DNA of 64,000 nucleotides, from contig CM037874.1 of NCBI GenBank assembly GCA_021292105.1, forward strand, positions 28,403,083-28,467,082. Direction: 5' to 3'. The notes beneath the pieces are model-generated. The model ran no database searches. It was not told where the DNA came from and worked only from the letters and a program-made list of their open reading frames with translations. This document shows positions 1 to 64,000 of this stretch, in pieces. The translations under genes were made by a program, and so were the position numbers. How positions within the stretch are numbered: position 1 is the stretch's first letter; the number at the start of each line of letters is the position of its first letter. The stretch comes from Anadara kagoshimensis. Lineage: Eukaryota; Mollusca; Bivalvia; Arcoida; Arcidae.

Positions 1-175
1 ATGCTGAAAACTATAAGTTGATTGTTTTAACGTAGAACGTCATGTTTTATGTTTTTAGGACATTAGGTCATTGATAATTCAAATGTTTCAAAATAGGAGT
101 TTATTAACTCTTTTAATAATTCACAGATTGCCTTATTTACTTATTCATGTGTAATCACAAAACAAATATAGTTAT

Positions 176-277
176 CCATGTCCGAATCGCAATCCAGAAG
201 CAAAAACTTTGGAACTGACAAGTCAGGTAAGACACGTCAACTTCCACCAGGAAGGCCGGGTGCTTATTTTATCTTTT
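176..277 (-). mobile_element. Dispersed repeat family, end fragment
   Basis: CCATGTCCGAATCGCAATCC followed by AAAACTTTGGAACTGACAAG and CTTCCACCAGGAAGGCCGGG. Lies just before the EGF exon. Confidence 0.65.
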
Positions 278-300
278 GCATCTTCTAAATTTATTTTCAG

Positions 301-465
301 CCTCCGCTGGAGGAGGAGGAGGCGGAGGAGGGGGTCCAACGCCGCCTCCATACAACCCTTGTGACGGCCATCAATGTTTCTATGGATCATTCTGTCATGT
401 GTCCGTTCATAATACTTCATATTGTAATTGCACTATCGGCGTTGAAGGTCTCCACTGCCTTAAAA
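301..465 (+). CDS. Gene A exon: poly-Gly linker and EGF-like module
   Basis: Acceptor TTTTCAG at 294-300, donor GT at 466. The exon begins in phase 1 with a run of nine glycines and a proline-rich spacer. It then encodes a Cys-spaced module (C-DGHQ-C, C, then C-N-C and a final C) that fits an EGF-like fold. It leaves one nucleotide that joins exon 3470 in frame. It would be an extracellular interaction module. Confidence 0.7.
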
Positions 466-3400
466 GTAAGATTAATTTATTATAATTTTATTAAAATATG
501 ACTCATGACAAAATAATATTTTCATTAATCTAAGATTCAAATCACGCTGCTGAATAAAGCTCAGAAAAATAAAACAAATAGGAAGTTTTATATGAAACAG
601 AACACTATTGTCGGGATATTCTTCTTTTTTATTGTGACCTCCTAGAGTATCAATGAATTACATTTTTTTCACTTTTCTTGATTGCATTTTCTATTTTTCC
701 AAAACTGAAATACCGTAATTTAACAAAAATCTGTGTTATTATTACAGTTTACACCTCTTGTTGCGTTTTAGAAATATTGTTAATTGTTCCATGAAAATTA
801 GTGGTATTTAAGAAAGTGTCTATACTTTCGAATGGTGATATATCAGCGGTTTGCCTTCATGGCAAAATTCATAAATTTTGTGTCGAGAACAATGATAAAT
901 ATGTGATATAAATTCCCAGATATTATAGAAATGAAATTAAATTAATTTTTTTATGTTATGAAAGTTGTCCAATTGTTTCATATTTCCGTAAGAAGAAAAA
1001 AAATTTACAATTCAATTTATAAAAAAAATTCAGTAACAAATCAACATTTTAAACAACAAAACAATGAAAGCCTTGAGATGGTGTAGGAATTCAAATGTCT
1101 CTGTGCGTCATTCAAAATAAGATTACGTCACTGAGAATCAGTCCATTCATGCAAATGTAACAGAAAATATCTGACCATTTGTAAAATTGATTGAAATAAA
1201 AGAGAATTTAATTATTAAATAAAAGCTACGACAACAGAGGTTTTTTACATATAATTGATTAGCTTAATTTGCACGTTTTAAAGTTTTTGCTTTGCTTTGT
1301 AAATTTACACATGACATGGTGTGTTTGGTTTTGTTTTTCTCATTTCGTTTCTTTAAGTAATTTACATGAATAACATTAAAACGACGGGAAAACAAAATTT
1401 TGAGAGAGGGACAACTGGATCTTTATATTACATAAATTAATTTTAAACTTTAGTCATTAAAGATATTGAGCTTTCATTTTGATGTTGAACATTTACATTT
1501 CATTATTCGAAGTTATAGTTTTATTCTTAAACTTAAAACACATACTTTCTCGAAGAAATCAGTATTAAATATTGGTAGTCAGTGGTATAGCGATAACTAT
1601 AAGAAAAAGAAGTAAAATATGAATCAACGCCTCACCGTAATGGGGTTTGCCGCAGTGCCACGTGATACCCTCTAACGTTTGTGCGGAACACTAATTTCCA
1701 ACGGATATGGAATCGCATAAGATGACGGTTTCCGTGAAAACTACGTCATTCCGAAAATTTGTGATGTTGACGTTTTTCCAAAGCGTTCCGCACAAACGTT
1801 AAGAGGTATTAATCACGTGGTACAGCGGCGAACCCCATTATAATGAAATATAGAACGCTGTACCAATTCTATAAAACAATTCTATTCGGCAAAATATAAA
1901 CATCAACGTGTCAATATAATTATCATATATAACACGTTGTTTAACCCTCTTGCTGCCAAATTAATTGTCAATGCAACGTTAAGGTAGTTCCATACTTTAC
2001 AAATCGCCTGAAAACACATATTGAATTTTTGATATGTTGTACATAGCCATAAACTATTCAACATGCCAAAATTTCAGGGCAGGTATTCGACTTGCTTAAA
2101 AAGTTCTGAAGCGCCATCTGGTGGCCATTTTCACGACATAAATGATCAAAGTATAACTACTGTTATCAACAAATAAGCTTAAATAATTTTTTGACATGCT
2201 TAGAAACCAAAAGTGTCTTGCATTTAAATTAATCATTATGTCATGAAGATTATTTGGACCAATGGAATTTTACTTTCGGTCACGTGGTATTTTTCCACCT
2301 ATCAAGAGAGAACATCAAATTTTCGGAAAACTTAAAGTAACACCCTTTCATTAATTTGTAGATTTTAAAAAAACTAAGTCGAATACGACCCCTGATTTTC
2401 ACATATATTGCACATAAATATATTATTTTGGTTTTCGGAAACAAAAAATAGGGGGTCGTCTAGCTACTTTTTTCATAAAATTGCATAAAAATCCTGAAAC
2501 AAGAAAAAAGCCTTATTCCTTATATAAGAAGTCAATGTATTTCGTTTGGTATTAACATATAAACAAAAACACTGGTTGTGGGCTATTTGGTTGTGCAAAA
2601 CAAAACCAATTTAAATATCATATGGTCTGTCACTCATAGAAACCCATAGCAACCGTTACTCAAAACAGATCAGTTAAAGTGGAAAGGGGATTCATATGTA
2701 CATTGATGAAGCGTTCTTGATTCTAGGCCGCTAAATGAAACGCAAATACAAGAGAACGGTCAAATTGCTAAAATTTGACACCGAGAAAAATTATCATGCA
2801 GTATGTTTATTGAAGAATCGCCAGTTTGTGTCCTACTATTTGCACTTAAAATCACCGAAACAAACCAAACATAAAGCGGCATTTAAAATACCGTCTTCAA
2901 AATTTAAACAATGTACTCAAATCTTTCAATTATTTAGAATAGTACTCTCAACAGTGTAGATCTACCTAATTTCCGTTATGTACAATATACATTTTATTCT
3001 TAAAAATAGTGCACAGATTTGATATTGTAAATTCTAATCTTTTGTGAATGGAGAAAAGTATTCTACTAAATGATAGCATAACAGCGTTCCCGACATAATT
3101 CTGTAGGCGCCGAAGACCACACATTCGTGACGTCATAGATAAAAAGACGTCAAATCGAGTCATTTCGACCGTACGCACAAAACGACGACGTCACCATGGT
3201 ATGGAACTACCTTAACAGTGCCAATGCGAAATGATATGACGTCAACAATAGATTATGACGCTAGACGCGCTTGTAGTCGTACGAAATCATTATTTAATCT
3301 CAATAGTCAACATTCTGCATTTCTGCTTACTTTTCAAAAGATTATGAGTATCTCTTGGTCTTTTAACCAAGAGTTGTCAATTCTTTTGAAAGGACGTATG

Positions 3401-6400
3401 TGTTCGTTTGGCAGCAAGAGGGTTAAATTCTATAAATTACAGTTTAAATCTTTTACCTTTTTATTTAAGGTGCTGTGGAACGAGTTGCCAATGAAACATT
3501 ACATTCGACATACCTGACCTCGAACAAAGCAACAAAATATGCAGAAGATGTTCAATTGATGTTTCAGGATCAAATACGACTGAATTACCCGGATTTGACA
3601 AAATCACTGGTATGATGTTGTCATATACAATTTTTTCGATGTATTTTATGATTTTATTAAAAAAGTGGTATATGACAATGTCATAAAGTCTTATTAAAAG
3701 ATCACAGGAAAATTGCAAGCCTAGGCTTATTAAGGCCCTCATTTGTTTATGGTCGTTCATTCGTTCTATATATGTTCCATTCATTTTTAATTTCGATTTC
3801 ACGTGGGGGATGCGGCTAGCTTAACATGAGTTGCTTACCCTTCCAGATGACCCGACCGCTTTTTTTTCTGGTTGAAATTTACGTGTTTAAACTTATACGC
3901 AAAGTTTTAGCTTTGGAATCGTGATTTGGACATGGATTTGTATATTTGTTTTTGATAAATCTTTATAATTAAATTGTCATATCACATTAAAACGTCTATA
4001 GTAAAGATACAATTTACATTTCTTAATTAGTTTACTACTATAATATGGTGACAGAGTCTTAAATAATTTTTATCGATTTTGCTGAGTTTGTGACAGTATA
4101 ATTTGAAATCATTAATTTCAATAAAGTTTTTCTTTCACTTATTTGGGTCTAGTCGTAATGAAACTTGCAATACTTTTTCTTAATTAACTTTGAATACCTG
4201 TGTTTGTTTAAAAGTTCCGGAAAAGAAATTTAACATGTTGAAAATCTGACTAACTAAAGTTTATTTTATTGCACATACAACACTTCGTAAAAGACAGAAG
4301 GTATAATCGCTTCATGTGTAAACAAAACCAAGTCCAGTGTAGATACTATTGTCCTGTTAAAAACCCCGAGGGATTCGAATATTGATATTTAGTTGAGACT
4401 AACGTTAGTCTCTAGTAAGTGCAAAATTAACATTTTTTTACAAAATAACTAGGTTTTGCATTTCCTTAATGCGATGTCACAATCACAGTTGCACCGACAA
4501 CTGATATATTGAATTGAGATATATTTGTTGTCATTCATTTAACTTGAATTCAACTTGTCATATATCTGTCAATGATTCATTTTAGTTTGAAATGGTGGCA
4601 ACTGGGAAAAACCTTATGTCGACGTTGCAAAATTCAGCAAATGACGGATCTAAGTTGATTAATACTGCAAAAGGTAATATTAAGCTCTATTTATGCATTA
4701 TGTGAAGGCGCGAAACAGTAATGTAAATGTGGTACGGCAAAGGAGAGATTTTCGAGTATCCAGATTCAGAGACGTAAAAAAAGTATTCGGACACTTTGTA
4801 AAATCTTCCTTTGTTTGATATAAATCATATATTTTTAAATACGATCGCGGTCGTGGCACGTTGAAGTGCCTGTACTTTGCACTCAGCGACCAAAAAAGAT
4901 CTAAATTTGACTATTTTACCTATCGCTGACGGCGTCACGATATAAGTGCATTATTTTAGCTGGGACGTAAAACCCTATTCAAGGAATCAATTTCATATTG
5001 GTTTTAAAAAGATTCCATTTATCAATTTTCTACGTGTTTATTTTTAACAAACCCAACATAGCTCACCTAACAGATATATAGATGAACGAAGAGATTATTA
5101 TTATTATTATTATTATTATTATCCAGCGATAACAGGCATGATGAATACAGTTCTTGATTTTATAGAAAACAATCCCTGCTCTACATGTACATTGAACGCA
5201 TCAGAGGTAAGTTCACTATATACTCTGCAATAACATTTTACATTTGATATTTGCTCATGTAACAAACAACATTGACCCGTCATACTGACATTTTATTATG
5301 CATTATTCATGCAGGATAGGATTCACAGTAATATGTAATACATGCATGATACATGTGTTCTCTCGTTGGGAATAGTGTATCCTTTTTGGTACCCTTGACA
5401 AGGGTACCAAAAAGGATACACTATTTCCATATACTTATTATAGATACAAGTTGTACATACATGTAATCGTCTATAATAAGTATATGAATTAGATGCCAAC
5501 GGAACAAATCATACATAAATTTATCGAGAACAATAATTAATAATGTTAATATTTCATTAAATTGGCATGGCCTATCAACACTTGTCATTAGCGTTTGGAT
5601 TGTGAATGTGTGACGTCAAAGATGGGGAGGTAGATGATCTGAAGATGAAACGACATCAAAGAAGGCAGGGCTAAATGCTGACCTGAAGCTGTTCCACTTA
5701 CTTACAAAACCAGCGGATAAAAAACGAATACCAGTATTTTTAAAACAAAAAAAATGGCCTTTCCCAAATTTTAAGCAGAAATGTCAAAAAGGTTAATACT
5801 GTAAATATGAGAAGCAACTTTCAATTTATTGTTGTTTACTGTGTATTTGCAGATTTTTAAGTTAAGTGACACTTCTTGCAATTATATTAATAATAGAATA
5901 ATATTTCTTAAACGACACTTTATCCTTCTGCTATAACACCTTTGGTGGTCACAACTTTCGGTGACATATAATTACCATATCTAATCATCATGCATATATT
6001 ATTTATGTCAGTATTTATTGCTATTGATCTAGATTACAAGTTTGACAGATGAATCAGAAACCTCGCTGATAGATATAACAAACCTAATGCTGGGGTTAGA
6101 ATCTACTTTACCATTAGTCGACATTTACAAAGATAGAGTCAACGTAGCTGTTTCGAAAATGAAAGGGGACAGTTTATCAGATGAATACAGTACCAATGAT
6201 GGATCACTTAAATTGCCTTATTGGGAAACATTTCAAATAGAGAACTCGCGCAAAAGAGTTTCAGTGAATGTATGTATTTGAGCTGCAATAACCACGGCAC
6301 TGTCAATTTATGTCATAGGAAGTTTGAACCATATGATTTGTAAATCTCTCCAAAATCATAACCGGGACTGAAAAACTGTTTATTATGAAGTATGCCTAAA

Positions 6401-9400
6401 ACGAGGTCAATATAACCGCAATATTAACTGTTTTAACGCAAAAAATGTTAAAGCACTATAAATTAATTTCAATACAAACGTAATTACAAGAATTCATATT
6501 AAATTTGACTTTATTGATAATCAATATCATTATAATTTTATACTTATATTCTGTAATTAAAATATTTTAATTTAAAAAAATTCAAATGTTAAATGTACAT
6601 GATACAATTTAATCTTACAATTCAGTGGTATACACCATTGTGAGATTTTATGAGTTATGAGGTATGACGTTCTGATCTCTAAAATTAATGTACTGTTTAG
6701 ATTGCTGACTGGCCATTATGATGACCAGACATCGGCTGTTGGAGAGATGAAACAAACCTAAAATTATCACAACCTCCGATATTCTGTATAACTTAATTTG
6801 AAATTCTTTACTAGATGTTTTTAAGCTTTAACAAAATATTCATACATGTTCTGCGTTTTTCTTCATATGAAACATACGAGACGACAGCCATCCGTTTTAA
6901 AATAAACGATATATCCATGGCTGTTCCGTTTTAATGACCTACTCCCTTACTCATCCTATGACGTAATGCTATGTGCCGCGAACAATGGTTGTGGCGTAAT
7001 TTTCATTTATTTAATCATTTATTTCAATGTAGGTATTCGAATTGTTTTAAATATACTTTTTTTGCAAACCAATGGTAAAATATATATCCGAGGAAAGAGT
7101 TCGCAATGTCTATTTATGTGGCTAAGCTATCGCGTGGTATATTCTAGATACCGCATTTTTAACTCCGCCCCGTGTATTATTCGACGTTATACCATGGGAA
7201 TGTGTTGCTTATATCAAAATTAAATCCATTAATTGTTGACATCAAATGCAGAGAATTATATTTTTAGAAGGACAATTTCACGTGATGTTTTACGGTAAAT
7301 TGACACAGGGGAAGTAATTATTTCTAAATCTGTTTTTTGTAATTCCCCTTTAATAGTGTTTGGATCCAAGTTCTGCAAATACTAGTAATCATGTTATATA
7401 GACCTGGACAATAATTTAATCCATTATTCAGATAATTAAAACTTATTATCTTTCAGATTTTATCCTACAAAGTAAACCCGTATCTAAACGTTCCTTCAGA
7501 GGAATCTATAAATACCCCAGTCCTTAAAATGGGGTTATATGATAACAATGGAAACGATTTTCAAGTGGCTGATGAGGATGATCCTTTTACGATTAGAATA
7601 GACGCAAGCCGTGCATACAGTGGCGCTGTCTGGAAGGATATGGAGTTACTTGGATCTGAAGAAGGAACGTATATATGCTTATCCAACCTTACAAAAAAGT
7701 TGTCTGCTGTTGTTGTCGAAATAGAGATTCAATCTACAAAAAGATGTGAAACCTACGGAAAATATGGACGGCTTGCCCCAACAAAGGACGATTATGACTT
7801 TCATGTAGAAACCAAAGGTTATAATAAAGTGCTCCAAAAGAAACCGTTACATTTGAAAATCGACTTCTATAATAAGATATTGACCATTGTTAACCAGACT
7901 GATACTGGATCTATGGATTCTTTCCTCATTACTACCAGGTGTGAAGGTAATTATATCATGATAGAGAATTAAATGTATTTTTTATTTACTAAGGGTTGTC
8001 AAAATGTGACAACTTCTCCCAACTCAGTGATGTGATAAAACTTTAGGAAAATTGCCCTCTAGTTATGTGGTATCCAAATTTGTACCCCTTCCTAAAGGAT
8101 GTCAACCTCGGGCAATCCCTTCTAACTTTCTTACACGATAAAAAACCGCGTAAATTACATCATGATACCATTCAGCTTTCTTAATTTACCTATATCGTGA
8201 TAAAAAAACCGCGTAAATGATGCCATGCTACCATTCAGCTATCTTACGTTACCTATATCGTGATAAGGAAACCCGCGTTAATGACGTCATGCTACCATTC
8301 ACCTATCTTTCTTTACCTATATCGTGATAAGAAAACCGCGTAAATAACGTCAGGATACCATTCAGCTTTCTTACTTCCTCGATGTATCGTTATAAGAAAA
8401 CCGCGTAAATTACGTCACGCTACCACTCAGCTTTCTTACTTTACCGATGTATTGTGATTAGAAAACCGCGTTCAATGACTCATACTACCATTCAGCTTTC
8501 TTGCGTTACCGATGTATGCTGATAAGAAAACCGCGTTAAATGACATCATCTTACTATTCAGCTTTCTCACTGTTCCGACGTATCGTGATAATTGTGATCA
8601 GAAAACCGCGTTAAATGACGTCATGCTACCATTTAGCTTTCTTACTTTACCGATATATCGTGATAGGAAATCCCGTTAAATAATGTAATGCTACAATTTG
8701 CGTTTTTTTGGGGTTTTTTTTTTTTTTTGCTAACCGATGGTATTGTGAATAGAAAAGGCATCATGGTATCATTGAGATACATCAATTATGGAGAATATAT
8801 TTATACCCACGCAAAAACTTATATTCTAGAAAGGACTTGTAGATTTTTTCGTCGATAATGTCATATCTAATCCTAGTGGTTACGCCGATAACCTCAAATA
8901 ATTCGCGTCAGATTTAATTTTGATAGTTTTACCTCATTTGATGTTTGCGGCTATCGTTTTATTTATTTTTTTTCTATATTTAAGATTATTTCTATGCTGA
9001 TACTACGGGTGTCGCAAATACTACAAGAAGAAGAAAGAAGCGATATATAAGTAAGCGTTTTACATTTGAATGGAAAATTATAGTAGATTATACATGAACA
9101 ACATGACCAAAACAACCATCGACTTTCACATTTAATATATGCTAAATATAAAGCTTTTTTAATCTAAATAAACAATATACTATATATAAAACCAAAATAT
9201 TAATTAATACGCTATGGTATAGCTTGTTCTCACCACGGGGACTTTGTACAACGAAGCAGGCTGCTTGCAAATACATTGTTGACTCGGGGATATTGCAATC
9301 CTAGGCTTATCTGGGCCCTCAAGAAGTTTAATGGCCATCATCACAGTATTGTTGATAAGTTTGATAGCTCTGTGTCAAGGATTGTCCTGGATATATTTAA

Positions 9401-12400
9401 CGTCCAATAGTTCTATGTTCCTTTCACACAATTTTGATTACACACGTGAAGGTGTAGCTAGCTTAACAGATAGTGCTTACCCTTCCGCAGCACCCGGCCG
9501 CACTTCCATGATGGAAGTTCACGTGACCAACCTACTAGTCAGTTCCAAAGTTTTTACTTTGCTTTGGATTGTGATTCGGACATGAAAAATATGTTTGTTT
9601 ATTATTAGTATGTGCATTGGTAACATACATAAAAAACTTTTTTCTTGTAATTTGATCTTTCTTTTTGTGGAATAGAGGTTAAGTTATAACTTTTTTAATT
9701 GTTTATTTTTAATTTTGTTGTAACAGATCAAGTTACAGCTTATTGAGCACAAAAAGTCAATTGATACATAATTGTTTCAAACAGCTAAACATAACTGGGA
9801 ATGTTAAGTAGGCTCATCATAGGGTAAAAGGTTGTAAAGCCATAGGTTTTTCATTTTAAATGTAGCAACCAGAACTCATTTCAAGTTAAAATTTCAAACT
9901 CTTCAGATAAAGCCGTACGCAAACTATACTTACTTTTAAAAAACTAAACATATAACAATCATAGAAGTACAAAATACCACCACCGGTTTCCATTTCCAAT
10001 GAAACTATTTGTTACGATAACAAAAAGAGGAAGCATCTTTATCACATCTCAAGCCTTTGGTTTATTCTCAATGTTTATGTAACCGTACGTTTAAAATATT
10101 CATTTTCTTAATTATATTTACTAATTTTGTTCTAAATAGAGATGCCTGCCCACAGATACAGAATAGCAGCCACAGACATCTTGTATCTGGAAAATGGTGT
10201 CTGGAAAACTGATGGAAAAACACAGGCAAGTAACATCAAATTCATCTGAAAGATATGTACTTGGCAACATAAAACATTACCAAGAACATTACCATATAAC
10301 TATTTAATGACAGACACAGTCAAGCAAGAGAAGAAAGAAAAACACATTTGATTATTTTCAAATATAACTTTTGAGACTCAAACTACTAAGAACGTGTTTC
10401 AATCCTCTGTCTACACATGCAATGAAGTGCATGTTACCCAAATAGCCTTTCGGGAGAATCACAAAAACGAAATTGCAACCTCGTAACCTTTAATAATTGC
10501 ATCATTTCTTTCTGAGAGATCATAGCACTATTTAGTCGAGGCATTTGGGAAAACAACCAATTAAACAGACGATTTTTGAATAAACGTGTCCACTATCATA
10601 ACTTATTTAAATATTAAACCTAAAATAATTCGTCAAAACTTGTATGATTCGTTTTGAAAGGTGTTCTGAAATTGTCGTACATATTTAATTATCGTTTAGA
10701 AGGTTATTGCTTAATCTATCAACGAGGCTACATGTTGTTTCTCTGATGTTCTGAGTTTGAATTAAATCACTGGATAAGCTAACAGCGCTGTGATCGTCTG
10801 TGGTTTGATAAAAACCATATTGAAGAAAAATATGTACTGTTAATTTTTTAGATAACAAGTGGGCCAGCTGACTCGATGTCATTCAATACAAACATCTTTG
10901 GCACATTCTCGGCAAGTGTTTTCCTAATACCACCAGATACAATCAACTTTGACGAAATATTTGCAAATTTCGTAGAACGTCTTGCCAACAGTCCATATGC
11001 ACTGGTTGCAAATGTAGTTTTATTTGTCATTGCAATACTTGTATCGCTACTGCTAAGAAGACTTGATATCCAGGATAACATTTTGGTGAGAATTTTTTTA
11101 TCTTTTAACATATACTAATAAAGTAAAAGGTTGTAAACAACTTAACTGTTCCTCGTGTACAGATTTTTTTTCAGATACACATTTCGCATTCAAGGATGTT
11201 CTCGAATTACGATTTTCTTTGTATTCTCTTTCTACATGTATCCTCAATCATTGTGCGAATTCTTAATAACCGCTGTCTTAGTATATGTTAAACATGAAAG
11301 TTGGATAAAATTTAAAAGGGAAAAGTCACTTTATTCTAGTAATTGTAAAAAAACTATAGTGTTTACTGATTATTTTGTAGACATTACATTCGTTTAGATG
11401 AAACAGCTTTAATACTGGTTTAAAAATCATGTCATGTTTTCCATTGATTGTGTTTTCTTTATACAGAAACTTAACCATGATTGTAAATCTTGATTTTTAA
11501 TCATTTCCATCTTAAATTGTATTAAATTAAATACTTACTTTTACTAGTGGCAATATCGTGAACTTCAAGACAACCCAGTGGATGGTAAATACAAGTATTT
11601 CATTTCTGTTTACACTGGTGTTTTATCGTCCAGTCAGCTGTCTTCCGTGGTAGGCATTGAACTGAAAGGTGAATATGGCAAGACCAGACCAAGAGTTTTA
11701 ATGGACGGTGAACGAAAGGTATGGAATTTAGAAAATTTGTATTGATCATTTTTTCTATAAGCTAATATTATTTGATGTATAATCAAAAACAAACATACTA
11801 ATCCATTTCCGAATCACAATCCAGAAGCAAAGTAAAAACTTTGGAACTGACAAGTTAGGTTAGACACGTGAACTTCCACCAGGGAAGTGATAACAACGTT
11901 AAAAAACATGACCACTAACAAATTAAGACATAGCGTGATTATATGTACTTTTTGAAACTGTGTATTTTGTGGTAATTCACATCAGTAATACGAAGATAAA
12001 TCGAAAAAATGTATAATCACATAAACGACCATTTTCTGTTTATTTAAAGTTAAAAATGTTTCCTTTCTATAGGATTTCATCAGAGGAACATCTTCAAATT
12101 TCTTGCTAACAACGAACATATCTATTGGACGTCTACAAAGTGTCTTGATATGGCACGATAATGGCGGCCCTTCCCCAAGATGGTTTCTTGACAAAATTGT
12201 TATTAATGACGCTACAAGAAATGAAAGGTAAGTGTTACATTTGACATCATTTACTATTTTGATGTTTATAGTTTTATCGATTGATAACTTCAACTATTAT
12301 ATAGCAATATATGCTTCGCATAGAAATTAAACGTTAAATCCCGAGGTGTAAGCGTGCGATATATACCGATATTTGCACGCTAACTTTGTTCCAGTCCGAG

Positions 12401-15400
12401 GTTTCCCGAATCAATTTTTTCATATTGCACACTTTGTCACATGACGCTGTCGTGTATGACGTCATATGATTGTTGTCGACGTCATCGCTGTGTTGTTTGT
12501 CATATTGCACTAGTTCTTATATCCATTTACAAGATTAATGTATTGTACAACAAAATGGTATTTTACATGAAATACTTGACGGAAGTAAACGAAATTTATT
12601 TTGCTATATAATAAAAGGGTTATTCAACTGATATTGTGAAATATTCTCCCTCGTTGACTCGACATTTGAACGAGCTTGTGCAAATGTCGAGTCAACTCGG
12701 GACAATATTTCACAATATCAGTTCAATAACCCTATATTATCGAGAAACTGTACATGTAATTGGAAGCAATATAACAACGATTCATGATAATAAAAATATA
12801 TCTATGTTAATTTGGAACATTTAAAACAACGATAATTATGTATTTATGTATGCCAACAGAAATGCCCTACTAATTTAATAAACGAACCGATGTATATAAC
12901 ATTCAATCTTAGTATCATCCACCCTTGTACACTAACTGATAACACTTGGAAAACTCGGTTAAAAAGTCGCCCTAATGCCACACAGAGGTAGATAGTACTT
13001 ACTTGCTTTCCTTCTTTGAAGGTGTCGCACTTATTTAAATGATGTTCATAATTAGCTTCCTTGAGCATAATAAATATTGGCGATATTTCATCCACCTTTT
13101 TTGTTAAGTAAATCATAACGAATAATGGAACTATTAATTTTTCTATATCTTAATTGGTATTATTTACATACATATATTTTTGAACTATTGGCGATTAAAA
13201 TTCAGATATATACTACAGATTATTTTGAATTCCCAAGTATCACATTTCGCGTGTCGAATCCTAAGCGTCATTTCGCGAATATTTAAATTTGCGATCACAA
13301 TCCATTTAAATAAAGTGAAACTTCCCTAAACCGGACACTCTCTAAACCGGACAACTCTCTATTCCGGACACCGGACAAACTTTTCAGTCCCAAGTTGCTT
13401 ATGTCCTTAAAATTGAACCTCTCTAAACCGGACGATTTTTTTTAAATTTCTTGTTTTTCCTTTTTTTTTAAATAGATTATTTTTAAACAGATTTATAAAA
13501 ATATTCAATTACGTACACTCAAAAATTATATTTTTTAGTCCTTTTTATTCTTAATTAAAATATTTCGTATTTAATATAATTAATCATGTAATTATTTTTA
13601 AATATTTTCCATCTGTATATTTTCTTCTGTAATTTCTTTTTGTGATATTCTTTAATCATATCAATTTATTTATTTATTGACACAAGAACTTAAGTTAATT
13701 ACCTCGAAGTACTTCTATTTGAGTTGCTATAGTTGTTTTGTTAACCATAATTATCCAGCAACATTTTATGAATAAAAGGGAGGTAAAGTGTCAACACTAT
13801 TGTTGTCCTGTCAGGGATTACTGATGGCAGTGTAGTTTGCCTTAAGTACTCTAATTATATTCCTATTAAGAAAGTAAATTTAAAGTGATATAAGACCAAT
13901 CAACGCTTCTGGATATAGAATATTATATAAGACGTATATGCCACATTAACATGTACAGTCTTGTTGATAATGGCTTCTGTGACATGTATCACATTGAAAG
14001 TCCATTTCAAGTTAAAAGCCTCCAGCGAAAAAAAGTTTCACATAGACTATTAGTTTTTTAGGATGTGTTAAATCAGTTTCATTATAGACATATCTGGCTT
14101 CATTGATGTTTTACCTCAATCTGATTAATTAATTATCAATTAAATTATTAAATTAAATAATTAAATTATTAATTAGCACATACATTGTATTGTGTAACAC
14201 ATAAGATAATGTTTAACCAGCGACATTTAATACAGATATATCCGGTTCATTCTAGGTTTTTAAGTTAAGGGGAGATAATCCAAGATAAAATATCAAAACC
14301 TCCCTAAACCAGACACCTCCCTAAACCGGACAAAATCTATGGTCCGAAGCTTGTACGGTTTAGAGAGGTTTCACTGTATTAAAATATGAGAGTGATAAGC
14401 AATTATGTCCCTTTCATACTACGTAATTTGGCTCTTTAAATTTTGCGAATATTCGCGTGATATATGATTTAGCGTTTGAAAGTCATCGCGAAATTACGCG
14501 TTCATAAATCTTTCGCAATTAAAAGTAATCTTTAGTAATTTGGTTTTTCCTTTTGCAAAGTTCATGTTGTTCAGTTACAAATTTCTTTGTATCGAGTGTC
14601 GAAAATTATGGAGTAATAAAGAAAGAAATTTGTAACTGAACATCAAGCACTTTTTTCCTAGTTCGATAAGAAACTTTTTGCCACTAGTCTACCAACTATA
14701 ATTAATACCACTGATTTTCCTTTTTAGGTTTGCATTTGAGTGCAACAAATGGTTGTCGCTGCATTGTGAAGATGGTAAGATATGGAGACGCTTACACAAA
14801 GACTCATTTGAAGAAGTAGACCATTCCGTTTCCCACTTGACTGCTCACAAATTGTTTGATGATCACCTGTGGCTGTCAATATCAAAACGGCCGAATTTCA
14901 GTCGATTTACCAGAGTGCAAAGACTATGGACATTGATGGCTTTGCTTTTTCTATCCATGGTGACATCTGCAATGTGGTACAATACCGGACCGGAGACAAG
15001 TGGAAAGTCCATATCTTTGGGACCATTCGAAATCAATTTTAAACAGTTATACGTTGGAGTTATGTCGTCTGCTATAGCCATTCTTCCAAGTTTGTTGATA
15101 GTTATATGCTTCAAGAAACGAAAATTTAAGGACGAAAACAAAAGTAAATCAAACGAGAAGTATGAAGAGAAATCAGAAAAACTTGAAGAAAAACAAGTTG
15201 AATCAGGATGTCGCCTGCCATGGTGGATGATTTTTTTCGCTTATTTCTTGGTATTTGCGTGTATTTTTACCAGTGCAACATTTACTTTCTTGTATTCTCT
15301 GGAATGGGAAGGGGCAAAGACTTTAGATTGGCTATTTGCATTCTTTTTTGGAACAACACAAAACGTATTCCTGCTTGAACCACTCAAGGTAAATTATAGT

Positions 15401-18400
15401 TTTGCTGACATAAAGTCCCTCAATTTTTATTGTGATATAGATTTGTTTAAGTTTTGATGTTGCCTCTTACAATAATTATTCTTTCAAATTTATTTAACGT
15501 AAAATGAGTTATAAAAAAGCATCTGAATATGTGTGCTACTGTTTCACAATCAAAATATACTCAACATTTCATTTTATACCACTATTTCTATTTTGTAGGA
15601 AATTGCTGTTTCATTCGTCATTGTGCTGCTGGTATGAAAACAGAAGACAAGTTAATTTGATAACATCTTTTCTCTTTTGTAGGTAATTGTTGTTTCATTC
15701 GCTATTGCGCTGATATGTAAGCGGAAGACAAGCAGCGATGTTCCCGAAATAGCACCAACAACGCTGTTCTCTCAACAAGATAATGTTTCAGCGACAAAAG
15801 AGAGTAAAATAAGTAAGCATAACATAAGACATCCTTCTTAACATACGAAATATTTTCACTGTAAATTTGATGCAAATAACTTCTACACTTTCGGAAAATA
15901 TCAATGTAGCATCTATGTATTCTGACATTGTCTAAAATGCTGTAAAATAGAAAAAGCTGCATACTTACCAATAAACAATATGCAATATGTAAATCAGTCA
16001 TGAACATTACAAAATATCAATGAATCAGAGTATATATTGTGTATGTTATTTTTATTTAGATTGTTTTTGTAATGATTTAACTCCTTATTGAAATATTTTA
16101 ATCGTCATTGAACAATGGAAGTTCACGTGTCTAACCTGACTTGTTAGTTCCAAAGTTTTTACTTCGCTCTGGATTGTGATTCGGACATAGATTAGTACGT
16201 GTGTTTTTATAAAGAAACACGGTTTCTGGTATATATTAGGAAATTAAAGATTAAGTTTATATATGTATTCACACCAGTGCCGTTTGGCGATTATCATATG
16301 AAGTTAAAAAGATTTACAATAATTGCCTTTTCAGGTCTGTCAATGATTAAAGCTCCGAACACAAAAGACGAGACATATGAAATGAAAGTCCTTCGTAAAA
16401 AGTCACAATTTGATAGAAAACTAGAGGAGCAGTACAAAGATGCGTTTATAAGAGTGATGTACATTGTAATGCTGTGTGTCATATGTTCACATAATACAAT
16501 ATTCCTATCGTATTACCAAAACGAACAATTTAAAAACTCGCTTAATATTTCTGCCAAGGTAAGTTCACGAGGCTGTATTTTTAGTTAAATTGGGATATAT
16601 TATCTAGACTAGAATTTCTGTAGTATGAAACTAATAAGGTGTATTGTAACTTTCAAATTGACAGGACAGATAACACTTCCAATCAAAATTAGCTATTTTG
16701 TTTTGACCCACCAACCATTCTACAAAAAGATCTCACTTAGTTTTATATATTTCATATAGCAACATAGGACACTGAATTATACATGCATGAAAACTATTGA
16801 ACTGAATGGTTTTATATCAGGTGCTATATATAATTTAACCGTTTTGCTGCTTTTGACACAAAATAAAACGATAAATATGTTTATGGTATAAAATTATTTG
16901 TACCAATTTTTCTATACCAAATACATTTGTATCATTATTGAACATTCAATTCAAATTTCAACAGATTTAACTCACTTGAGTAATTATTTTATTTGATATT
17001 TTGATGATTTGAGTTTTTAAAGAAAGACAATTAATTTTTTCTTGTTATTTGTTGCAATAAATGTAGTATTTTTATATGTGTAGCTAAACAACACACAAGA
17101 TGTATGGGAATGGCTTAAAGATTCATTTATACCCAACACATTTCCAACTACTGATTATAACGAACATGCTAGGCCCTCTTATGATCAGAGGTTTATGTAT
17201 AATGGATACAATTATCGGCTAGGACCAGTGCGGATGCGACAGGTCCGGATCAAAGGTAGACATTTATATCTCAACTTTATTATCTAACAAAAATATCAAT
17301 ATATTAATGTATCATTTTTAAGAAAGTAAGATAAAAAAATATAAATGAATGAAAAAATGGTTTATGGATAATATATGCATATTTATGGCTAGCCGTTTGT
17401 TAAGCAAAGGTTTGATATTTCCAATTAAGTATTAAAGGGAAACTGAAGTCTAGGGGATTATGACCAAAATCGATAGTTATAAGTACAATATTAATAATAA
17501 AATTCAAAAAAATAAAAAATGATTCCATTAAGATATATATTTCGCTATTTGAAAATTGCCGAAAATCATCGCCGCAGCTCTTTTGTGTTAGAGGTGAGAA
17601 GAACATGCCGTGACGTCATGTGTGAACAACTCTCGCCATGCTATCAATAGTGTGATTACAGTATAGTGTAAAAGTTGTTAAAAATATTGTTTAAGTATGG
17701 TTTTGTGTGCGGCCGTTGATTGTAAAAATAATTAAAAAATTATAATAACTTAGAACTTGTCTCTATTTAATCTTATCTTAAAATGAATAATGACCAATAT
17801 CGGCTAAATCATGTGCACAGTGATCTATGCATCAACTGACCCAAAATGATAAAATATTCTTTTATTTTTTCACGATAAATCGATAAGATCTCAATTTCTT
17901 AAAAGTAGAATTTACATCCCTTCCTCGCATATAGGAGATTATCAGTAACCTACAGTACCTTTAGATCCTGTCTATTAGACATTCCATCACCGGTAATCAA
18001 GAGGTAGATCTACCTTACAATATACAACATAGATATGAAGATTGATAGGTGTAAATAAATTAAGTGATAAAGTCTTCACGATATCCCATAAATGTAAGTA
18101 TCATTAATTTGGAATTTTAGAACGATGCATTTAAAAATATTTAAATATTTCAAAAGATTGATTAACGAATGTATATATTGATGGGTCGACTGTCGTGACT
18201 GGCGGTATGAAATTAAAATGATTTAAATTAATGAAATATTCCTATTCGTAAATTCAATTTTAAACATCAAAAACTCTTAATTTTAAAAAAAAAAAATTCC
18301 CCGCTTCTCATGTTCTTGACGCGAAGGAAAAAAAGAAAGAAAGAAAAGTCTAACAGTGTGATCTAGTTCAGGACAATTTTGAATGCTGACGGTGAGAGTC

Positions 18401-19628
18401 CGTCGAGGCCAGTCCTTTATAAAAAAATTGTATAAATCTACTTTTGAATTAATTTCCATACAACGACGTTTTCAATTAGACTTGACTACAAATTTCATTA
18501 ATCTCTTAAAAAAACTAAAATAAAGTACAATATCCACGGTATGTATCATTTACTATGTTATACTGCTGTTTTTGTTCACCATATCATTTCATAATTTCTG
18601 CTACTTCGTCTGTTTCACATCTTGATATAAATGAAATTATCTTGACTACGATTTTGCCTTACAAGTTATAACATATTCAGATATAAAATGGAATTATCAG
18701 GACATGGATTATACAATTCAAGCAAATATTATAGCTAGCGTCATCTTGATATAAATAAAATAATCTTGAGATATATAATACAATCCAAGTAATAATTATT
18801 GACACGACTGGTGACATCTTGATATAAGTGAAATCATTGTGAGATGTGAAGATACTTACATGTAAGTACAAATAATTAATACATGTATAAACTAAAGAAA
18901 ATGTATTGTCCAATTTTCATTAGTTTTAAAAGGACACCTTATTTCCCGGTTCCAATGGTACACATATATAAAGAAATTGGGAAACAATTATAACTTGGAT
19001 TTACAACATAGTTGCTATATTCTGAAAGAAACGCGTCTCTTATTTTCCAAACCATACACAGGATGAAATAACTCCCCTGTTTATTGTGTAACCAGTAGGT
19101 GATCTGACGATGAAACGCATTGAAAATAAAAATTAAAAAGTGAAATTAAATCCTTGGCTCAGAACAATTGTGTGGCGGAAAGGGCTCAATAGTTGGTCAG
19201 GTGGCCCAATCGGTATGGGTCTTAAGCTTGTTAGTATTGTGAAGGTCCCGGGTTCGAGTTCCGGTTACGCCGCTGTTTTTTCTTTTTTTTTTCCTGTTAT
19301 ATTTGGGGAATCATCCTACCCTGGGCATTTGCTGACCAATAAGTTGGTTCCAGGGGTGGAACCCGCTGGTTTCGATTCAAGAGAGTTGAATAGAAAAAAA
19401 GATGGGAGGAATGTGGCAGACCGTGTAGCTCAATCGGTAGAACGTCCCGCTAGTATTAGGAGTCCCGGTGTAGCGGCTGCATTTTTCTCTTTCCTGTTAG
19501 TACATCAAAAGTAGCTAACCCCTCTTCTGATTTATAAATGCTTGTTATTCTTTTTTTCTTACATAATTATTATTATCATTAATATCATTTTAATGCATAT
19601 TAACATCATTTTCTGGAAGGACCTATTT

Positions 19629-19668
<40 letters not shown>

Positions 19669-22600
19669 TATACGTATTTGTTATAAATAAATATAAGCAA
19701 AAGTCTGAAATAATTATTGTGAAAAATGATGTTTTTAAAAATTCTCTAAAAATTATAGATATTTGTAAATTATGAGACTATCAACATCTTAAAACAAGGT
19801 GTGTAGATACACAACCACTGAAGCAGTTATAGGGTTGGTAAATATACAGGAAGTGTCAATATACCTGTCTCGTTAGTTAAGTTTATTAGGTAAACTCCGA
19901 TATACAACTAGTCGATCAATATTAAGGGTTTAATTACAGGTGACTATAATAATAATAATAACTTTATTCTCATAAACCGTAATTTTTTTTTTTTTTTTTT
20001 GATTTTCATGACTGGCCATGGTTAATGTCTTCTTGTCTTATGTTGTTTCTTGCAATCGTTGCTAATCGCAAAACTTCTTGGTTGAAATGCACGATCTCAA
20101 GGTCAAAGCTGTCAATTATACATTTTTAAATAAATTGCAATTTTTAATTTTGTCTTTGATCTGTACGATTTCTGTGCAGCAAATGCATTCCCTCTAAGTG
20201 TTCATTGCTCGGTAGTTTCATTATATGTCCCAAACCTACAAACGATGATCATTATCTATAACTTCGTATGAATCCGATTTGAATAAATTCTCTGGTTCAC
20301 TTTCAGTTCCCTAATATTCTGACTCAAAATCGAAAAGATAATACGCCCTTTCTAATAATATGGATAAGTAACAACTCGTAACATGCGACACTTCTGTATA
20401 TATAAGCAGTAGTTAGAAAGAGTGGTTTGTTCACACATGACGTCACAACTTGTTTTCGTACCTCCCGATTGAAGAGTTCCAAAATGGCCCAAGGTTACGA
20501 ATTTTGATTTTTTAAACTTCTATATCTTTTTTATTTCGGCGAATAAAATGGTGAAATTTTCAATATTATAATAATTTACCATAAATTTTCATATTTTGGT
20601 CAAATTGGCTAGACTTCAGTATCCCTTTAAGTTTTTTCATTGATAAAAATATCTGTTTTCAATTATAACAGTACAGGGACCCATTTCGATAGAAAGCATT
20701 CAACATTGCATATAAGAACAATTTGCCCCCTTAGACATTCCTACTTGTGCAATAACTTTACATTTTGATTCAACGTCACACAAAAAAGGCCTACATATAT
20801 TAAATTTTGTATAATGGAAATATAAAGATTCATCTTTATAAATGCCTGCTTATCTTTTTGAACGTTTAGGTTCGTGCGCAGTGCCTGATCAAATTTCACC
20901 GTATGTTGAAATATGTCCGCCTGACTATGATATAATAAACGAAGAAAAGGAAAACTTTTGTAGAGGTAATAATGCATTGTAAACTGTGATAAAAAACTGA
21001 ATTAGCGGGATTGCGTTAATTCATTTTGTAGTCAGGGCTCCATTAGGTAAATAAATTCTCGTCTCTTTGCTTTGTGTATTCGTATTGTAAAGTGTTCTTG
21101 ATTGACTTCTTCCAAGTTATATTTTACTGTTTCAAATCCTTTACATTACATATTATACCAGGTTTAATATACTATACATATATAACATAAAGTTATTCTG
21201 AACAGTAACTTTTCCTCATTCGGAATATTTTAATAATACAAATTCAATCAATACTGTTCGAAAAAAACTTTCAGATATTTCTGCTTAATATTTCATATTT
21301 TCATACATGTATTTATTTAAACATTTTGAGAAGTTTCCTAATTATCAATTGTATCTTCAGGTTGGGTTGAACACGACAGTTCCTGTTTTGATGAAAATGA
21401 TGATATAGACTATAGTTATCTGTATGAAAGCGATTCAAACACATTGCCTTATTACGGAATTTTTGGAGTATATGGCAACGGTGGATATGCAGTTAATTTA
21501 GGACCAAAACGGTCGCTTGCTTTGACGTATGCAAGGGAGTTGATTGAATATGATTATTGGATTGATAACAAAACAAGGGCTGTAATAATTGATGCAGTTT
21601 CCTTTAACGCCAACACCAGATTATTTAGTCACGTTAAAGTTGTATTTGAATTCCCAGCAACTGGTGGTGTTTTTACTAGTAGTGAAATCTGGTCATCCAA
21701 TTTATATCCTTATGTTGAATCGTTGGATTATGTAGTTCTTGGAGTCCAATTACTATTTATAGCTGTGGTTTTTATACGAATTATTATGCTCATCATACAG
21801 GCTGCAAAACTTAAGAAACGTTGCTGTTTCTCCATGAAGATTTGGGTCGGTTTTCTTGATATATTTTTTTCGATAACAGCCATTATATTTTATATACTGC
21901 GTATTGATCAAACGATTTCTGCCTTGGAGAGGATCATAAACAATTATGGTGAGTATCATCACACAAACATGAAGGAATGTGAAAATTGTAGTTCATTAAA
22001 TTTATTGTAGGAATGAAGTTAACTTACCTTTTTGTTATGGAAATAAGAAAAAATTGGACATTTTGCTGAACGAATTATGATATGTGTCCAATTTCTTCAT
22101 ATTTCCATAACAACAAAAATTAACTTCATTTCTTATAATTCAATTTATAGAATTTTCAACAATACATCAATAATTTACAATATTGCCGTAGCAAGTATAA
22201 AAGCTTCGCTATGGCATAGAAAACCAAATGCCTCTGAGTCATCCATAATAAGATGACGTCATTGAGTTGAAAATTGAATTATCAGATAAACAATCGAACA
22301 TATCAAAACAAATAAACACGATAACACAAATTGTACATAAAATGTGAGAACGTTACTTACATGTAAAATCTTGGTATGTTTGTTTTTCATGTTTTTTCAT
22401 GTGTGTCATAATGACACGGGTATTGAACCAATCTTCATCGTTTATACATTTAAAGTAGGTTTTTTATTGTTATTCGAACAAGGACTGGTACATTTTTGTA
22501 CTGGATTAATTTCGTATGAATATCAAACACTGATGTATGTGTTTACCCTTTACTTCAAAACAATAATGGAACACGAAATTTACAATACATTATATACTTG

Positions 22601-25600
22601 TATAAAATTAAACCTTTTGGTATAGAAGATAAACAATTACAATTGCATTCGACGTATTTTCTTACTGTTAAACAATTTTGAAATTAAAATATACAATTAA
22701 AGTAGCGTTTTCCGAATATGTACAAATTACGAAAAAAAACAATATTGATGATTGTTAAAAAAGTTTCTCATTATGGACAATGGGGGTTTCGACAAGGGGG
22801 GTGATCTATAGCGCTTACGAATCGCATTGTCTCTCATCGCCCATTTTCGATCCCTACTCAGGTACATGCTAGTTTAAGAAATTTGTCATTTCGCTTATCG
22901 AAGGTCGGTGAGGCCCCCACCTCTTTTCCAGAACTGATCACCTCGTTGCAAGTGTACCGGGACATAAAATACCATTACTATGTGCGACTCATTATTGATA
23001 ATAAATGGTAATAGAAATCATGATGAGATTTAATTGAAGATTAATACTCATAATTTCACGTTAATTTTTCTATTACACTATTTCAGGTAATTTCGTTTCT
23101 TTTGAATTGGTGTACGTGTTTGATTCTATTTACCAAGTGGCGATTGCTGCTGTATTGTTTATAGCCATCATGGATCTGCTACGCCCATTTACATTTAACT
23201 ATTACATTTATTTAATGCGGACATCAATTCGAATAGCATACCCTACAATTGTCACATATATGATAATGTTAGCAGTTCCAGTGACAGCTTTTGCAATTCT
23301 TTTATATTTTTTGATCGGAAATATGGACTTAGAATTCAAGGATATACAAACATCACTCCTGACAATGTGGCGTATGATGCTATGTATGGTAAACTTACAC
23401 AGATCAAACGGTATACAGACCGCAGAAGCACAGTTCGTCTTTGGTCTATTCATGGTTGTTGTTGCTATTATCCTATTTAATATGTTTATAAGTATTCTGA
23501 ATGACACATTTGCTGAAGTCAAGGATCAGAAATCAGATAAATTCGAAAAGTTCGATACGGAATTAAATCGCCATTTCTGGAGAAAACTCACAAGTTTTGT
23601 TGTTAACGTCGGATACCGATTCGGAGTGGATTGGTCATATTTGTTAGAAGAAGGTATCTTTTGATTCACTTTTTTAAAATCTATATTAAAAAGTCTGTTA
23701 AAATGAACTTGATGATTTAAGGAAGAGGTCTTCTTGAAGTCTTTATGGATTTCAAATATACATTTAAAGGAAGTGTCATATTAATAAAAAGAATCAGAAA
23801 AAACAACATATTTAGTCCGATTACCTTGATTATTATTACTAAGAATAAAATATTCAGTTGTGTTATCTTACAATCAAAAACAAACATACTTATCCATTTC
23901 CGAATCACAATCCAGAAGCAAAGTAAAAACTTTTGAACTGACAAGTTAGGTTAGACACGTGAACTTCCACCAGGGAAGTGAGGCCGGGTGCTCCGGAAGG
24001 GTAAGCACCTCCTGTTTAGCTAGCTAATATATTCTTTTTACATCTATAGTTGAAATTAATCCTAACTTAATTTTAATGAAAAAAACATAAATTTCAATAT
24101 TACTTTTTACTGGAGAAAATAAGTTTGGAAAAGCAGGAAAAGACAGAAATAATTGAAAAATTTTAGGAATATACAATTGAGATTTTGAGCTAGCGATTGT
24201 TGTTTTTTATGTATTGGAATATATCTCAATATGTACTTAAAAGAATTATGCTTCTCTGCAACTTGATACTTCATCAACGACTTGAAATTGTTTTTATTTT
24301 GTAATTTACCTTGCCAAAAAGATGTTTATTTTTTGGTTTGATATGTTTGCTTTCAAAATTAAAACACATTCCTATAATGTTCCATACTATCAAGGTAAAC
24401 ATTTATCTCTAGGCATATTCTAACATGTGCATGTTTTTCATAATTTCGTTTTATTTTTATAAAAGAAAAATTGGAAAAACTAATGTTTTAAGTCCATCTC
24501 AATCATATTTTGTAGACCTTGAAGATGAGGAAGCTGTGGAGAGTAGGATGTTTGACATTATAGAAAAAGTAAGAGAATTAAAAGAATCAATTGTTTATCG
24601 AAATTATAACAGGTTGTTTATCAAATACACATAATCTTATCTTGACTTTTTGTTACATAAAACGGCTAACGAATTACGACATTTTGTTTAAAATTTATAT
24701 TTTTAAGTACATTTTCCTAGCATTTCTTGTATGCCGATCGTTATATGGTCGAATTTAATTGTGTAACACTTCAATGTTATATTGAAATTATTATATTATT
24801 TTGACCGATACGTTTAATATGAGGATAGTACGAGGGCACTTCAAAAAGTTTTGAGACTAACAGAGGAAAAATAAGAAAAAGCATTATTTTGCTTGTAATT
24901 TTTATTTTAATCCTTCAAAGTACTCTTCTTTAACATGTATACACTTTTCCATCCGAGAAATCCACGATTTGAAAGCAGCAGAGTAGTCGGACTTGGATAT
25001 CCTCTTTAAACACTGATGCACAGCACTACCAAGCTGACTTCGAGAGTTATACCGACGGCCTGCGAGCATCTTTTTTAAAGGCAGGAAAAAGAAAAAAGTC
25101 GCATGGGCTTAGATCTGGTGAATCTGGGATGTGAAAGTTGTATTACTCTTTCATTGTGAAGAAACTGGTACACTACATTACTCTTGTGGGAGGATGCATT
25201 ATCATGGATGATGTGTATGCCTCTTAAACCAGTTCTAGGGCGGAAATTATTATAGTGTTTTTTAACAGACTTTAACACCTTGTCCCTATAAAATATCCCA
25301 GTAACGGATTTACCTGGCAGAGAAGGAATCTGAACAACAGGGCCATTCGAATTGAAGAAGATTGTATACAGAACCTTTTTTGAACTTTGTAGTCGTTTTG
25401 CTATTACAGGTCTAGATTGTCCTTTTTTCAACCACTGCTTATTATTTATCCTTCTTTGGGGCTCAAAATAATGCATCCAAATTTCATCTCCTGTTAGTAA
25501 CTCACTTAATCGCCGAACATCAGTATTTTTGTATATTTTCAATATTTGTTTGCAACTTTTAACTCGTTGTGCTTTTTGTTTTTTTTTGTTAAAAGATGGG

Positions 25601-28600
25601 GTACCTTACGTGTGCATACTTTTTTCAATTTCAGGTGCTTTGTTAAAATTTGATATGTACTACTCGTTGAAATACCGAGACACGAAGCTATATCAGAAAC
25701 TGTATACCTAGCGTCTTCGTTCACCATGGCTTCAACAGCAGCAATGTTTCTTTCAGATGATGACGATTTTGGACGTCCTAAACGGGGCTTGTCTTTAACA
25801 GTTTCTTTTCCATCTGTAAACACTTTTACCAATCTATAAACAGTTGCTTTAGACACAGACGATTCTCCATAAATTATTTTAAGTTCACTCAATATCTGTT
25901 TACTTGGTATTGACAAAGCAAAACGGTTTTTGATATATCTTCTTATTTCAGACTTCTTTTCAGGCTTCATTTTACATCAAAATGTCATTAGTGTATATGA
26001 CTAACCTTTGTTTACGTCCAAATATCTCTGTAATTACTAAATATTTTTTTACGAAATTTTATACGTATATCACTCGTGATTTTACCTATTTAATTCCGGT
26101 TATCTTGTACATACGTGTCACTACAACTTTATGGAAGCCAATAAGTCTCAAAACTTTTTGAAGTGCCCTCGTAGTGAGATAGAAACGCCTCTTTTTATTA
26201 ACAATGGTAAAAGACTATCTAGTCATTGTTTTCGCTGGGTTCTTCTTTCCTATATTTTTGTCCGTTATGTAAAATATTACAAAGTGCATTGCAGATTATG
26301 TAAGACCAATTCTTATTGGCGTGGTTAAATTTGAGCAGAATCTAGTCCTTCAAAATCTAAACAATTTTTGAAATAATTTAAAAAAATGATACTACTGTAG
26401 TTTATATTTTTAACCTCTAAAACCGTTGTGGAAACTGTATGACTCTGGGTTATACAATGTTTACAAGTCGGTAGTTTTTGAGGTTAAAATTGTAAACTTA
26501 AACAATATCATAGCTATTTTTATAATCTAATTCAAATTTAATTTTGCAATCATATTTATAATTTTGATGACAATTAAATGTTTTAACACTTTACATTCAA
26601 ATTGCCACCGTCACATGGCGCATCAATTCATATGACGTCAACTGACGTATTTAGATTGTTACAATTGACAACCACCGACTTCATCATTTTTGCTAATGAC
26701 CACGTGACAAACGTTGCTTATCATAAATAAACTGCAAAAACTATTGAAAAGATATCAAGAATTAAATCGTTTATACATAACATCAATGTTAATTTATATA
26801 ATACCTTTACTTTTTAGATTCAGATATTTGACGATATATTCTCTTCAAAATACGCTTCAAGTGAAGAATATGAAACAATGGTATCTGTTGACGCCTGCTC
26901 GAAACTTCAAGATGTGTGTAAATCTGTAGGGAAGGAATGGGTTAGACCGCCAATGCATTACATATTAGGAGAAACGCCAGAAGAACTAAGATATACGTAA
27001 GTAAAATATAACAAAGTATATGGTAAATAATATCCAACTACTAGGTCACACGTTGCCTAATCCTTTTGTATATACGACTGTATGTGGCGAAAATTAAATA
27101 CCATATAGAAGTTTTATAATCATTTTTATTAGTACGATCGTATGTCGCAAAATTAAAATACCATAATGAACCTTATCTTCTTTGTATATAGGAGCGTGTG
27201 TGAAGAAATGTTTATACAATTCAATAAAGATGTTGAAACATTGTCCAACCCAATTGCGTATACGAGCGTAAATGACTTTAAGAAGTACAACATTCCAAAT
27301 GTTGCTACAGTAACAAGTCAACACACCATACTGTTAAGCAATTTATAAAGACTGAAACATTTTTGAAAGAAATTTTAGCGTTTATAGATTGAAATAACAA
27401 CAGATATCATGAAAGTCCAAGTTCCATTTACACATTATAAAAGTTTTAATTTTACAGCACTAAACGGTCGTTCTATTTAATTTTAAATCAAACTTTACAT
27501 ATCATATTGCAGATATGGATACGTCTTAAAATCATGGATTTTGGTGGTTCCTTCTTTCTAAGTTGTTGGTTCTCTTTTGGCGGTTAGACACTTTCGATAG
27601 TGCACTAAACTAAGTATATTGTTAAAAGTGTAACGGTAGCTCTATCAGTTTAGTAAAGCTATAAAACAATATTAATAAATCTGGAAGTTGAAAAATATGT
27701 AAATTTTATGCCACCGTTCACTTTCTCTTCGGCAGACACTTTATAATTTTGTAACAAAGATATTTTTTTAACATGAAAATGATAATTTTTCGAAGAATAT
27801 GCTCTATTATACGCTTAATATATTACATTTAAACATTCTCGTTTTACTAATAATTTCTAAAATACTGTAGGTATTATGACTTTGAGAACAGAAAGATTTT
27901 CCAAATCATTGGACCTGATACAGCACCGAGTACCTTAGATGAAGTGAATTGTTTTGATGATCTGCTGCAACGTAAATTACAGAATTGTTTTGAAGAAAAC
28001 GATAATATCTTAAACGAAAGATGTATAGAAATCCAGACACCAAACAGTGATTTAGAAAATGTGAGTTCATTCTTGTTAAATATTATATATAAAATATTAT
28101 ATATAAAATAATTTTAGGAAAAGTGTCTCTAATTCATGTGACAAATTTAACATTATCAAAACAGTATATTTGTAATACCTGATAAGGTGTATGAAGTATT
28201 TTTGTCTGATGCCTCTTGAATTGTACAGTATAGGATAGATAAAAAATGTCGATTTTAAGAAGTTACAAGTTATTAAAGCATTGTGTGTTTTTATCTAAAT
28301 GCCATTTTGCCAAAGATATTATATGCACAATATAAAACACATGGCTAGAAGTCGTACCAAGTGAATTTAAATAGGTATTTAGTCACTTAGTGGAAGTCCT
28401 TTGTTAAAACATTCAAAGTGTTCGCATTTTAAAACAGTACTCGCAAACTTTACGAAGTTAAAACCTAAAGCCTTACATTTATACAAGAACTTGGTGAGTT
28501 TAGATTATAATATACAGAAATATAAATTTATTTTAACTATATTTTTTATTATTACAGACTATAACAAGCATCGTCATCTTCCCAATAAATAAACAATCTC

Positions 28601-31600
28601 GGATTGTTTCCATCAGCTATAATAATGGCAGAACTTGGGAGGAATATTCTCATGATAAGGTAAGCTGCGAGATATATAGGCTGACATTAGTAATAAATAT
28701 TGAAGTAGGGGTATAAACACATAACAACTAAATTAAATACTGAATCTTAAACTAAAATGCTGTTTTCTTTGATATTGTCAACAATCTAAAGTTCACAATA
28801 ATTGTATGAATGACATAGCACATTGTCAAATTACCCAGTGACTATCGATGTCGAGAATTTCGTTAGGCGATGATCTTGTATTACGACATCAATTCATTGT
28901 GGAATCGTTTTCAACTATTCTTACATGCACTTAATCGGTATTTTTCAAATAAAAATATGTCAAATGTAAAAATGTAAAATAAATACTTCATGAAACGAAA
29001 GCAAGAATTTTGTTATTTTATCATATAGCTTTACATTTTAACTGATTTGATTTAGATAATGACTGATATTTTCTGACTTATTTTATTTTTTTATAAACGT
29101 CATTTGACAACCGTTTTGCTCTTTCATGTAAGATAATGACAAATGTCAAGGATAATCTCTTTAGAACTATTTAGTGTTTGAAATAAAATACAAATGCCTC
29201 TTCTTTTTAAGGCTAAACCTTTACAGATAAACATGTCCCGACTACCAACAAACTTGCACATGATGACTTCAGAAATACAGAAAAAACAGAAGAGTGGTTT
29301 GAAATACCAACAACCGGTACAACAGTTAGTGTTGACCTCCAGTCGGAAGGGAAAACATCAGCTTTTGAAGCGGCAAATCACTGCTCTATCACCTTTCCTT
29401 CAAACTGTTTTAGTAAACCAACAAATATTTCATTAAAGGTTTGACATATTACTTGAAATTTGAAATTCTGAATAACAATTTGGAATTTAATAAAAAGGAA
29501 AACGGGGTAGTTCAGAGTAAGAAAGATTTTGAAGCCTGAATTTTTAAGACATTAAATATGAACTGAAACAGTTGATACAGTCGCTGTGTGATATTTTATA
29601 TTATAGTCAGTTTCATAAATCTACGTAAATCAAAAACAACAATGAGCATTTAACTTCGTAAATTTATTTCATATACAATGATTAATATATTGATAACTGG
29701 ATGTTACACCTAGATGATTGCTAATTATTTCAAAATTCAACCTTGATTTATATTTATATCTTGATCATGACTATACAATATTCAATACGCTTTACGACAT
29801 TGTGTATATGTATATACCGCTATTTTATATGCTTATTTGCTTTCAGGGTAAAATCGGTGAAGAGTTTTCGGAAGTAGAAATAATTTTCTTTGAATCAACC
29901 CAAAAAGACGTTTTACTTAAGCTTCCGTTGCCAATATCATGGACTGGTAAACATAACTTTAGTGTTGTGTTGTTTTTCAGTAGAAATCTTAAAATTTGCT
30001 ATATCATAAGCGTACTTTAATTGTTTTCAAGGTGATAGTCGTTTTACATGTAACGTACGTATTGTAATTTTGATAAGTCGAATCTACATTTAAAACTGCT
30101 TATAGTTTTTCAAACATTTTCTATGCTTTATTGTAATTTTTATGCTACCTTTTTGTATCCTAAGGTTTCAGCAATTTCGTTATTGCATGGAAATTTAATA
30201 TAGATGGAGAAATAAATTAACTGATTATATAAAATCAGTATCAGACAGTGCAAGTATAGCACTAATAATGCTATATTACAATTTACTGTTTCTTTTCACT
30301 GAGAAACAAGAACTTATAACAAATAAGTTAAATTCTACTTCTGTAGAGAAATGAATCTAAGGATTGTTTTATTTTCAGGTCAGCGATCAGATTTACTACT
30401 CATTCAGAGATATGGACAAGGGATCTGGAAGATGCTGAACCTTGCAATTGTCGTCCAGGGAGATTACATTCTTTTTAACCTAGGTAGACTACAATGCAAG
30501 TAAGTCAAATATTTAATTGTTGTTGCTTCTAGCTAGTATATGAGCTAAAGAGAAACTCTTTTGGGTAACTTAATACCAATTCAAATAAATTCATACCGAC
30601 AAATACGTTAAAAGTCTTAATTTTAAATAAACAATACACTTATAACATTTTCTTAAAAAATACTTGTTCCACACCTTAAAAGAATATATTGTTCATTTTC
30701 CTGTTAGGTCAACTGAAAGGTAAGGAAAAACACATTTCTATATACATTTGAACATGTATTAAACAATGATCTCTTTGCATTGCCGTTAAAGGTAATGATA
30801 TCTAAAAGCAAATTAGATACTTTGCTTTTTTTTTAATTTGACATTGCGATCTTGACCCTATGTACCTTCAAAATTAATATTTAGTTTAGATGACGATGAA
30901 GTTCAGGTGTTTAAATAACCTGTTAGTTTCAAAGTTTTTACTTTGCTACTGGATTGTGATTCGGACATGAATTGGTATGTTTGTTTTTGATTGATAAATA
31001 AAAATAAAACAATTATTTCTTTTCTGCAGGACACAGTACAGTATTTTACTTAAGACATCTACCATAGCTAAAGTAAGTTTATACAGTATTATATTGAATG
31101 TATTTCGTTCCTCTTTACTTTGCATGTTTCGTTGATATGGTATATAAATTACATACACTTTTAAGAAAAGCTTAAAAATTATCAAATTGTCAAACTGAGT
31201 CTATTGCATAAAGTTTAACTACGGTCAGTGCTCTTAGTCTAGTAAGCTTCATCGCAACATGCAATAAAAACAAACTGTGAACATTGCTGTTGTTCTAGTA
31301 CGTATTAATAGCGCTAACAATCTCACTTATTTCATTTGATCAAAACTAAACATACTAGTCCATGGCCAAATCACAATGCAGAGGCAAGGAAACAACTTTG
31401 AAACTGGCAAGTTAGGTTAACATCCACCAGGTAATTGAGACCGGCTACTACGGAAAGGTAAGCAAACCGTTAAACTAGCTACACCCGTCACGTATGTAAT
31501 CAAAATTAAGTTAAAGGAAAAAAGAAATTTTACAAAATAACACGAGGCTAATTTATAACATTATATTTCAGATTAAACATGCAGACAACATTGTTGGGTT

Positions 31601-34600
31601 ACGTGAGTATTGTATGCTTAAGTATATCTTACAATTCGATTTTGTTTGTTTGTGTTTCGAAATATTGTGTTATTGTATGAATGGATCGTCTCAGTGACGT
31701 CATCTTATTATGGACGATGCATATGAACATTACTTAGATGTTATTACTTTACGTCTTTGGCTCAATTTTTGTTTAAATAGTTATTTTGTTTTAAAAGTCT
31801 ATAAAGTGAATGTTTTATGACATTAAATATTGATACACGTTTCCCCACATAAGCGCTCCCGATTGAAATCCAATACTGATCCTTAATCTGATTTTGTCTA
31901 TTTTACATCATTACAAGTTTTGTAAAACATCACTCTTATAACAACAAATATGACAAATTTTGATACAGAAAGTAGCTGTAAGCAAAAACTGAAATATGTC
32001 TTTACAATATCGAATGTACTATGCCAATAAAGGATTCATGTAACCCCAATTCCAAAATCTATGAAATAGCCATGAAACAAAAATATAAGATGACAGCTAA
32101 AACTACATATTCATTCCACTTGAAAGATGTATTTATGTACAGGTCCAATCCGAAGGCTTAGAGATCCCAATATATAAGTTTTAGAACACATTGTTTTTGA
32201 CGTAAATAGTACTTTTTGCATCATTTGACCTAGATATAACATTATATATCGATGCTTTGTTTTCAGTCTTTACAAAGGACATCACTTTTTGTTTGAAATG
32301 TATCAAGGGAGATAACCGTGCCTTTTGCAATTTTTTGTGACGGATTTTCGTCCATACGCTTTTTTGGTATGTCAATCGTATGTAAATATAAATAAAACCA
32401 TTAAAACATAAATATCAAAATATGTCATTTTTTTTAAAGTAAGGATTTTGCCTAGCAATAAAAATCATTTATAGGGGTATGTTATAGATATGATTCCAAC
32501 TTACAGTATTCACCGTTTGAAATATTTTATTTCAGAACAAGATTCAATTCCAATGCTGGAGAACATTTGTTATAATTTGAAAATAGCTCGTAAATGGCGA
32601 CAACTAGCCCTTGTTTTAGGAGTTTACTCCACCATAATGCAGCTGAAGAAAGTATCTATCCCAATGTGTGCTGAAGAGTTATGTTTTCTGACTTGTTATG
32701 AATGGACTAAAATAAATGACTGTCCTCACATTGACAAATTCATTAATATCTTGAATGAGTCAGGGATATTAGATTCAGGTAATGTATATGTTGAAGTCAT
32801 ATATTTTGTGGTATCAGAAGATTCTAGAAAACATTTGCTTATTACAAATCACTGTCAATACACATGAAAACCCTTATGTTCGATCTTGTTTTAAGACGCC
32901 AATGCAGTAGGAAATACTTTGCATGTGAGAGTATACCTAAATTTTTGAGGAACTTCAGATTTGAAGTTGCAGCAAATTTAGAAAATAGTATATATCTGAT
33001 ATAACAAAATTATTGCTTAATGAGTTTGTAATATCCTTGGGGAAACATCCACCAGCAGAGAAACCAGCTCAGTAGTTAGTTTTAATGACATAATATACCA
33101 GTTTTACGGGGTGTAAAAGTAGGTTTCCTCAGAAGAAGAAATGCCGTAATATTTTCAAATTTAAAACTACATTTGACTTTTAGTGTTACTAGATATCTTA
33201 CTTATTGATCGGAAAAGACAAATATCTAATCATTTTTGAGAAATCTTTGAAATAATGCATTTGAAAGTTCCTCAAAAATTAAGGTATACTGCCCATTTTA
33301 TGACATTATCAGATCAGTCGCGGTAAAACAGTTTTTGTTGCGGGGACTGAACAAAAATTAAAAACAATGTTTACAAATCGATGCTGAAAAGATCATTCTA
33401 GTGCATGGGAGCAGAGTTTGTTAAAGGAATATGAGATTTTTTGAAAATTTGACTACTAATGTTTAATGTCGTTTACGATTCAGTTTCCTTCTAAATCAGC
33501 GTGTACCAGGCGTGGCATTCATAATTTAAGGTTACCAAGGCTTCAAAATCTAGCAAGTAATCAAAAGAACATCGTAACACAAAACTGTTCTATATTATTT
33601 AAGGCCCATATTTTTTATTATGAACAATTATGAACACAATATAACTGAAATGTCTCAAAAATAGATAAAGGATACAGAAACTTGGTATTTATTATCGATA
33701 CTTGGTTCGTTGATGGCCTTATAATACGAATGATCACGCCTGGTATACGCAGTTTTAGATGGCAAATAAATCATGAAAGTTATTGGTCAAACATTGTCAA
33801 ATTATTCTAAAAGGTTAATTTTGTTTAAAAGACTAAAGCTCCGTACTGATTTTTAATCACTAATTGGTAAACTTTATTTTTATTTTGTTCAGCCCTCACA
33901 TCAACAATTGTTTTGCCGCGGAGGTCCTAATAATTGCTAATAAAATTCATAAATTTAAAGATCCTTTTAAAAAAGTCAACGTTATGTTTTCTTATCATCA
34001 AGTAATATATCTAGTGAAAGTAAAATTAAAAACCAGTTGTATATATTAAGATATTTCGAAATTCCTTCCTTTGTTGATACTTATATTAACCCCCTTTATT
34101 TCACAGCTCTAGACGGCCGTTTCGGAATACAATTCCTCACCAGTAATACAAAATTGAGTTAAAAAGATGTAGAAACTTTAATGTCTTAATTTTGGTAGTA
34201 TGCATTAACCAGTGACAGTAAAACCTTTAAAAACAAACGAATATTGAACAAAAAACGAATTCATGTTACAACCCGTGATTCTATAAGTATACAGTTCAAA
34301 CAGTTTCATTAAGTGTCAAAAACGTAGTATTTTTCCTGTTAATTGAAAGTTCGAATTGAAATACATAAAAAACTTTATGGTAGAAGCAATAAATTGGACA
34401 AAAATCCGACATTTTGTTTTTGACGGAATTAAATATGAGTATTAGGCTTGATGTGTTAAATTGATTAGTTTTAGCGTGGACAAATTTAGCACGATTTAGC
34501 GGTACAATTAGCGCTACTGTATTGTGAAAACCACTAAAATCAGTGTATGCGCTGTATACCAAAGAACTGTTATTTCAACGCTGGTATTTATTCATGGTTG

Positions 34601-34686
34601 TAACATCTTTACATATTTCATATAAATGTATTGAATATATTGTAGATACTCTGATTGACGTTGACAACCAGCCAAGTGATGAATAG
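301..34686 (+). CDS. Gene A: polycystin-1-like receptor/channel with ZU5/UPA-like and Death-like C-terminal tail (5' partial)
   Basis: Spliced gene, about 28 exons and roughly 1,850 codons visible; the 5' end lies before the window. Order of parts: EGF-like module, helical region plus GAIN-like domain, degenerate GPS, TM1, PLAT, TM2-6, polycystin extracellular domain, TM7-11, a charged linker, ZU5/UPA-like beta-rich exons, Death-like exon, stop at 34684-34686. Known of the family: polycystin-1-like proteins are 11-TM plasma- or ciliary-membrane receptors that assemble with PKD2-type subunits. Seen here: codon phase is continuous across nearly every junction from 301 to 32778, and the same exon order recurs in inverted gene B. 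Exceptions are an apparent frameshift in exon 29212-29438 and a doubtful exon at 27871-28060. Two neighbouring genes is the alternative, but no stop or first exon separates the channel part from the tail. Function of the tail is inferred. Confidence 0.8.
1636..1846. mobile_element. MITE with ~60-bp terminal inverted repeats
   Basis: The left arm (CCGTAATGGGGTTTGCCGC onward, through CCACGTGAT to ACGTTTGTGCGGAAC) is matched in inverse by the right arm (GTTCCGCACAAACGTTAAGA to CCCCATTATAATG). Non-coding, about 210 bp. Confidence 0.75.
1941..3426. mobile_element. piggyBac-like non-autonomous element, TTAA-flanked
   Basis: Begins TTAACCCTCTTGCTGCCAAA and ends in the inverse, TTTGGCAGCAAGAGGGTTAA. 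The TTAA target duplication and the CCCTCTTGC-type ends fit piggyBac. Short ORFs inside (2735-2959, 3218-3517) show no recognisable transposase. It ends 43 bp before exon 3470. Confidence 0.7.
3470..3609 (+). CDS. Gene A exon: helical extracellular segment
   Basis: Acceptor TTTAAG ends at 3469 and donor GT starts at 3610. Phase 1 in, phase 0 out. It encodes an amphipathic helical stretch containing KYAEDVQLMFQDQIRLNYP. Probably the N-terminal helical part of the GAIN region; that assignment is inferred from position. The exon starts only 43 bp after the end of a TTAA-flanked transposon. Confidence 0.65.
3714..3955 (+). mobile_element. Dispersed repeat family copy (diverged, near full length)
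   Basis: Contains GCAAGCCTAGGCTTATTAAG, the GCTAGCTTAAC block, TTACCCTTCCAG and the end GATTTGGACATGGATTTGTA. Same order as the copies at 9262 and 59892. Confidence 0.6.
4586..4673 (+). CDS. Gene A exon: helical extracellular segment
   Basis: Acceptor TTTTAG ends at 4585 and donor GTAATA starts at 4674. Phase 0 in, phase 1 out. Contains MVATGKNLMSTLQNSANDG, a helix-rich segment continuing the previous exon. Confidence 0.65.
5098..5122. repeat. (TTA)n microsatellite next to a splice acceptor
   Basis: About eight TTA units directly before the CAG acceptor of exon 5127-5206. Confidence 0.85.
5127..5206 (+). CDS. Gene A exon: helical extracellular segment
   Basis: Acceptor CAG ends at 5126, just after a TTA microsatellite that forms its polypyrimidine tract. 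Donor GTAAGT starts at 5207. Phase 1 in, phase 0 out. Encodes a helix followed by a CSTC pair. Confidence 0.6.
5371..5425. repeat. Perfect 26-bp-arm hairpin
   Basis: Arms 5371-5396 and 5400-5425 are exact inverse complements (AATAGTGTATCCTTTTTGGT...), with a 3-base loop GAC. Confidence 0.9.
5428..5486. repeat. Second hairpin, 17-bp arms
   Basis: CATATACTTATTATAGA (5428-5444) is the exact inverse complement of 5470-5486. It lies two bases after the previous hairpin. Confidence 0.8.
6033..6269 (+). CDS. Gene A exon: GAIN-like region, first part
   Basis: Acceptor AG at 6031-6032, donor GTATGT at 6270. Phase 0 on both sides, and the splice to exon 7457 is in frame. It contains a helical part and then KLPYWETFQI, the typical turn into the beta-rich GAIN fold (inferred). 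An alternative acceptor at 6039-6040 would shorten it by 8 nt and break the phase. Confidence 0.65.
7457..7946 (+). CDS. Gene A exon: GAIN-like beta-sandwich
   Basis: Acceptor TTTCAG ends at 7456, donor GTAATT starts at 7947. The 490 nt correspond exactly in length to two gene B exons (279 + 211 nt), so one intron present in B is absent here. Shared features are the opening ILSY-x-x-NPY, an acidic D-x-DDP stretch and the closing C-E/T-G. By position and fold pattern this is the GAIN domain before the GPS; no sequence search was possible. Confidence 0.75.
8104..8700. repeat. Minisatellite, ~65-bp unit, about nine copies
   Basis: Repeats contain TATCGTGATAAGAAAACCGC, TGACGTCATG and CTACCATTCAGCTTTCTTAC at intervals of about 63-74 bp from near 8110 to 8700. 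In the intron after exon 7457-7946. Units are diverged. Not CRISPR. Confidence 0.85.
9262..9602 (+). mobile_element. Dispersed repeat family, long copy (~340 bp)
   Basis: Shares its whole length with 59892-60236: TTGTTGACTCGGGGATATTG, CATCACAGTATTGTTGATAAG-like block, CACACGTGAAGGTGTAGCTA, CACCCGGCCGCACTTCC, and a conserved end TGGATTGTGATTCGGACATG. It encodes nothing recognisable. Class unknown. Confidence 0.75.
10140..10225 (+). CDS. Gene A exon: pre-GPS strand, non-canonical GC donor
   Basis: Acceptor AAATAG ends at 10139. The exon ends CAG followed by GCAAGT, a GC-AG type 5' splice site. Phase 1 in, phase 0 out. It encodes HRYRIAATDILYLENGVWK, with the tryptophan that opens GPS motifs. 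The gene B equivalent (62092-62207) uses a normal GT donor. Confidence 0.7.
10852..11085 (+). CDS. Gene A exon: degenerate GPS and TM1
   Basis: Acceptor TTTTTTAG, donor GTGAGA, phase 0 on both sides. Contains FGTFSASVFLIPPDTINF, which matches the post-GPS strand typical of polycystin-1 proteins (the F-G-A-S-L-F-V-P-P pattern). The hydrophobic TM1 YALVANVVLFVIAILVSLLL follows. The usual GPS cysteines and the H-L-S/T cleavage tripeptide are missing, so autoproteolysis is unlikely. Confidence 0.8.
11548..11718 (+). CDS. Gene A exon: PLAT domain, first half
   Basis: 171 nt, the same as its gene B partner, phase 0 on both sides. Starts with W and contains YFISVYTG, the signature strand of PLAT/LH2 domains, which lie in the first cytoplasmic loop of polycystin-1 proteins and bind lipid or protein partners. 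Confidence 0.85.
11787..11892 (-). mobile_element. Dispersed repeat family, end fragment
   Basis: Starts CAAAAACAAACATACTAATC, then CGAATCACAATCCAGAAGCA and GAACTTCCACCAGGGAAGTG. Confidence 0.7.
12073..12227 (+). CDS. Gene A exon: PLAT domain, second half
   Basis: 155 nt, the same as its gene B partner. Contains LIWHDNGGPSPRWFLDKIVI, the strongly conserved PLAT core (W-H-D-N-x-G, P-x-W-x-L-D-x-I). Phase 0 in, phase 2 out. Acceptor TTTCTATAG, donor GTAAGT. Confidence 0.88.
12606..12739. mobile_element. Palindromic MITE
   Basis: AGGGTTATTCAACTGATATT and GTTGACTCGACATTTG on the left are mirrored by CAAATGTCGAGTCAAC and ATATCAGTTCAATAACCC on the right. Near-complete fold-back of about 130 bp. 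Confidence 0.7.
13215..14540. mobile_element. CGCGAA-rich MITE, split by the Tigger-like element
   Basis: TTTCGCGTGTCGAATCC and TTTCGCGAATATTT on the left, and TTTGCGAATATTCGCGTGAT and ATCGCGAAATTACGCG on the right, resemble the intact element at 49841-50073. The outer limits are approximate. Confidence 0.5.
13311..14378. mobile_element. Tigger/pogo-like non-autonomous DNA transposon
   Basis: The left end TAAAGTGAAACTTCCCTAAA with CCGGACA repeats is mirrored at the right end by GGTTTAGAGAGGTTTCACTGTA, with TA on both sides. The CAGTGAAACCTCTCTAAACC-type end is characteristic of Tigger elements. No transposase frame seen. Confidence 0.65.
14562..14645. repeat. Inverted repeat
   Basis: TGTTCAGTTACAAATTTCTT is mirrored by AAGAAATTTGTAACTGAACA across a roughly 35-bp centre. 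Confidence 0.7.
14728..15388 (+). CDS. Gene A exon: end of PLAT, TM2, TM3, charged loop, TM4, TM5
   Basis: 661 nt. Starts F-x-C-N-x-W-L-S, the end of PLAT. Then RFTRVQRLWTLMALLFLSMV (TM2) with the M-W-Y-N motif typical of polycystin-1 proteins, VGVMSSAIAILPSLLIVICF (TM3), a loop rich in Lys/Glu, a PWWMIFFAYFLVFACIF helix (TM4) and a further hydrophobic stretch ending E-P-L-K. Donor GTAAAT at 15389. The gene B equivalent has a frameshift after TM3. Confidence 0.88.
15599..15655 (+). pseudogene. Relic tandem duplicate of the start of exon 15683
   Basis: Acceptor and first roughly 53 bases closely resemble those of exon 15683-15812, 84 bp downstream (both read A-T-T-G-C/T-T-G-T-T-T-C-A-T-T-C-G). 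Its frame hits TGA at 15635. It looks like a decayed tandem exon copy or a competing acceptor. Confidence 0.55.
15683..15812 (+). CDS. Gene A exon: end of TM5 and loop
   Basis: Acceptor CTTTTGTAG ends at 15682, donor GTAAGC starts at 15813. Begins VIVVSFAIALICKR, finishing a membrane helix, then a hydrophilic loop. Phase 0 in, phase 1 out, the same phases as gene B exon 56929-57046. Confidence 0.75.
16116..16212 (+). mobile_element. Dispersed repeat family, end fragment
   Basis: GAAGTTCACGTGTCTAACCT, then GTTCCAAAGTTTTTACTTCG and GATTGTGATTCGGACATAGA. Confidence 0.7.
16335..16558 (+). CDS. Gene A exon: charged loop and TM6
   Basis: Acceptor CTTTTCAG, donor GTAAGT. Encodes a basic/acidic loop then FIRVMYIVMLCVICSHNTIF (TM6, the S1-equivalent of the channel domain). 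Phase 1 in, phase 0 out, as in gene B. Confidence 0.82.
17084..17255 (+). CDS. Gene A exon: polycystin extracellular domain, first part
   Basis: 172 nt, identical in length to gene B exon 54696-54867. Contains W-x-W-L/I-x-x-S-F-I and YNYRLGPVRMRQVRIK, the R-L-G-x-x-R-x-R-Q-x-R signature of the TOP domain of PKD channels. Confidence 0.85.
19185..19500 (+). mobile_element. tRNA-derived SINE-like dimer
   Basis: Two tRNA-like parts: 19216-19270 with GGTGGCCCAATCGGTATGGG and a B-box-like CGGGTTCGAGTTCC, and 19424-19475 with GTAGCTCAATCGGTAGAACG. Each is followed by a T-rich tract. Too diverged for a working tRNA. Confidence 0.55.
19626..19671. repeat. (ATTT)n microsatellite
   Basis: About eleven TTTA units. 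Confidence 0.9.
20870..20965 (+). CDS. Gene A exon: polycystin extracellular domain, Cys-containing segment
   Basis: 96 nt, the same as gene B exon 53440-53535, phase 1 on both sides. Conserved cysteines (S/A-C-x-V-P, I-C, F-C) probably form TOP-domain disulfides. It follows a 3.6-kb intron largely occupied by a mobile element. Confidence 0.8.
21361..21948 (+). CDS. Gene A exon: polycystin domain core, TM7, TM8
   Basis: 588 nt (gene B 585 nt), phase 1 on both sides. Contains GIFGVYGNGGYAVNLG, W-I-D-x-x-T-R-A and N-A-N-T-R, the defining polycystin (PKD_channel) motifs. Then LLFIAVVFIRIIMLII (TM7) and IWVGFLDIFFSITAIIFYIL (TM8). Confidence 0.9.
22011..22132. mobile_element. Palindromic MITE
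   Basis: ATGAAGTTAACTTACCTTTT and TTATGGAAATAAGAA on the left are mirrored by ATATTTCCATAACAACAAAA and TTAACTTCATTT on the right. Part of it (TTGTCCAATT, TTCATATTTCC) recurs near 960-1000. Confidence 0.65.
23087..23653 (+). CDS. Gene A exon: TM9-TM11 of the channel-like domain
   Basis: 567 nt (gene B 564 nt), phase 1 on both sides. Contains the S4-like LLRPFTFNYYIYLMRTSIRI, TM10 (IVTYMIMLAVPVTAFAILLY), a pore-loop position lacking an L-G-D-type filter, and TM11 (VFGLFMVVVAIILFNMFISI). Ends with F-D-x-E-L-N-R/E-H-F-W-x-K, shared with gene B. The donor GTATCT at 23654 avoids an intronic stop 9 bases later. Confidence 0.9.
23868..24030 (-). mobile_element. Dispersed repeat family, partial copy
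   Basis: CAATCAAAAACAAACATACT through GAACTTCCACCAGGGAAGTG to GGGTGCTCCGGAAGGGTAAG and the TAGCTAGCTA block. Confidence 0.7.
24516..24568 (+). CDS. Gene A exon: acidic linker after the channel domain
   Basis: Acceptor TTTTGTAG ends at 24515; I chose donor GTAAGA at 24569. Encodes D-L-E-D-E-E-A-V-E-S-R-M-F-D-I-I-E-K. Gene B has the matching exon 49378-49439 in the same phases, which supports the link to the downstream exons. A later donor after 24612 is possible. Confidence 0.6.
24831..26171. mobile_element. mariner (Tc1-mariner superfamily) transposon
   Basis: TIRs CGAGGGCACTTCAAAAAGTT and inverse AACTTTTTGAAGTGCCCTCG, flanked by the TA duplication at 24829-24830 and 26172-26173. About 1.34 kb, in the gene A intron after exon 24516. 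Contains one broken transposase on the - strand. Confidence 0.9.
24902..25970 (-). pseudogene. mariner transposase, frameshifted
   Basis: Starts MKPEKKSEIRRYIKNRF with a helix-turn-helix region (DIASCLGISTSSTYQILTKH). The frame breaks at about 25540 and resumes with RRLSELLTGDEIWMHYFEPQ (first catalytic Asp) and IHIIHDNASSHKS (second Asp). A second break at about 25130 precedes the S-P-C/P-M-R/D-F-F-x-F region that should carry the third Asp of the DD34D triad, and it ends near 24902. About 350 codons if unbroken, normal for mariner; not functional as read. Confidence 0.85.
26818..26996 (+). CDS. Gene A exon: linker to ZU5-like region
   Basis: Acceptor TTTTTAG at 26817 (alternative CAG at 26823, same phase). 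Donor GTAAGT, phase 0 in, phase 2 out. F-D-D-I near the start and H-Y/F-Y near the end match gene B exon 49005-49162. No known domain recognised. Confidence 0.65.
27192..27309 (+). CDS. Gene A exon: C-terminal region of unknown fold
   Basis: Phase 2 in, phase 0 out, donor GTAACA at 27310. Encodes VCEEMFIQFNKDVETLSNPI; aligns to gene B exon ending at 43013 (V-Q-C-A-D-V). Confidence 0.6.
27871..28060 (+). CDS. Gene A candidate extra exon
   Basis: Good acceptor (ACTGTAG) and donor (GTGAGT) enclose 63 open codons beginning Y-Y-D-F-E-N-R-K. The exon starts in phase 2, whereas the preceding exon ends in phase 0, and skipping it keeps the frame. Gene B has no counterpart. It could be alternative, start instead at 27886, or be spurious. 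Confidence 0.35.
28558..28659 (+). CDS. Gene A exon: ZU5-like beta strands
   Basis: 102 nt, phase 0 on both sides. SISYNNGRTWEEYSHDK matches gene B SLNSGQTWEVCNNE in exon 42491-42625. Confidence 0.65.
29212..29438 (+). CDS. Gene A exon: ZU5-like region with apparent frameshift
   Basis: Strong acceptor CTTCTTTTTAAG, donor GTTTGA. Entering in phase 0 the frame is open for only about 74 codons and ends at a TAA, but homology to gene B (the N-x-C-S-I-T-F and F-E-I-P positions) and the phase of the next exon require the other frame after about 29285. The switch falls at an A6 run at 29281-29286, consistent with a 1-nt loss or an assembly error. An alternative acceptor at 29226 lies in the second frame but does not match the incoming phase. 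Confidence 0.55.
29847..29946 (+). CDS. Gene A exon: ZU5/UPA-like segment
   Basis: 100 nt, phase 0 in, phase 1 out. E-V-E-I-I-F-F followed by LLKLPLPISWTG resembles the V-x-L-x-L-P-x-P stretch found where ZU5 passes into UPA in death-receptor-like proteins. Confidence 0.65.
30379..30499 (+). CDS. Gene A exon: UPA-like segment
   Basis: 121 nt, identical to gene B exon 40627-40747, phase 1 in, phase 2 out. Pattern L-L-L-I-Q-R-Y-G-x-G-I-W, then a buried I/L-F-N-L strand, shared with gene B (I-V-I-K-R-E-G-R-S-N-W-F). Confidence 0.7.
30897..30993 (+). mobile_element. Dispersed repeat family, end fragment
   Basis: TTTCAAAGTTTTTACTTTGC, then TGGATTGTGATTCGGACATG and TATGTTTGTTTTTGATTG. Confidence 0.65.
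31030..31072 (+). CDS. Gene A small exon: UPA-like strand
   Basis: 43 nt, the same length as gene B exon 39816-39858. Encodes T-Q-Y-S-I-L-L-K-T-S-T-I-A-K, aligned to T-W-I-S-F-L-V-K-A-S-V-M-Q-W. Acceptor TTCTGCAG, donor GTAAGT. Confidence 0.7.
31339..31490 (-). mobile_element. Dispersed repeat family, partial copy
   Basis: Diverged: ACATACTAGTCCATGGCCAA, AATCACAATGCAGAGGCAAG, CATCCACCAGG, then a TAGCTACACC block. Confidence 0.55.
31572..31602 (+). CDS. Gene A small linker exon
   Basis: 31 nt, phase 0 in, phase 1 out. Acceptor ATTTCAG, donor GTGAGT. Corresponds to the 25-nt gene B exon 38810-38834; the shared core is S/N-I-V. Confidence 0.6.
32536..32778 (+). CDS. Gene A exon: Death-domain-like
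   Basis: 243 nt, phase 1 on both sides, about 80 residues, the usual size of a Death-superfamily domain. Pattern L-x-x-I-x-x-x-L-x-x-A-R-K-W-R-Q-L-A-L-V-L-G, then a helix with C-F-L-x-x-Y-x-W and a final L/I-N-I-L-N-E-S-G. The W-x-x-L-A-x-x-L-G core is the Death-domain hallmark. Gene B keeps W-R-Q-F-A-x-x-L and the final L-R-L-E-G. Death domains mediate homotypic assembly in apoptosis and NF-kB signalling; the role here is inferred. Confidence 0.7.
32930..33292. mobile_element. MITE with inverted ends
   Basis: AGTATACCTAAATTTTTGAG with GAACTTCAGATTTGAA is mirrored by TTTGAAAGTTCCTCAAAAAT and TAAGGTATACTG. Confidence 0.65.
33487..33768. mobile_element. MITE with inverted ends
   Basis: GTGTACCAGGCGTGGCATTC and the AAGG block are mirrored by GAATGATCACGCCTGGTATA and TTTTAGATGG. 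Lies 200 bp from the previous MITE, in the last gene A intron. Confidence 0.6.
34646..34686 (+). CDS. Gene A terminal exon and stop
   Basis: Acceptor TATTGTAG ends at 34645. It joins the phase-1 end of the Death exon to read D-T-L-I-D-V-D-N-Q-P-S-D-E and then TAG at 34684-34686. Gene B likewise ends with one short hydrophilic exon. Confidence 0.6.
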
Positions 34687-37113
34687 CTGAATTACTGATG
34701 CCTAACATATTTTTAGCCAAACGGGTTTACATCATTTTCATTGCTATGTAACATTGAGCTGAAATCGGCCATCAAATTGATCTCGCAATGTTAAAATGAC
34801 AACAAATGACGGATATCAAACAGACATCGCAAGGCAAAAGCTACAACAGTATGCCGTTTTTTGTTATAATTTTGGATGGCAATCAAAGATGCATGACAGT
34901 GTGGAAATTTGACATAATTCTGTGTATTTAATTAATCAAGATACAGTTAAGATACTTAGATGTAGCTTATACCTATGCATCACCGCTATGTGTTAAAATC
35001 TGCTGAGAAAAGAGATTTTAAGACTGGTATTTTAATATTGGAAATGAACTTTTATCATTGATGACGACCAATGTAGTATTCATTGCAATTTTAATTTTCT
35101 TATTGTATATCATTGTAACATAGTTTGTAACATTTCTAAAGATAACTTTGTTTACACATTTCTTTGTTATTTTTATTCGGTAGAATATATATTTGGTACT
35201 TTTGATGAAGTAGGTTTAATCCAAAACAACCATACTAATCCATTTACGAATTTACGATTCACAATTTCATAGCAAATTTGAAACTTTAATTAAAGTTTAA
35301 CACTTGAACGGAAGTCGGGAAAGGTAAGCATCTCACGTTTAGCTAACAATAACCGACACAAATCAAAATTTAGAATAAAATGAACATGGAAATATGGTAC
35401 GTCAAATATGTCTTCGAATACAAATAAGCTCTACTAAAGCGTTGCAATTATAAAATGAATAAACCATAAGCAAAAAGCAGGTATATTTCTACATAGAAAG
35501 GAAAGTTGATATCAAAACATGATCATGATTTCTATCGTCAAGTTTATTGACCTCAGAAGAATGAGGGAAAACTATATTTGGTTTTTAAGAACTATTATAT
35601 CCACAAACATAACAAAATGACACTTTTATATCATTGTGCTTGTTTCATGATATTAATATTTATGTTTGTTACTGATATGATATTCAGTAGAAAATATGCA
35701 ATAACAGGGTATTTAGGAAAAAACGAAAAAGAAAACATATAGAGGTAATTGTAAAGTTAGGGGAAACAAAAACATTTAATGTGTTCACAATAGCATGGTT
35801 TTAGAAAAGAGATTTGACAAGGCATATAAGACAACAACCCCGGGGTGGAGACGCCCGATGTCAAAACTTGAAACAATTTAGATTTAATTATTTTTATAGT
35901 ACAGTTTCCAAGCATTTTTGTCTTTTCACACGAATATTACAAGTAAGTAATATATAAAGAACAATCTTGATATAAGATTAATATTTTGCCCGTTTCGTTG
36001 ACCTTAAACAACGACTTACGGCGCTAATTACTGCATAGGTATGGGTCCAATTTCTGTAAGTCCATAAATATTAACCCGCTTGTCGAAGGTGGAATAATTG
36101 TTTTGACTATGCAGGTATTTCCTATATCTCCGAATTGACAGCTTTGATCAGTAAATTGACCTTGAATGAGATGTACAACGCTGTTTCTCCATTGCATTTT
36201 CTATCATATTCGCATTGGTAACCAGTCCTTGTTTCTATAATTGGCAGTCGTTAGTTACCAAATTTTGTTTACAGACGTACGCCATGCTTACAGACGAAAG
36301 CATTATACATTTACCAATGACATGACGTAAATATACACCGGTATCATTGGTCCATAAATGAAAATGTTAACAAATATTAAAATCACATGAGTAATTGCCT
36401 AAAAACATTTTGTTCTCCACAAAAACACACAAATAAAAAATAAAACAACAATAAACAAATGATTAGTATGTTATATTGGGTTTGATTTAGAAAATCAATA
36501 AAAAAACAACCGATGAGTAACGAACATTATTTCAACATGCTTTACAGTGTTGTGATTCAAATACAGTTTCTTTCCTATCAGGCTTTTTTCTTTTGAAGTT
36601 AATGTTAAATATTTAGTAATAACCTATGTTAATTCACATGATGAACCAAAATGTTCCAATTCACATCGTATATTTTGCTATTTAATATAAAGATGTATAC
36701 ATTTTATTTCCTTTCATGGTAAAATGTCAAATAAATTGACAACGTAACATTCCAATCTCATGATACCGTTGATACTAATTGAAAGAAGCTGTGGAGCATA
36801 TGTACGCCATCCTATATCCAGCAAAGTTTCACTATACTTTACTTTTGTATCAATTAAAAATAAAACATTCAACAGATCTAAATAAAATACATTTTTAATG
36901 TAAGATAAATGATCAATCACCTATTTGAATGTATAAAGATTGATTATTTTAAAATCCATAATTATGTGACTAATTATCACAGCAAAAAGCTTTGAAAAGT
37001 ACGTAGAAGACAATGCAGTCATTCACGCTACTATTTATAAATCTTTTTGTTATTTTTGAAAAGTATCTATGAATATAAACATAATTTCAAAAAGGGACAA
37101 AATAATAAATTTG
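34687..37113. other. Intergenic gap between the convergent gene tails
   Basis: No exon-like ORF is supported. It must hold both 3' UTRs and polyadenylation sites; a possible AATAAA for gene B is seen in the - orientation near 36714. A degenerate copy of the dispersed repeat lies at about 35218-35345. Confidence 0.6.
35218..35345 (-). mobile_element. Dispersed repeat family, degenerate copy
   Basis: AATCCAAAACAACCATACTAATCC-like end and GGGAAAGGTAAGCATCTCAC with AGCTAAC. In the intergenic gap. Confidence 0.45.
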
Positions 37114-37184
37114 TCATCTGTAGCCTCCATTTGGTGTTGTTTTTGGTTTCGATTTGTTTGCACTTATAAATCGCTCAAGACCAT
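37114..37184 (-). CDS. Gene B terminal exon and stop
   Basis: Acceptor TTTTTTTGCAG. Reads G-L-E-R-F-I-S-A-N-K-S-K-P-K-T-T-P-N-G-G-Y-R and then TGA at 37116-37114. A basic hydrophilic tail without a recognised motif. Confidence 0.65.
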
Positions 37185-40100
37185 CTGCAAAAAAAGAAAA
37201 TATTTGTAATAGTCAAAAAGAATTACACATGTTATCTGATTTTTTATATAATCATTGATGGGTTTTTATATTAAAATATAATATATATAACTAATATATA
37301 ATTATTCAGAATTTTCCATTCTTTATAGTTCAAATACGAAAACCATGGAACAATTATGTAATATTGTGCTAAAATATATATACATTGTGTTGATGATGCT
37401 TATTTTAAATACATTTACATATTACATATAACATAGAAAAATATTAATCAAATTAATTGCAAATAAATCTTTAAGATTTTTCTCAATATTATACATGTAT
37501 AACTACTGCCAAAATTTGATCTTATATATCTGTGAGCTTAATCAGTTTCACATTATTCTTTACCGAGAGATACCTAATTTAATAATTCCCTTATGATTTT
37601 AAATAAGCATATTCTATGAAAACGCATATAATTATATTGGTCTACATTACAGAAAAAAATGACGGATCGCCGACCACGCACACAATGTCCCGACAAAGGT
37701 ACGGCATGCTTGACGTATACACAAACAGAATTGAAAACTTGGCCTGAATTGTGCTATTTAATGATGTTACTGAGACTCGTCCGTCATTAGTTGCCGTGAC
37801 GCTGCTTTTGTACCGTGATGGTAGCCAAAGTCGAAACATTAAATTCATGACGGGCGATACGTCAAAAATGTTTCCACAACTTACTTGCGACTTGTTGAAA
37901 TCCTTCCAATCTCAAAACTTTTATAATATCTTTCACCTTGATGTTTGGTTGAATCTCCGCATATTTATAAAAAACAAGAAAACACTTTTCCTCTTCCGAA
38001 ATTAACTCCCGTTGTGAAATTGAGTTTATATAATCTGTCGTTAAGTTTAAACGTTTTGCAAACTGCCGCCACCTAACTGCTACCTGCTGATATTTACTGG
38101 TTAAATTGACAACATTTGTAATGCTGGAATCTGCAAAATTAGACAGAAATCATTAAATATCGGGTTAAATATGCTTGTATAACAGTTTTCAAATTGATTT
38201 TTCACAGCCCGGATTATTTTTGTTGTCATATACGTCACATCATACCAAGTCACGCATTTAGTCACAGCTACAAGAAAAAACTGTTCATATATAAAAATAT
38301 TACGTAGACATTCAACTCGGATATTGCGGCAGTCAAATATTCCAAAGATTTCATATGTACATCGAAACTATGTATGACCAAAATCTGTTTTTCAAAGTAC
38401 CAGCATGCAGAGAATAATCGTAAAAAAGCGTCCTAAACGCAACTGAAAATTCGTAACTATTCTATTGCTATGTTTTTGAGAGAGATTGAGGGTAATATTT
38501 GAGAAAAATAAACAAGCTTCTCAAAGTTGAAATATTGGTTGCAGCCTTACCATAAATGGTTAAAATAGATACTAATTTAGAAAAGAAAGAACAAAACAAA
38601 AATGGATCATAGCAAGAGTTTTTAACTACGAAACAAGAAGATGTTTTAATTAGTAAAAATTTACATATCACTTATTTCTTTTTTGTCCATTATTAATTTA
38701 AAAGAATCATTATTTTGAAAACATAATGTACATAATAAATTTCTCAAAGATCACGGTTATAAGTGATGTCTAGTATTTCCTTTTTGTTAATTAAATAGTC
38801 GCCACTTACTTTTTACAATGGACTTGCTGCCAATCTGAAATAACAAAACCATACATTGAACAAAATAAATTATATATAATGACGTCTCATAGTTCCATGT
38901 TCCTTTCAAACAATTTTGATTGCACGCGTGGTGGGTGTAGCCAGCTAAACAGGAGCACCCGGCCTCACTTCCCTAGTGGAAGTTCACGTGTCTAACCTAA
39001 CTTGTCAGTTCCAAAGTTTTTACTTTGCTTCTGGATTGTGATTCGGACATGGATTAGTATGTTTGTTTTTTATTATATATACATTGACAACGTTATAAGG
39101 ATGAACGTGTTCAAAATGAAATCCTTACAAGAAAAGTTAGATTAAAATTGATTGTTTATTGTCACGAGAGCCATAAATCAACTTTTGTATTCCTTGCTGA
39201 ACCTCGAAAATATTGCATTGGTCTAAAGTTCTGACACTTGTCTAGGTAATTTAAATAAAACTCATTATTACACATAACATAATTTTAAAACTACTATTTA
39301 AATGTATTTTTTGATGAAAGGATTTCTAATACTGAACTTTGTCAATTTTGATTCATTTTGATAACTTGGAATTTGAAACTTTTCTTTGCAAAGATTCCAG
39401 TTATTCATATACCATTTAAAACCTTGGTGTTTAAACGTAACTACTTACTACATACTTACCGTCAAGGCGAAGAAGCGTTAAAACATTAAACAGTACAGTT
39501 TGTGGTGACATAATAACAATTGCCTTGTTTAATGTCAACTTCGTATTTTTTCGTTTAATGCGTTAGTTTTGTTAAAATAAGGTTTTAAACTCTGAGTGTA
39601 GTAAATATTTGTATTTACATAAAAAAGAATATATCAGTATACGTTTATGTGGAATCTGAAAAAAATAATCATCGTCCTTGTTCAGCATTTTATATCTGTA
39701 TCATGGCTTGCTGTTTTGTAAAAGAATGCAAGTTAATAATTTGTTTTATACGTTATATGAATTTAAAATCAGAGAAAGTTTTGTAGAGAATAGAAGGTTT
39801 TGTATTTTTACTTACCCATTGCATCACCGATGCTTTCACAAGAAAGGATATCCATGTACTGAAACAAACATTAATAAGGTTTATATTTATATAATTTAAA
39901 AAAAAACAAAAATCATAAAAATCTGTTGGCATAACTTGTCCAATGTAGAACGTAAATAATATAAATAATAAACAAAGGCAGATATAGCGATACATCAGCA
40001 ATTAGATAACCAAAAATCCAAAATCCACTATGAAGTATCAAAAACAAAAATACCAAACTGAGAAAACACGGTCTTTTGAATGGCATGTGTACTTCTGATA

Positions 40101-43100
40101 GTGCGAGATACGTTTCAACTTACAACGTGTTGAACAAGAACTATAAACACATATATGAGTTTAATTAATATATCTTGGTAATGCATTTAATGACGAATAA
40201 GTTGATTAAAGAGATTTAAGTGTTTATATATGTCGTTTACTATGTACAGTTTTAATCAAAAGCAAACATACAAATCCTTGTCCAAACCACATTTCAAAAG
40301 GAACAGGTAAAGTAAAACTTTTAAACCTTTTCAATTAGTTTTTTCACGTGAACACTCATTAGAAAAACCAAACCGAGTGTTCCGGAAGCGTAAGCACCTT
40401 CTGCCAGCTACAACCGCCATGTGATTACTAAATTATTATTAAAAGAGCCTGAAACGTCAAATTCGTCCAGTATATTTTTTATACAGAAACAACATAATTA
40501 TCATACTATATATAAATGTAAATAACGTTTTTTCCGACGTTTATTTACTCTAGATGAAATTTAATGACAGTAAATATAAACCAATTGCATATTGAGTCAC
40601 AATATATGTCTATATTGAATAATTACCTTGTGTGTTCTATTTGCAATTTAAATACTGCATAACCTTGATTATAGGTAAAATATGTGTTGACAATAAACCA
40701 ATTTGACCGCCCTTCTCTTTTAATGACAATAAGCTCCTGCGAATTATCTGAAACGTGAAAGATCGTTATAAATTATAAAATGTATCATTATGCATAGATT
40801 AAAAGTTATTTTTAAAATCCAATGACCTGACTCTTTGCCGTAAGGAAATTGTATAATAATCACTTATCGCTATGAATATTGTATTTGAAAATTCACTCAT
40901 TTGAAATATGTCACATCGGTTCGTTTCAAAATATTTCATCTGACTATAATCTATATATAAAGCTAGGTATATGAACCTTTTTAAAAGCAATAGAATATAA
41001 CCATTGAAAAGCTAAAATATGCAATAATTTATGACTTCACAAATTCACAAGTTTGTCTTTTTTAACGATTAATTTCTCTATACGACTGATAACCCCCTTA
41101 ACAATGATGACTCGTCGATATAATTTACCGTTTACACATGGTATACGAACTTCTATTGGTTTAACCAATTGTCTGTTTAACCAAAGAAAAATGCAGGTGC
41201 TCTGTGAATATGGTTGTGTCTGAAAGATAGGAAAAAATAATTCGAAAAAGAACTGGTAATGTCAACTGTGTTCAAAATATGAATAAAAAAAACTAAACAT
41301 GACTGAAAAAAGTTATATGATTTTTGAAAACTGATCATTAAACCCTACTTTGAATGGCCAGAAGATGTGATGTTGTCATGCCAATGTTAGAGTAAACAAT
41401 CATCTTGATTAAGATTTCAATAATAATACATTTTAAAAGTGATATAACAGATGCATAATGCGACATTTGGAAATCGGATATTTTAACAATACCCTAAGAC
41501 AACAAACAATTTTGCCATCTCTCGATTGCATATAATAAATAAACTCTATATACAACATTACTGACAAAGACTACAAATTCATTATGTTTTTGATATCTGT
41601 TTTTACCTTTATTCTAACTGTGCAGTCGCTGTAAAAACATTGACTTTCAAATTTCAGTTGTACATCGCTTTTTGACTTCGGAGATATTTCACAACCTTCT
41701 GGTGTTACAATAAATTCTTCAAAATCTGATTTCTGCTTTGTTGTTATATGTGTTGGAAGAGTATTCAGTACAGTTGACATAACTGTTGTGGTCTATGTCA
41801 AAATAATTAAAAAGATAATGTTTTGAAAAGCAATTAATAATTATTCGAATTTGACAACAGGATATTGGTAAAACAATATAGGATATGTAAAAATTATGCA
41901 TTTTTACAAAACATATCATATTTTGGCAAACATAAAAATCATTATATAATATCTTTACCCAGATATATATAATCGTTCATAGAATAACGAGCATTATCTG
42001 TGTTTGCATCCAATGAATTAAAAACTTGAAACATACTTGTGGCCAATATAACAGTGAAAGCACGAAACAACAAATCTAAGAACAAGAAAGCTAAGAAGCC
42101 ACTATATTGTTAATCTGCAAAATTACTAAAACAATGAATACAATGGTAACAAGGACTATTTGCATGTCTATTGCAATCACTATATTTTATAAGCATAACA
42201 GTGTCTTTGTATCCGAAAGTGTCCTGGATATGTTTTAAGTTCTGCAGGTCCATGCTTCTTTCATTTTCAAGTTCGATTTCACACTTGATAGTACATTTAT
42301 AAGTAAATATTTCTGGAAAACACTTTTTATGTGAAAATTAGTGTATTTAATTACCTTGACAGTTTTCAAAAAGCTGCCACTTTGTCACAAGCTTGTTTTG
42401 ACAGGGAACTTTATGTTAGTGTTTGATAACAACTAATTATTAAAAAAACAAGTTGTAAAACATCTTTAAACAGTATCTATTACAACTTACATTTCCATTT
42501 TTATCTTTGGATCTTTCATTGTTGCAAACCTCCCATGTTTGTCCGGAGTTCAAGCTTACCAATATTTCTAAGCCACATGGATTGTTATCCTCATCTGCGT
42601 TATATATTTCACATTGTATTTTGCCCTACAACATGTTTATGTATTTAATAAAAATATTAGTAAAATTATTAAGTTGACTAACCTCTTATATAAATAAACG
42701 CATCTTTGTTGTTATGCCACCATTCGGAATATATACAATGGCATTATAAAATTTACATTTTTTTCATTTCGAATTGTCATTTATAGAACACAGCAACTTG
42801 AATTTGATGATGTTAACTTGCCAACAATTAATACAAAAGAAACAATTTAACAGTAACACTGGAAAACCAGACTTGATGAACTAGTTGACGCAACCGATTA
42901 TAAAACACTTACAGAATGTAAATGGAAAATGAATTTATCAGTTTGGATTCAAGTTGTCTGGTAATTTAAGTAAACTCATAGAAAACAAGACAGCGAGAAA
43001 GTTAAAAATTACCTGGACAGTGTAAGGAACACTTTTTTCAAGTTGATAAACTGTTCTATCAGATAATTCGTCATCAAAAGGTAAAAGCTCTTTTTCCATA

Positions 43101-43712
43101 TAAGCAGTCACATCGGCGCATTGCACAAGACCAACTCCCTCCTTTAAGGGTCTTTAAGGAATCCTTAAAGATCCTTAAAGATGTCCTTAAAGATCCTTAA
43201 AGCCTCCTTATAGACCCCTTTAAGGACCACCATCTTCTTTAAGGATCTTTAAGGCTTCCTTACAGATCCTTAATGGAACTGAAATTTTAAGGATCTTTAA
43301 TGCAGCTTTAAGGATCTTTAAGGATCACCCTGACATACACATGTATTTAAATCATATAATGGTGTTTTTTCAACCACCCTGAATTGGCTAAGGATGCACC
43401 ATTATTTATTTATTTATTTATTTATTTGGTATATATTACACAAAAATAATTGGAGAAAAACGCGATTAAAAATAAATGTCCGGTGATAAAGTTTCATGAT
43501 TGTTTTCAAAGTAATTAATTAATTAATTAATTAATTAGTTGATTAATCATTGAATTAATTAATTAATTAATTAATTAATCAATTAATTAATTAATTAATT
43601 AATTAATTAATTAATTAATCAATTAATTAATTTAATTAATCAATTTTTATTTATAATCTATACTGCTCCGAATATTATGTCCGAGCTCTAAATTGATTCA
43701 ATGTACAACTTC

Positions 43713-43755
<43 letters not shown>

Positions 43756-44255
43756 TTAAACTAAAACAAAGTGTAGTTTTGACTATTTATCATTATGGAT
43801 TTATGCCCATAGGTAATATACAAATCATGGTTCCTAATTGATGATCATCAACATTTCCCCGGTATCTCATCAACAACTTACCTAACTAATTGATAACAGA
43901 AGCAAATTCAAACTCATTTTAACCGGACGATAGTATATTCTACCTGAAAAATTTACCCTATGTTGTTAATCTCTTTAATTACCTAGATGGATTTGAATTT
44001 TAATGGAATCTGATGATTAATCTACATGAGTAGTAATGTTAGGGATACTTTAGATACTTTTTACCAATTGTTATTTGTGTGTTAATAAATAAATAAATAA
44101 ATAAATAAATAAATATTTTTAAAAACGTTAATAAGTATATGAAATATGAGAGAGAGAGAGAGAGAGAGGGCAGAGCGAAGACTTGTACATCATCAGTTTT
44201 TAAACTACCATTATTTGATATTTCTTATTTCATGACCTTGAAATGTATATTCATA

Positions 44256-44322
<67 letters not shown>

Positions 44323-44399
44323 ATTATCATATAAATTAATAAATAAATAATCAAATGAATATATAAATAATCATATAAATGAATATATAAATAATCATA

Positions 44400-44439
<40 letters not shown>

Positions 44440-44612
44440 CAAATAAATAAAAAAGCAATCAAATAAATAAATAAATAAATAAATAAAAAATAATAAATAA
44501 ATAAACCACAATTTCATAGACAAAACTGGTAGATTCATTTGCACTATCTTCTTCATGTAATAATTTCTCGATCGATCCAGTAAAATAACTTGTATTCTCT
44601 GATCAAGTTGTT

Positions 44613-44649
<37 letters not shown>

Positions 44650-45909
44650 TCGGAGCTGAGAGCTGTCTATCGGAACTTTTTCCCACAAGCGAAAACTATA
44701 AGCATGATTTTCTATTCATAGAATAGGTCCGCAATCCAAGTTAACGAATTTCGGGCTAATAAAGTTGTGATTTATAATGAAACAATTAAAAGAAAAAAAC
44801 ATTTGTTTATATCATCGGCATTTATTTTAAGTAAATTATCGTTTTAATTTGTTTTCTTGCCGAAAATGGGGTTCTCTGTGTGTTTCCGTTTCATCCACAA
44901 TCCTAGAACTGACGGCCGCCACAACATAACTAGCAAAATCTTGATCTCATTGCCTTGGTTCACATCAGTGTGAGAAAACTCGCTTGTCGAATATTGGTTC
45001 TAATCTCAATGCACTTCGATTTCCTTTACTATCCTTGAACTTAAAGTCTCTACACAAGACTATACAATTTTGTTACAAACTGACAAAATATTAAACTGGG
45101 ACAGGCCATAATCTCAGAAAATTTGTCAGTTCGCTCAGGTTTTACATTCTTGGCCATTCTAGAATTCTTATTCATTGAATCCAGTAATGATATAAGTGAA
45201 ATAATCTTGACACAGGAATGAAACTCTATACTCTGCTATGCCGTTATTCTGATTATGTTCAGAAAAAAGTAAAAAAGTTTTCTCCAGAAATAAATCAAAT
45301 GGTGTTGTTCAAACACAAAAAGATATTAGCAGTCTGCAGCTGACGTTGGAATATTGTCATATCTAGGAGAGAGAGGAGAGAGAATTTGGATTTGCAGTGT
45401 CGTGTACTTTTTTCGTTCTGTTTAAAAATAATTCAAAAATGGTAAATCATGCAGTGTCAGATCCAGCGGGATGGAGGTAGGTGGGCGGGGAGGGGGCACC
45501 CCAACACCCCGACTTTTTTCCCTCTCGCTTACCGCAAATTGCTAAGCAACCAGCGGATGGACCAGTTAATTAGTGGTACTGATTAATTAATTCGTGTACA
45601 GGTAGGTAATTGCAATCAGGTGATGATGTAATGTACCAGTTCGCTGAGGTATGAAAGAATTCAGGTAGTGCTGACCAGTCTTAGGTGATAATGTTATTTA
45701 CATGATCACTTAGGCATGAAAGAACCCCGTTAGTATTAGTAAATGACGTTAATTAGTAATACTAATTAAGACACTTCTGTCTTGTCAGAAAGCATGAATT
45801 TTAAACAGGGTTGTTATCAGTACTTCAAAAATAATTCTTATTCAAGGACAGATTCCATAAAGAGTGATTCCATTAATCATAAATGAATATTGGGACCAAG
45901 GGTCAGGGC

Positions 45910-45963
<54 letters not shown>

Positions 45964-46589
45964 TTAGAATGGTACATTTTTAGCACATAAGATTATCTTT
46001 TTGTATATTTTTATAGGTTCTATTTTCATATAAAAGTCCCAACTTTTGTACATTTTTTGTACATTTTTTTATTTTTAATTGGTTTTAATAGATAAATTCC
46101 ATCTCATTTGACTTTTTATTCTATCCGTCCGTTATTAGCTTTATGGAACAAATCTAAAATGATAAGTGTTATTTTCTGGTAAAAAGGATTCTTGTGTGTT
46201 GCACTATTATACTGATTATTTAGTGTAATAATGTAATAATTAAATCAACTTGAATGTTCAGATGGATGTCATATAGATAATTTTAAACAAGTGTGGAAAA
46301 AAGGGGAGGAAGGAGACCTTCCACTTTGGTAGCAGTTAGCTCGGTAGAGTGTCGACTGTCCGCTCCAGAAGTGGAAGGTCGCGGGTTTGGTCTCTGGCCG
46401 GGTCTGATCCAAAACTTGAAAAAGGATAGTGACTATTCACTCGGATCCGCTTTCGAGTATGACAATGGTAATATTTTTTTAAAACAGTTTTACCAGATTT
46501 ATAACAGTAGGAAATGTCGCTAGTTCTACTGTTTAAATTTGTAAAGAGTACTATTATTAAAATGTTTAACATGTGCATCCCCTTTTCTC

Positions 46590-46644
<55 letters not shown>

Positions 46645-47462
46645 GTTAAAAGTTAAGTTAGTTAAAGTCTGTCCCGAGCCATTAGGCCCATCAGGCCGGA
46701 GCTTATCCCGGTTTCGGTGGCGTTAAGCGACTGAGAGTACAAGACTCTCCCCTGAATGGGACGCCGGTCCATCGCAGGGTTTACCCCCCAGCATTTTGCT
46801 GGTACTCATTTATTTTTCAGCTGAGTGAACTGGAACAACGTGAAATTAAGTGTCTTGCTCAAGGACACAACACATCGCCCGGTCCAGGGATCGAACCCAC
46901 GACCTTCGAATCATGAGTCCAACACCTTAACCACTAGGCCACGCGCTTCCACCGTGAATTGAATTAATTTCTGAAATTATTTTATTTAACATTCTCACTG
47001 TTTCCCTCATAAAACAGCCATTTAAGTTAAATGCGAGATTTTGAAGGATAGATTAAGATTATAACAAATTATCATTAAAACTCGTCCTTCCATTTTGTAT
47101 AGATTATTAAATGTCGCTGGTACAATATTATAGTTGTTTATCAAACAAGGAAATAAGTATTGGTATTACAACAAAAATGTAACTAAATTATAAAAGACAA
47201 TTTTAAATAAAATTTACTTAAAATTATTGTTTTAATTTCGAGAATTATTGAAATATTTTAATAAAAAAGCAGTAGTATGATTAAGATTATACAAATAGGA
47301 ATGGATATCTGATCGATAATTGATCTTTAGAAAAGTGATGTTTGCCAGTCAGATAAATAAGTGTATTACAGGTAAAGATTTGATATGCCCGTCTTCCTTT
47401 GATCAGAAATCTTAAGTCAGTTAAATTAACCTAAAAATTATTCCTCTCAAGAATGAAAGAGC

Positions 47463-47493
<31 letters not shown>

Positions 47494-50400
47494 AAAATAT
47501 TTTTAAAATGGAGTAAAACATTTAATTTATATATTTTATTATTAAATCTGAAAGATTTAGAGCTAGTCACATGATCCTTAGGCTACCGGGTACTGATATA
47601 GTTTAAAAATATACAATGTATATTCATGTCTTCCGTGGCCTAATGGATAAGGATGTAGAGTCAGGAAAGGATGTAATCTGGGGAACTAAGGGTAGTGAGT
47701 TCAAGTCCCGCCGCTAGCGAAATTAGATAAGTAAATTTGTAAAAAATAATGTTAAATAACGTGTTCTTCTTTATTTGTGATTTCAGGACTACTTGCAAAA
47801 CAATCAAAATTAGTATAAATTGATAAAGAAAAATGATTAAATAAATAAATTTTTTTTTACAAATTTTATAAATAAATAAAAATATAAAAAAAAAAATAAT
47901 TTTTTTTTTAACTAAAACAATAAAATAAAATAAAAACAGTGTAAGAGTATAATAAGTTAAATAATTATATTTAACATCACATTTATATAAATTTAAAATT
48001 TAAAAAAATGTAAAGAAATTTGTTTTCTGTGTTTATTAAACGAATCCTTAAAGATCCTTAAAGCCGCCTTAAAGATCCTTAAAATTTCAGTTCCATTAAG
48101 GATCTTTAAGGATGTCCTTAAAGAGACCTTAAAGACACATTTAAGGTCCTTAAAGACCCCTTAAAGATCCTTAAAGCCCCATTTAATGAGTCTTTAAGGG
48201 GGCTTTAAGGATCCTTAAAGGTGACTTTTCTTCTTGTGTTGCAAAGAGGCACCCTTAGGGTATGATTTGAGTGGTAGTTTTATACAAAGTTCTGGGTTTC
48301 CGCCTTTCCTGTTGAAACTGAATAGAAATAAGGTTTTATTACTATTGCATAATCCAATTTAAGCCGGCATGATATTGGAAACCATTAATAAACAGGGATA
48401 TAGTTGTGTTAAAAACAACATTCAGCCAATTTACACACTAAGAAAGGGCGAAACAAATCTGATATAGTGAAATGAGTCTAAAGATTTATCTGTAGGTATC
48501 GATTTGCAAAGTTATAGAAAATATAAATATCGTAAAAAAATGTAAAATATAAAAAAAAGATCTAGATTAATATATTAATATGCAATTATTAGACAGACTT
48601 TTAGATTTGAAAAAGTTTCAACTAGACTAAAGATATTACACATTGCATTTCACTTTTACGAAATAAAATGGCTTGTGGAACGAAAGTAGAAATCAGCAAT
48701 CACCGGTGAAAAGAGAACGGGTGCTTCGCAAACTTAAATGTTTCCTGTCTAGCTAGATACATCGACCATGTGTACAGTTGTAGACCAAGGTATAAGCAAA
48801 CATAAAAAGTATCGATTAAAAAGTTTGTTTAACGTTGTGATACCCAGACCATAATTATCCACAATGCTGCTTTATAATCAGTGTTTCAATATTACATGTA
48901 TACCAAAAATTGTGTACGTAATTATTAGGATCAATGTACTTTAAGCTAAACTGATATTCATAGCAAATATTCAATAAATTGAAGTAAAATAGATTAATAC
49001 TTACATATACTTTGAGTATCCATGTTCATAAAATATACGGTGTTGCAAAGGAATTCCTTTTGGCGAAAAGAATAAGATTTGCGAAATACTACCAACTAAC
49101 AACTTTGAATATAGTACGTCTTCTTGACATTCGTGGTCTAAATGTTTGTCTATAGCATCAAACTGTTTAAATTAATAAAAACAATAATAATAATTAAAAT
49201 AATTATGAACTATTGACAGGTATATCGTCATTAATTACAGCTAGAAGGTTATAATTATTATAATCGTTATAGAACATATGTTTGTTTATATATATTGTTA
49301 ATTTGTTATTTCTTGTAGAATTTGAACAAAAAAAGAAAAATAGGTTTTCTGTTAAACGAAACAGAATAAATGCATACCTGACCACGAAATATTTCTGAAT
49401 ATCTTTTCTGTCTTCTGTTATCTATTTGGTTGTCGAAATCTGTAATTAAATCATAGTGGACAATGTTACAAAAATTTACAATTCTTCCACCCGTATTTAA
49501 TCAATTTTACGTAATGAAAACACTAGGTAGTGTAATAAAATTTAAATGTCTATATTTGAAAGTTCCTTAATAGTCACGAGCTCAATATTTTACATTGGGA
49601 CAGATTTGTTATCGATTCTGATAAAATGTCTACTGGACGTTGACTTGTTAAGATAAGTTATACATTAAAAACAAACATACTAATTTATGTTAAAACCACA
49701 GTCTATCGTCACCTTTTTTCTCTTTGCAGCGATAAACTTGCTTTTTTCGCTTATTGTGGATTTTTCACAGATGATGCGATATAGAATGACAGTTTCTCAC
49801 TACGGAAACTTTATCCAACTAAGCAAACTGCTCGCAAATATACTGTAAATCACTTATTTTTCGCGAGTAGAAAATTTTGCGTCAAAACCGTCTTGGACTT
49901 ATTCGCGAATATTTGAATTCGCGTTTGGAATCTTATTGAATACAACATATATATGTCAACATAGAAATATCTGTGTGCTGGAAATATTCGCGTCATATTT
50001 GAATTCGCGAATGGGATGAGTCGCGAATTTACGCGAAAATAAATATATCGCGAAATAAAGGTGATCCACAGTATTGTTCACGCAGGTTTATCGGAAGCCT
50101 AGGATAAACAATGCCTATAAACAATTTTATGGTCGTCATTACAAAATTGTTAATAAGTATCATGTCTTTATATTTTTTCTGATTTTTTTAAGGTCCGATA
50201 GGTCTATGTTTCATTAATATTCAAGTTTCATTAAACGTGGCGGGCGTAGCTAGCTAATCAGTTTGTGCGTATCCTTCCGAAGCACTTCCCTGGTGGAATA
50301 TGCCCGTTTTCGAAGTTTTTGTTTTCCCGATGCGTTAATTATTTTGAAATAAATTGGTTTGTTAGTGTTTTTGGCAAAAAACGTAATGAACGTCAAAGTA

Positions 50401-53400
50401 AAACGTTTTATAAAATGTCATGTAAATACACTCAAGATAAAAAAAGACAAATTATATTATTTATTTAATCTATAATAAGATCTGACAAAATCTGAGCATA
50501 AAATCCTATTAAACAAGATAGACAAGTTGAAATTACATATTATACCTTAATTTTACAGCAGTAGATGACAAATTGAAACAACGACACAATAGTGCACACA
50601 CTGTTAGCAATCAAAAACAAACATACTAATCCACGTCCGAATCACAATCCAGAAGCAAAGTAAAAAAAAACTTAAAACTGACAAGTCAGGTTACACACGT
50701 GAACTCACACTAGGGAAGTGAGGCCGGGTGCAAAAATTTCGTTGTTGTTAAAAAAGTTTTATTTATTTTATCTCCACCTAAAATGTGTGGTGGTTATTTT
50801 GGTCTCGTCATTTAAAACAAAAAACTAAACTACATTGATAGACTTAATTCGTACTACTGTAACTACTGGTATTACTTGCTTAAATACTTTTGTATTGGTT
50901 AATGTCTTAAGCATACTTTTATTCTGCATTATTTTTTTATCTATTATTATATCAAATGCAATTATTGCTGTGATAGAAAAGAGAAAAGATGCAGGGATCA
51001 AACCCGGAACCTTCCGCACTATAGGCGAGTGCTTTACCACTGAGCTGCCCAGACCGCTAAATTTCTCCCTTCCTTTTTTCCGATTCAATTCGGGTCGGAC
51101 GAGTCCCCAAATGTAACAGAAAAGAAAAAATTCAAGGTGGGACAGGGAATCAAACCCGGGACATCCCGCACTATAAGCGAGTGCTTTACCACTGCTCTTC
51201 ATTGAAATTTCCATCGTATATCCATTATGCAATAACGAAAGACAAAACCATTTGCAGTTACATTATATATGTTATCCAAACTTACCATTTTGATTTCGTA
51301 TACACAAGAAATCAGCTATCTGTGAAAACCACTTGTTTATTTTCCACCAGAAATGTTCGTTCAGTTCGGCATCAAATCCTTCAACATTTTCCAAATTATG
51401 TGCATTGGATTTCATTAGACCAAACATTGTAGTCACCACTGCCACAAACAAATTTATGATGACAAATGACATTAATATCATGAATATCATAAATATTATT
51501 TCCAGTTGAATAGAATCTACTTCTTCTAATGTGTTTTTAAATTTTGCAATTGTTAAAGATAATCTTGTCATTGTCATCAATGCAGATACCATGTTTCTCA
51601 TTTCCGTGTTGTATGGTCCAACTAACAAATACAACAATGTGGCAAAGGCAATAATTAATAAGTATATAACTAATGTGGCACTGAGTATTTGACCACATGA
51701 AATTACTAATGATGTTCTCATTAAATGTAAATAGTAGTTGAATGTTAATGGTTTCAATAGGGCCAATGTGGCAATAAAAACTTCTGCTGAAAGACACAAC
51801 CGATAACCTTCGTCAAGCATTTGAACTTTTTCGATAGACACGAACGAATCTGAAATTACAAGAGAAATCTACGTGATGATATATTGACATATTATATACA
51901 TGTGAAATTACCAACCAGTGCCAATGGAGATTATGGTAACTTTTCATTTTATAGATTGTTTGTCTCTGTTGCATGATGGGGAGAGGGCGAATCTAGGTGA
52001 CAAGGAGTGCTTGTATGGTTTACTTATTCTTTTCAAATGCGTGTGTTGTCAATTATAATTGGAAAGTGAAAAAACATCACATAGCTTTCATAGAACTTGC
52101 TAATGATCTATTGACTTATTTTAAAATTATTTTGGAGAAATCAATAGTAAGACAAATTGAGTGGACTGAATAGAATATCACAACAATGTATTTTTATGCA
52201 ACGATCCCAGAGTATCAATGGTTGGCTTGGACTTATTTTGTGTTACATGATAGGTTATACTTTACTGATATCTATACGGAAACCTTACTGACGTGCCGTA
52301 TTACTGTTGCTATATTTTATATTATTATTTCTTCTATTCTATCATATATTCCTTCCAAAAAGCCATGCAGTCAAACCTGCCTAAAATGCCGGTAAAATGT
52401 TCCTTATTACTCGTTTTAGGTGACCTGCGTTGATAAGTATCACCCGCATATAAGAGTCACTTTTACAGGTTCTCCTGTGTGACCTTCATAGACAGGTTTG
52501 ACTGTATGTGTAAAAATAACCTACCTATATTATCACTCAGTTTCTTTATAGCAGAGAGGGTAGAATCAATCCGAAGAATGTACAAAATAATTGCTGTAAC
52601 ACAAAACACAAGTCGTAGAAATTCTATCCAGATGGACACAGTAACGAGACTTCTGATCTTCATCTTATAAACAGACATCACGAATTTAACTATCCGGATA
52701 ATAGTTATTAAAATGAATATTAACTGAATAAATAAAATTATGTAATCCCAAGGTCCTAAATATGGATATAAGTTCGACGACTTAATGTCACTTTTAATGT
52801 TAATGTCACCAAAGGGTGACAACTCAAATGTCATCTTAACATAACTGTGAAGCCTTGTTGCTGCATTCATTGTGACCACTTCGACAAACAAAGCTCTTGT
52901 GAACGTATCTATCCATGTCAATGTTTTAAGGGATCTGACGTAAGATAAGGCAAGATCACGTTGTGGTCCTATAGTAATGCTATAACCTCCTTCACCATAA
53001 ACAGCATACAATCCATATGTTTCCAATTCTCCATCAGATGAAGAGTAAACGAAGCTCTGACTAATTTTATCTTTGTCGTCAAAGCAAGTTAAGTTGTTCT
53101 GTTTCCAACCTAAAATCAGAAAATATAATTTGTTATCAGATAATAATATGTTAACAAGAATAAACTCTCATGCATGTGGTCGTATACTGTAGATAAAATT
53201 TGACGTCTAAAAGTCCCAAATTCTAAAAGGATTATCCATTATAACAATGGGTAGACAACAATTCGAGAACTCCAATTCAAATTTTAAAAGCATTTTTTGA
53301 GACATGACAGATTTGTTTTTTATTATCTATCTTATAACTTTTTTTATTGCATTTGTTTGGTAATGTTAACGAACACATTTTGATAATAATAATAACGAGA

Positions 53401-54057
53401 AAGCTGAAAAGTATCTACTAGTATTATAAGAAAATATACCTGGACAGAATTTGCCTTTTTCTTCATATTCAGTGTTATAAACCCTTTGACAAATATGCAC
53501 AGCTTTTTTCATAACACCTGGTACTTCACATGCACCTTGTAAAAATGAAAATCAAACATTTTATATACACTGTTCCCTGCAATTTCATACATTATCAAGA
53601 ATCATTATTTAAAAATACATCCGTGTCCTTGGCCTGGTTTCAATGACGAAATCGCGATTTTAATACATTTATAACATATACAGGTTACCACGACTTACAC
53701 TCAACGAACAGAATTTACTGTACAGTTGGGTTTGCGGTTAAGCGTATTCAAATTTAGATTAAACACTTGCTATAATGTTCGAGTTGTACACAGATACTAA
53801 TTTGATATGATTCACTAAGAATTAAAATATCTTAACATTTTAACAACATTAATATATTTGTGAATAATTAATTCTGACGTTCATCTCTTTTCTCCAGCAT
53901 TGGAAAAAATATTTTCACTTGATAACTGAATATAAGCTGATTGCAGTTTTTTTCACAATTTTGATTGACACATATAAAGTGACCCTTATATTTTTCTGAC
54001 TACAAATTGAAAACGTGTTGGATCAATATACTTCATCTCCTTGTTGTTTTATCATCT

Positions 54058-54121
<64 letters not shown>

Positions 54122-57100
54122 ATATATTAAAGCATTACAAAAAAATATTTTTTTATGTTTTCCATTTTCCTGTGTTTATTTAAAACGTGTTTGACTTGAT
54201 CAATCCCCATTCGTATAAAGTTTTGACACACTTATATACAAACTATATATGCCCCCTTAGTGTTATATGCATCAAGCCTATTGTATAAAAGTATTTAAAC
54301 TATAATTGAGAAATAACCTTCAATTTTTTTGTAGTTTACGGGACATGAGCATTAATTTGGAAATTGCAATTCTCATAAAATTGCAAGTTGTTTTTTTATA
54401 TTTACCAAATTAATTGTTCTGCTAATTTGCAAAAAGCTAGATATTTCATGTTATAAAACACTGGATTTGTCAGTGAATAAAGTAGGGTCATTGATCTTTT
54501 CAGGAAGTTTAGCCTCGATTTTTTTACAATATTTTATGATTATACATTCATCTCGTCAACGCATTTAGCCCAAAATCGGACTTGATAAGAGGTTGACAGG
54601 TTATGCTATATTACTGAAATGTAAACATTATTCTTGCCAAGTTTAAGTAGGGATAATCAGTGAATGTAAATTTTAAAAAATAGCAATGTATATACCAGAC
54701 ATTCTAACTTGTCGTAAACGTGCTAGTCCCAGACGATAAGAGTATCCGTTTTCCATGAATCTTTGCAGGTATGCAGTCCGTAATGCGCCGTTGTACAATC
54801 TTTTTGGAAATACTGTATCAATGAAAGAATTTTCTATCCAATCCCATATTCCATTAATGTTGTCAGTCTGTGAATTTAAAAACGCCAAAAAGTTGCTATT
54901 TTATGATTAATCTGACAGAAGAGGTTTAACAGATGTGATGTCTGTAAACAAAATTGCCCTGGATATATTTGATGTCTCATAATTCTAAACCCCTTTTTTC
55001 TCAGTTTTGATTACACACTTGGTGTTTATAAATATCTATACAGGATGTGCAGACCCTTTCGGGGAATGCGGCCTCATTTCCCCGGTGGAAGGTCACAAAT
55101 TTAAACTAATTTTGCAGTTACGATGTTTTTTCTATTGCTTTGTGATTGTGATTAGGACATGGATTGGTATGGTTGTTTTTCATTTTTGCACACCGTGTCC
55201 GTGTATTGTATTTGCAACTTACAAATGTGCCAAGACAGAAAACCTTACATACATGACAATCAATACCCTACAACAGAGAACTTACTTATATACAAATGCA
55301 TAGAGGTAAATGTTCAAAATGTTTAGCACTGAATAAATAGAGTATAAAAGCAATTATGACTATTCCAGGAGTGCTATTTCCAAGCCACGCTTATTCTCGT
55401 GAAAAATTACATTCACAAATTTTTGTAATTTTTAGCAGCATTCTCAGTGTCTTCAGAGATTCATCGTATTTAAACAATGTATGTTACTAAATCTAAACTA
55501 AGTTTGCCTTTGATAAACTAGGTAATACATTACGCAGAACGACAACTTTTAAAAGTGGTCTACATTTTCTCATTGAGACACACATAACTCAAATATCAAA
55601 CATACGCAAACATACCAGTGCATAACCAAACAAGACTATCGAGAAGATTACCATTGCATAATATAAAAAATACCAAAAATACAACTTTTACTTGCCCGAA
55701 GTTTAATGACCATTCAAGAAAGTGCCGATTTAATTTAGTTTGTGCATAACCAAACAAGACTATCGAGAAGATTACCATTGCATAATATAAAAAATACAAC
55801 TTTTACTTACTCGAAGTTTAATGACCATTCAAGAAAGTGCCGATTTAATTTAGTTTGTTTATACTTTACAATGTCGGTGTTTGATTGCTGAGAGCATGAC
55901 TGCAAGATGTTTTATGTCCTTACGCCATCTCATTGTATACAAATGTGTATACTGTAAATATTGGTTATACTCGGGGTTTAGAGGATTTTGTGAAGCCAAT
56001 GATAGAATTGCAAATCGTACACAACACCAATCATGGCGTTTTTTCCAAAACGTACACTTCATAATCATATAGTATTGATATAGGTTATATGATCACCTAT
56101 ACACTATGTTAACTTACTTGTATATTCGATTTAATTGCATCACCTAAGTATTTCTTTTCAGCGTAAGATTGAGAAACCATGTGATGAGAAACCATGATGC
56201 ACAACAATGTCAAATAGACCAATTTCGTGATGAAATCAACTAGTAACGAGTGTAATCTCTTGTCCAACTGTATTCTATGTCGTCTTTCTTTTAGCAAATC
56301 ATCTTCAACATGTTGATCTGGACATTTCATGTCTTCAAAGTCGATTTTTGCATCTGGCAATAATAGAAGAATCATCATTTATATTATAATTTTCTCATAC
56401 TCTATGAATTCTAAATAGGTATTGCCCGATTTATTACTAAACACTAATGTCAAAATTGGTCATAACAGTGGTAAGAGTTTATATGAGTGCAAATTTGTTT
56501 GTAAAAGTCTTGTTAAGATTCTTTTACTTAAATCGAGATGGAAAGTTCTGAGATGGTGGAGGAAACCAAAATGTCAAGAGAAAAACAATGAACTGACAAA
56601 ATCTTAGACACTAAAATATGCTCAGTTGGCATTGGAGAGAGATTTTGTTATTTCAAGCGTGCCTTTAAATCCTAACGGCTATCAAGTCTCCTTTATTGTT
56701 TATCACTCATAAATACTGTGTTCATATTAACTTTAGATGTCAGTGATCTAAGGTGTATGATAAACAAATATTTGAAGACAAACATACTTTGGCAATTAAT
56801 ATATCTTATCCTGCAACTATATTATTGACCTTGTTATTGCACCAGTGTACTATTTTTAAATACATGTACGCGTTTTGATATCGAATTCCAACAATAAGAC
56901 ATTTACATTAAGTTTTCATGTATCATACCATATTTATTAGTCATTCGAGTATCTCCAAACTGAACTTGTCTTAGAGGTGCTATTTCTGATGTTGTTGTTA
57001 TTGATTTCGAACACAAACATGCAACTATTAAAGATATCAACACAACCTGGAAATATTTAAAAAATAGATAAAATACATCTAAAAGACACAACTATATGTT

Positions 57101-59764
57101 GTTGTATAATCACAACTTTTATTCTATTTGAGGTTACATATGCATATACCCTTTTCTGTTCATATTTATAATTGATACGAGATATATAAACAATTCTTTT
57201 TTCTACAGACAATGAATAAGTTATGTAAAACTTCTTTGTTTTTCGGGGTTTAAGAGACCGGTGTTTATAACAGTTCCAGTGACAGTACGCATCTTAACAT
57301 ACAGTATTGAAGATAGCATAGTACATTGCAAAACAATTCTTTTTCAACGAAGCCTACACAAGGAATCAATCTCATGCATGATCTTGTGATATTGGGCATG
57401 AGATAATCGTAAACATTTCGAGTTTAACACATAGATATAAATTTCTTAAGATGTACTGTTATTTGTCGATAGAAAAACAAAATACGACCGGTTCGGAATA
57501 AAATGCCTCATTAGAAGTGCTATGAGAAAATAATGAAAATCCAAATATTTATAATCTGTTAAAATGCAAGATAAAGCATAGAGTATTTTAGATTAGCGAA
57601 GAATATAAAAATTTTAGGAAGCAGATTTTTGGAAAATAAAATATATTTCTTACTTTCAAAGGTTCTATTAAGAACATTCCTTGTGATGTTCCAAGTATAA
57701 ATGATAATATCCAGTCCTGAGTTAACTCTGGTCCCCAATCCAAGGAATATAAAAATGTGAATGTACCAGTCACAGTTATCACTATAATAATTAATCCATA
57801 ACCAAAAAATATAAACCACCATGGAATTAAATATCCGTCATGTTTCTTGTTACTTATCCATGATTCATCTTTGATGTCTTTCAGTTCATTTTTACATCTT
57901 CTGTATTTGAATATTGCTATAATGCATACTGGGGAGAATAGCAATCACTCCTGACATCAATCCAACATAGAACTCTTTATATGATAATTTGAACGGTCCT
58001 AAAGATACCGAATTTCCTGTGTATTCATCACTTGTGTTGTACCACATAGCAGATGTCACCATAGCTAGGAATAGTAAGGACACCAACGTCCAAAGTCTTT
58101 GTACTCTAGAAAAACGGCTATAACTTGGTCGCTTGTAAACTGATAGCCAAAGGTGGTCATTGTACAATCGCTGTGAACATATTTCTGGGAAAACGGCGTC
58201 CGTTTCTATGTTTGTGTTTAAATTTCTCCATGTACGCCCATCCTCAGAATCCAATGATAACCACTCACCGCAATTGAAAATATATCTGAAAAAATATCAA
58301 TACATTGTTATAAACATGAAAAACAATAAAATTTCAAAAGGTTTAAACGGGTACCCATGTTATAAGTACATACAACCGTTTCTAAAACATAATATCCGAA
58401 TTGAAGATTTTTTGGAAAAAATGTGTAAATAATAATGTGCTTTCTTCGTCATCTCTTTAAGTGAACTTTTATTATAACAAAAACATCTTACCTTTTGTTA
58501 CATTGGGGATCGGTAATCACTATCTTGTCTAGCAACCACCTCGGTGCTGCTCCACTATTGTCATGCCAAATTTGAACTACTTTCAAAGCTCCAAGAACTG
58601 TATTTGTTCGCAAGCAGAAACAAGATGAAGTACCAGCAGTAAAGTTCTGAGAATAAACAATAAATATGTTTACATGCGTGATTGTAGATTTGCACATAAG
58701 CATGATGGTTGTTGCCAAAAAGTTAAACTAAACCATTTAAGACGAGAATAGGGTTTTTACAATGTTGATCCTTTATCAAATAATTTTATTTTGATTCTGA
58801 AAACAATATTAAATTAATAATCATATGCACGATTATTTTTGCAAATGAATCGACACATTTAATGCACCATCCACCATCCTACGTTACAAATGTAAGTACA
58901 TTTGTATTGGCCTTCATAGTGTCAGACCCAACCAATCTACATCATTGCAGAACTATAAACGATTCAACTCACCATCCAGAAATGATAAAATTAGATGACA
59001 TAAGGGTTCATATAGATATTGATAATGAGATTGTGGAAATACAAAATTGGTATTTTTAAACTGCTATGTGGCGTTTTGAGAACTCGGTAATCACAGTGTG
59101 CACGGCGCAACATACAAAGTGACACCATCGTTTTAGCTTATCCTTTCGAGCGCAGCATTTTCCCCCATGAATGATACCAAATTTTACCAAAATATAATAA
59201 TAAATTGTAAACAGTATAAAGCAGAATAGAGAATACCATATCATGGTATTGTAAAAAGTATCAAATTACATGTAATACCAATGTTAATTTTACGGCACTA
59301 GTCGGTAGTTTCGGAATACAATTCCCCATCGGTATTTTTTGGGCCAAAATTGTGTAATCCAATATCCAATGGACCAAAAGTTATTCAACCAATTTTTTCC
59401 ATGAAGGAATATACCTTAGATGTTAAGGATTTTAAGATTGAAACTAAATGTGTTACCTTTCTAACACCATCTGCCAGAAGACGTGTACCAGTCTCACCAG
59501 ATATACCTTTGATGTTCAGAAATGGAACACTGCTAAATTTTCGTATTGATCGTACACTTGTGTGGACAGTTATGAAATATTCTTTGATACCGTTTTTAGG
59601 ATTATCAACCAAAGGAAAGTATGTCCACTAAAATGAAAACAGATTGTCATTTAATCACTAAAGTATTACATTAAACTACTGTATAAATATCTAAACTTCA
59701 GAAGCACATATATAACGATTCTTGTGTCATCAAAAAGTAAGAGATCATTAGACCAATCCCATTT

Positions 59765-59798
<34 letters not shown>

Positions 59799-62700
59799 TT
59801 TTGGTGACCACTTTCTGAAAGAAAAAAATTCCTGTTCCTTTTATCAAACAAATCATCATAGTCATACAAGAGTATATTATTAAGTTACATGTTTGCAAAT
59901 AAATTGTTGACTCCGGGATATTGCAAGCCTAGGCTTATCAAGGCCCTCAAAAAGTTTTATGGCCGTCATCACAGTATTGTTGATAAGTTTGATGTCTCTG
60001 TGTCCAGGATTGCCTTGGATATATTTGACGTCTCATAGTTCCATGTTTCCTTCACACAATTTTGATTACACACGTGGCGGGTGTAGCTAGCTAAACAGGA
60101 GGTGTCTACCCTTCCGGAGCACCCGGCCAGACTTCCCTGGTGGAAGTTCACGTGTCTAACCTAACTTGTCAGTTCCAAAGTTTTTACTTTGCTTCTGGAT
60201 TGTGATTCGGAAATGGATTAGTATGTTTGTTTTTGATGTATATAATATTACATAATAGGAATTGAGTCATTACGTGCCGTATAAAAGGTCTTATACTAAT
60301 ATGTGAATGTTTCAAGCAATATGACGATGGAATATGCATTATAATTGATACGTCAACAGTCAAATCGTTATGTGATATCTTTATAGAAACTACTAGTATA
60401 TATATTAAAAATCCCTCTCTGTCCTTTTCTATCTCTTATTTATGACTTGACAGTTTGAGTCTAATCAGAGCAGTCTTATATTTATTACAATCTAATATAT
60501 TCAAGTATTTTCCAGGTGCAAATACGGTTTTAACTTCCATATAAAAATCAAGTTTACTATAAATGTGCAGATTACAATGTCATTCTTTCTTTGAATAAAT
60601 AAGCTAATAAACAGATCAAAATCTCCCACCCCCTTAAACAACCAGACATAATGAAAACCCATATCTATTTAGTAAACTACTTATTTCAGATGCCCTATTA
60701 TAACTTGTTTATAATATAAAAGTTATACATGTACTAGTATTTTATATCCTTTAATTCAAAATTAAATGTGATTATTCTTATTGTGACTACTTACTAGTTC
60801 AGCGTCTTTTTTATCTGCTCGACGTAAAAGTATGGTTAATAAAACAAAGATGATGATCAGTGATAGCTCGATTGCAAATACATGCGGAGTCTGTGCAAAT
60901 TTCTCAGAGAAGTTGCTAAATGTCTTCAAAATTGATCGGTGCTGGAGGGATGAAGAAGACAGATGCTGAAAATGTGCCGAAGAATGTGGATTTGAAACGA
61001 ATAGAATTACCATGTACCGAATTTATCTAAAAAAAAAGAAATGGATATTGTTGTCATTTCAATGTAATTCATGTTAAATTGTCATAGATTTCAGATTGGT
61101 AATTTTAAAAACTTTGTACCACATGCCTACAGATGAAATTGGAGACGTCAATTGGCGGATCGCCGGTCACTCCCACAATATTCCGACAAAGGACCGACAT
61201 GCTTGAATTACGCAGAAAAAGAATGAAAACTCGGCCGGAATTGTGCAAATTAATGACGTTACTGACTCTAGTACGTCATTAGTTTCCGTGACGCTGCTTT
61301 GGTAACGTGATGGCGGCAAGTGTCGGAACATAAAAGGCATGACCGACGATACGTCAATTAAATAATACTTATTCGTACAGGTATTTAATTTAAAAATTAA
61401 ACACAATCAACTACATATTATATTGTGAAAATATTACATATTATCCGTATCGGACTACAACTCCTAATTTAAAGTGCTTGGACTTAAAAATTGTCAATAA
61501 GTTGAAAAAATACCAAAAATCAAACTTATTATTTCTTAAATATAGATGCAAATAAATTGTCTTATATCAAGAACAATTATGAACAGGTCACAATGTTTAG
61601 TTATAATACCCTTATTCGGTTCTTTAGACGTAAGTTCTCAGTAAATTTAAATATACTATAATATAGTATCTCGGGATTGAAAAGTGAATAGTAACTTTAA
61701 TTTCAATACGCTGTTTGTTCACTATACTTTACATAATTACATATTAACATCTAAAATATAATTATTCCACATTTCAATGTCGCACAATTGACAGTGCAAT
61801 CTGTTATGATGGGTTCTTGTTCAGTAGGTCCTAACCCATTCCGAACACATTCCTTGCGTACGTCGACGTTTTGAAAGTTTTAACTATGCTTTAGGATTGT
61901 GATTCGGACATGGATTGGTATTTTTTAAAGTTTCAACTATTTAAAATACTTACTTCCACGGAAAAAAAATATCTCTAGTGATGTGATTGGTTAACATCTT
62001 GTTTTGCTATGACAATGCATGTAGATGTTTTGTGGTATGTAAAAGAGCCTTTTACATTATTAGATTGTCTAATATGTTTTGTGTTTATTACCTGAAGGTC
62101 ATTTGAAGGTGACCACGTGTTAGTCGTTGTATCAAGATACCTCATGTTTATGTTACTAGTTCTGTATCCAGCTGAAGTGGTACTCCGTTTGGACCTGTGA
62201 CTAAAATCTTTAAGACAAATGAAAAAGGTATGTTAATGAAATTACAATTAACATTACATGCATACTTTGTGATAAAATTATCAAACGTAAAAGTTAAACT
62301 ATATTCTACTATTTTTTAAAAGTTGAAATTTGTTTAATAAGCCATAAAACAGACAAATTAAGTAGAATGCATGATACTTAAAGTGAATTTGAACATTTTA
62401 ATCAAACGACGAGTACATTTGTCCGAATCCGCCGTAGGTCAACATCAACCCATGGAAATCAAACGACTCTAGAGGCGTGAAGCACATCACATGATTCTAG
62501 TATTAAGATAGAAAGAGAGAGAGAGAGTAAAAAGACTACCTGTACACTGAACAAGGGCTGAAAATTTGTACTCTTTTGCTGGCCACTGATTGACAAGAAC
62601 CATCTGGAGACGACGGTTATTTAATAAGGCAGTAAGATATTTTGGATATGTCTCAATTATTTCGTTATTCTTTACTGTTATTTTTACATCAGGCTTTTTT

Positions 62701-63434
62701 ATATCAGGCATCATATTACCATATAAACCATATACAAAACAGGTTGGGCTCTGCAAACAAAATTTAGAAAATAAGTCAGACTTATGTAATTCATTTTAAA
62801 CGCCTAAGTCTCATATCGATGGGTCATCTCCAAAATGTTAACAACTTTCAGAGAGTGTCAATCATCATTGTACCAAAGCACTGGGTTTATTCTAAATAAA
62901 CAGCGAGGTGCAATGTGTCTATAAAATGGTATGGTTAAGTAAGCCGTTAAACGGTCTTGTTAACAACATTTTCTTAAAATAAAAGATTTTTGTAATATTT
63001 AGAAAACTGTTTTATAGACAAAAAACTTACTAGCATATATGCCAAACAATCTCATTTCATTTGTTCTGTGGACAGCAACAGACATTGGCTTTAAACATAT
63101 GCGAGAATAAAATAATACTTTTTAAAAGGAATAGAAATAAGAGAAAAAATCTTACCTCGAGGTCAATTTCGAGGACCAAACTATCCGACCCTTTTCTACA
63201 AGTTGATGTGAATATATATCCTCCTTCAACAGTGTTTAAAGGTTCCATACTGGCCCATCGTGATGTGTCACCAAGGACTGAAGAAGAATCCATCGTAAGT
63301 GACGCCGGGTCATCTGGGTCATCAAGATGAACTTCGTCTAAAGATGTATCTACGGCTTTAATTTTCATCACCCCTGCATTTACCTCCTGTGGATTGACCA
63401 CATATGGATACGGATTGCTCACGTAACTTAAAAT
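37114..63434 (-). CDS. Gene B: inverted paralogue, polycystin-1-like with ZU5/UPA-like and Death-like tail (5' partial)
   Basis: About 24 exons and 1,600 codons on the - strand, arranged as in gene A from the GAIN domain to a stop TGA at 37116-37114. Many exon lengths equal those of gene A (171, 155, 172, 96, 121 and 43 nt) and all but a few phases agree. Differences are an extra intron in the GAIN domain (62751-63155), no counterpart of the doubtful 27871 exon, two net +1/-2 frameshifts (near 60917 and 57929), and a 5.1-kb foldback insertion against the acceptor at about 43140. These could mean a young pseudogene, or assembly indels in a working gene, since the rest of the frame and the splice sites are intact. 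The protein would be an 11-TM membrane receptor/channel with a cytoplasmic Death-like tail. Confidence 0.75.
37655..37870. repeat. Dispersed repeat, second family (copy 1)
   Basis: ACGGATCGCCGACCACGCAC, then TCATTAGTTGCCGTGACGCT and GGGCGATACGTC; matches 61140-61345. Lies in the last gene B intron, 15 bp beyond the donor of the Death-like exon. Confidence 0.65.
37885..38130 (-). CDS. Gene B exon: Death-domain-like
   Basis: 246 nt, phase 1 on both sides. VAVRWRQFAKRLNLTTDYIN gives the W-x-x-F/L-A-x-x-L core and the following helix. Then E-E-E-K-C-F-L-V-F-Y-K-Y, and IIKVLRLEGF as the last helix. It aligns along its length with gene A exon 32536-32778. Acceptor ATTTTGCAG, donor GTAAGT. Confidence 0.7.
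38810..38834 (-). CDS. Gene B small linker exon
   Basis: 25 nt. I-G-S-K-S-I-V-K, phase 0 in, phase 1 out. Acceptor TTATTTCAG, donor GTAAGT. Two codons shorter than gene A. Confidence 0.58.
38888..39072 (+). mobile_element. Dispersed repeat family, partial copy
   Basis: TAGTTCCATGTTCCTTTCAA, GGTGGGTGTAGCCAGCTAAA, GGAGCACCCGGCCTCACTTC, then GGATTGTGATTCGGACATGG at the end. Confidence 0.72.
39816..39858 (-). CDS. Gene B small exon: UPA-like strand
   Basis: 43 nt, same as gene A. T-W-I-S-F-L-V-K-A-S-V-M-Q-W. Acceptor TTTCAG, donor GTAAGT. Confidence 0.65.
40252..40430 (-). mobile_element. Dispersed repeat family, diverged partial copy
   Basis: AATCAAAAGCAAACATACAAATCC-like end and TTCCGGAAGCGTAAGCACCT with GCCAGCTACA. 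Confidence 0.5.
40627..40747 (-). CDS. Gene B exon: UPA-like segment
   Basis: 121 nt, as in gene A. ELIVIKREGRSNWFIVNTYF, then Y-A-V-F-K-L-Q-I. Phase 1 in, phase 2 out. Acceptor GTTTCAG, donor GTAATT. Confidence 0.7.
41129..41219 (-). CDS. Gene B exon: ZU5/UPA-like segment
   Basis: 91 nt, phase 0 in, phase 1 out. C-I-F-L-W-L-N then IEVRIPCVNG aligns with L-L-K-L-P-L-P in gene A. Acceptor CTTTCAG, donor GTAAAT. Confidence 0.62.
41607..41792 (-). CDS. Gene B exon: ZU5-like segment
   Basis: 186 nt, phase 0 on both sides. Acceptor TTTTGACATAG, donor GTAAAA. Starts T-T-T-V-M-S-T-V and ends F-E-S-Q-C-F-Y-S-D-C-T-V-R-I-K. Intact frame, which is what exposes the frame switch in gene A exon 29212-29438. 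Confidence 0.65.
42491..42625 (-). CDS. Gene B exon: ZU5-like beta strands
   Basis: 135 nt, phase 0 on both sides. L-E-I-L-V-S-L-N-S-G-Q-T-W-E-V-C aligns to S-I-S-Y-N-N-G-R-T-W-E-E in gene A. Acceptor TTGTAG, donor GTAAGT. Confidence 0.65.
43013..43135 (-). CDS. Gene B exon abutting the foldback insertion; 5' edge uncertain
   Basis: V-Q-C-A-D-V-T-A-Y-M-E-K-E through P-Y-T-V-Q, then donor GTAATT at 43012. It aligns with gene A exon 27192-27309. The expected acceptor lies at about 43131-43140, where the CCTTAAAG element begins. The nearby AG positions have no pyrimidine tract and none gives the phase 2 required by the upstream exon, so the acceptor may be damaged. Confidence 0.5.
43401..43758. 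repeat. Microsatellite cluster: TTTA, TTAA, ATTT
   Basis: (TTTA)n at 43401-43427, (TTAA)n at about 43513-43640, (ATTT)n at 43708-43758. Confidence 0.9.
44087..44505. repeat. Microsatellite cluster: AAAT and GA
   Basis: (AAAT)n blocks at 44087-44116, 44257-44325 and 44395-44505, and (AG)n at 44150-44168. Confidence 0.9.
44618..44646. repeat. (GA)n microsatellite
   Basis: About fourteen GA units. Confidence 0.9.
45911..45960. repeat. (AG)n microsatellite
   Basis: About twenty-five AG units. Confidence 0.92.
46296..46420 (+). mobile_element. tRNA-derived SINE-like sequence
   Basis: A-box-like TTAGCTCGGTAGAGTGTCGA and B-box-like GGTCGCGGGTTTGGTCTC at tRNA spacing. No cloverleaf end seen. Confidence 0.5.
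46585..46640. repeat. (CT)n microsatellite
   Basis: Long CT run with one interruption, next to the MetaSINE-like copy. Confidence 0.92.
46665..46950 (-). mobile_element. MetaSINE-like retroposon
   Basis: On the - strand it starts with a tRNA-like head (GGAAGCGCGTGGCCTAGTGG, then GTGGGTTCGATCCCTGG). The tail domain read on + is CTCTCCCCTGAATGGGACGC, CGGTCCATCGCAGGGTTTAC and AAGTGTCTTGCTCAAGGACA. That combination is what I know as the Meta-domain of animal, especially bivalve, SINEs. Confidence 0.75.
47625..47720 (+). mobile_element. tRNA-like SINE head
   Basis: TCTTCCGTGGCCTAATGGAT then AGTGAGTTCAAGTCCCGCCG: A- and B-box-like blocks, with an extra stretch between them that prevents a normal tRNA fold. 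Confidence 0.5.
49005..49162 (-). CDS. Gene B exon: linker to ZU5-like region
   Basis: 158 nt, phase 0 in, phase 2 out. Starts F-D-A-I-D-K-H and ends F-Y-E-H-G-Y-S-K-Y, aligning with gene A exon 26818-26996. Donor GTAAGT. Confidence 0.6.
49378..49439 (-). CDS. Gene B exon: charged linker
   Basis: 62 nt, phase 1 in, phase 0 out, as in gene A exon 24516-24568. D-F-D-N-Q-I-D-N-R-R-Q-K-R-Y-S-E-I-F-R. Acceptor ATTACAG, donor GTATGC. Confidence 0.6.
49841..50073. mobile_element. CGCGAA-rich MITE, complete
   Basis: Begins TACTGTAAATCACTTATTTT and ends CGCGAAATAAAGGTGATCCA plus CAGTA: terminal inverted repeats ending in TA, with many CGCGAA motifs between. About 233 bp. Confidence 0.7.
50090..50300 (+). 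mobile_element. Dispersed repeat family, 5' part
   Basis: AGCCTAGGATAAACAATGCC, the AATTGTTAATAAGT block, then GGCGGGCGTAGCTAGCTAAT and TATCCTTCCGAAGCACTTCC. It lacks the usual end. Confidence 0.5.
50608..50732 (-). mobile_element. Dispersed repeat family, end fragment
   Basis: CAATCAAAAACAAACATACT, CCACGTCCGAATCACAATCC, and GGGAAGTGAGGCCGGGTGC. Confidence 0.7.
50978..51200 (-). mobile_element. tRNA-derived SINE with two tandem heads
   Basis: Two - strand copies of CAGTGGTAAAGCACTCGCC-type A-box and GGGTTTGATCCCTG-type B-box sequences, at 50990-51055 and 51128-51198. They share the TATAGTGCGG core. In the gene B intron before exon 49378-49439. Confidence 0.7.
51286..51849 (-). CDS. Gene B exon: TM9-TM11 of the channel-like domain
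   Basis: 564 nt, phase 1 on both sides. LLKPLTFNYYLHLMRTSLVI (S4-like), then TM10, a pore position without an acidic L-G-D filter (S-A-L-M-T-M), TM11 IIFMIFMILMSFVIINLFVA, and the F-D-A-E-L-N-E-H-F-W-W-K end shared with gene A. Confidence 0.88.
52525..53109 (-). CDS. Gene B exon: polycystin domain core, TM7, TM8
   Basis: 585 nt, phase 1 on both sides. GLYAVYGEGGYSITIGPQRD, W-I-D-T-F-T-R-A and N-A-A-T-R are polycystin motifs. TM7 IILFIQLIFILITIIRIV and TM8 VFCVTAIILYILRI follow. Confidence 0.88.
53440..53535 (-). CDS. Gene B exon: polycystin extracellular domain, Cys-containing segment
   Basis: 96 nt, phase 1 on both sides. Cysteines at G-A-C-E-V-P, H-I-C and K-F-C-P align with gene A. Acceptor TACAAG, donor GTATAT. 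Confidence 0.78.
54060..54130. repeat. (AT)n microsatellite
   Basis: More than 50 bases of uninterrupted TA in the intron between exons 54696 and 53535. Confidence 0.95.
54696..54867 (-). CDS. Gene B exon: polycystin extracellular domain, first part
   Basis: 172 nt, same as gene A. W-D-W-I-E-N-S-F-I and YSYRLGLARLRQVRM carry the TOP-domain R-L-G-x-x-R-x-R-Q-V-R signature. Confidence 0.83.
54985..55182 (+). mobile_element. Dispersed repeat family, diverged partial copy
   Basis: TTTTGATTACACACTTGGTG, GCCTCATTTCCCCGGTGGAA, then GTGATTGTGATTAGGACATG. Confidence 0.5.
55619..55857. repeat. Tandem duplication, 124-bp unit
   Basis: Starts TGCATAACCAAACAAGACTA at 55619 and again at 55743; copy 2 lacks about 8 bases. 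In a gene B intron. Confidence 0.85.
56118..56353 (-). CDS. Gene B exon: charged loop and TM6
   Basis: 236 nt, phase 1 in, phase 0 out. Loop R-R-H-R-I-Q-L-D-K-R, then FITKLVYLTLLCIMVSHHMV (TM6). Donor GTAAGT. Confidence 0.8.
56929..57046 (-). CDS. Gene B exon: end of TM5 and loop
   Basis: 118 nt, phase 0 in, phase 1 out. VVLISLIVACLCSKS, then a hydrophilic loop with S-E-I-A-P shared as P-E-I-A-P in gene A. Acceptor TTCCAG, donor GTATGA. Confidence 0.72.
57654..58285 (-). CDS. Gene B exon: end of PLAT, TM2-TM5, with frameshift
   Basis: Starts with F-N-C-G-E-W-L-S. TM2 (RLWTLVSLLFLAMVTSAMWY) and TM3 are in one frame up to A-I-L-P-S. Homology continues in a second frame (C-I-I-A-I-F-K-Y-R-R) through PWWFIFFGYGLIIIVITVTG and D-W-G-P-E-L-T-Q-D-W to E-P-L-K. 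The 632-nt length leaves a net +1/-2 shift, around 57926-57932. Confidence 0.75.
58492..58646 (-). CDS. Gene B exon: PLAT domain, second half
   Basis: 155 nt. QIWHDNSGAAPRWLLDKIVI is the conserved PLAT core. Donor GTAAGA, phase 2 out, as in gene A. Confidence 0.85.
59457..59627 (-). CDS. Gene B exon: PLAT domain, first half
   Basis: 171 nt, phase 0. Starts W-T-Y-F and contains EYFITVHTSV, the PLAT opening strand. Donor GTAACA. Confidence 0.8.
59767..59795. repeat. Poly-T tract
   Basis: Twenty-eight or more T in a row inside a gene B intron. It could be a retroposon tail, but no body was recognised. Confidence 0.85.
59892..60236 (+). mobile_element. Dispersed repeat family, best long copy (~345 bp)
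   Basis: Colinear with 9262-9602 and all fragments. Contains TTGTTGACTCCGGGATATTG, TAGCTAGCTAAACAGGAGGT, GAGCACCCGGCCAGACTTCC, and ends at ATTAGTATGTTTGTTTTTGA. No poly-A tail, TIR or obvious target duplication seen. Lies in a gene B intron. Confidence 0.75.
60795..61026 (-). CDS. Gene B exon: degenerate GPS and TM1, with frameshift
   Basis: Starts I-N-S-V after acceptor TTTTTTTTAG. Frame one reads FGTFSASVFFIPPAPINF and hits TAG at 60918-60916. Homology resumes in another frame with F-S-N-F-S-E-K-F and TM1 FAIELSLIIIFVLLTILLRR. The exon is 232 nt against 234 in gene A, so two bases seem lost in an ATTT run. GPS cysteines and the cleavage tripeptide are absent here too. Confidence 0.7.
61140..61345. 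repeat. Dispersed repeat, second family (copy 2)
   Basis: GCGGATCGCCGGTCACTCCC, then TCATTAGTTTCCGTGACGCT and GACGATACGTC. Same orientation as copy 1. No coding signal. Confidence 0.65.
61830..61925 (+). mobile_element. Dispersed repeat family, end fragment
   Basis: TTTTAACTATGCTTTAGGAT then TGTGATTCGGACATGGATTG. Confidence 0.5.
62092..62207 (-). CDS. Gene B exon: pre-GPS strand
   Basis: 116 nt, phase 1 in, phase 0 out. H-R-S-K-R then RYLDTTTNTWSPSNDLQ aligns to the gene A exon ending in V-W-K-T-D-G-K-T-Q. Acceptor CTTAAAG, normal donor GTAATA. Confidence 0.68.
62540..62750 (-). CDS. Gene B exon: GAIN-like, second part
   Basis: 211 nt, phase 0 in, phase 1 out. Acceptor TTTGCAG, donor GTAGTC. 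Starts S-P-T-C-F-V-Y-G and ends L-V-Q-C-T-G, aligning with the second part of gene A exon 7457-7946, where no intron interrupts. Confidence 0.72.
63156..63434 (-). CDS. Gene B exon: GAIN-like, first part
   Basis: 279 nt, phase 0 on both sides. Starts ILSYVSNPYPY after acceptor CCATAG, as in gene A. Contains D-x-D-D-P and ends L-E-I-D-L-E before GTAAGA. Any more 5' exons lie beyond 64000; none was recognised in 63435-64000. Confidence 0.75.
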
Positions 63435-64000
63435 CTATGGATAAATAGTAGACATAACTGTAACGCAAAACAAAATGATAAGTGTATAGCAATAAATAAC
63501 AAGACACACATATTTAGACAACTTTTACAAAACCCAAGACTTTAGACGTTCAATTTATGTATTATTGCAAGAATCGTTAAATTTACCACCCGGTAAAGGG
63601 TTAAGCCTGTATGGAAATGGGCGGTTTTAAATGACCTCAAGGATAAAAAAACACAGATTCTGTTTACAAATTTAAAAACACATGGTCAGTTATATTTGTT
63701 GAAAAAGTAAAAAATCTAATGAATTAAATGAAATAAATATTTTAAATTCACACAAACAGATAATTATGGAGTTTATGTTTCCTAAATATATTATTTCATG
63801 TTATTGAAATAACAAATAAGTTTATTAATGGGACTGGAGTGGGAAAATGGGTATTTTAAACTGGACTTTATCAATGTATTTATTCTCCATCTACCTATAC
63901 ATTGCTAGTCTATTGTGTTCAAAGTCATTTTTAATCCAATTGTTTAAATCTTTAAAAATGAAATTGAATATGTTACCCTTGACTTGTAAAATAATGTTTA

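Follow-up and report, generated by a model that had tools for sequence, protein, structure and literature searches.

Polycystin-1-like genes of Anadara kagoshimensis with a putative ZU5-like block and Death domain in the channel tail

The window, i.e., the whole 64,000 bp stretch analyzed here (C18:28403083-28467082), contains two polycystin-1-like genes arranged tail to tail, gene A on the plus strand and gene B on the minus strand. We propose that these genes represent a family of polycystin-1-like receptor-channels with a cytosolic tail that in A and B is about 440 residues long. As read from the gene sequences, the tail would comprise, in order, a linker, a first beta-like block, an ankyrin-type ZU5-like block, and a Death domain. 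The arrangement is more than chance, as gene B, the near-copies, and three of four additional PKD1-like loci show the same chain. Very probably, a single protein runs from the polycystin channel through to the Death domain. For the proposal as a whole, that is, this family architecture plus a channel receptor that recruits Death adaptors under the control of the ZU5 block, we estimate a probability of about 0.5. The parts are known already; of a polycystin channel combined with ZU5-like and Death segments we know of no report.

Pfam matches to Polycystin_dom and PKD_channel score 120.7 and 69.0 bits in gene A and 104.9 and 76.0 bits in gene B, all above the Pfam cut-offs. PLAT is matched in gene B (43.1 bits; cut-off 23) and is assigned in gene A only by homology of A exons to B exons; a Pfam match to GAIN/GPS was not found in the pieces of exon that lie upstream of PLAT. 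PDB matches of the channel are polycystin-2, PKD2L1, PKD1L3, and polycystin-1. A and B have PLAT, Polycystin_dom, and PKD_channel in common with the polycystin-1 family (PKD1, PKD1L1-3, and PKDREJ). Vertebrate polycystin-1, however, has a short coiled-coil tail, in place of which A and B have the tail of about 440 residues with its ZU5-like block and Death domain.

In gene A, 11 exons that have splice borders and agree in phase follow the last channel exon (23087-23653, PKD_channel, ending in phase 1) and lead to a stop at 34686, all on the plus strand. Linker exon 1 (24516-24568) has the same phase in B and in a paralogous locus, c8_46.98, and is followed by linker exon 2 (26818-26996). The first beta-like block, which is without known relative and has no PDB relative by profile, is encoded by 27871-28060 and 28558-28659. 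ZU5-like exons a (29212-29438) and b (29847-29946) precede an exon that covers the last part of the ZU5-like block and what follows it (30379-30499). Then come a short exon (31030-31072), a second short exon just before Death (31572-31602), the Death domain exon (32536-32778), and the last exon with the stop (34646-34686). The first-pass annotation had read the channel-to-Death chain as a single frame with no stop dividing it. The exon chain given above is confirmed, with its splice borders and phases; the undivided frame is not, as exon 29212-29438 has 227 bases, versus 228 in the copy, and the frame in the window meets stops after it. The one-base difference may be a mutation, an allele, or an assembly error. 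The same annotation placed an exon at 27192, which does not hold up: its acceptor is lost and its frame is broken in the near-copy, and the frame carries over directly from 26996 to 27871.

The tail exons of gene B have the same order and phases. On the minus strand, the last channel exon (51286-51850, with an approximate 5′ border at the high coordinate) ends in phase 1 and is followed by linker exons 1 (49378-49439) and 2 (49005-49162). The next exon, the start of the first beta-like block, is split in the window into a left piece (48239-48317) and a right piece (43013-43123, including duplicated target bases) by a 5115 bp insertion (43124-48238, minus strand) that is absent from the copy, where the exon is unbroken. 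The insertion is transposon-like, with inverted ends (CACAAGA) and a target duplication of three bases; CCTTAAAGG-like repeats are numerous toward both ends, and a long transposase ORF is absent. We take it to be CACTA-like. The chain continues with part 2 of the first beta-like block (42491-42625), ZU5-like exons a (41607-41792) and b (41129-41219), the ZU5-like block end with the stretch after it (40627-40747), a short exon (39816-39858), a short exon before Death (38810-38834), the Death domain exon (37885-38130), and a last exon with the stop (37114-37184). Given the frame break in A and the insertion in B, the statement that no stop divides channel and tail is untrue of the window; open versions of the tail are present elsewhere in the genome, in the near-copies. 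The matching coding pieces of A and B are 25-58% identical, and the last channel exon 33.5%. Since A and B share chain, order, and phases, two old paralogues have the tail and its joining linker exons in common.

An inverted near-copy of the tail-to-tail pair, A′/B′, is found 1.7 Mb away, at C18:26.724-26.748 Mb; the segment C18:26724001-26748000 aligns to window positions 20000-52000 in collinear blocks that are 79-98% identical. Read with the same exon borders as A and B, the A′ and B′ tails have 443 (junction codon counted) and 442 residues, respectively, with no break in either frame before the stop, and show 22% identity over 279 columns (E=7e-15). The tail is under purifying selection between the copies. 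For the A tail, dS is 0.092 and dN 0.027 over 442 codons (dN/dS 0.29); for the B tail, dS is 0.045 and dN 0.008 over 377 codons (dN/dS 0.17). The A channel exon shows 20 synonymous and 0 nonsynonymous differences in 188 codons. Simple binomial P values for neutrality are 7e-5 for the A tail, 5e-4 for the B tail, and 3e-14 for the A channel exon. The A exons from 28558 to 31072 and their introns are nearly identical between the copies and their flanks are more different, as after gene conversion.

Across the genome searched, 1.115 Gb in 36 contigs, PKD_channel has 36 matches, which fall into 29 loci; DNA was read at eight of these, with 20 kb fetched at each of the four further PKD1-like loci. 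A Death exon lies downstream in three of the four (tblastn 9e-8, 4e-6, and 4e-4), and the same three, c8_46.98, c8_2.95, and c18_37.88, have ZU5-like exons with the same phases. Neither Death nor ZU5-like exons were found in the 20 kb of the fourth, c18_32.25. In the three tailed paralogues, another Death-like exon precedes the last, with weak Pfam support in one of them (21.7 bits, below the cut-off); a tandem Death tail is possible in these three.

The association also holds when the search is run from the Death exon, without the channel in the query. With the B Death exon, the best five of seven genome matches at E<=1 adjoin a PKD_channel exon. With that of c8_46.98, the best seven of nine matches do so, including A and A′, and with that of c18_37.88, five of six, the other being on C11 (E 0.24). 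Thus, all matches of the three queries with E<0.2 lie near a PKD_channel exon, at eight of the 29 channel loci, about 6.5-13.5 kb from the PKD_channel match and on the same strand. For a single locus, the chance of lying on the correct strand and no more than 15 kb downstream of one of the 29 loci is about 2e-4; near-copies do not count as independent events. A ZU5-block query gave nine genome matches: eight fall in three C8 channel loci, and the remaining one, which is weak, is on C4. Elsewhere, a Pfam Death exon (46 bits) at C5:4956639-4956881 is on the same strand as, and 36 kb from, the PKD_channel match C5:4993240, and probably belongs to a separate gene, a second channel-Death link being the less likely reading. 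Many Death matches genome-wide come as equal-score pairs on one contig, e.g., C15:18786166 and C15:19932108, a pattern that points to numerous recent duplications or to haplotypes retained in the assembly.

The Death domain, recognized in the first-pass annotation from a short core motif, is borne out by Pfam in paralogues, by profiles, and by the predicted fold for A. Two of six paralogue exons pass the Pfam Death cut-off of 22.6 bits, those of c8_46.98 and c8_2.95 (26.9 bits each); c18_37.88 (22.0 bits) and B (19.2 bits) fall under it, and the gene A Death exon has no Pfam Death match. In the PDB, the best matches of a Death profile are FADD chains, and a PIDD chain is a weak match (E 1.6). 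FADD, RIPK1, and TNFR1 are among the profile and fold matches taken together, as are the Death domains of ankyrin-3 and ankyrin-B. The AF2 model of the A Death exon (pLDDT 75.9, pTM 0.67) folds onto the FADD and ankyrin Death domains; all 14 of its Foldseek matches are Death, at E>=0.83, as are 13 of 13 VIA rows. The structure check on the tail therefore came out in part: a six-helix Death fold is predicted for the A exon, whereas the B exon gave a poor model with no Death match by fold.

A ZU5/UPA-like region had also been claimed, and of this the ZU5-like part stands by profile alone and the UPA part is unsupported. None of five family members matches Pfam ZU5, and a genome search with Pfam ZU5 gave 10 matches, none of them in these channel loci; for this reason, the block is named ZU5-like. 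A family profile of the block, run against the PDB at E<=10, matched six sequences, all ankyrins (best 4.4e-5), which supports a kinship of the block with ankyrin ZU5. UNC5 chains are absent among these matches, which end at position 117 of the profile's 153. When left out of the profile, the B exons score 1.7e-4 and 9e-4, and A only 0.022. The Pfam scan of family members lists no UPA.

The domain evidence suggests how such a tail might work. Activation or gating would either cluster the tails or lift the hold of the ZU5 block on them, which would allow the Death domains to nucleate a Death-adaptor complex of the FADD, RIP, IRAK, or caspase type. A sensed cue would be read out both as ion flow and as death-domain signaling. 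By analogy with UNC5 and the death receptors, adaptors would be recruited once the Death domain is clustered or released; we give this output of the tail slightly less than an even chance. The more specific version is tentative, and a little less probable again: the channel itself would be the death-domain receptor, with gating or ligand clustering tails whose one or two Death domains sit behind a ZU5-like clamp, so that a mechanical or chemical cue would drive Death-adaptor assembly directly, in addition to ion flow. A link to apoptosis or innate immunity, which the first-pass annotation raised as a possibility, is one that we infer from the Death domain.

In the main rival to adaptor recruitment, the ZU5-Death tail would tether the channel, much as an ankyrin does, to the spectrin cytoskeleton or to a scaffold, and its Death domain would be structural and without a role in cell death. 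It has in its favor that the ZU5-like profile matches ankyrins alone (6/6), that ankyrin-3 and ankyrin-B appear among the Death profile and model matches, and that ankyrins end ZU5-ZU5-UPA-Death (title of entry 4d8o). We consider it rather unlikely, however, as the top Death profile matches are FADD chains and not ankyrins, ankyrin repeats and UPA were not found, and three paralogues have two Death-like exons, which is not known as an ankyrin feature. The present evidence does not separate adaptor from anchor. A different objection concerns the unity of the gene: the ZU5-Death exons could be a separate gene that always sits just downstream of a polycystin gene and is carried along in duplications. 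The linker region does have introns of 0.9-4 kb, and linker exon 1, identified in A, B, and c8_46.98, is unidentified in two of five paralogues, being not found in c8_2.95 and ambiguous in c18_37.88. Against this, the phases of channel and linker exons agree across A, B, and c8_46.98; the linker exons are without a conserved methionine, those of B carrying none; and within the 80 kb from four loci, linker exon 1 of c8_46.98 alone qualifies on splice quality, length, and phase, by thresholds chosen after the exon had been seen. Moreover, A and B are old paralogues, as their last channel exon indicates, yet the whole chain is common to them. A separate gene is therefore highly improbable.

Chances are about even that both genes of the window are duplicates in decay, from which no channel-Death protein is made, and that the copies and paralogues elsewhere are the functional genes. 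The frame break in A exon 29212-29438 and the 5115 bp insertion in the B exon speak for decay, although the one-base difference in A may be an assembly error, the later exons are open, and dN/dS between the copies is well below 1. From the open later exons and the dN/dS it follows that any decay is recent. As both window tails look damaged, working proteins are more likely to come from the copies and paralogues. Decay of the window copies is compatible with our preferred reading, a Death-adaptor-recruiting channel, and its probability is not additive with those of the other readings.

Several known proteins resemble the predicted tail in part. UNC5 netrin receptors are transmembrane proteins with ZU5-UPA-Death in the cytosolic tail and, like them, A and B would be membrane receptors with ZU5-like and Death segments on the cytosolic side; where A and B have a polycystin channel, UNC5 has a single transmembrane helix and an Ig and thrombospondin ectodomain. 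The ZU5-ZU5-UPA-Death half of the ankyrins gives the best ZU5-like profile match and a similar Death fold, but A and B are channel-fused, with no ankyrin repeats found and with the second Death-like exon in three paralogues. Death receptors and adaptors (TNFR1, FADD, and RIPK1, all three among the Death matches) offer the parallel of a membrane protein whose Death domain lies toward the C terminus; the family differs from death receptors and adaptors in being a multi-pass channel with a ZU5-like block before Death. PIDD1 is LRR-ZU5-ZU5-UPA-Death and, like the A and B tails, has ZU5 followed by Death, but it is not a membrane protein, as the A and B channels are, and a by-eye look did not reveal the PIDD autocleavage motif in the tails.

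How polycystin-1 signals is a long-standing question. A lineage in which the channel carries a ZU5-like block and a Death domain gives this signaling an output that can be read. If the Death domains assemble adaptors on channel activation, polycystins can directly trigger death-domain signaling, and a channel would itself serve as a Death-domain receptor. Searches of the open-licence PMC literature turned up no paper whose title, abstract start, or examined passages describe a polycystin with a Death domain, and the fusion is not described in passages of PMC8195603, PMC8260672, PMC3482391, PMC6080411, and PMC6836662. In the last of these, an expanded repertoire of Death-domain genes is cited for a deep-sea mussel.

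Two further features accompany the genes in the window. Two overlapping minus-strand ORFs at 25075-25976 resemble a mariner-type transposase and lie within a gene A intron whose counterpart in the copy is much shorter. A short repeat, about 100-220 bp long, is interspersed on both strands of the window, at 153-264, 9389-9619, 11771-11890, 16116-16217, 23869-24029, 30898-31000, 31342-31532, 38872-39081, 50609-50731, and 60017-60247, and is also present in the near-copy.
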